A stretch of 24,881 bases of DNA, from IMG/VR virus record IMGVR_UViG_3300048930_000491, positions 1-24,881 of that record; one strand, given 5' to 3'. The position numbers and the translations under genes were made by a program. Source of the stretch: a virus. This document shows positions 1 through 24,881 of the stretch, piece by piece. Within the stretch, counting starts at the first letter, position 1, and the number at the start of each line of letters is the position of its first letter. The notes below the pieces were generated by a model. It saw only the letters and a program-made list of their open reading frames with translations, made no database searches and was not told the DNA's origin.

Positions 1-259
1 TGATGCTGGTGATGGCCGCCACCGGCCCGGCCGGCGAGCCGCCCACCTTGATCTCGACGGCCGGGAAGGCGTCGAGCACGCGCTCCCAGGTCTGCGTGAT
101 GATGCTGCGGCCCATCAGGTGCTCGGCATGCTGGCGCGCGGCGCTGACCAGGGTGGCAATGAGCGCATCGTCGGCGCTGTGCGTGACGCGCAGGTGCAGC
201 TTGGCCTCGGCGGTGCTGACGGGCTCGGCCGCCGGCGCGGTGATCAGTTTCAGGGTCAT
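1..259 (-). CDS. Head-tail connector, gp6-like / phiE125 gp8 family (partial)
   Basis: The first 86 residues are visible; the gene runs off the left edge. It starts MTLKLITAPAAEPVSTAEAK and continues with LHLRVTHSADDALIATLVSAAR and a QTWERVLDAFP segment. This is the usual opening of the phage gp6-like connector family (phiE125 gp8 type), with helices carrying the HLRV and DALI motifs. These proteins form the ring under the portal that joins the capsid to the tail. The start ATG overlaps the stop of the upstream gene as ATGA, so translation is probably coupled. Family assignment is by remembered motif pattern, not by search. Confidence 0.8.
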   Translation of the reverse strand, partial: MTLKLITAPAAEPVSTAEAKLHLRVTHSADDALIATLVSAARQHAEHLMGRSIITQTWERVLDAFPAVEIKVGGSPAGPVAAITSI

Positions 260-1524
260 CGGGTTCCCCCGCGGTAGGTGGGGCGGCGCGCGGTCTGCAC
301 GTTGGCCGGGCGGCCCGCCAGCTGCAGGCGGCGGCCGGCGGGGGAAGCGCTGAGGGGCTGCGCCACGCCTTGCAATGCGGCGCTGACAGCGTCGACCGCG
401 GCGGCGGATTCCGCCAGCGTGGCCGCCATGAGGATGCTGCGGCTGCAGGCGTCGAGCACCGGCGCCACCTCGGCCAGCACAGCGGCATAGGCGCCCTGCT
501 TGACGGCCGTGCAGACGTCTGCGGCCGCGGCAGACTCGCTGGCCGCAGCCACGGCAGCCAGCAGCGCGGACACGGTGTCTGCCGCCGGGTCGCTGTCGGC
601 CAGGCTGGCAGAGTAGGTGCCGGAGAGGTTGCCGGCTGTGGTGTCGGTGGCGCTTGCTGCTTCTGAAACGGCGACGGCTGCCGCCAGGGTGGACGCCGAG
701 GTATCGGTGGCGGCGGCGGTTTCGACCGCGTCGGCAGCCGCAACAAGGGCGGCGGATTGTGCGGAGGTGCCGGTTGCTGATTCGCTGGTCGATGCAGCGG
801 CCGAAAGAGCAGCCGTCTGGCCGGCTGTTGCTGCAGCCGATTCGGCAGCAGCAGCGGCAGCAGCCATAACTGAGGACGCAGTCTCAACCGCCCCGCCGGA
901 CTCCGACACCGACGAATCGAGACCACCCCCAGCCGAAGCCGGCGCCGAATCACCATTGGTGCCGACGCCGAAGTACCGCCAAAGCTGCGTGCTCGTGTCG
1001 CTGTGCTTGGCCGGGCCGACGTAGCCGGCCGCCGTGTAGGCTGTGGCCGCCGTGCCGTCGATGTCCCAAGTCCCGGGCTCCGAATCGCCATCGGCCCACG
1101 CACGGCCATAGGCTGCTGTACCGTTGATGCGGAATCGAAGATTGACCCAGTCATCTGCACTGAAGGACACCGACGCGGTGGCCAAGGTCAGGAACGCGCC
1201 GCCTTCGATCCGGCGAAACTGCATCTCCGTCGTGCCGAGGGCGAGCACATAGCCATCCGTCGAGCCGGACCCGACGATGCGCACCGCGATCCAATGCCTC
1301 GCGGTTGACGACACCTTGACCTGGACCAGAACCTCCACGTCGTCGCGGTCAGCATCCGCATCGATGCTGTCCCACGCCAGCATCTCATTGCGGTTGGCCG
1401 TGCTGGTGGCCTGAAGCTGGTCCGTGCTGACGACGGACCACGCGGGCGCCGTGTGCCCGGTGGTCAGCGTCCGCTGCGTCCAGCCGGTGATGCCGTCCGC
1501 GAAGTCGTGGAAGTACTGCGCCAT
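256..1524 (-). CDS. Predicted virion protein, beta-rich N-terminus and Ala/Ser/Thr repeat tail
   Basis: The product has 422 residues. Residues 1-190 look like a beta-sandwich of the concanavalin or LamG type (alternating aromatic and hydrophobic strands, WIAVRIVG, GYVLALG, WVNLRFRINGTAAYGRAW). Residues 200-380 are almost only A, S, T, D and E in an irregular repeat of roughly 19 residues built around ESAAA and TDT-like segments; this should be alpha-helical or disordered. A short basic tail ends the protein. It sits between the capsid block and the connector, so a capsid-surface or fibre role is likely, but no family is recognised. It starts eight bases after the 721-residue gene and ends in an ATGA overlap with the connector. 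Confidence 0.7.
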   Translation of the reverse strand: MAQYFHDFADGITGWTQRTLTTGHTAPAWSVVSTDQLQATSTANRNEMLAWDSIDADADRDDVEVLVQVKVSSTARHWIAVRIVGSGSTDGYVLALGTTEMQFRRIEGGAFLTLATASVSFSADDWVNLRFRINGTAAYGRAWADGDSEPGTWDIDGTAATAYTAAGYVGPAKHSDTSTQLWRYFGVGTNGDSAPASAGGGLDSSVSESGGAVETASSVMAAAAAAAESAAATAGQTAALSAAASTSESATGTSAQSAALVAAADAVETAAATDTSASTLAAAVAVSEAASATDTTAGNLSGTYSASLADSDPAADTVSALLAAVAAASESAAAADVCTAVKQGAYAAVLAEVAPVLDACSRSILMAATLAESAAAVDAVSAALQGVAQPLSASPAGRRLQLAGRPANVQTARRPTYRGGTR

Positions 1525-1532
1525 GCGCTATC

Positions 1533-3698
1533 TCAAGGCGGCGCGTGGCCGGCGAAGGTCAGGAGGTAGTCGATGTCGGCGGAAACCCCGAACGGTGGCG
1601 CGTAGCCCTGGTGGCTAAAGCCGAAGGGCCCGTACACCAGGTTCAAGTGGCGGGCGTGGTACTCGGCATAGCCGCGGTCGAAGGCTGCCTTGTCCATCGG
1701 CGGCCCAGGCAGGATGCGCGCGATGCCGCCGGCCGTGCCGGTGAAGAACATGCGGCCGTAGCCCACGGCCACGGCGCACGAGTAGCCCAGGTTGTAGATC
1801 CACGGCGCCGCGTTCGTGTACTTCCACTCCGTGCCGTCCGGCAGGTAAGCCACGGCAGCCGCGCTGGGACTGGCGCTCCACGACGAGACAAAGATCGTGC
1901 CCTTTGGGCCGAACGTGCCGTCGCTGATGGCGAACTTCAGGAATGCCGAGAGCCGGTGCAGCGGGATGTCGCGCACGTACTCCAGCGCCCCAGTCAGCAG
2001 GTTCACCCGCTTGATGCATGCCGAGACCACACTGCCGAAGTACACGTAGTCGTCGAGCACGTACAGCCCTTCAGGCCCAACGCACGGCTGCGCACGCAGT
2101 TCGGCCAGCGTGCCAGACCCCTGCATCTTGCGGGACCAGTCCACCAAGGTGGCGTTGCCGGGCAACGACGGGTCGCGCTCGGCCAGCACGCGCACCAGCG
2201 CGCCAGTGGCTTTGTCGTATTCGACAACGCGGTTGGCCGTGCGCTCGCTGACGATGATCGAGTCGCGCCAGTCCACCACGTCCCACGGCTCGGCGATGCC
2301 CGACAGGAACTCGGTGACGACGGCGGGCGTGCCGTGGCTGCGTCCGTCGAACTCGACGCGGTTCACTGTGCCGTGCAGCGTGTTGGAGATGTACCCGACC
2401 GGATTGATGGTGTGCGGGATGCGGTTGTCTTCCTCGGGGATCGGGGCACCGCCGAACGACTGCAGAGACTGCTGATCCCAGCAGAACCCCCAGGCCTCCC
2501 ACAAAGACCGTCGCGCCTCGGGCACGGCGGACCAATCGCCGACGAGCTCGAGCGTCGCCGGGTCGGCCACGGCGCCATACGTTTCGGTGCCGTCCTCGTG
2601 GTAACTGCCGACATCGGCGTGTCGGTAGCCGACGAGCGTGGTGACAGTGCCGTCGTCGCTGATGCGCATCAGGCGCCAGGGGTCGAGCGCGTACAGGTTG
2701 TTTCGCGGCGCTCCGCCGTCCGGCTCCTGCGTGCCGGTACCGATGCTCATGTGCGTGACGAATGGCGTGGAAGCGCGGCCACGTGGCCCGTCCAGAAGTT
2801 GCACGACCGGGAGCCGCCAGCCGACATGCTCCCAGAAGTAGACCTGTGAGTTGAACGACGACATGACGCCGTCACGGCTGCGGTTCGGGATGTACCGCTG
2901 CCACTTGTCGTCGTTGACCGTGAGCATCTGCGACGTGAGCGCGGGCGTGTTGCTGAATGGCGCGTAAGCCTGCGGCGGCAGCGGTGCCAGCGTCGGGGTG
3001 TAGCGGGCAGGCACCCAGCACCAGGCATGTTCGGCCGTGCCGTCGTGCATCCATGTCAGGTCGTAGGTCATCGTGCACACCGGCATCATCGGCACTTCGG
3101 CGGCGCCATCGATGTAGCGGAAGGCGAACCACTTGGGGCACGTCTCGCCATCTGCCAGGCCGCCGAGGTCAAGCTCGACCCATGCCTCGGGCAGCCCGGC
3201 CAGGTCCACCGTGGCGGTGCCGTCGATTTGGCCGTCGCCGAAGGCCACAGACCCGCGCGGCTCGCCGTTCACGAGCACCGTGTACGTGCGCGCCGGCAGG
3301 AACGGCGCAGCAGGCGGGGTCACGTCCCATGCCACGTTGCGGCGGTGGATCACGGCGCCGGCAGTGGCACCCTTCCAGACCTGCAACCGCTGCGCGCGTT
3401 CGTACTTCGCCCCCTTGTAGTAGCCGTCGAACGCGACAAGGCGCTCGCGGTTCAAAGGCTGCGTGTGGATAACAGGCGCGTCGCCGACGGGCGGCGCAGG
3501 GGGCGGTGGCGGCGGCGGCGGTTCTGGCGCGGGGGCGGGTGGCGGCGGCTCCGGGGCTGGGGGCTCAGGCGCCGGCGCCGGCGCCGGCGGTGGCGTGGCT
3601 TCGAGCACCTCCACGTCGTCGGCGTCGACATCCAGCGCGTCGGCCTGCTCACGCAGGAGCAGTGCGCGAGCGCGCAGGCGGTCTGCGATGGTAGTCAT
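1533..3698 (-). CDS. Large predicted virion protein with Pro-rich linker and propeller-like repeats
   Basis: The product has 721 residues. Residues 1-33 form a charged amphipathic helix (MTTIADRLRARALLLREQ). Residues 35-71 are an almost pure Pro/Ala/Glu linker with a run of eight prolines. The rest is beta-rich; from about residue 330 there are repeated segments such as RLMRISDDGTVTTLVG, NRVVEYDKATGALVRVL and IKRVNLLTGALEYVRDI, which look like blades of an NHL-type beta-propeller. No catalytic motif is seen. An N-terminal helix that anchors in the particle, a stiff linker and an exposed propeller would fit a capsid spike or whisker; this is inference. It lies in the head operon, ten bases after the preceding gene. 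Confidence 0.7.
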   Translation of the reverse strand: MTTIADRLRARALLLREQADALDVDADDVEVLEATPPPAPAPAPEPPAPEPPPPAPAPEPPPPPPPPAPPVGDAPVIHTQPLNRERLVAFDGYYKGAKYERAQRLQVWKGATAGAVIHRRNVAWDVTPPAAPFLPARTYTVLVNGEPRGSVAFGDGQIDGTATVDLAGLPEAWVELDLGGLADGETCPKWFAFRYIDGAAEVPMMPVCTMTYDLTWMHDGTAEHAWCWVPARYTPTLAPLPPQAYAPFSNTPALTSQMLTVNDDKWQRYIPNRSRDGVMSSFNSQVYFWEHVGWRLPVVQLLDGPRGRASTPFVTHMSIGTGTQEPDGGAPRNNLYALDPWRLMRISDDGTVTTLVGYRHADVGSYHEDGTETYGAVADPATLELVGDWSAVPEARRSLWEAWGFCWDQQSLQSFGGAPIPEEDNRIPHTINPVGYISNTLHGTVNRVEFDGRSHGTPAVVTEFLSGIAEPWDVVDWRDSIIVSERTANRVVEYDKATGALVRVLAERDPSLPGNATLVDWSRKMQGSGTLAELRAQPCVGPEGLYVLDDYVYFGSVVSACIKRVNLLTGALEYVRDIPLHRLSAFLKFAISDGTFGPKGTIFVSSWSASPSAAAVAYLPDGTEWKYTNAAPWIYNLGYSCAVAVGYGRMFFTGTAGGIARILPGPPMDKAAFDRGYAEYHARHLNLVYGPFGFSHQGYAPPFGVSADIDYLLTFAGHAPP

Positions 3699-3708
3699 GC
3701 GCCAGCGA

Positions 3709-4284
3709 TCACAGCGCCAGCGAGTAGCTGACGGTGAGCACGTTGGCCGACACCACGGGCTGGTCGCCGCCGCTGAACAGCCCGGCGCTGATGAGCGTGC
3801 CGGTGGTGCCGTCCTTGGTGGACACGGTGGTCAGGAAGCAGCCCTTGACGGTGCCCGACTCGTTGAAGGTGAAGTCGAGCCCGGCGCTCAGCGCCTTGCT
3901 GCCGCTGGACGCGGCGGCCCAGGCGGCGGTGGGGCGCGCGGACTCGTCGTAGTCGGGCGCGTTGGTGGCGGCGGCTTCCGTCCAGCCGGCGTGCGACGAC
4001 ATGGTGTCGCCCGCGGCGATGGCGCTGTAGCTCACCGACGAGATCAGGCCCAGGTAGAAGGCCGCGGTGTAGCCGCTGCCGGCCAGGGCCTGGTCGAGCA
4101 GGTAGTTCTTGCCCACCGTGACGACGGTGTTGGGGAATGATTCCTGCCGGATGATGGGCCCGCCCTTGTAGGCCCGCAGGGTCATGGTGAAGATGCCGCG
4201 CGCCTGCGCATGCTCGGCCGCGCCGTGGCGGGCGGAAAGCGATGCGCGGGCCGCGGCGCTGGCGTGCATGCGTTCGGCAGTCAT
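3709..4284 (-). CDS. Phage structural protein of unknown function
   Basis: The product has 191 residues. The start at 4284 is chosen because AAGGA lies a few bases upstream; an internal ATG at 4185 (MTLRAYKGG) is the alternative and would remove an Ala-rich, possibly non-homologous leader. The body has KNYLLDQALAGSGYTAAFYL, an AGWTEAAATNAPDYDESARP segment and VKGCFLTTVSTKDGT, a pattern I associate with conserved proteins near the capsid gene of siphoviruses, but I cannot name the family. Beta-strand content is high. Position in the head operon supports a virion role. Confidence 0.7.
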   Translation of the reverse strand: MTAERMHASAAARASLSARHGAAEHAQARGIFTMTLRAYKGGPIIRQESFPNTVVTVGKNYLLDQALAGSGYTAAFYLGLISSVSYSAIAAGDTMSSHAGWTEAAATNAPDYDESARPTAAWAAASSGSKALSAGLDFTFNESGTVKGCFLTTVSTKDGTTGTLISAGLFSGGDQPVVSANVLTVSYSLAL

Positions 4285-4315
4285 GGTGTCCTTGTGCGGT
4301 TCTGGTGCTGCAAAG

Positions 4316-4357
4316 CACCGCGCCCGGCGCGTGCGGTGTGCACGGCCGGGCGCGGTG
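4316..4357 (-). terminator. Strong GC hairpin between head genes
   Basis: A perfect 13-bp inverted repeat (CACCGCGCCCGGC at 4316-4328 and its complement at 4345-4357, loop of 16) lies between the 167-residue and 191-residue genes. On the minus strand it is followed only by CTTTG, so it is a weak intrinsic terminator at best. It could instead be an mRNA-stabilising or processing hairpin after the capsid genes. Confidence 0.5.
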
Positions 4358-4375
4358 GCTTGCGGGTGGGTTGGA

Positions 4376-4879
4376 TCAGTCGGCGATGGCCTGGTCGGGC
4401 GTGGCGCCGCTGTAGCGCTTGCCGTAGAGGTTGAACAGCACGATGCAGCCGCGCGAGGCGGTGGCGGCGTGGCCGGTGCAGTCGACCCGCAGGCAGTCGA
4501 AGCCGTTGGCGACGTCCAGGTCTTCGGCCGCCACGTCGATCACGTACAGCGAATCCTTGCTGTTGGTGGTCTGCGTGGTGAACGTGTTGCTGGTGACGGC
4601 GGTTTCGGTCAGGGCCTTGGCGGCGCCCAGGTCGGTATTGGCCAGCATGCGGGTGAAGGCAAGTTCCTTCTCGCTGGTGCCGGCCACTGCGGTGGCCTGC
4701 TTGAGCGTGATCGTGGAACCGGTGACGGTGGTGCCGTCGGCAATGGCGATGACGATCTGGCAGCGGGCGTAGCCCTTCATCGACACGTAGTCGGTGTCGC
4801 CGAGGGTGGAGGTGAGCAGGAGGCCGATGGCGCCAACCACCGGCGTGACCTGTTCGTCCAGGCGTGCGCTGAGGTTCAT
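4376..4879 (-). CDS. Predicted capsid accessory (decoration-like) protein
   Basis: The product has 167 residues and follows the major capsid gene directly, the usual place of a decoration or cement protein. It has a good Shine-Dalgarno (GAAAGGA) before the ATG at 4879. The sequence is mostly beta-strand and Thr-rich in the middle (DGTTVTGSTITLKQA, TETAVTSNTFTTQTT), ending with CIVLFNLYGKRYSG. It lacks the N-terminal signature of lambda gpD, so the family is not assigned. The strong hairpin at 4316-4357 follows it. Confidence 0.7.
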   Translation of the reverse strand: MNLSARLDEQVTPVVGAIGLLLTSTLGDTDYVSMKGYARCQIVIAIADGTTVTGSTITLKQATAVAGTSEKELAFTRMLANTDLGAAKALTETAVTSNTFTTQTTNSKDSLYVIDVAAEDLDVANGFDCLRVDCTGHAATASRGCIVLFNLYGKRYSGATPDQAIAD

Positions 4880-4910
4880 GATGTTTTCCTTTCAGGTGGT
4901 GGGGTGTCGA

Positions 4911-6248
4911 TCAGCGAGCGCCCAGGGCCACGAAGTGGCTGAGCGTGTTGCTGCCGCTGGCGCGGGCGATGGGTGCAGACAGCCACGGCTGGCCGCCCAC
5001 GCGCATGACGAAGCGGAAGGCGCGGATGTTCTGGTCGAAGTAGAAGTGCATCGACTGGTCGGCCTTGACCGCGCCCTTGGTGATGGCCATGTACTGGCGC
5101 ATGTCGGCCAGGACGATGTCGCCAGCGGACGAAAGGGCCGGGGAGGCTTCGGTCATCACGATGGGCCGGCCCAGCAGGGTGCCGTACTGGGAACCGGACA
5201 GTCCACCCGGCGGCAGGAACAGCGGGCCCCCGCCGACGTTTTCGGTGCCGGCCACGTTCTTGACGTTGACCGTCATCTGCGGCAACAGCGCTTCGACGTC
5301 CTGGTTGATGATCCACACCGCGCTCATGCGGTTGCGCGCCGGCATGCGGCTGTACATCTTGAGCACGTTGGCGGCCAGCACGGTGCCGGCGGCCTGGCTG
5401 GTTTCCTTGGCCACCGTGACCAGTGCGGGCGAGTTCAGCAGACCCAGCATGGTGCCCACGCCGGTGCCGTTGAGGATGGCGTAGCTGAGCTTGTAGGCCA
5501 TCTTGTCGCCGGCGAGCATGGAGATCCAGGTGCCGAGCGCGGGCGCGTCCTCGAGCGATTCTTCGGTGACCGGGCACAGCGCCGTGAGGCGGCAGAGCTT
5601 GATCTCGCCGTTCTTGAACACGGGCTTGGTCTGGCTGATGGTGTCGGCTTCGCTGTCCCAGTAGGCCTGCACGCCGTTGGTGCCGTGCGCGGTTTCTTCG
5701 TTGGCCGGGAAGATGAAGGAGTTGCCGGACACCGGGATCTGGCGCACGCGCGTCATCAGCGATTCACCGGCGTCGATGACGCTCATGATCTCGTTGGAGT
5801 ACTGCGGGGGCACGAGGAAACCGCCGTCGGCACCGCTGGATTCGTTGGCGTAGGTGCTGGCCGCAGCACCGATGCGCAGGCGCTCGTCCACGGCCGTGGG
5901 ACGCAGTGCGGCGCCGCGCACGGCCGACAGGAACTGCCCGAAGTGGGCAAAACCGTGCTGCGCGTCGAGCGTGCGGCGGTCCACGCCGACCTGCACGGTG
6001 GCGTCGCCGACGTCCAGCGCGGTGCCGCCGGCCTGCGCGGGCAGCGCGGCTGCGGTGCGCTCGATCTCGATGGCCTCGCGTTCTTGCGCGATGGCGGCTT
6101 CCAGGGTGCCGGCTTCGGCCTTGGCGGCGTCGAATTCGGCAGTCTGTTCGGCGGTGAAGAGGGCTTCACCCGCGGCGGCGCGCACGGCCTTCATCTTCTC
6201 GACGGCCGCGGCCTTGCGCCGCAGGAGCGCTTGGAGTCGCTTGTTCAT
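4911..6248 (-). CDS. Major capsid protein, HK97 fold
   Basis: The product has 445 residues, a normal length for an HK97-type capsid precursor. Residues 1-70 are a coiled coil (LLRRKAAAVEKMKAVRAA, EFDAAKAEAGTLEAAIAQER), matching the delta or scaffolding domain that the prohead protease removes. From about residue 115 there is the SSGADGGFLVPPQYSNEIM start of the mature capsid. Later come SYAILNGTGVGTMLGLLN, AVWIINQDV and LGRPIVMTEASPAL, typical of this family. It follows the S49 protease, whose substrate it probably is. A terminator-like hairpin separates the two, and an AAAGGAAA ribosome-binding site precedes the ATG. Confidence 0.95.
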   Translation of the reverse strand: MNKRLQALLRRKAAAVEKMKAVRAAAGEALFTAEQTAEFDAAKAEAGTLEAAIAQEREAIEIERTAAALPAQAGGTALDVGDATVQVGVDRRTLDAQHGFAHFGQFLSAVRGAALRPTAVDERLRIGAAASTYANESSGADGGFLVPPQYSNEIMSVIDAGESLMTRVRQIPVSGNSFIFPANEETAHGTNGVQAYWDSEADTISQTKPVFKNGEIKLCRLTALCPVTEESLEDAPALGTWISMLAGDKMAYKLSYAILNGTGVGTMLGLLNSPALVTVAKETSQAAGTVLAANVLKMYSRMPARNRMSAVWIINQDVEALLPQMTVNVKNVAGTENVGGGPLFLPPGGLSGSQYGTLLGRPIVMTEASPALSSAGDIVLADMRQYMAITKGAVKADQSMHFYFDQNIRAFRFVMRVGGQPWLSAPIARASGSNTLSHFVALGAR

Positions 6249-6274
6249 GGTGCGGTTTCCTTTCGGATGGGTAT

Positions 6275-6299
6275 GAAAAAGCCGCCTCGGTGGGCGGCT
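6275..6299 (-). terminator. Intrinsic terminator between protease and capsid genes
   Basis: AGCCGCC and its complement (6280-6286 and 6293-6299, loop of six) are followed on the minus strand by five T residues. It sits upstream of the capsid gene inside the late operon, so it is probably an attenuator or an antiterminator-dependent site and not an operon end. A second perfect hairpin (GGCGCC, loop ATCG) lies just upstream at 6339-6354. Confidence 0.6.
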
Positions 6300-6371
6300 G
6301 GGTCGGGGTTGACAGGTGCGGCCGTCGGGCCTGCGCCTGGCGCCATCGGGCGCCGGGTGGTCTGGGGTCTG

Positions 6372-7298
6372 TCAGGCCTCCAGGATCTGGATGTCTCGGT
6401 CGGCCAGCTCGGCGCGCAGGCCACCGCGGGGGGCGGCGCTGCGCGCGTAGCGGGCGATGGTGTCTTCGAGCGTGGCCACGCGGTCGGCCATGCCGTTGGT
6501 CTTGGCGTCGGCGGCCAGGCGCATGCGGCCTTCGCCGAAGGCTTCGCCGCGCACGGTGCCCACGGGCAGGTTGCGGCCCTGGGCCACGGCCTTGGTGAAG
6601 GCGGTGTAGTAGGCGTCGACCTGGCTTTGCAGGTGGGCGCGGTGCTCGTCGGTCAGCGGACCGGACTCGTAGCCTTCGGCCTTGTACTTGCCGGCGGTGA
6701 TGTACTCGGTCTTGACGCCCACGCGCTCGCGCATGGCGCTGGTGTCCTGGTGCGGCACGATGACGCCGATGCTGCCGACCATCCCGCTGGGCGTAACGAC
6801 GAGCTCGTGGGCCTGGCTGGCGAGCCAGTAGCCGCCGCTGGCGGCCATGTTGTTGGCCACGGCCACCAGGTGCTTGCCGCTGTTGTTGCGGATGTCGGCG
6901 AGCACGTCGCCCAGCTCCTGCACGCCGAAGACGCTGCCGCCTGGGCTGTCGACGTCCATGATGATGGTGCCCACCTCCGGGTCTGCCGCTGCGGCGCGCA
7001 TCTGCGCGGCCAAGGCTTCGGTGCTGGTGAGCGGCCGGCTGGTGTTGGCCACGGCATAGGCACGGTGCGCCAGGACGCCGTACACGGGCACCACGGCCAC
7101 GCCGCGCCCGCTGGCGGCCATGGCGGCGCTGCGGCGCTGGGCAGCAGCCTCGGGTGCGTCACCGATGGCCGCGCTGATGTCGTCCGCTCCCAGCCGGGTG
7201 CCGGCTGCCCAGCGCAGCAGGATGTGCTCGACGCTGGCAAAGACGCCTGGCTCCAGGGCCCAGGGGGTGCGGTAGAAGGCGGCAAGCAGGTGCAGCAT
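6372..7298 (-). CDS. Prohead protease, S49 (SppA / lambda gpC-like) family
   Basis: The product has 308 residues and a ClpP/crotonase-like fold. Visible motifs: VAVVPVYGVLAHR (67-79), the oxyanion segment IIMDVDSPGGSV (112-123), the nucleophile segment NNMAASGGYWLAS with Ser154, and TAGKYK with the probable general-base lysine (Lys204 or Lys206). This Ser/Lys dyad defines the S49 family. In phages this enzyme trims the capsid precursor and scaffold during head maturation. It starts two bases after the portal stop, with GGAGAG in the portal's last codons as ribosome-binding site. Confidence 0.92.
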   Translation of the reverse strand: MLHLLAAFYRTPWALEPGVFASVEHILLRWAAGTRLGADDISAAIGDAPEAAAQRRSAAMAASGRGVAVVPVYGVLAHRAYAVANTSRPLTSTEALAAQMRAAAADPEVGTIIMDVDSPGGSVFGVQELGDVLADIRNNSGKHLVAVANNMAASGGYWLASQAHELVVTPSGMVGSIGVIVPHQDTSAMRERVGVKTEYITAGKYKAEGYESGPLTDEHRAHLQSQVDAYYTAFTKAVAQGRNLPVGTVRGEAFGEGRMRLAADAKTNGMADRVATLEDTIARYARSAAPRGGLRAELADRDIQILEA

Positions 7299-7300
7299 GG

Positions 7301-8833
7301 TCAGCTCTCCAGCCGCATCAGGGCGGCGGCCTGGGTGGTTTCAATGTCGGACAGCAGCGCATGGCCACCGGCCAGCCAGTGGTCGGCGCGGGCCAGGGTT
7401 TCGGCGACGTGGTCAGCGGCAGCGGCCTCGGACACGGCCATGACGTCGGCGACGAAGCGCGCATGTCCGTCGAACGCTTCGGCCAGGGCCTGCGCCTTGT
7501 CGGCGGCGCCGTGGCAACGCTTGATGAGCGCGACCTCTTTGCGGGCCACGCGGTCGGCGCTGGCCTGCAGGAGTGCCACGGCGCGGGCATCTGGCAGCGC
7601 GGGCGGCACGGCAGGCTGCAGCAGTGCATCCGGGTCGCGCCCGCGCGCCTGGTCAGCGCCGCGGCTGCCGGCCGGGGCCATGTTCAGCGGTTCGAGAGGT
7701 TCGTCCAGGCCGTCCAGCGCGTTCATGTTCTCGCGCTCGCGGGCTTCGTTGCGCACCATCCAGCCGTCCTGGATGGCCTTTCCATAGGCTTCGTACCGGG
7801 TCTTGGTGTCGCCGCGCAGCAGGCCGTCGAGCAGGAACTCCGGGAAGTGGTCGGGCCCGAAGTCGAGGTCGCGCAGCAGCGTCTGCTCCCAGCGGCGGGC
7901 CCAGGGAAGGATGCAGTCGCTGACCCATTCGAGCGCGGCTTGCTCGACGTTGGCCCACTTGGCCTGGTCGTAAATGCCGATCTTGTGCGGCGGCACGCGC
8001 CACAGGCCGCAGATGTCGACCTCGCTGTGCTTGCGGGATTCGAGCCACTGGCTGTCGGCCGGGCTCAGTGGCAAGGCGTGCAACTTCATGCCCTGATCCA
8101 TGACCGGCGTACGGCCCTGGTTGACACCTGTTGTGCCGGCATGGAACTGGCGGAGCATGCTTTGACGCGATTCTTCATCCTTGAATTTCGCCCCGGCCGG
8201 CATTTCGATCCACGTTGGAGGCCGGGCAGCGTTGCCGAAGTAGGTGGCGCCGAAGTCGCGGCTGGTGATGGCAGCGCCAATGGCCTCGCGCTCGGCCTCG
8301 ACGGGGTTGATGCCGCAGTAGCCGTCGGTGCTGAAGCCGGCGAGGTGCAGCACCTGTCCGAAGACGAGCGTTCGCTCGCGGCCCTGCGCGTCCTGGGTGC
8401 GGTAGCGCGGCAGGCCGCTTGGCGCCACCTCGACGCGCGTGCGCTGCGGGTGCAGTGGCAGCAGCATGTCTGGCATGCCGGCGCCGTTGTAGACGATCTC
8501 GCTGTAGCCGTTTCCCAGCAGGCTGGCATGGCCCTGCATCATCTCGCGCCACTGCATGGCGGTCTGCCATGGGTTGGGCTGCACCTGCAGCAGCCGGGCC
8601 AGCGGGTGCGATGCGTCGCGCTCCTTGCCGCGCTCCTTGCCGCGCTGCAAGCGGCGGTACACCGGCATGGGCAGTGCGCCAACGGTTTCGGCGATGGCGC
8701 GCACGCACTTGTAGACGGTGGACAGGCGCAGCGCGGTGTCGGCATTGACGCGGGCACCGCCGGCGCTGTGCGCCACCGGCATGTACCAGAAGTCGTCGCC
8801 AGCGCTGCGGCCGGGAGCAGAGGCCAGGAACAT
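7301..8833 (-). CDS. Portal protein, HK97 family
   Basis: The product has 510 residues. The frame stays open far upstream, but the start at 8833 (MFLASAPGRSAGDDFWYMP) is chosen because it overlaps the stop of the small upstream gene as TGATG and gives a normal portal length. Family features: LSTVYKCVRAIAETVGALP (residues 42-60), LLGNGYSEIVYNGAGMP, LPLHPQRTRVEV, EVDICGLWRVPPHKIG and WEQTLLRDLDF. The portal is the dodecameric DNA gate at the head vertex. The C-terminal 110 residues are Ala-rich and helical. A basic repeat (RGKERGKER) occurs near residue 65. Confidence 0.93.
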   Translation of the reverse strand: MFLASAPGRSAGDDFWYMPVAHSAGGARVNADTALRLSTVYKCVRAIAETVGALPMPVYRRLQRGKERGKERDASHPLARLLQVQPNPWQTAMQWREMMQGHASLLGNGYSEIVYNGAGMPDMLLPLHPQRTRVEVAPSGLPRYRTQDAQGRERTLVFGQVLHLAGFSTDGYCGINPVEAEREAIGAAITSRDFGATYFGNAARPPTWIEMPAGAKFKDEESRQSMLRQFHAGTTGVNQGRTPVMDQGMKLHALPLSPADSQWLESRKHSEVDICGLWRVPPHKIGIYDQAKWANVEQAALEWVSDCILPWARRWEQTLLRDLDFGPDHFPEFLLDGLLRGDTKTRYEAYGKAIQDGWMVRNEARERENMNALDGLDEPLEPLNMAPAGSRGADQARGRDPDALLQPAVPPALPDARAVALLQASADRVARKEVALIKRCHGAADKAQALAEAFDGHARFVADVMAVSEAAAADHVAETLARADHWLAGGHALLSDIETTQAAALMRLES

Positions 8834-8991
8834 CAGCGAAGACCCCCTGCCATGCGCGCCACCGCCAGCGTCAGCAGCACGAGCGACACGCCGCCGAACA
8901 TGAGGCCACCAGGCAGCCACCACAGGCCGGCACCGACGGACGCAGCCAGCCAGCCGGCGGCCATGCAGGCGTTGAAGACGCGCACGTTCAT
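8833..8991 (-). CDS. Small two-helix membrane protein between terminase and portal
   Basis: The 52-residue product has two hydrophobic stretches (about residues 8-23 and 28-45; GLWWLPGGLMFGGVSLVLL). The start ATG overlaps the terminase stop as ATGA, and its stop overlaps the portal start as TGATG, so it is a genuine link in the coupled chain and not spacer. I do not recognise a family; small membrane proteins at this position are of unknown function. Confidence 0.7.
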   Translation of the reverse strand: MNVRVFNACMAAGWLAASVGAGLWWLPGGLMFGGVSLVLLTLAVARMAGGLR

Positions 8992-10754
8992 GCGAAGGTG
9001 AACTCGTAGTCGGCGCCGATGACGACTTCTGCATCGGCAGGCTTGCTGGCGATGCCGCGCGCCATGATGGCGGCCAGCACCAGGTCGATGCGCCCACTGG
9101 CGCGGCGCTTGCTGAGCTTGCGGTTGCCGGCGTCGTCTTCCACGATGACGGCATTGGCGGCGCACCAGGTGAGCACGGGGTGTGCTGGGTGCACCAAGTT
9201 GCCGGCGATCAGGTCGGATTCGAAAGTTTCGATGGCGGGCGCCATGTCTTTGTAGCCCTGGCCGAACTCGACCAGCGGCGGCAGCGTGATGCCGGCGTCG
9301 TCGGCCATGGCCTTGAGGTCTGCGATGCGCCAGCGGTCGTAGGCCACGGCCACGATATCGAGCTGCGACGCCAGCGCCGCCAGGCGCTGCAGCACGTGCA
9401 GTTTGCTGATGGCCGGGCCCGGCGTGGTGAGCAGGTGACCATCGCGCACCCACTGGGTGTAGGGCACTTTGTCCTGGCGTTCCCGATCCATCAGATCCTG
9501 CTCGGGCAGCCAGGCAAAGGGCAGAACGCGCCAGGGCTCGTCGGCCTGAAGGGGCTCGATCAGCAGCGCCAGCGCGGTGAGGTCGGTGGTGCTGGACAGG
9601 TCCAGGCCCGCATAGGCTCGGCGACCGCGGAACTGCTCGAGCGCGTAGCTGCGCGCGGCCGGCATCCACACGGTTGGGCTGAGCCAGGGCGCATCGGCCT
9701 CGGTCCACTGGCAGAAGTTGAGCCGGCGCACCAGGGCCTGCTTGCTGGGCAGGCCGCGTGCTGCGGTGACCTCGCCGCGCAGGTACTCCAGGCCCGGCAG
9801 GTTAGCCTCCTGCAGCGACGGGTTGGCCTTGGGCCAGCATCGCTCATCGTTGAACGGGTCGTCGGTTTCGTCGAGGTTGCAGACGAAGCCAAAAAAGGCG
9901 TCGTCCTCGACCACACCGGTGGCCACCTGCAGCGCATAGTCGTGGTACTGGCCGCAGGTGCTGGTTTTGTCGTGGCCGCTGTTGGTGATGCAGAACAGCA
10001 GCGGCTGTCTGCGGCTCTTGAAGCCGGCCCGCAGCATCTCGATCACGTGATTGCTGGGGTGCTCGTGCAGCTCGTCCACCAGCGACACGTGCGGGCGCGG
10101 GCCGCTCTGCCCCTGGTCGGCGCTGATGGGGCGGAAGAACGACCCCATCTTCGGGTACGAAAGGTTCCAGACCTTCTCGTTCATGCCGCTGGGCACCAGG
10201 CGGCGCAGCAGGTCGGGGCTCTGCTGGAACATGGCGACGGCGTCGCGGAACAGGATCATGGCCTGGTCGCGCTTGGTGGCGGCGGCATAGACCTCGGCCC
10301 GCGCCTCGCCGTCGGCCGTCAGGCCGTGCAGCCCCACGCCGGCCGCCAGCGGGCTCTTGCCGCTGCCCTTGGCCGTCTCGACGTAGGCCACTCGGTAGCG
10401 GCGGGTGTCGTCGGCGCGCTTCCAGCCGTACAGACTGCCCACGACAAAGCCCTGCCACCCCAGCAGGCGAAACGGCACGCCCTCGAACTGGCCGCCGTTG
10501 AGCCGCAGCACTTCCTCGAAGAAGGCGCAGGCCTCCAGGGCGGCCGGCAGATCCCAGCGCAGGCCGCGGGCCGGGGCTTCGTCAAGGTCGCGCAGATGGC
10601 GCGCAGCAGCGGCGCGCACACCCGGGCCGGCGATGACCTTGCCGGCGGCCACGGCCTGCGCCCAGGCGGTCACGCGGTCGACCAGCGTCGGCTTGCGCGG
10701 CGCGCGCCTGCGGGAAGCGGCCTTCGGGCGGTCGGCGACGGCGGCTTCGGTCAC
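8988..10754 (-). CDS. Terminase large subunit, Terminase_1 type
   Basis: The product has 588 residues. The start is GTG at 10754, overlapping the small-subunit stop as GTGA. The ATPase domain has Walker A (ETAKGSGKS, 126-134) and Walker B with catalytic Glu (VSLVDE, 223-228), followed by the coupling segment FCITNSG. The nuclease domain shows the acidic strands YAGLDLSSTTDL and VAYDRW and the late RIDLVLAAIMA segment, consistent with an RNase H-like fold. It packages DNA into the prohead through the portal and cuts the concatemer. It lies directly after terS and before the portal block, the classic order. Confidence 0.95.
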   Translation of the reverse strand: MTEAAVADRPKAASRRRAPRKPTLVDRVTAWAQAVAAGKVIAGPGVRAAAARHLRDLDEAPARGLRWDLPAALEACAFFEEVLRLNGGQFEGVPFRLLGWQGFVVGSLYGWKRADDTRRYRVAYVETAKGSGKSPLAAGVGLHGLTADGEARAEVYAAATKRDQAMILFRDAVAMFQQSPDLLRRLVPSGMNEKVWNLSYPKMGSFFRPISADQGQSGPRPHVSLVDELHEHPSNHVIEMLRAGFKSRRQPLLFCITNSGHDKTSTCGQYHDYALQVATGVVEDDAFFGFVCNLDETDDPFNDERCWPKANPSLQEANLPGLEYLRGEVTAARGLPSKQALVRRLNFCQWTEADAPWLSPTVWMPAARSYALEQFRGRRAYAGLDLSSTTDLTALALLIEPLQADEPWRVLPFAWLPEQDLMDRERQDKVPYTQWVRDGHLLTTPGPAISKLHVLQRLAALASQLDIVAVAYDRWRIADLKAMADDAGITLPPLVEFGQGYKDMAPAIETFESDLIAGNLVHPAHPVLTWCAANAVIVEDDAGNRKLSKRRASGRIDLVLAAIMARGIASKPADAEVVIGADYEFTFA

Positions 10755-11224
10755 TGGAAGAAGCGCGCCGTGCCGGCTGGCTCAGTGGGTTTGCCGAACA
10801 GGTCGCCCTGCGGGTCGACCATCACGCGCGAACGGCTGACGGGGTCCATTCCGAACCGAGCCATGAAGGCCTCGGCACGCTTGCTGCTCATGGCCATGGC
10901 CACGTGCAGCTGGTTCAGCATCTCGCTGCCCTTGGCGCTGGGCCTGACGAAGGTGTCGCCGCGCTCGCGCCGCGTCTTGCGGTAGTCGGCCACGGCGTCG
11001 CACAGCATCTCGAGCGCGATGGTGTCGGCCACCGTCAGCACACCGGTGCGGCTGAGGATCGGAGCCACCTGGCGCCACACCGCAGCCGAGTCGGCGGCCA
11101 GGTGCGTGGGCGGCTCAAGGTCGAGCAGCCGGTCGGGCTCGGGCTCGTTGCCGTTGCGGCGGTCTGCCCGGTCGGTGCCCTGCATCTGCTTGAGCGCCGA
11201 AGGCTTGGGCAACCTACCCGCCAT
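10751..11224 (-). CDS. Terminase small subunit, P27 family
   Basis: The product has 157 residues and starts MAGRLPKPSALKQMQGT, typical of the P27 family (basic start, then a conserved EPPTHLAADSAAVWRQVAPIL helix and LEMLCDAVADYRK). It recognises the packaging site and recruits the large subunit. The start at 11224 follows a G-run; a start four codons upstream at 11236 (after AAGGTGG) is equally possible. The first bases overlap the end of the HNH gene. Confidence 0.92.
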   Translation of the reverse strand: MAGRLPKPSALKQMQGTDRADRRNGNEPEPDRLLDLEPPTHLAADSAAVWRQVAPILSRTGVLTVADTIALEMLCDAVADYRKTRRERGDTFVRPSAKGSEMLNQLHVAMAMSSKRAEAFMARFGMDPVSRSRVMVDPQGDLFGKPTEPAGTARFFQ

Positions 11225-11687
11225 AGCCCCCCCCATCCATTTCGCCACCTTGCAAAGAGATTGCAGGGATCGGTCCCGGAGGTTGAGGAAAGGAAGTTTT
11301 GCACCCCCCCTCCCCTGCCTGTGCCCAGGGGTGGCGGGGGTCGGTCGGCAGGCCAGTGATGGCGCAGGCGGCCGAGGGGCGCCGCGGGGCAGTGAGGCCG
11401 CGGGCCTGCATGGCTTCGAGCGCGGTCTTGGCTCGGTGGCAATCGCGGTTGATGGCCTGCAGGTTGCCATCGTCATCGGTGCCGCCGTTGGCCTTTGGCA
11501 CCTTGTGGTCGACCTCGTGAGCCGGCAGCACGCGGCCCAGGCGCTGGCAGTCGCTGCACTGGCACATGCCACCGTCGCGGGCCAGGATGCGCTTGCGGGT
11601 GCGATCCCACGCGCTGCCGTACCCGCGCTCATGGCGGCTGCCGCGGCGCAGGTCTGCGAATGATCCGGGTGTGATGGTTGGGCGCAT
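11214..11687 (-). CDS. HNH endonuclease next to terminase
   Basis: The product has 157 residues. The HNH core is clear: WDRTRKRILARD (28-39), CQCSDC (42-47), HEVDH (57-61), then NLQAINRDCH (75-84). In HK97-type phages the HNH protein encoded beside terS/terL is needed for cos or pac cleavage by the terminase. Residues after about 95 are Pro/Gly-rich and may be low-information readthrough into the terS leader. It is the first gene after the hairpin and possible late promoter at 11696-11798. Confidence 0.9.
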   Translation of the reverse strand: MRPTITPGSFADLRRGSRHERGYGSAWDRTRKRILARDGGMCQCSDCQRLGRVLPAHEVDHKVPKANGGTDDDGNLQAINRDCHRAKTALEAMQARGLTAPRRPSAACAITGLPTDPRHPWAQAGEGGCKTSFPQPPGPIPAISLQGGEMDGGGYGG

Positions 11688-11695
11688 GAAGCACA

Positions 11696-11726
11696 AGGCC
11701 CCGAACACCTTGCGGTGCCGGGGCCT
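11696..11726 (-). terminator. Hairpin just upstream of HNH / late genes
   Basis: AGGCCCCG (11696-11703) pairs with CGGGGCCT (11719-11726), with an inner CACC/GGTG stem and two unpaired A. On the minus strand TTGTGCTTC and the HNH start follow. Between a possible antiterminator gene and the packaging genes, this is where a tR'-like terminator would be expected. Confidence 0.45.
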
Positions 11727-11770
11727 GGGCTGAGGCTTGACGACGACGCCAGCAGAGCCAGCGTGCCCGA

Positions 11771-11798
11771 ACTGTAGGGCCTGGCGCTAACTCGTAAA
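11771..11798 (-). promoter_or_regulatory. Possible late promoter (weak)
   Basis: On the minus strand TTTACG (-35-like, 11798-11793), a 16-bp spacer and TACAGT (-10-like, 11776-11771) lie at the end of the putative antiterminator gene and upstream of the hairpin and HNH gene. Both hexamers match four of six consensus bases, so the call rests mainly on position. Confidence 0.25.
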
Positions 11799-12164
11799 AC
11801 CCCCGCGCAACAACACGCCCAGCTGACGCTTGGCCTCGGCCACACGCGCCCGCACCGTGCCTGTCTGGCAGCCCAGCGCCTGGGCCTGATCGTCCGGTTG
11901 CAGGCGCTTGATGTAGACCACGTACAGGGCGTCACGCAGCTTGACGCTGAGATCGCGGATGTGCCCGTCGATGGCACGCTCCTGCGCATCGCCGACGACC
12001 ACCACACGCATGCCCGGCCGCATGCCCGGGCTGGGCGGCGACCAGGATGGATCGAGCACATTGCGCGTGGGGTAGCCGGCGCCGCACATGCCAGCCGTGC
12101 GCCATGCGGCCCAGGCTAGCAGGCGCTGCTCCAACAGGTCGACCGTGGGCTGGGCCGCGATCAT
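11787..12164 (-). CDS. Putative late regulator (antiterminator Q-like or sigma region 4-like)
   Basis: The product has 125 residues. The C-terminal third, DLSVKLRDALYVVYIKRLQPDDQAQALGC followed by TGTVRARVAEAKRQL (about 71-117), reads as a sigma region 4-like helix-turn-helix: a helix, then recognition of the type Q-A-LG-x4-TVRxR. The N-terminal half is small and Trp-rich. It sits between the switch-side genes and the packaging genes on the same strand, which is where Q-type late antiterminators are found. It starts in an ATGA overlap with the upstream gene. The helix-turn-helix is visible; the antitermination role is inferred from position. Confidence 0.6.
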   Translation of the reverse strand: MIAAQPTVDLLEQRLLAWAAWRTAGMCGAGYPTRNVLDPSWSPPSPGMRPGMRVVVVGDAQERAIDGHIRDLSVKLRDALYVVYIKRLQPDDQAQALGCQTGTVRARVAEAKRQLGVLLRGGFTS

Positions 12165-12649
12165 CCGCGCCGGCTCCCGTGCCCGCGCACGGCGTCGAGC
12201 CTGGCCCGGTTCCTCTCCATGGCCTGCCGCACTTCGACGGGATCGGTGCGTGTGGGCGGCGCCTCGTCGCGCGCCGCGCTGGCCTCGCGCAGCCGCTCGC
12301 CGGCGTCCATGAATCGCTCGATGCGGCTCTCTCCGGCCAGCAACCAGTCGATGTCGTGCCGGCCGTTGGCCATGCACCACTCGTCGACCAGGTTGCCCTC
12401 GATGGCGAGCTCGAGGTCTTCTTCGCTGTACAGCAGCAGGGCCGCGGCGATGGCCTGCCGGCGCGTGCTGCCGAGCTTGGCGCGTTGCGGCATCTTGCGG
12501 GCCATGAAGACCCAGTAGTCGAAGATGCGCCGCACCGGGTCGGCCGACAGCGAGTTTTCGCGCGTGGTTGCGAGGGGCGAAATGAGCTTGAGTTGCGGTG
12601 TTGGCATGGGTTTTGTCGTCGTCGTTGAGCGTTGAAGACCTTGATTCAT
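12161..12649 (-). CDS. Phage replication-associated protein (C-terminal domain type)
   Basis: The product has 162 residues. Residues 36-120 (DPVRRIFDYWVFMARK, STRRQAIAAALLLYSEEDLELAI, DIDWLLAGESRIERFMDAGERL) resemble the conserved C-terminal module of phage replisome-organiser proteins (pattern IFDYW, R..I...L..Y..EDL..AI..., D.D.LL....IERF). The usual N-terminal DNA-binding part is absent, so it may be a stand-alone domain. The start is uncertain: 12649 has GAGAG upstream; 12607 (MPTPQL) and 12742 (TGATG-coupled) are alternatives. Confidence 0.6.
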   Translation of the reverse strand: MNQGLQRSTTTTKPMPTPQLKLISPLATTRENSLSADPVRRIFDYWVFMARKMPQRAKLGSTRRQAIAAALLLYSEEDLELAIEGNLVDEWCMANGRHDIDWLLAGESRIERFMDAGERLREASAARDEAPPTRTDPVEVRQAMERNRARLDAVRGHGSRRG

Positions 12650-12741
12650 GCTCTCGGTGGAAGCCTGAGCAAAGCGGGGCCCCTTCCCCACGCACAAGCG
12701 TGTGGATTCACCCCGCCGCGCTGTCTGCATGCCCTGCGGCA

Positions 12742-12954
12742 TCAGCCCTCGCGTCGCGTCAGCCAGCCTTGCAGCACGCCGATGAAGGCGCGCTGTTCCC
12801 GCGGGCGCTGGCCACTGGGCCCACCCTGCCCCGTCTCTGCGGTCCCGTGTCTAGGGGCGTCACCTACGGCGCGCGGCCCGTCGGCCTTACCGCGCGCAAC
12901 GGATCTGTCTGCGCTACATGCGCGCCTCCATGGGGCCGTGCGGGGCAGGCACAT
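12742..12954 (-). CDS. Possible small basic protein
   Basis: A 70-residue frame ends with REQRAFIGVLQGWLTRREG, which looks like a real C-terminus. It would fill the otherwise empty 264-base gap between its neighbours. Its stop touches an ATG at 12742 as TGATG, the coupling style of this operon. Its start (12954) overlaps the wHTH gene in another frame. The N-terminal part is Arg/Gly-rich and not convincing. The gap holds nothing else I can recognise. Confidence 0.35.
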   Translation of the reverse strand: MCLPRTAPWRRACSADRSVARGKADGPRAVGDAPRHGTAETGQGGPSGQRPREQRAFIGVLQGWLTRREG

Positions 12955-13240
12955 AGGCCGGCCACCGCGCCCAGCCCGCAAAGACGCCGGCCAGCGCCTG
13001 GTGCCCAGGCACCACCGGCACGCGTACCGCGGGCCGCGCGTACACCGGCACCGGCCGGCAGACGCCAGGCACGCGCACAGGCGCCACCTTGGCCGCCTGG
13101 CCGGCGCGCACCATGTTGTCGAGCGCCGTGCGCGTCATGCCGATGGCCCAGCCGGTGCGCTGCGCCAGCTGCTTGCAGGTGCCCGGGCCGTCCACCAAGG
13201 CGGCGGCCAGATCCACGCGGATCTCGCTCTGGGGCCTCAT
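12914..13240 (-). CDS. Small winged-helix DNA-binding protein
   Basis: The product has 108 residues. Residues 5-60 form a winged helix-turn-helix (IRVDLAAALVDGPGTCKQLA, then GMTRTALDNMVRAGQA): helix, recognition helix TRTALDNMV and a wing with VPVYARPAV. The C-terminus is Pro/Ala-rich. It starts in an ATGA overlap with the upstream gene. Similar small wHTH genes occur in the regulatory arm of betaproteobacterial prophages. Target unknown. Confidence 0.65.
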   Translation of the reverse strand: MRPQSEIRVDLAAALVDGPGTCKQLAQRTGWAIGMTRTALDNMVRAGQAAKVAPVRVPGVCRPVPVYARPAVRVPVVPGHQALAGVFAGWARWPAYVPAPHGPMEARM

Positions 13241-13476
13241 TCCCCCAGGCTCCCCCGCGTTCCCGCGGCATTCCCTCCGTCGACCCCCGCCAATCCCTGG
13301 GCCAGCAGCTGGCGGTGCAGCACCATGGCGGCATGCACTTCATCGGCCGCCCACAGATCCATGACGTCGCGGACGATTTCCTGCTGGCTCTTGCCGGTGG
13401 CCTGGCTGCGCGCCTCGAGGGCGCAGTGGGTGCGCGTGGTCAGCTTGCCGCGAAAGTCGTGCAGCTCGGCACTCAT
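13237..13476 (-). CDS. Small helical phage protein, first gene of the leftward operon
   Basis: The 79-residue product has a MSAELHDFRGKLTTRTHCAL strand-like start, then a helical segment EARSQATGKSQQEIVRDVMDLWA, reminiscent of a ribbon-helix-helix or Arc-like regulator. GAGG precedes the ATG. An intrinsic hairpin (13497-13526) lies in its leader. It ends in an ATGA overlap with the wHTH gene. Regulator function is suggested, not shown. Confidence 0.6.
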   Translation of the reverse strand: MSAELHDFRGKLTTRTHCALEARSQATGKSQQEIVRDVMDLWAADEVHAAMVLHRQLLAQGLAGVDGGNAAGTRGSLGE

Positions 13477-13486
13477 GCGCACCTCA

Positions 13487-13526
13487 TGAAGAAAAGCGCG
13501 CCCCAGGCCTTGCAGCCCAGGGCGCG
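13487..13526 (-). terminator. Leader terminator / attenuator
   Basis: CGCGCCC (13497-13503) pairs with GGGCGCG (13520-13526) across a loop of 16. On the minus strand the stem is followed by CTTTTCTTC, making an intrinsic terminator. It lies 10-20 bases before the first leftward gene, a position suited to a tR-type site between Cro and the delayed genes. A further perfect hairpin (GAGGGC, loop ACCA, GCCCTC) lies at 13531-13546. Confidence 0.55.
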
Positions 13527-13626
13527 GAACGAGGGCACCAGCCCTCGGGAGGAGACTCTGTGGGGCGGGCGCCCTGCCTGCGGTACGCTGTGAATCCCCA
13601 GACACACAGCCCACAGGAGGGCGCCC

Positions 13627-13845
13627 ATGGAACTGATCAACCCCACCATCACCGTGCAGAACGTCAAAGGCGACGCCTGGCTCGTGCGCTGGCCACAGCG
13701 CCTGAGCGAGCACGAGCACATCGACGTTGCACTCACGGTGCCGAAGAGCGCTGCAGCGCCCCTGGGCGAGGTACAGGCGCTGCTGATGGACCGCCTGCTG
13801 GAGTACGTGGGCAAGCAGCGGGACAAGTTGCGCAGGAACAGCTGA
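13627..13845 (+). CDS. Small plus-strand phage protein inside the switch region
   Basis: The 72-residue product (MELINPTITVQNVKGDAWLV, then RWPQRLSEHEHIDVALTVPK and a C-terminal helix LMDRLLEYVGKQRDKL) has a very good ribosome-binding site (CAGGAGGG). It faces rightward, opposite to its neighbours on both sides, and is transcribed from its own start region around 13570-13610, where I see no clear promoter. Its last third overlaps the antisense zinc-motif ORF. Function unknown. Confidence 0.65.
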   Translation: MELINPTITVQNVKGDAWLVRWPQRLSEHEHIDVALTVPKSAAAPLGEVQALLMDRLLEYVGKQRDKLRRNS

Positions 13846-13984
13846 ACTGCGGCTGCGAGTCCAGCAGCGTCGTCACGTCATGGCAACCCTGGCAGGGCGG
13901 CACTGAACACACACATCTGAACTGCGGCGCCACGTCGAGCAGCGTCGTGACATCGTGGCAGCTCGGGCACGGCTTACGCTGCAT
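13733..13984 (-). CDS. Possible small zinc-binding protein with a doubled CxxCHDVTTLLD motif
   Basis: The frame from ATG 13984 has 83 residues and carries CPSCHDVTTLLDVAPQFRC and CQGCHDVTTLLDSQPQFSC, 25 residues apart, followed by CSC and more Cys. Paired CxxC units suggest zinc binding. The second half overlaps the plus-strand gene at 13627-13845 antisense and loses any pattern, so the real protein may be shorter, or this may be a duplicated small element and not a gene. No Shine-Dalgarno is obvious. It starts where the Cro-like gene ends. Confidence 0.4.
   Translation of the reverse strand: MQRKPCPSCHDVTTLLDVAPQFRCVCSVPPCQGCHDVTTLLDSQPQFSCSCATCPAACPRTPAGGPSAAPVPRPGALQRSSAP
13842..13974. 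repeat. Two-copy tandem repeat, 75-bp period
   Basis: CTGAACTGCGGC at 13842 recurs at 13917, followed in both copies by closely similar sequence around AGCAGCGTCGT and a GTGGCA/ATGGCA box, about 57 bases each. The period is exactly 25 codons, so on the minus strand it encodes the doubled CxxCHDVTTLLD motif in frame. Confidence 0.8.
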
Positions 13985-14183
13985 CGCGGGCCTCCTGGTC
14001 TTGGCCTTGCGGCACCGGGCGGAAGACATCCGGCCGTGCCAGTTCGAGGTACATGCGCCGGGCCTTGGGAATGCCGCGCCGCTTCCAGGCGCTGACGGCC
14101 TGGGGCGCGATCTCGAACACGCCAGCCACGACCACGGGCCCGCCCATGGCGGTGATGAGTTCTGCGTCTGGATGCTCGGACAT
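13974..14183 (-). CDS. Cro-like helix-turn-helix repressor
   Basis: The product has 69 residues. A short helix-turn-helix of the Cro/YdaS type is visible: VVVAGVFEIAPQAVSAWKRR (17-36), then GIPKARRMYLELARPDVFRP. The ATG at 14183 lies six bases after a -10 hexamer (TACACT), so the mRNA is probably leaderless. It diverges from the CI-like gene at 14253, and the operator lies in between. By analogy with lambda it would be the first gene of the leftward operon leading to the late regulators. Confidence 0.8.
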   Translation of the reverse strand: MSEHPDAELITAMGGPVVVAGVFEIAPQAVSAWKRRGIPKARRMYLELARPDVFRPVPQGQDQEARDAA

Positions 14184-14189
14184 GCCGGC

Positions 14190-14219
14190 AGTGTAAGTCG
14201 AGTTGCACATAGGATGCAA
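14190..14219 (-). promoter_or_regulatory. Leftward promoter (PR-like) of the Cro-like gene
   Basis: On the minus strand TTGCAT (14219-14214), an 18-bp spacer and TACACT (14195-14190) precede the ATG at 14183 by six bases. The same architecture, TTGCAC-18-TACACT, recurs at 15050-15079 on the plus strand. The operator at 14191-14208 covers the -10. Confidence 0.7.
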
Positions 14220-14220
14220 C
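14191..14220. promoter_or_regulatory. Repressor operator(s), OR-like
   Basis: GTGTAAGTCGAGTTGCAC (14191-14208) is an imperfect palindrome of form GTGNAA-N6-TTNCAC and recurs as GTGAAACTCGACTTGCAC at 15038-15055. Overlapping its right end is a second palindrome, GTTGCA-N7-TGCAAC (14202-14220), lying just before the weak rightward -10 at 14241. Sites shared between two divergently placed promoters are the expected mark of a CI/Cro operator. Confidence 0.65.
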
Positions 14221-14240
14221 CCGGGTTTCACGCCGGTCTG

Positions 14241-14246
14241 TAGGCT
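14241..14246 (+). promoter_or_regulatory. Possible PRM-like -10 for the CI-like gene
   Basis: TAGGCT lies exactly six bases before the ATG at 14253, mirroring TACACT before the Cro-like start. No good -35 is present, and the -35 region falls at the end of the operator palindrome, as in a promoter that needs repressor bound next to it. The hexamer match is modest. Confidence 0.35.
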
Positions 14247-14252
14247 CGCCAC

Positions 14253-14669
14253 ATGAAAGTAGACCCGCCGGCTGACCTGCTGACGCCGCAACAGCGCATC
14301 GGGTGGGCCATCCAGTGGGCCAAGGCGCACAAGGGCATCACACCTCAGGCGCTGGCGGACAAATGCGGCGTCACCCGACCTGGCTTGCTGAACTGGACCA
14401 GCAGCGACACCAACATCGACAAGGTGGGCATCGGCGCGCTGCGCGCGTTCTGTGCTGCGCTCGACCTGGATCTGGAGTGGTTGCTTTCAGGCGCCGGGCA
14501 GGCCTGGCGCGCGCCGATCACCAACAAGCACACCCAGCGCATCGTGGATGAACTGCGCCTGCTGGCCCGGGAAGAGCCCGCGGAGTATTCCGTGATCGTG
14601 AAGATGATCCACGCTGCGGCAGACGGTGTGCGCCGCGGCGACGAAGAAGGCACCGACCAGCAGCCATAG
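14253..14669 (+). CDS. CI-like XRE repressor without peptidase domain
   Basis: The product has 138 residues. Residues 12-76 form an XRE helix-turn-helix: QQRIGWAIQWAKAHKGITPQ, then ALADKCGVTRPGLLNWTSSD, followed by LRAFCAALDLDLEWLLSG, which is typical of CI/C2 repressors. The C-terminal 60 residues are a short helical region (RIVDELRLLAREEPAEYSVI) with no S24 Ser-Lys peptidase, so RecA-stimulated self-cleavage is not expected. No Shine-Dalgarno is seen; the mRNA may be leaderless. It diverges from the Cro-like gene over the shared operator. Confidence 0.85.
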   Translation: MKVDPPADLLTPQQRIGWAIQWAKAHKGITPQALADKCGVTRPGLLNWTSSDTNIDKVGIGALRAFCAALDLDLEWLLSGAGQAWRAPITNKHTQRIVDELRLLAREEPAEYSVIVKMIHAAADGVRRGDEEGTDQQP

Positions 14670-14695
14670 CGCCGGCGCCGCATGCTTGCAGCGCG

Positions 14696-15016
14696 TCAGC
14701 CGCTGCGGTTGCCAGCTTTCTTCGCGGCCATCCGCTCGTTGTAAGCCTGCTGCGCGGCCTGCCTGTAGGGGCGCAGGTCAACGCCGCAATGCTTGCACTT
14801 CAGCGCCTGCCAATGCACACGCTCCGCGCATTCTGGGCACTGGTCGGTTGCATCCTCGTGGGCGTTGCGGGCCGGCAGCAAAGCCAGCAGCACGCCGCTG
14901 ATCAGCGGCGACGCCACCACGGCCAGCATGAGATACCCAAAGCCTGAGCGCCCGCGCGCCGCGGCCGCAATGCCGATGACAACGGACAACCCAAGCCACA
15001 GCAGAACCCACTCCAT
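14696..15016 (-). CDS. Two-helix membrane protein with C-terminal zinc ribbon
   Basis: The product has 106 residues, using the ATG at 15016. Two hydrophobic helices (about 2-20 and 25-47) are followed by a zinc ribbon with Cys60, Cys63, Cys74 and Cys77 (CPEC and CKHCG) and a basic tail. It is convergent with the CI-like gene and sits between the repressor and the second operator, the place where lambdoid prophages keep genes expressed from the lysogen, such as superinfection-exclusion proteins. The exclusion role is inference only. Confidence 0.7.
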   Translation of the reverse strand: MEWVLLWLGLSVVIGIAAAARGRSGFGYLMLAVVASPLISGVLLALLPARNAHEDATDQCPECAERVHWQALKCKHCGVDLRPYRQAAQQAYNERMAAKKAGNRSG

Positions 15017-15037
15017 CCCCCAGTGTTGCACATCAAA

Positions 15038-15055
15038 GTGAAACTCGACTTGCAC
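15038..15055. promoter_or_regulatory. Second operator, OL-like
   Basis: GTGAAACTCGACTTGCAC fits GTGNAA-N6-TTNCAC. Read on the opposite strand, its centre GTCGAG is identical to the site at 14191-14208. It covers the -35 of the rightward early promoter. Confidence 0.65.
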
Positions 15056-15079
15056 ACATACTGAAAGTCTGCTTACACT
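15050..15079 (+). promoter_or_regulatory. Rightward early promoter (PL-like)
   Basis: TTGCAC (15050-15055), 18-bp spacer, TACACT (15074-15079). It precedes the plus-strand early operon; the first start with a Shine-Dalgarno is at 15117. It has the same hexamers and spacing as the leftward promoter of the Cro-like gene. Confidence 0.7.
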
Positions 15080-15116
15080 ACGCCCCATCGGCCACCCCGG
15101 CCGCATGGAGGCGAAG

Positions 15117-15596
15117 ATGCACACCCCCCGCACCGGCACGAGCCGGACGCTGCTGGCCCAGGCCACGCAGCGCGCCCACGAAGAGCTGAACCGCCGGCTG
15201 GCCGAGCTGCACCAGCTGGCCCCGCTGCTCGAGCGCCTGGAGCCCGTGCTGCCGGCCCTGGCCGCCCAGGGCCTGGAGGTCTACCCCAGCGACATCGGCC
15301 ACATCTGGCACCAGCCTGACCCCGGCAGCCCGCGCCGCCTGCGCGCGCTGCGCATCACCACCCGGCTCCTGACCAGCGACACCAGCCGCTGCCAGCACTG
15401 GCTGGACGCGCTGACGGCGCAGGGCTTCCGCGAGATCCACCGCGACGACTACCTGCACTACCCGCAGGCCGTGCTGCAGCGCGGCCACCTGCTGCTGGTG
15501 GTGGACGCCCCCGCCCCGGCCAGCACGGCCGCCGCCGCGGCCAAGGTGGCGCACCAGCGCCGCGCCGAAGACGCCTTTGCCGAGGCCGCGGCATGA
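15117..15596 (+). CDS. First gene of the early operon, unknown function
   Basis: The product has 159 residues from the ATG at 15117, chosen over the one at 15105 because GGAGG lies five bases before it. An N-terminal coiled coil (LLAQATQRAHEELNRRLAEL, residues about 12-45) precedes an alpha/beta segment (LEVYPSDIGHIWHQPD, LRALRITTRLL, QGFREIHRDDYLHYPQAVL) and an Ala-rich helical tail. No family recognised. As the first early gene behind a repressed promoter it would be made soon after induction. The stop overlaps the next start as ATGA. Confidence 0.75.
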   Translation: MHTPRTGTSRTLLAQATQRAHEELNRRLAELHQLAPLLERLEPVLPALAAQGLEVYPSDIGHIWHQPDPGSPRRLRALRITTRLLTSDTSRCQHWLDALTAQGFREIHRDDYLHYPQAVLQRGHLLLVVDAPAPASTAAAAAKVAHQRRAEDAFAEAAA

Positions 15597-15841
15597 GCAC
15601 GGCCGCCCGCGTCATCAGCGCCGCCCAGCGCCGCCCGGCCCTGCCGCGCCGGTTGTGGCTGCACCTGCAGCGTGCCGTGCTGCTGTGGAACACCAACAGC
15701 ACCGAGCAGTACATGGCCGCGTGCGAACGAGACGGCATCATGGACGGCGAGACAATCCGCGCCTGGCGGGCCCACCTGTGCGCCGAGCGCGTGCGGCTGG
15801 CGGTGCTGGAGGCCGCCCTGCGTGGCGAGGTGCAGCCGTGA
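15593..15841 (+). CDS. Small early phage protein
   Basis: The 82-residue product is helical: RRLWLHLQRAVLLWNTNSTE, then QYMAACERDGIMDGETIRAW and LCAERVRLAVLEAAL. Short proteins of this pattern are common in phage early regions, but I know no function for them. The ATGA overlap upstream and GTGA overlap downstream place it in the coupled operon. Confidence 0.7.
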   Translation: MSTAARVISAAQRRPALPRRLWLHLQRAVLLWNTNSTEQYMAACERDGIMDGETIRAWRAHLCAERVRLAVLEAALRGEVQP

Positions 15842-16092
15842 GCCGCTACGCACCCCGGCGCCCGATGTTCAGCGACACGATGCCGATGCCGGAGCCTGAC
15901 CAGATGGCGCGGCCGGCCTGCAGCGCCGACGCCTGCCGCGGCGGGCGCCGGCCCTGCCCCTGCCCCGAGGCCTGCCAGCTGCAGGCCGACGAGCACGCCG
16001 CCGCCACGCAGACACCGATGCGCCGCGCGGTGGCCGTGGCGGTGCTGGCCGTGTGCCTGGCCTGCCTGTGGGCGGCGTGGTCGGCTGCCTGA
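15838..16092 (+). CDS. Cys-rich protein with C-terminal membrane helix
   Basis: The product has 84 residues with a GTG start overlapping the previous stop as GTGA; an internal ATG (MFSDTMPMPEPD) is possible. The middle has six Cys in 27 residues (CSADACRGG, PCPCPEAC), suggesting metal binding or disulfides. Residues about 63-83 form a hydrophobic helix (AVAVAVLAVCLACLWAAW) at the very C-terminus, like a tail anchor. Function unknown. Confidence 0.6.
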   Translation: MSRYAPRRPMFSDTMPMPEPDQMARPACSADACRGGRRPCPCPEACQLQADEHAAATQTPMRRAVAVAVLAVCLACLWAAWSAA

Positions 16093-16114
16093 CGCGCTTT
16101 GGCGATCGAACACC

Positions 16115-16453
16115 ATGAGCGAACCACCCCGCCAGGGCCGCCTGATCGAAGACGCACGCGCCGGCGTGCGCGGCGACGGCACATACACGCTGCGCGTGGA
16201 TTTCAGCCCGCCACACCCGCCTGGCGGCAAGCCGCGCCGCTACGTGGCGGTGCAGGAGCTGGGCACCGGCCCGGCCGCCAGCCTGGTGGCTCGCAGCAAG
16301 GCCAACAGCCTGCGCCGCGGCGTGCTGGTGCGCGTGCTGGCCAGCACCGAAGAGGACAAGCGCGGCCGCAGCTGGCTGCACGGCGTGCAGCAGATCGAGG
16401 CGCCCGACATGCCGCCACCGGCGTGGCTGGGCCGGCAAGCCCGGGACGACTGA
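16115..16453 (+). CDS. OB-like small protein (possible ssDNA-binding), copy 1
   Basis: The 112-residue product reads as a five-strand barrel: YTLRVDFSPPHPPGG, RRYVAVQELGTGPAASLVA, LRRGVLVRVLAS, SWLHGVQQIEAP. The central part resembles the frameshifted gene at 18391 (YHVQQDLGTDP ... LKRGALVSATG), so the two appear to be diverged paralogues. The pattern of a strand, an insert and then RRGxLVxV recalls SSB-type OB folds, but no conserved SSB motif is clear. This is the first gene after a 22-base gap in the operon. Confidence 0.6.
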   Translation: MSEPPRQGRLIEDARAGVRGDGTYTLRVDFSPPHPPGGKPRRYVAVQELGTGPAASLVARSKANSLRRGVLVRVLASTEEDKRGRSWLHGVQQIEAPDMPPPAWLGRQARDD

Positions 16454-16455
16454 CC

Positions 16456-16740
16456 ATGACCCCCACAGACCCCCGCATCGACATGGCCCTGGCCGAGCGC
16501 CGGCTGGCCGAGGCCGCCGTGGTGTCCGACATCGAGTGCAACGGCCTCCACGCCCGGCATTTGGGCCAGCGCGTGTGGGACGTGCGCGCCATGACCGACC
16601 CGCGAGAGCACTGCCCGCAGGTGGTGGACATGACCCGCCAGGCGCTGGCCTACGCCGAGTGGCGCGGCCTGATCCGCGTGGTCGAGCGCATGGCCTGCGG
16701 CGCCCCGGCCATCGTGCGCGTGCTGCGCAACCCGGGCTGA
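16456..16740 (+). CDS. Small helical phage protein, copy 1
   Basis: The 94-residue product starts two bases after the OB-like gene. It is helical (LAERRLAEAAVVSDIECNGL), and its C-terminal half (QVVDMTRQALAYAEWRGLIR, then VERMACGAPAIVRVLRNPG) resembles the end of the protein at 19107 (TLDIHRAYLAYADLRRLITR ... HLVLITRRP). The shape (two helices then a beta-hairpin) could be a winged helix. Function unknown. Confidence 0.6.
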   Translation: MTPTDPRIDMALAERRLAEAAVVSDIECNGLHARHLGQRVWDVRAMTDPREHCPQVVDMTRQALAYAEWRGLIRVVERMACGAPAIVRVLRNPG

Positions 16741-16742
16741 GC

Positions 16743-17159
16743 ATGGCCGCACCCGGTTTTCTGGTGGTGGGTGAGCACGTGGCGCGCAACCCGATCGCCC
16801 GCGCCATCGCCCGCCAGCGCATGCACGCAGCGGCGCGTGACTTCGCCATCCAGGTGCATCTGCTGCCCGACGGCGCCGACGTGCGCGCCGAGCTCAGCGC
16901 CGCGGCCCGCGTGCTGGCCGTGGCCGTGCGCGTGACCGAGCGCCGCTGCCGCACACCCGAAGACCGCGACACCCCTGCCCTGCGCGTGATGGCCGGCGGC
17001 ATGGGTGCCGTGGCCCAGTGCAGCGAGCGCCGCTGGCGCTGGCGCAGCCTGGACGCCGTGGCCGTGGACCGCGCGCTGCAGGAAGCCCTGGCCGTGCTGC
17101 GCGACGCGCACCCGCAAGAGACCCGCGAGGCCTGGCTCTACGTGGAGAGCCTGCCATGA
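16743..17159 (+). CDS. Early phage protein, unknown function
   Basis: The 138-residue product has a short N-terminal strand (PGFLVVGEHVARNP), a basic helix (ARAIARQRMHAAARDFAIQV), a central AELSAAARVLAVAVRVTERR and a C-terminal LQEALAVLRDAHPQETREAW. Alternating hydrophobic and basic residues suggest a nucleic-acid-binding alpha/beta protein, but no motif supports a name. It follows its neighbour by two bases and ends in ATGA. Confidence 0.65.
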   Translation: MAAPGFLVVGEHVARNPIARAIARQRMHAAARDFAIQVHLLPDGADVRAELSAAARVLAVAVRVTERRCRTPEDRDTPALRVMAGGMGAVAQCSERRWRWRSLDAVAVDRALQEALAVLRDAHPQETREAWLYVESLP

Positions 17160-17377
17160 CGCCGCCGCGCGCCTGCATGGGCGGCTGGGGCTGCCCGCGG
17201 CGAGAGCGCTGCGGGCACCACCAGACCGAGCGCCGATGGCTGCCGGCCGAGCGCCTGTGCATGCCCGGCCAGTTTGACCAATGGACACCGCTGGATGCGC
17301 CCGCGACGCCGCGAGGGCCTGCTGAAGACTCGTCGACCACCACCAACACCCAGCCCCACCTGGAGACCACCCCATGA
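17156..17377 (+). CDS. Small Cys-rich early protein
   Basis: The 73-residue product has Cys in the arrangement ACMGGWGCPRRERCGHHQ ... RLC within the first 35 residues, a small zinc-finger-like pattern often seen in phage early genes, then a disordered Thr/Pro-rich tail. The start is fixed by the ATGA overlap with the upstream stop, and the end overlaps the next start in the same way. Confidence 0.6.
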   Translation: MTPPRACMGGWGCPRRERCGHHQTERRWLPAERLCMPGQFDQWTPLDAPATPRGPAEDSSTTTNTQPHLETTP

Positions 17378-17685
17378 GCCACCGCGCCGATCTCAACACC
17401 CTGGAGCGCACACCTTGGGCCCTGCCCACAGCGCCGACGCTGGCCGCGCCAGGAGCCGCTGCGCCACAGCACCAGGACGACGATGCCGACGCCTTCGAGG
17501 TGCTGGCCTGGCACCGCGCCGACCGGCGCAAGCCGGATGCCGACATCACCGTGCTGCTGTGGGGCGCCGACGGCTTCTTCACCGGCTACTGGGACGACGA
17601 GGCCCAGCAGTGGATCGACTGCGCCAGCGGCGGCGTGCGCGAGGTGGCGCCCACGCACTGGGCCAACCCTGAGGGCCCTCTGTGA
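17374..17685 (+). CDS. DUF551-like phage protein
   Basis: The product has 103 residues. The second half, ITVLLWGADGFFTGYWDDEA, then QQWIDCASG and VAPTHWANPEGP, matches the pattern of DUF551 (a strand with VL, a variable region, then THWxPLPxPP near the end), common in phage early regions. The molecular role is unknown. ATGA-coupled upstream. Confidence 0.65.
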   Translation: MSHRADLNTLERTPWALPTAPTLAAPGAAAPQHQDDDADAFEVLAWHRADRRKPDADITVLLWGADGFFTGYWDDEAQQWIDCASGGVREVAPTHWANPEGPL

Positions 17686-18011
17686 TGCCGCAGCACACGC
17701 CCTTGCGGCCAGGCCAGGGTGAGCAGATCACGCCGGACGCTCTGGCCCGCGCCGGCCAGCACGGCCTGAACACCCAGCAGGTGGCCAACGTGCTGCGCGT
17801 GACATGCAACCGCGCCAGCACCGTGCTGTGCCAGCTGATGCGCGCCGGCCAGGCGGCGGGCACAGCCATCGCGTCGGTGATCCGGCTGTTGCTGGTGGCC
17901 CTGACGGCCATGCAGCTGGGCGGCTGCGGCGGCGGTGACTGGCCCGAAGGCGACACCGACGTGCCCCGCCCCGGCGTGGACTGCCAGGCCCGGCCGGAGC
18001 TGTGCGCATGA
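17685..18011 (+). CDS. wHTH-like protein with lipoprotein-like C-terminal part
   Basis: The product has 108 residues from ATG 17685; GTG 17682 is one codon upstream and overlaps the previous stop as GTGA. Residues 12-53 (EQITPDALARAGQHGLNTQQ, VANVLRVTCNRASTVLCQL) look like a winged-helix DNA-binding unit. Residues about 58-80 are a hydrophobic segment ending in MQLGGCGGG, like a lipobox (L-G-G-C), followed by a short acidic, Cys-containing tail. A DNA-binding unit fused to a lipoprotein-like or membrane segment is odd; the internal segment may simply be a transmembrane helix. Confidence 0.6.
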   Translation: MPQHTPLRPGQGEQITPDALARAGQHGLNTQQVANVLRVTCNRASTVLCQLMRAGQAAGTAIASVIRLLLVALTAMQLGGCGGGDWPEGDTDVPRPGVDCQARPELCA

Positions 18012-18394
18012 TGCCCGGCCGCCACCGCCACCACGGCCACCACAGCCAGCCGCCTCTCAGCGCCGAGACGGCACTGGGCGTCATCCTGGCCTGCGCCATC
18101 GGCGCGCTGCTGTGCATCGCCCTGGTGAGCTGGATGCTCTGCAGCCAGAGCGCCGACACCGCCGCGTGCAGCCTGCTGGTGCCTGCCCTGCCCCTGCACG
18201 GCGCACTGCGCCGCCTGCGCCACCTTTGGCTGCGCTGGCTGATGTGGCTCAACACCCGCCGCATGGCCGAGACCGAGCGGCAGATCGCGCAGTACAGGCG
18301 CCTGCTGGCCGACGACCGGCTGAAGCTGGAGTGCCTGCGCAACCAGCTCAGCGCGCAGCAGAGCCGCCAGCTGGTGCTGGGCAGCGAGCAATGA
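18008..18394 (+). CDS. Membrane protein with coiled-coil tail
   Basis: The 128-residue product begins with a His-rich stretch (RHRHHGHHSQ), then a strong transmembrane helix (about 20-45, ALGVILACAIGALLCIALVS) and a second, amphipathic or membrane-associated segment (HLWLRWLMWLN, about 75-86). Residues 88-125 form a coiled coil (ETERQIAQYRRLLADDRLKL). Its topology resembles a spanin or Rz subunit, but it lies in the early operon away from any lysis genes. Both ends overlap neighbours by ATGA. Confidence 0.65.
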   Translation: MMPGRHRHHGHHSQPPLSAETALGVILACAIGALLCIALVSWMLCSQSADTAACSLLVPALPLHGALRRLRHLWLRWLMWLNTRRMAETERQIAQYRRLLADDRLKLECLRNQLSAQQSRQLVLGSEQ

Positions 18395-18793
18395 GCGCCG
18401 CGGCCATCCTGCGGCCGCCGCCGCGCGCCGCCGCGCGCCGCCGCGCTGCCCGACGTGCACCAGATCCGCGTCGTCGGCGTGCTCGAGCACGACGCCGAGC
18501 TGCGCTACACCGCCGGCGCCGAGCCACACGCTCTGCTGGTGCTGCAGATCCAGCCGCCGCGCGGCCTGCGCTACCACGTGCAGCAGGACCTGGGCACCGA
18601 CCCAACCGACCACATGCACGCCGAAGCCCGCCTGGTGGGCCTCAAACGCGGCGCGCTGGTCAGCGCCACCGGCGGCTGGCTGCGCCTGCAGATGGACCAC
18701 GGCCACCAGGTCCTGGTGCTCGTGCAGTGCACCAGCGTCATCCAGCACGCCACCGCCCCACCCCCTTCCAGCCCTCAGGAGGCCACGTCATGA
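18391..18793 (+). pseudogene. OB-like early gene, frameshifted by a 10-bp repeat, copy 2
   Basis: The ATGA-coupled start at 18391 reads MSAAAILRPPPRAA and then enters a tandem repeat of CGCCGCCGCG (18416-18446, 3.1 copies). After it, the plausible protein (VHQIRVVGVLEHDAELRYTA, then LLVLQIQPPRG, YHVQQDLGTDP and LKRGALVSATG) is in another frame, open from GTG 18455 to 18793. With two repeat copies the whole gene is in frame, about 130 residues. With three copies the start frame instead runs through Arg-rich nonsense and joins the next gene (18790) in frame. The downstream part resembles the OB-like protein at 16115. Either a slippage-switched gene, a recent mutation or a sequencing error. Confidence 0.7.
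18416..18446. repeat. 10-bp tandem repeat, three copies
   Basis: CGCCGCCGCG occurs three times in a row plus one base, within the coding sequence of the frameshifted gene. Ten bases is not a multiple of three, so each gain or loss of a copy changes the reading frame; two copies restore it. Confidence 0.9.
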
Positions 18794-19110
18794 CCCTGAC
18801 CATCGCCCCCGCCCGCCACGAGATCATGTGGCGCGACGGTTCCGCCATCGGCGTCCACCCGGTGCTGCGCGACGGCGTGCCCGAGATGTACCTGCGCGCC
18901 CTGCCCGGCCAGCCCGCCATCGTCATCGACCTGCGGCGCGTGGCCCCCGGTATCGAGCAGGACATGGCGCCCGCCCCGCAGCGCGACAGGCCCGGCATCG
19001 TCTTCTTCACGCTGCGGCACCGGTACCGCAACGCCGCGCACTTCTGCGACGCAGCCGTTACCACCGGCCGCGTGGACGTGCAGGCCCTGCAGATGGATGC
19101 CGCAGCATGA
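18790..19110 (+). CDS. Early phage protein, unknown function
   Basis: The 106-residue product begins MTLTIAPARHEIMWRDGSAI and is beta-rich (GVHPVLRDGVPEMYLRALPG, QPAIVIDLRRVAP, GIVFFTLRHRYRN) with a C-terminal HFCDAAVTTG. Aromatic and charged residues alternate as in a small beta-barrel. The ATG overlaps the stop of the preceding reading frame region as ATGA. It may be expressed as a fusion to the shifted frame of that gene (see there). Confidence 0.65.
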   Translation: MTLTIAPARHEIMWRDGSAIGVHPVLRDGVPEMYLRALPGQPAIVIDLRRVAPGIEQDMAPAPQRDRPGIVFFTLRHRYRNAAHFCDAAVTTGRVDVQALQMDAAA

Positions 19111-19427
19111 GCGGCGACCGCCTCTTCCCGCAGGAAACGCCGGCGCTGCCCACCCTGGGCAAGCCGGACCCCACCGCCACCTGGATCGCCGAAGTCAGCC
19201 GCCAGGCGGTGGCGCTGACCGACTACAGCGCCATCGAGCTGATCGAGCTCTACGCCGACGCGCTGCCCGACGGCTGGCTGGACGTGCGCCCGCTGGTCGA
19301 CGAGCGCGAGGTGCGCGTGCCGACGCTGGACATCCACCGCGCCTACCTGGCCTACGCCGACCTGCGCCGCCTCATCACCCGCCACCCGGTGCACCCGCAC
19401 CTGGTGCTCATCACCCGGAGGCCTTGA
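19107..19427 (+). CDS. Small helical phage protein, copy 2
   Basis: The 106-residue product is helical: PTATWIAEVSRQAVALTDYS, AIELIELYADALPDGWLDVR, then VPTLDIHRAYLAYADLRRLI and a beta-like HPHLVLITRRP. Its end resembles the protein at 16456, giving a second occurrence of that family downstream of an OB-like gene. ATGA-coupled to the upstream gene; its stop overlaps the next start as TGATG. Confidence 0.6.
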   Translation: MSGDRLFPQETPALPTLGKPDPTATWIAEVSRQAVALTDYSAIELIELYADALPDGWLDVRPLVDEREVRVPTLDIHRAYLAYADLRRLITRHPVHPHLVLITRRP

Positions 19428-19786
19428 TGCCCAGAGCCCAACCCGCAGGCCGCGACCTGCCCGACCACCCGGTGCAGCGCACCGTGCCCGCCAACAGCGT
19501 GTTCCAGCAGGCGCAGCAAACCGCCGGCAAGTACGTGCGCCACCCCGTGGACATCAGCAAAGTGAAGGTCTACCGCGACCGGCCGCTGCCCAGCGTGACC
19601 ACGGGCCGCGGTGCGCTCAGCGACTACGCCCGCATCTACGACGAGCTGCTCACCCAGCCCGGCATGAGCGTGGACCTCACGCCCAAGCAGGCCAAGAGCA
19701 TGATCAGCTGGGGCAAGAAGAACGGCAAGAAGCTGGCCACCCGCGTGCTGGGGCCCGACCTGGCCGGCGTCTGGCGCTTGAAGTGA
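19427..19786 (+). CDS. Basic early phage protein, unknown function
   Basis: The 119-residue product has a disordered start, then NSVFQQAQQTAGKYVRHPVD, KVYRDRPLPSVTT, a helical segment SDYARIYDELLTQPGMSVDL, and a basic C-terminal unit TPKQAKSMISWGKKNGKKLA ... VWRLK. The last part, with a helix followed by KKNGKK, could bind nucleic acid. No family recognised. It precedes the parB-like gene by ten bases. Confidence 0.65.
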   Translation: MPRAQPAGRDLPDHPVQRTVPANSVFQQAQQTAGKYVRHPVDISKVKVYRDRPLPSVTTGRGALSDYARIYDELLTQPGMSVDLTPKQAKSMISWGKKNGKKLATRVLGPDLAGVWRLK

Positions 19787-19796
19787 GGGCTGCAGC

Positions 19797-21608
19797 ATGA
19801 ACACCACCACCGAAGCCGTTTTTACCCGCCTGCCGCTCGACCGCCTGCACGAGAGCCCCTTCAACCCGCGGCGCACCTTCACGGCCATCGACGAGCTGGC
19901 GGCCGACATCAAGGCCCAGGGCGTCATCCAGCCCATCGTCGTGCGGCCCATCGTGCCGCCGCTGTTCGACGCCGGCGCCGACACCCCGGCCGAGGCCGTG
20001 GCCGGGCACGAGATCGTCTGCGGCCACCGGCGCTTTCGCGCCGCGCAGCTGGCCGGCCTGGTCGACATGCCGGTGCTCATCCGCAGCATGACCGACGAGC
20101 AGGCCCGCCTGGCGCAGATCAGCGAGAACCTCAGCCGCAAGGACGTGCACCCCTTCGAGGAGGCCGAAGGCTTCCAGGCCCTGATGCGCGACCACGGCTA
20201 CAGCGCCGACCAGCTGGCCCAACATTACGGCCAGAGCCGCAGCTATGTGTACGGGCGCCTGAAGCTGCTGCAGGCCTGCCCCGAGATCCGCAACGCCTGC
20301 CTGGCCGGCGAGATCGGCGCCGAGACCGCGCTGCTCATTGCCCGGCTGCGCAACGACAAGCTGCAGGGCAAGGCGCTGGGCTACATCCGCGGCAAGGGCT
20401 ACGACCTGAAGGACGGCGGCAAGCGCAGTTTCCGCAACGTGCAGTCGCTGCTGAAGGAACACTTCACCCTGCACCTGCGCAGCGCCATCTTCCCGCCTGA
20501 GGATGCCGAGCTCGTGCCCGCTGCAGGCGTCTGCAGCACCTGCACCAAGCTCAGCGGCAACGCGCCGGAGTTCCAGGACCTGGCCAACAGCCGCCCCAGC
20601 CCGTGGTTCCGCGGCGAGCGCGAGAAGGGCGAGCCCGACCTGTGCACCGACCCCGACTGCTTCGCCACCAAGAAGAAGGCCCACCTGGTGCGCGAGGCCG
20701 CCCGCCTGCGGGCCGAGGGCAAGGTGGTGGTGGACGGCGGCAAGGCGCTGCAGGCCGTCAGCGCCACCGGCGAAGTGAAGGGCGCCTACGTGGCGCTGAA
20801 GGATGTGAAGGCCGCGCTCAAGGCTTCGAAGGTGAAGCCCGCCACCGTGCTGATCCAGGACCCGCGCGGCGGCAAGCTCTTCGAGGCCGTGAAGCGCGAA
20901 GACCTGCAGGCGGCCGGCCTGGCCGACAAGGAAGCGCCGGCCGCCCGCGGCCGCACCGGCGGCTACGACTACGAAGCCGACCGCCGCGAACGCGAGGAGC
21001 GCGAGCAGCAGCGCCTGGCCGAGACCGAGGCCAACCGGCGCCTGCTGCGCGCCGTGCACGACGCCGCGGGCGGCCGCAACCGCACCACCGACGAACTGCG
21101 CCTGGTGCTGCGCCACCTGATCGAGGAGCTGGACAACGGCGAAGACGGCCCCGAGCTGCAGCGCCTGTACGGCGACACCCCGCTGCACCAGATGGTCAAG
21201 CTGCTGCCCACCATGACCGCCGACGCCCTGGGCCTGCTGCTGCTGGATGTGCTGCTTGTGCGCGGCGTGGAGTGCCAGTACTGGCAGATCGGCGCGCCCG
21301 AGCCGCTGGTGCAGATGGCCGAGCTGCACGGCATCGACGTGGACGCGGCGCGGGCCGAACCCGTGCAGACGCCCGCACCTGCCGAGGCCGCGTCTACCCC
21401 ATCCGAGGCTGGCGCGGGCGCGAAGAAGGGCGCGCGCGGCAAGGCTGCCGCCAAGGCCGCCGGGCACAAGGCCACGGCCGCAACCACCGACGAAGCCGGC
21501 CTGTTCGACGGGGAAGACGAAGAACAGAAGGACGACGCCGGCTCCGCCGGCGGGGCGGAGGTCGTGAGCTCTGCCAACTGGCCATTCCCGAGGAGGGTCG
21601 AGGCATGA
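19797..21608 (+). CDS. Orphan ParB/Spo0J-like protein with zinc-binding insert
   Basis: The product has 603 residues, twice a chromosomal ParB. The ParB N-terminal domain spans about 10-115 (PLDRLHESPFNPRRTF, GVIQPIVVRP, CTP-binding motif CGHRRFRAA at 75-83, ENLSRKDVHPFEEAEGF at 110-126). A helix-turn-helix follows (SADQLAQHYGQSRSYVYGRL, 136-155). Residues 246-288 carry a Cys set (CSTC, CTDPDC) likely to bind zinc. About 395-430 is a charged coiled coil, and the last 100 residues are an Ala/Lys-rich linker with an acidic tail. No ParA is encoded nearby, so plasmid-style partition is unlikely; related phage proteins have been discussed as early DNA-binding or nuclease proteins. The zinc segment is an addition to the standard fold. 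Confidence 0.85.
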   Translation: MNTTTEAVFTRLPLDRLHESPFNPRRTFTAIDELAADIKAQGVIQPIVVRPIVPPLFDAGADTPAEAVAGHEIVCGHRRFRAAQLAGLVDMPVLIRSMTDEQARLAQISENLSRKDVHPFEEAEGFQALMRDHGYSADQLAQHYGQSRSYVYGRLKLLQACPEIRNACLAGEIGAETALLIARLRNDKLQGKALGYIRGKGYDLKDGGKRSFRNVQSLLKEHFTLHLRSAIFPPEDAELVPAAGVCSTCTKLSGNAPEFQDLANSRPSPWFRGEREKGEPDLCTDPDCFATKKKAHLVREAARLRAEGKVVVDGGKALQAVSATGEVKGAYVALKDVKAALKASKVKPATVLIQDPRGGKLFEAVKREDLQAAGLADKEAPAARGRTGGYDYEADRREREEREQQRLAETEANRRLLRAVHDAAGGRNRTTDELRLVLRHLIEELDNGEDGPELQRLYGDTPLHQMVKLLPTMTADALGLLLLDVLLVRGVECQYWQIGAPEPLVQMAELHGIDVDAARAEPVQTPAPAEAASTPSEAGAGAKKGARGKAAAKAAGHKATAATTDEAGLFDGEDEEQKDDAGSAGGAEVVSSANWPFPRRVEA

Positions 21609-21856
21609 AGCTGTCCAGAAGGCGCCGTGCAGCACACCTGCGCCGCTGGCCGGCAGACCTGCCACGGGCGCAGATCGTCAACATCCAGCCTGGCGACACG
21701 CTGGTGGTCTACACGCAGCCGCTGCTGAATCGCGAGCAGATCGAGCACATGAAGGCCCGCTTGCAGAGCGCGCTGCCGATGAAGGTCCGTGTGCTGGTGT
21801 TCGACAACCAGGCGCGCCTCGACGTGCTGCGTGCGCGGCTAGGAGATGGCGGATGA
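21605..21856 (+). CDS. Small early phage protein after ParB
   Basis: The 83-residue product has a basic start (MKLSRRRRAAHLRRWPADLP), then an alpha/beta unit: IVNIQPGDTLVVYTQPLLN, REQIEHMKARLQSALP, MKVRVLVFDNQARL. The order strand-helix-strand suggests a compact single domain with no visible active site. It is ATGA-coupled to the parB-like gene and to the next gene. Confidence 0.65.
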   Translation: MKLSRRRRAAHLRRWPADLPRAQIVNIQPGDTLVVYTQPLLNREQIEHMKARLQSALPMKVRVLVFDNQARLDVLRARLGDGG

Positions 21857-22176
21857 AGGCGGACAAGGTCATTGCCGGCCGACAGCTAACCGCCGACCTG
21901 GCCAAGGCGCTGGGCCTGCCCAAGCACACCAAGAAGGCCGTGCTCACGCTGGTGGAAGGCGAACTGCCCACGCTGGAGCTGACCATGCACGCGACGGATT
22001 CCAACGGGCGCCTGGTGCTCGAGGCCGACCCGGGCGACCCGGTGGCCAAGCGCGTGGCGCAGGTGCAGTTCATGGTGCGGCTGGAGCCGTTCCCGCCGCT
22101 GCGCAACGTTCGAGCTGTGCGGACCGGAACCGGCTGCACGGCAGACCCGCAGCGCGACGAAGCCGCGGGCCGGTGA
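21853..22176 (+). CDS. Last phage early gene; 3' end lies in attC1
   Basis: The 107-residue product has a beta-rich body (MKADKVIAGRQLTADLAKAL, GLPKHTKKAVLTLVEGELPT, LELTMHATD, VAQVQFMVRLEPFPP). Coding beyond about residue 82 (from base 22101) is attC DNA, so the last 25 residues (VRAVRTGTGCTADP ...) are written by the integron site. The original phage gene probably ended elsewhere and was cut or fused there. The body has no recognised family. ATGA-coupled start. Confidence 0.65.
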   Translation: MKADKVIAGRQLTADLAKALGLPKHTKKAVLTLVEGELPTLELTMHATDSNGRLVLEADPGDPVAKRVAQVQFMVRLEPFPPLRNVRAVRTGTGCTADPQRDEAAGR

Positions 22177-22203
22177 CGGTCCGCACGAGCGAGTTGTTAT
22201 GGC
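22101..22203 (-). other. attC: attC1, distal end of the array, at the phage junction
   Basis: On the minus strand it starts GCCATAAC (22203-22196), continues AACTCGCTCGTGCGG with A 15 bases after the core, and ends CAGCTCGAAC-GTTGCGC (22107-22101). Arms GTGCGGACCG and CGGTCCGCAC pair over ten bases. Its inner halves closely resemble attC2. The R' core GTTGCGC departs from GTTRRRY at one position. It overlaps the end of the last phage gene. Confidence 0.8.
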
Positions 22204-22226
22204 GCTGCCGACGAAGCGAGGACACG

Positions 22227-22442
22227 ATGGCACGACGACGATTTCGATGGACCCGCGAGCGCTACCGCAAGGCGCAGCACCTGGCGCGGTTCTTCAGCCG
22301 CTGGGTGTACGAACTGCCAAGCGAGCCGCCACGATTGCTGCAGCGCTACTTCGAGCTGTGGGAGCGCCACCCGCAACGGGACGACCCGCTGCTGCAGCCT
22401 GTGCGCTACCGCTACGACAGAGACATGGAGATCCCATTTTGA
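22227..22442 (+). CDS. Small basic/aromatic cassette protein
   Basis: The 71-residue product starts MARRRFRWTRERYRKAQHLA and continues with FFSRWVYELPSEPPRLLQRY, FELWERHPQRDDPLLQ, YRYDRDMEIPF. It is rich in Arg and aromatics, helical, with no known domain. GAGG precedes the ATG by a normal distance within the shared cassette leader GAAGCGAGGACACG. Its stop overlaps the TTG start of the DUF4326 gene, so the two are coupled. Confidence 0.6.
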   Translation: MARRRFRWTRERYRKAQHLARFFSRWVYELPSEPPRLLQRYFELWERHPQRDDPLLQPVRYRYDRDMEIPF

Positions 22443-22744
22443 CCAAGCCGCACCGCGTGCAACTCTCCCGCGCCAAAGGCTGGCGCATGCCGCCCAACAC
22501 CGTGAAGGTGGCTAGGCCGTGCCTGTGGGGCAACCCGTTCGTCATCGGCCAGGATGGCGTGAAGGATGCGAACGAGGCTGTGCAGCGCTTCGAGGACTGG
22601 CTCATGCCCTACGTGCAGAAGGCCCGGCCGTTCCGCATCGAGACGCTGGAGGCGCTGCGTGGAAAGAACCTCGCGTGCTGGTGCAGGCTGGATCAGCCGT
22701 GCCACGCCGATGTGCTGCTGCGGCTGGCGAACGATGCGCCATAA
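22439..22744 (+). CDS. DUF4326 family protein (cassette 4)
   Basis: The product has 101 residues from a TTG start overlapping the previous stop (TTGA); a GTG seven codons later is an alternative. Family features are clear: VQLSRAKGWRMPPNTV (8-23), WGNPF (30-34), LRGKNLACWC (73-82) and CHAD (88-91), the conserved Cys-containing end of DUF4326. This family is found mainly in phages and is thought to be related to nucleotide-binding or ADP-ribose-type chemistry, but its function is not established. The TAA stop is the last three bases of the cassette. Confidence 0.88.
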   Translation: MTKPHRVQLSRAKGWRMPPNTVKVARPCLWGNPFVIGQDGVKDANEAVQRFEDWLMPYVQKARPFRIETLEALRGKNLACWCRLDQPCHADVLLRLANDAP

Positions 22745-22840
22745 CGGCCGAGCTATGCGGGCCGACACCGGCTGCACGGCGCGTGAGATTCGAGGCGATG
22801 CGGACGGCCGGTGACGGTCCGCCTGAGCGAGTTGTTAGGC
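22738..22840 (-). other. attC: attC2
   Basis: On the minus strand: GCCTAAC (22840-22834), AACTCGCTCAGGCGG, then A, and CCGTCACCGGC; the other half is GCCGGTGTCGG ... TAGCTCGGCC-GTTATGGC (22745-22738). The left half is a canonical TAACAAyTCGyTCA type. GCGG and CACCGGC segments pair across the site. Confidence 0.85.
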
Positions 22841-23179
22841 GTGGTTCCGAAGCGTGAGGGACTTGGAATGACAGCGTTTGAAATTGACATCCTCCTGCAC
22901 TACGCGACTACGCGCGGAGACCACCCGCACATGCGTAATCCGCCTCCAATCTGGCGAGAAACCATTGACCGGTTCATGGCCGAAGGACTGCTCACTGCCG
23001 GAGGCGGGGAGGCGGATGCCGCCTACGTTGCGACGGACAGACTGCGCGCCTACTCTGAGGCGTTGCAGAGCGTTCCGCTGCCGGTTCAGGCGTGGCCTAT
23101 GCCGCCTCAGAAGCCGGTGCCTCCAGACATCGCCAGGATCATCAGCCGCAACCTGTGGAAGCTCTATGACGACGCCTAA
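22745..23179 (-). mobile_element. Gene cassette 3
   Basis: It is 435 bp long, between the attC2 and attC3 crossovers, and contains one plus-strand ORF whose TAA is the last codon before the boundary. Confidence 0.78.
22868..23179 (+). CDS. Phage-like small helical protein (cassette 3)
   Basis: The product has 103 residues from ATG 22868, preceded by GAGGGA; the frame is open back to a GTG in attC2 (22811). It starts MTAFEIDILLHYATTRGDHP, then IWRETIDRFMAEGLLTAGGG, AYVATDRLRAYSEALQSVPL and PVQAWPMPPQ. Helix, helix and wing spacing (IDRFMAEGLL then YVATDRLRAY) resembles a winged helix. Proteins with PLPVQxWxMP are familiar from phage early regions, but I know no function. Confidence 0.75.
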   Translation: MTAFEIDILLHYATTRGDHPHMRNPPPIWRETIDRFMAEGLLTAGGGEADAAYVATDRLRAYSEALQSVPLPVQAWPMPPQKPVPPDIARIISRNLWKLYDDA

Positions 23180-23269
23180 CGTTCGAGTTCAGCCGGCGCT
23201 GCCGGCAAAGGAGGATCGATGAACAACGACCGTGACCCGGCAGCGCTCGGCTGCAACGAGGAGTTAGGC
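23174..23269 (-). other. attC: attC3, best canonical match
   Basis: On the minus strand: GCCTAAC-TCCTCGTTGCAGCCG-A-GCGCTGCCGG at the left and CCGGCAGCGC-CGGCTGAACTCGAAC-GTTAGGC at the right. Arms pair over CAGCCG and GCGCTGCCGG, with one unpaired A 15 bases after GCCTAAC. Both halves match the class 1 aadA attC halves closely (TCGTT, AGCCG A, CGGCTxAACTC). The loop (about 23206-23236) holds a plus-strand AAAGGAGG and ATG. Confidence 0.92.
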
Positions 23270-23575
23270 CAGGCTCCGAAGCGTGACATTGTGGAGCGCC
23301 TGCGGACTCGCAACGGCAGCCCGACCGGCTTTGGCCTTGGCCCGGTGTGCGACGAAGCTGCCGACGAGATCGTGCGGCTGCGAGCCCGCGTTCTGGAACT
23401 GGAGGCCGTCCACGAGGACGCCAGCGGTGCCATTCTGGAAGCCGTGGCCGCAGAGCGCGAGCGGTGCATTGAGGCGTGCCGGGGCGAGTTCTTGGTAGAC
23501 GCGCAGCCGACAGAAGGAGACGTCAACTACACGATGGCGGTGTCTCACTGCATCGCGGCGATCTTGAGGGCCTAA
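23180..23575 (-). mobile_element. Gene cassette 2
   Basis: It is 396 bp long, between the attC3 and attC4 crossovers. Its ORF starts inside its own attC3 loop and ends exactly at the other boundary, so nearly the whole cassette is coding. Confidence 0.78.
23219..23575 (+). CDS. Ea22-like phage protein (cassette 2), start inside attC3
   Basis: The product has 118 residues. The ATG at 23219 has a perfect AAAGGAGG seven bases upstream, in the attC3 loop; the first about 17 residues are encoded by attC. An internal GTG near 23291 is the alternative. The body KRDIVERLRTRNGSPT, CDEAADEIVRLRARVLELEA, AVAAERERCIEACRGEFL resembles Ea22-like phage proteins (pattern EAADEIxRLRxRVxELE, then AVxAERERC). 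The function of these proteins is unknown. The TAA stop abuts the crossover point. Confidence 0.75.
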   Translation: MNNDRDPAALGCNEELGQAPKRDIVERLRTRNGSPTGFGLGPVCDEAADEIVRLRARVLELEAVHEDASGAILEAVAAERERCIEACRGEFLVDAQPTEGDVNYTMAVSHCIAAILRA

Positions 23576-23661
23576 CGCCGAAGCTCATGGGCCAGCCCCT
23601 ACGTGAGCAACGATTTTCAAACCTGCTGCCGGGGCTGGTCCCTTGCAGCGCACAGTTCGGC
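23570..23661 (-). other. attC: attC4, proximal to attI
   Basis: On the minus strand: GCCGAAC (23661-23655), TGTGCGCTGCAAGGG, unpaired A, CCAGCCCC; the return arm is GGGGCTGG-CCC ... GAGCTTCGGC-GTTAGGC (23576-23570). The single extra A is again 15 bases after the core. The arms otherwise pair over 11 bases. Confidence 0.85.
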
Positions 23662-24319
23662 TGGTGCCGGAGCGAGGAAACGATGAAGCGCGTGTATTTG
23701 AGTGGTCCGATGAGTGGCATTGAAGACAACAACTTTCCCGCGTTCCACGCCTGGGCCGCGAAACTGCGGGCCGATGGCCTGGACGTGGTGAGCCCGGCCG
23801 AGATTCAGGAGGCCGGCACCTGGGAGCTTTGCCTGCGCGCCGACTTGCGCGAGATGTGCACTTGCGATGCCATCGCGCTCATGCCTGGGTGGGAAAGCAG
23901 CAAGGGTGCAAATCTTGAGCTGCATGTCGCGCACCGGCTGGGCATGGAAGTGATGCACCTACCGCAGCAATTCGACCTGGTGCAGCACCTGCACCGGCAG
24001 ATGGAGTTCAGCGCGCGCACCTACGGCCCCGGCGACCGAACAGCCGGCGTGTGCGACCACATCCGCAAGGAACTGAACGAAGTGCAGGACGATGCCGCAG
24101 CCGGTGTGCCCACGCTGCCCGAATGGGTGGACGTGATCATCTTGGGCTTCGACGGCGCTTGGCGCAGTGGTGCCACGCCAGAGCAGATCGTGGCCGCCAT
24201 CGTGGCGAAGCAGACCAAGAACGAGGGCCGCAAGTGGCCGGACTGGCGCACAGCCGACCGTAGCAAGGCCATCGAGCACGACCGCGCCGCGGACACGGCG
24301 AGCGCCGCCTGAAGCCGAA
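23576..24319 (-). mobile_element. Gene cassette 1 (next to attI)
   Basis: It is 744 bp long, between the attC4 and attI crossovers. The end cores TTCGGC and GCCGAA are complementary and differ from the TTAGGC of the neighbours, which ties both ends to the same cassette. It carries the DUF4406-MazZ gene on the plus strand. Confidence 0.75.
23683..24312 (+). CDS. DUF4406 / MazZ-like dATP-dGTP pyrophosphohydrolase fusion (cassette 1)
   Basis: The product has 209 residues. Residues 1-95 are DUF4406, a deoxyribosyltransferase-like fold: VYLSGPMSGIEDNNFPAFH (4-22), LRADLREM (51-58), DAIALMPGWESSKGANLEL (62-80). Residues 100-200 match the phage dATP/dGTP diphosphohydrolase N-terminal family (MazZ-like): RTYGPGDRTAGVCDHIRKEL (112-131), EWVDVIILGFDGAWR (147-161; Glu147 and Asp150 are likely metal ligands), KWPDWRTADRSKAIEH. 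MazZ-type enzymes remove dATP or dGTP in phages that change their nucleotide pool. Both domains are phage-associated. The ATG follows the cassette leader GAGCGAGGAAACG; the TGA lies one base before the attI core. Confidence 0.88.
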   Translation: MKRVYLSGPMSGIEDNNFPAFHAWAAKLRADGLDVVSPAEIQEAGTWELCLRADLREMCTCDAIALMPGWESSKGANLELHVAHRLGMEVMHLPQQFDLVQHLHRQMEFSARTYGPGDRTAGVCDHIRKELNEVQDDAAAGVPTLPEWVDVIILGFDGAWRSGATPEQIVAAIVAKQTKNEGRKWPDWRTADRSKAIEHDRAADTASAA

Positions 24320-24372
24320 CTTCAATTCGACGACACCCCCTGTCCGCTAACCCACACAGCTTGTCCGCTAAC
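24314..24372 (-). other. attI: attI site
   Basis: Read from intI outward (minus strand): two direct repeats GTTAGCGGACA (starting at 24372 and 24351, 21 bases apart) and the recombination core GTTCGGC (24320-24314), 31 bases beyond the second repeat. Class 1 attI1 has the same plan: GTTATGG, GTTACGC 20 bases on, and GTTAGGC 32 bases further; these values are from memory of that sequence. The site begins 13 bases before the intI ATG and faces the array. Confidence 0.8.
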
Positions 24373-24384
24373 ACGAGCACCGCC

Positions 24385-24881
24385 ATGGACACTGCCACCG
24401 TTATCACGACACCAGCAGCGACAAAGCCGCTGAAGCTGGAAGACCAGATCCGCGCGGCGTGTCGCGTCCGGCACTACAGCCTGGCCACCGAGCGAGCCTA
24501 CGTGTCCTGGTACAAGCAGTTCGTTCGCTGGGCGGGCCTGAAGCACCCGGCCACACTGGGCGGTGATCGTGTGGAGGCCTTCCTGTCCCACCTGGCCGGC
24601 GAGCCGCGCAACGTCAGCGCCAGCACCCAGCGCCAGGCCCTGGCCGCACTGCTGTTCCTCTACCGCCAGGTACTCGGCCTGCAGTTGCCGTGGCTGGACA
24701 ACATCACGCGCGCCAAGCAGCCCACGCGCCTGCCCTGCGTGCTGAGCCAGGACGAAGTGCGGCGCCTGTTGGCCGCGCTGCCACGCACCAGCGCCGGGCT
24801 AGCCTTGTCGCTGGCCTACGGCACCGGCATGCGCCTCATGGAGATCCTGCGCCTGCGCGTCAAGGATCTGGACTTCGACCG
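24385..24881 (+). CDS. intI: Integron integrase IntI (N-terminal 165 residues; cut by window)
   Basis: A tyrosine recombinase of the integron class. The core-binding domain spans about 18-110: RVRHYSLATERAYVSWYKQF, HPATLGGDRVEAFLSHLA (54-71), VSASTQRQALAALLFLYRQV (77-96), LPWLDNITRAKQPTRLPCVL (101-120). The catalytic domain opens with LAYGTGMRLMEILRLRVKDL; the catalytic box I Arg is Arg150. HPATLG, ASTQRQALAALLFLY and the GTGMRLMEILRLRVKDLDF stretch are closer to IntI than to XerC/D or typical phage integrases. The IntI-specific insert and the remaining catalytic residues lie beyond the window, so activity cannot be judged. It reads in the same direction as the phage early operon and the cassette ORFs. 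Confidence 0.93.
   Translation, partial: MDTATVITTPAATKPLKLEDQIRAACRVRHYSLATERAYVSWYKQFVRWAGLKHPATLGGDRVEAFLSHLAGEPRNVSASTQRQALAALLFLYRQVLGLQLPWLDNITRAKQPTRLPCVLSQDEVRRLLAALPRTSAGLALSLAYGTGMRLMEILRLRVKDLDFD

Follow-up and report, generated by a model that had tools for sequence, protein, structure and literature searches.

Reversed gene cassettes in a phage-borne integron variant, likely distal genes of an early operon resembling lambda pL

Background

Integrons are usually treated as bacterial devices, in which the direction of the cassette genes is fixed by the promoter Pc. The locus studied here raises the question of how an integron is to be understood when it lies at the end of a phage operon and all its cassette genes face intI, against the orientation of their own attC sites. 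The window, by which we mean the whole stretch of DNA analysed, is an IMG/VR virus record of 24,881 bases with about 70% G+C, and represents a phage fragment. Integrons and CALINs in phage genomes have been established by Qi et al. 2023 (PMC9892861), whose assay also showed that phage attC sites are recombined by IntI1. This is the only directly relevant work in the open-licence literature that we searched (without preprints), and its sections bearing on the subject do not mention the window family, its leader or its IntI clade. Likewise, no report of reversed cassettes, of the leader or of a phage IntI clade was found in the open-access literature searched, which leaves out subscription papers and preprints.

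Results

Layout of the window

The left arm of the window carries terminase, portal and other structural genes reading leftward, and from 15105 to the window end every called gene reads rightward, with an early operon followed by four cassettes (five ORFs) and then by intI. The integron thus occupies the right end of the window, and the contig breaks inside intI (Table 1). The first-pass annotation had claimed that all genes from 15117 to 24881 are rightward and that five ORFs in four cassettes precede intI, and both claims hold by our gene calls. The layout of a rightward early operon joined to an integron is real; an assembly chimera is rejected, given that many independent contigs, as well as MAG prophages, show this arrangement.

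Table 1. Features of the right arm of the window
Feature	Position	Strand	Evidence
Rightward phage early/accessory genes before the array	15105..22176	+	Gene calls
603-aa ParB-like protein in the upstream genes	19797-21608	+	ParB_N/HTH_ParB
Last gene before the array, end inside degenerate attC1	21853-22176	+	Gene calls
attC1, degenerate, left array edge; R' box GTTGCGC on the minus strand	22101..22202	-	Repeat families with attC2/attC3, fold
Cassette gene 1a, 71 aa	22227..22442	+	Homologue in G001 (L002:7771-8064)
Cassette gene 1b, DUF4326	22439..22744	+	E 3.5e-26
attC2, crossover between 22744 and 22745	22739..22840	-	attC detector
Conserved leader, Shine-Dalgarno-like (CCGAAGCGTGAGG), before gene 2	22841..22867	+	
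Cassette gene 2, 103 aa, no family; stop in attC3 R box	22868..23179	+	
attC3	23174..23269	-	Score 56
Cassette gene 3, 118 aa; start inside attC3, stop in attC4 R box	23219..23575	+	
attC4	23570..23661	-	attC detector
Leader (CCGGAGCGAGGAAACG) before gene 4	23662..23682	+	
Cassette gene 4, DUF4406 fused to dATP/dGTP pyrophosphohydrolase domain	23683..24312	+	
attI, crossover between 24319 and 24320; two TGTCCGCTAAC direct repeats	24320..24384	-	Seven-relative alignment
intI, 5' half of integron integrase, cut by window end	24385..24881	+	TIGR02249; 94% to G001

The plus-strand ORFs match DUF4326, DUF4406 and dATP-dGTP_PPHyd, and the two domains of cassette gene 4 are a common phage early gene pair; the six antisense ORFs have no Pfam match. 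Gene 1b begins at a TTG that overlaps the stop of gene 1a, and its TAA stop is the TAA of the attC2 R box. No promoter-like site was found on either strand by a sigma-70 scan, which is weak at 70% G+C.

Polarity of the attC sites

Since no Rfam attC model gave a match, we wrote our own detector, which looks for paired R boxes, aligns the arms between them and notes the arm with the extra bases. The detector was calibrated on a class 1 array in a P1 record with annotated minus-strand genes. The well-formed sites of this array show extra bases of 2/0 and spacers of 5/6 on the minus strand, that is, in the direction of the genes, and the class 1 array therefore has normal polarity under this detector. 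In the window, attC2, attC3 and attC4 score 44.5-56, against a maximum of 40 in six shuffled windows. They have the R''-L''-L'-R' structure with extra bases in L'' and are minus-oriented, with 1-2/0 extra bases in the R''-side arm and spacers of 5/6, and folds were computed for the sites of the array. This is the minus-strand signature, so the attC sites point left while the genes read right. The first site, attC1, is degenerate but homologous to attC2 and attC3, as shown by repeat families. Overall, the four attC sites and attI are all on the minus strand and all genes on the plus strand. An opposite orientation of platform and genes had already been read in the first pass, and it is upheld by the detector, the class 1 control and the attI alignment. 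The integron criterion that cassette genes are oriented with attC, as for expression from Pc, is not met in the window family. There is no trend of attC quality with distance from intI, and because of this constancy the order of insertion remains unproven.

attI and the integrase lineage

The partial IntI of the window matches TIGR02249 (E 1e-50), and four full-length relatives (L012, L004, L005 and L006) score above the cut-off of this family. In the window family attI adjoins the 5' side of intI. In seven relatives the homology of attI begins at one base, RYYYAA|C TTCAATTC, and the first cassette beyond it differs throughout. Such a single-base boundary is what repeated insertion at one crossover would leave, an inference made from sequence alone, with no assay.

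A first tree shows that 18 phage or prophage IntI need two label changes, compared with 16.2 when labels are shuffled. In a second tree of 154 rows, which was quick, without bootstrap and with the root not inferred, a single branch (SH-aLRT 98) separates 76 phage IntI, with no other sequence among them, from the rest, and class 1 IntI1 falls near the phage group but not inside it. In the collection searched, no close IntI was found in isolated phages (best 55%), and none above 60% in phage isolates or plasmids.

As a separate observation, class 1 IntI1 and two Burkholderiales IntI join the phage IntI group with an SH-aLRT of 89.

Design of the reversed cassettes

Strand calls by longest ORF are unreliable at 70% G+C, and a codon model called some homology-supported plus genes of the relative G001 on the minus strand; for this reason we relied on leader, stop and homology tests, counted over 52 phage and 66 chromosomal attC sites. 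A Shine-Dalgarno sequence, start codon and ORF are present on the inverted side of 28/52 phage sites but only 3/66 chromosomal ones (p 1e-9), whereas starts on the canonical side number 0/52 and 17/66, respectively. The leader motif, GTTAGGC-N6-9-CCGAAGCGNGAGGA, often lies directly before the start codon on the opposite side of the attC, and is detected at 17/52 phage sites and 0/66 chromosomal sites; some phage cassettes have no leader or start inside the attC. In addition, the TAA of the R box closes a plus ORF in 30/52 phage and 13/66 chromosomal cases, and all three well-formed R boxes of the window supply the TAA stop of the gene ending there. These counts of leaders, starts and stops show that the reversal belongs to the cassettes themselves and did not arise by chance in a single insertion.

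Relatives and prophage placement

Most sequences examined here are metagenomic. The relative G001 (35.9 kb) has ten attC sites, all minus, and about 14 genes, all plus. Its array follows recombination-type genes, namely a DUF3799 PDDEXK nuclease-like protein and an adjoining phage protein, and its cargo includes DNA methyltransferases (N6_N4_Mtase three times, MT-A70 once). The same pattern is seen in G003, G004 and G008. In G002, G003, G004 and G005, intI is followed by a phage tyrosine integrase and then by leftward lysis or tail genes. Three MAG loci (L042, L043 and L044) have the element at a prophage end, adjoining tRNA-Val, tRNA-Arg and tRNA-His. Phage genes flank the integron on both sides in many contigs, and host genes start only past the phage integrase and the tRNA.

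A wider scan of IMG/VR gave 227 IntI relatives, and the best 80 loci were examined. Among them, 51 have at least three genes called upstream of intI; in 50 of the 51 these genes mostly read toward intI, and in 44 entirely so, the opposite of chromosomal integrons, whose cassette genes are directed away from intI. The 77 minus attC sites of this census have 47 inverted starts vs 1 canonical start. The loci include near-copies and a few contigs counted before (L216, L218 and L230), and are not independent events. A phage tyrosine integrase lies downstream of intI in 46 of 79 phage loci vs 0 of 53 chromosomal loci.

Among the conditions under which its reading would fail, the first-pass annotation had named a rightward terminator together with a separate host gene set before intI in relatives, and the absence of any relative with the junction. 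We found no terminator-like rightward site between 13400 and 24881 and no host gene set between the early genes and intI in relatives, and many relatives have the phage-integron layout, flanked by phage genes at either end.

Several individual loci deserve a record. Truncated intI genes are present in phage early operons at G006 475-1212 (L007) and G007 42908-43342, and in G006 all that is left of the gene is its N-terminal half, which runs into unrelated sequence. At L033:5168-6202 an intact intI of the phage clade lies in an early operon with undetectable attC, followed by a ParB-like gene. In G008, nearly the same small gene occurs twice (3500-3682 and 9267-9449) in one array with about 20 attC sites and an intI remnant. 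Just before the array of G004, the early operon encodes a protein that by eye is type IV pilin-like (10559-11026; L005 about 7233-7700).

Cassettes common to unrelated phages

A search of viral contigs with the leader pattern alone, without IntI, recovers ten contigs, of which eight are new, and these eight carry arrays without intI in the examined stretch. G001 and L124, the latter with a P22-type portal, have one cassette in common, as an exact stretch of 442 bp ending no more than 2 bases from the crossover, and their other DNA match is solely another attC region; the protein of this cassette has no match in phage isolates. L123 and L128 have one common block with both ends at GGCCTAAC and no other match between the stretches compared, and the same gene is carried by L122. 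Apart from common cassettes bounded at R boxes, these otherwise unrelated phage contigs have no strong homology, and such boundaries fit cassette excision and insertion by IntI. Some pairs (G001 and L122, 95%) have the attC alone in common; possibly the attC in such pairs behaves as an adaptor.

One further comparison concerns the near-identical phage arrays L123:4714-5182 and L127:7596-7979, the latter missing one cassette. The join in L127 lies inside the attC arms and not at the R box, which suggests homologous recombination between attC sites.

Discussion

Relation to known systems

The window family is like chromosomal and class 1 integrons in its IntI family (TIGR02249), attI beside intI, attC structure and R-box crossover, and differs from them in its reversed genes, the leader on the other side of attC, the phage operon context and the separate IntI clade. 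Like the phages of Qi 2023, it has intI, attI, attC and cassettes in phages, with methyltransferase cargo; however, in the two examples re-scored here, TJE1 and Shewanella M16-3, the cassette genes have the normal direction relative to attC. The family thus agrees with those phages in having an integron inside a phage genome, and departs from the normal cassette polarity of the re-scored examples. We file the family as an integron variant, because the direction of genes relative to attC, one defining feature, is not met.

In the pL operon of lambda, the accessory region lies between exo and int, after the recombination genes and before the integrase. The window array has the same position and direction, but its accessory genes are attC-flanked, exchangeable cassettes accompanied by an integron integrase.

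A proposed mechanism

We consider it likely that the element is an integron adapted to phages, and that its reversed cassettes make up the distal genes of an operon resembling lambda pL, with expression and recombination both inferred. The layout, polarity, leaders, attI boundary, IntI clade, prophage placement and common R-box-bounded cassettes on which this model rests are all read from the sequences. The platform is ordinary, since attI adjoins intI on its 5' side and the attC sites point away from intI, whereas each cassette is backwards: attC, ribosome-binding leader, gene and often a stop codon inside the next R box. Because the cassettes are backwards, the array, intI and usually the phage integrase are co-directional, and would be distal in a pL-like early operon. 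A phage early promoter, not Pc, would then read cassettes, intI and int together. IntI would insert cassettes at attI or swap them at attC between phages meeting in one cell, and may act in trans on phages that carry only an array. New cassettes would enter at attI, directly upstream of intI and farthest from the early promoter, the reverse of a Pc-driven array. The plus strand of the window equals the recombinogenic bottom strand of attC and, as the inferred non-template strand of early transcription, may be free to fold. The first-pass annotation had offered two options, a phage using the integron as an accessory-gene bay or cassettes adapted to a phage promoter; both are supported and merge into this one picture, in which transcription is inferred.

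A bolder reading, to which we incline by a modest margin, is that these elements form a phage integron class of their own, with a phage-specific integrase lineage and a common pool of reversed cassettes, each fitted with the same attC-leader adaptor. This pool would circulate among temperate phages that are not related and would reach phages without intI through IntI acting in trans, and its expression from the early operon would counter host defences.

Alternative explanations

The rival that survives best, though unlikely, is that the attC sites are relics, inert hairpins or terminators between phage genes, and that the arrays move by homologous recombination alone. It is favoured by the degenerate attC1, by the truncated intI of G006 and G007 and by the missing cassette of L127, with its join within attC arms rather than at an R box. 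Against it, common cassettes start and stop at R-box crossovers in otherwise unrelated phages, unrelated first cassettes begin at one base of attI, and full-length IntI pass TIGR02249.

The least probable rival is a Treponema-type integron (PMC3607928), in which intI and not the cassettes is turned, the genes agreeing with attC and attI lying 3' of intI. In its favour, intI and the cassette genes run in one direction in the window as in Treponema, and a phage with that layout exists in Virus Rctr41k, where intI and attC are both plus and attC lies downstream of intI. However, in Treponema intI reads toward attI, whereas in the window family attI adjoins the 5' end of intI and attC polarity opposes the genes, so the Treponema-type criterion is not met.

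Virus Rctr41k itself (KX853513; L119:4680-9434) is an unannotated Treponema-like phage integron: its annotated 'xerD' is related to IntI and is followed by about five attC sites, which lie on the strand that carries all the genes. Compared with the reversed cassettes of the window family, it shows that phages have arrived by at least two routes at an intI and cargo that read in one direction.

Another rival, an ordinary bacterial integron beside or picked up by a prophage with an incidental phage link, as proposed for Vibrio anguillarum phages, can draw on the capture by phages of a portion of their host's chromosomal integron (Qi 2023, PMC9892861) and on intI in 124/399 Burkholderiales genomes, but is very unlikely and contradicted by the many contigs in which phage genes flank the integron at both ends, a phage-only IntI clade and a cassette polarity reverse to that of chromosomal integrons.

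Implications

Under the phage-adapted integron model, the integron recombination system appears to have been rebuilt for phages through cassette reversal, with a pool that moves between unrelated phages. The reversed cassettes separate the polarity of recombination from that of expression, and the model predicts that new cassettes enter farthest from the promoter and not nearest to it. If true, this would provide a site-specific route by which some early and accessory genes, methyltransferases included, are exchanged among mosaic phage genomes.
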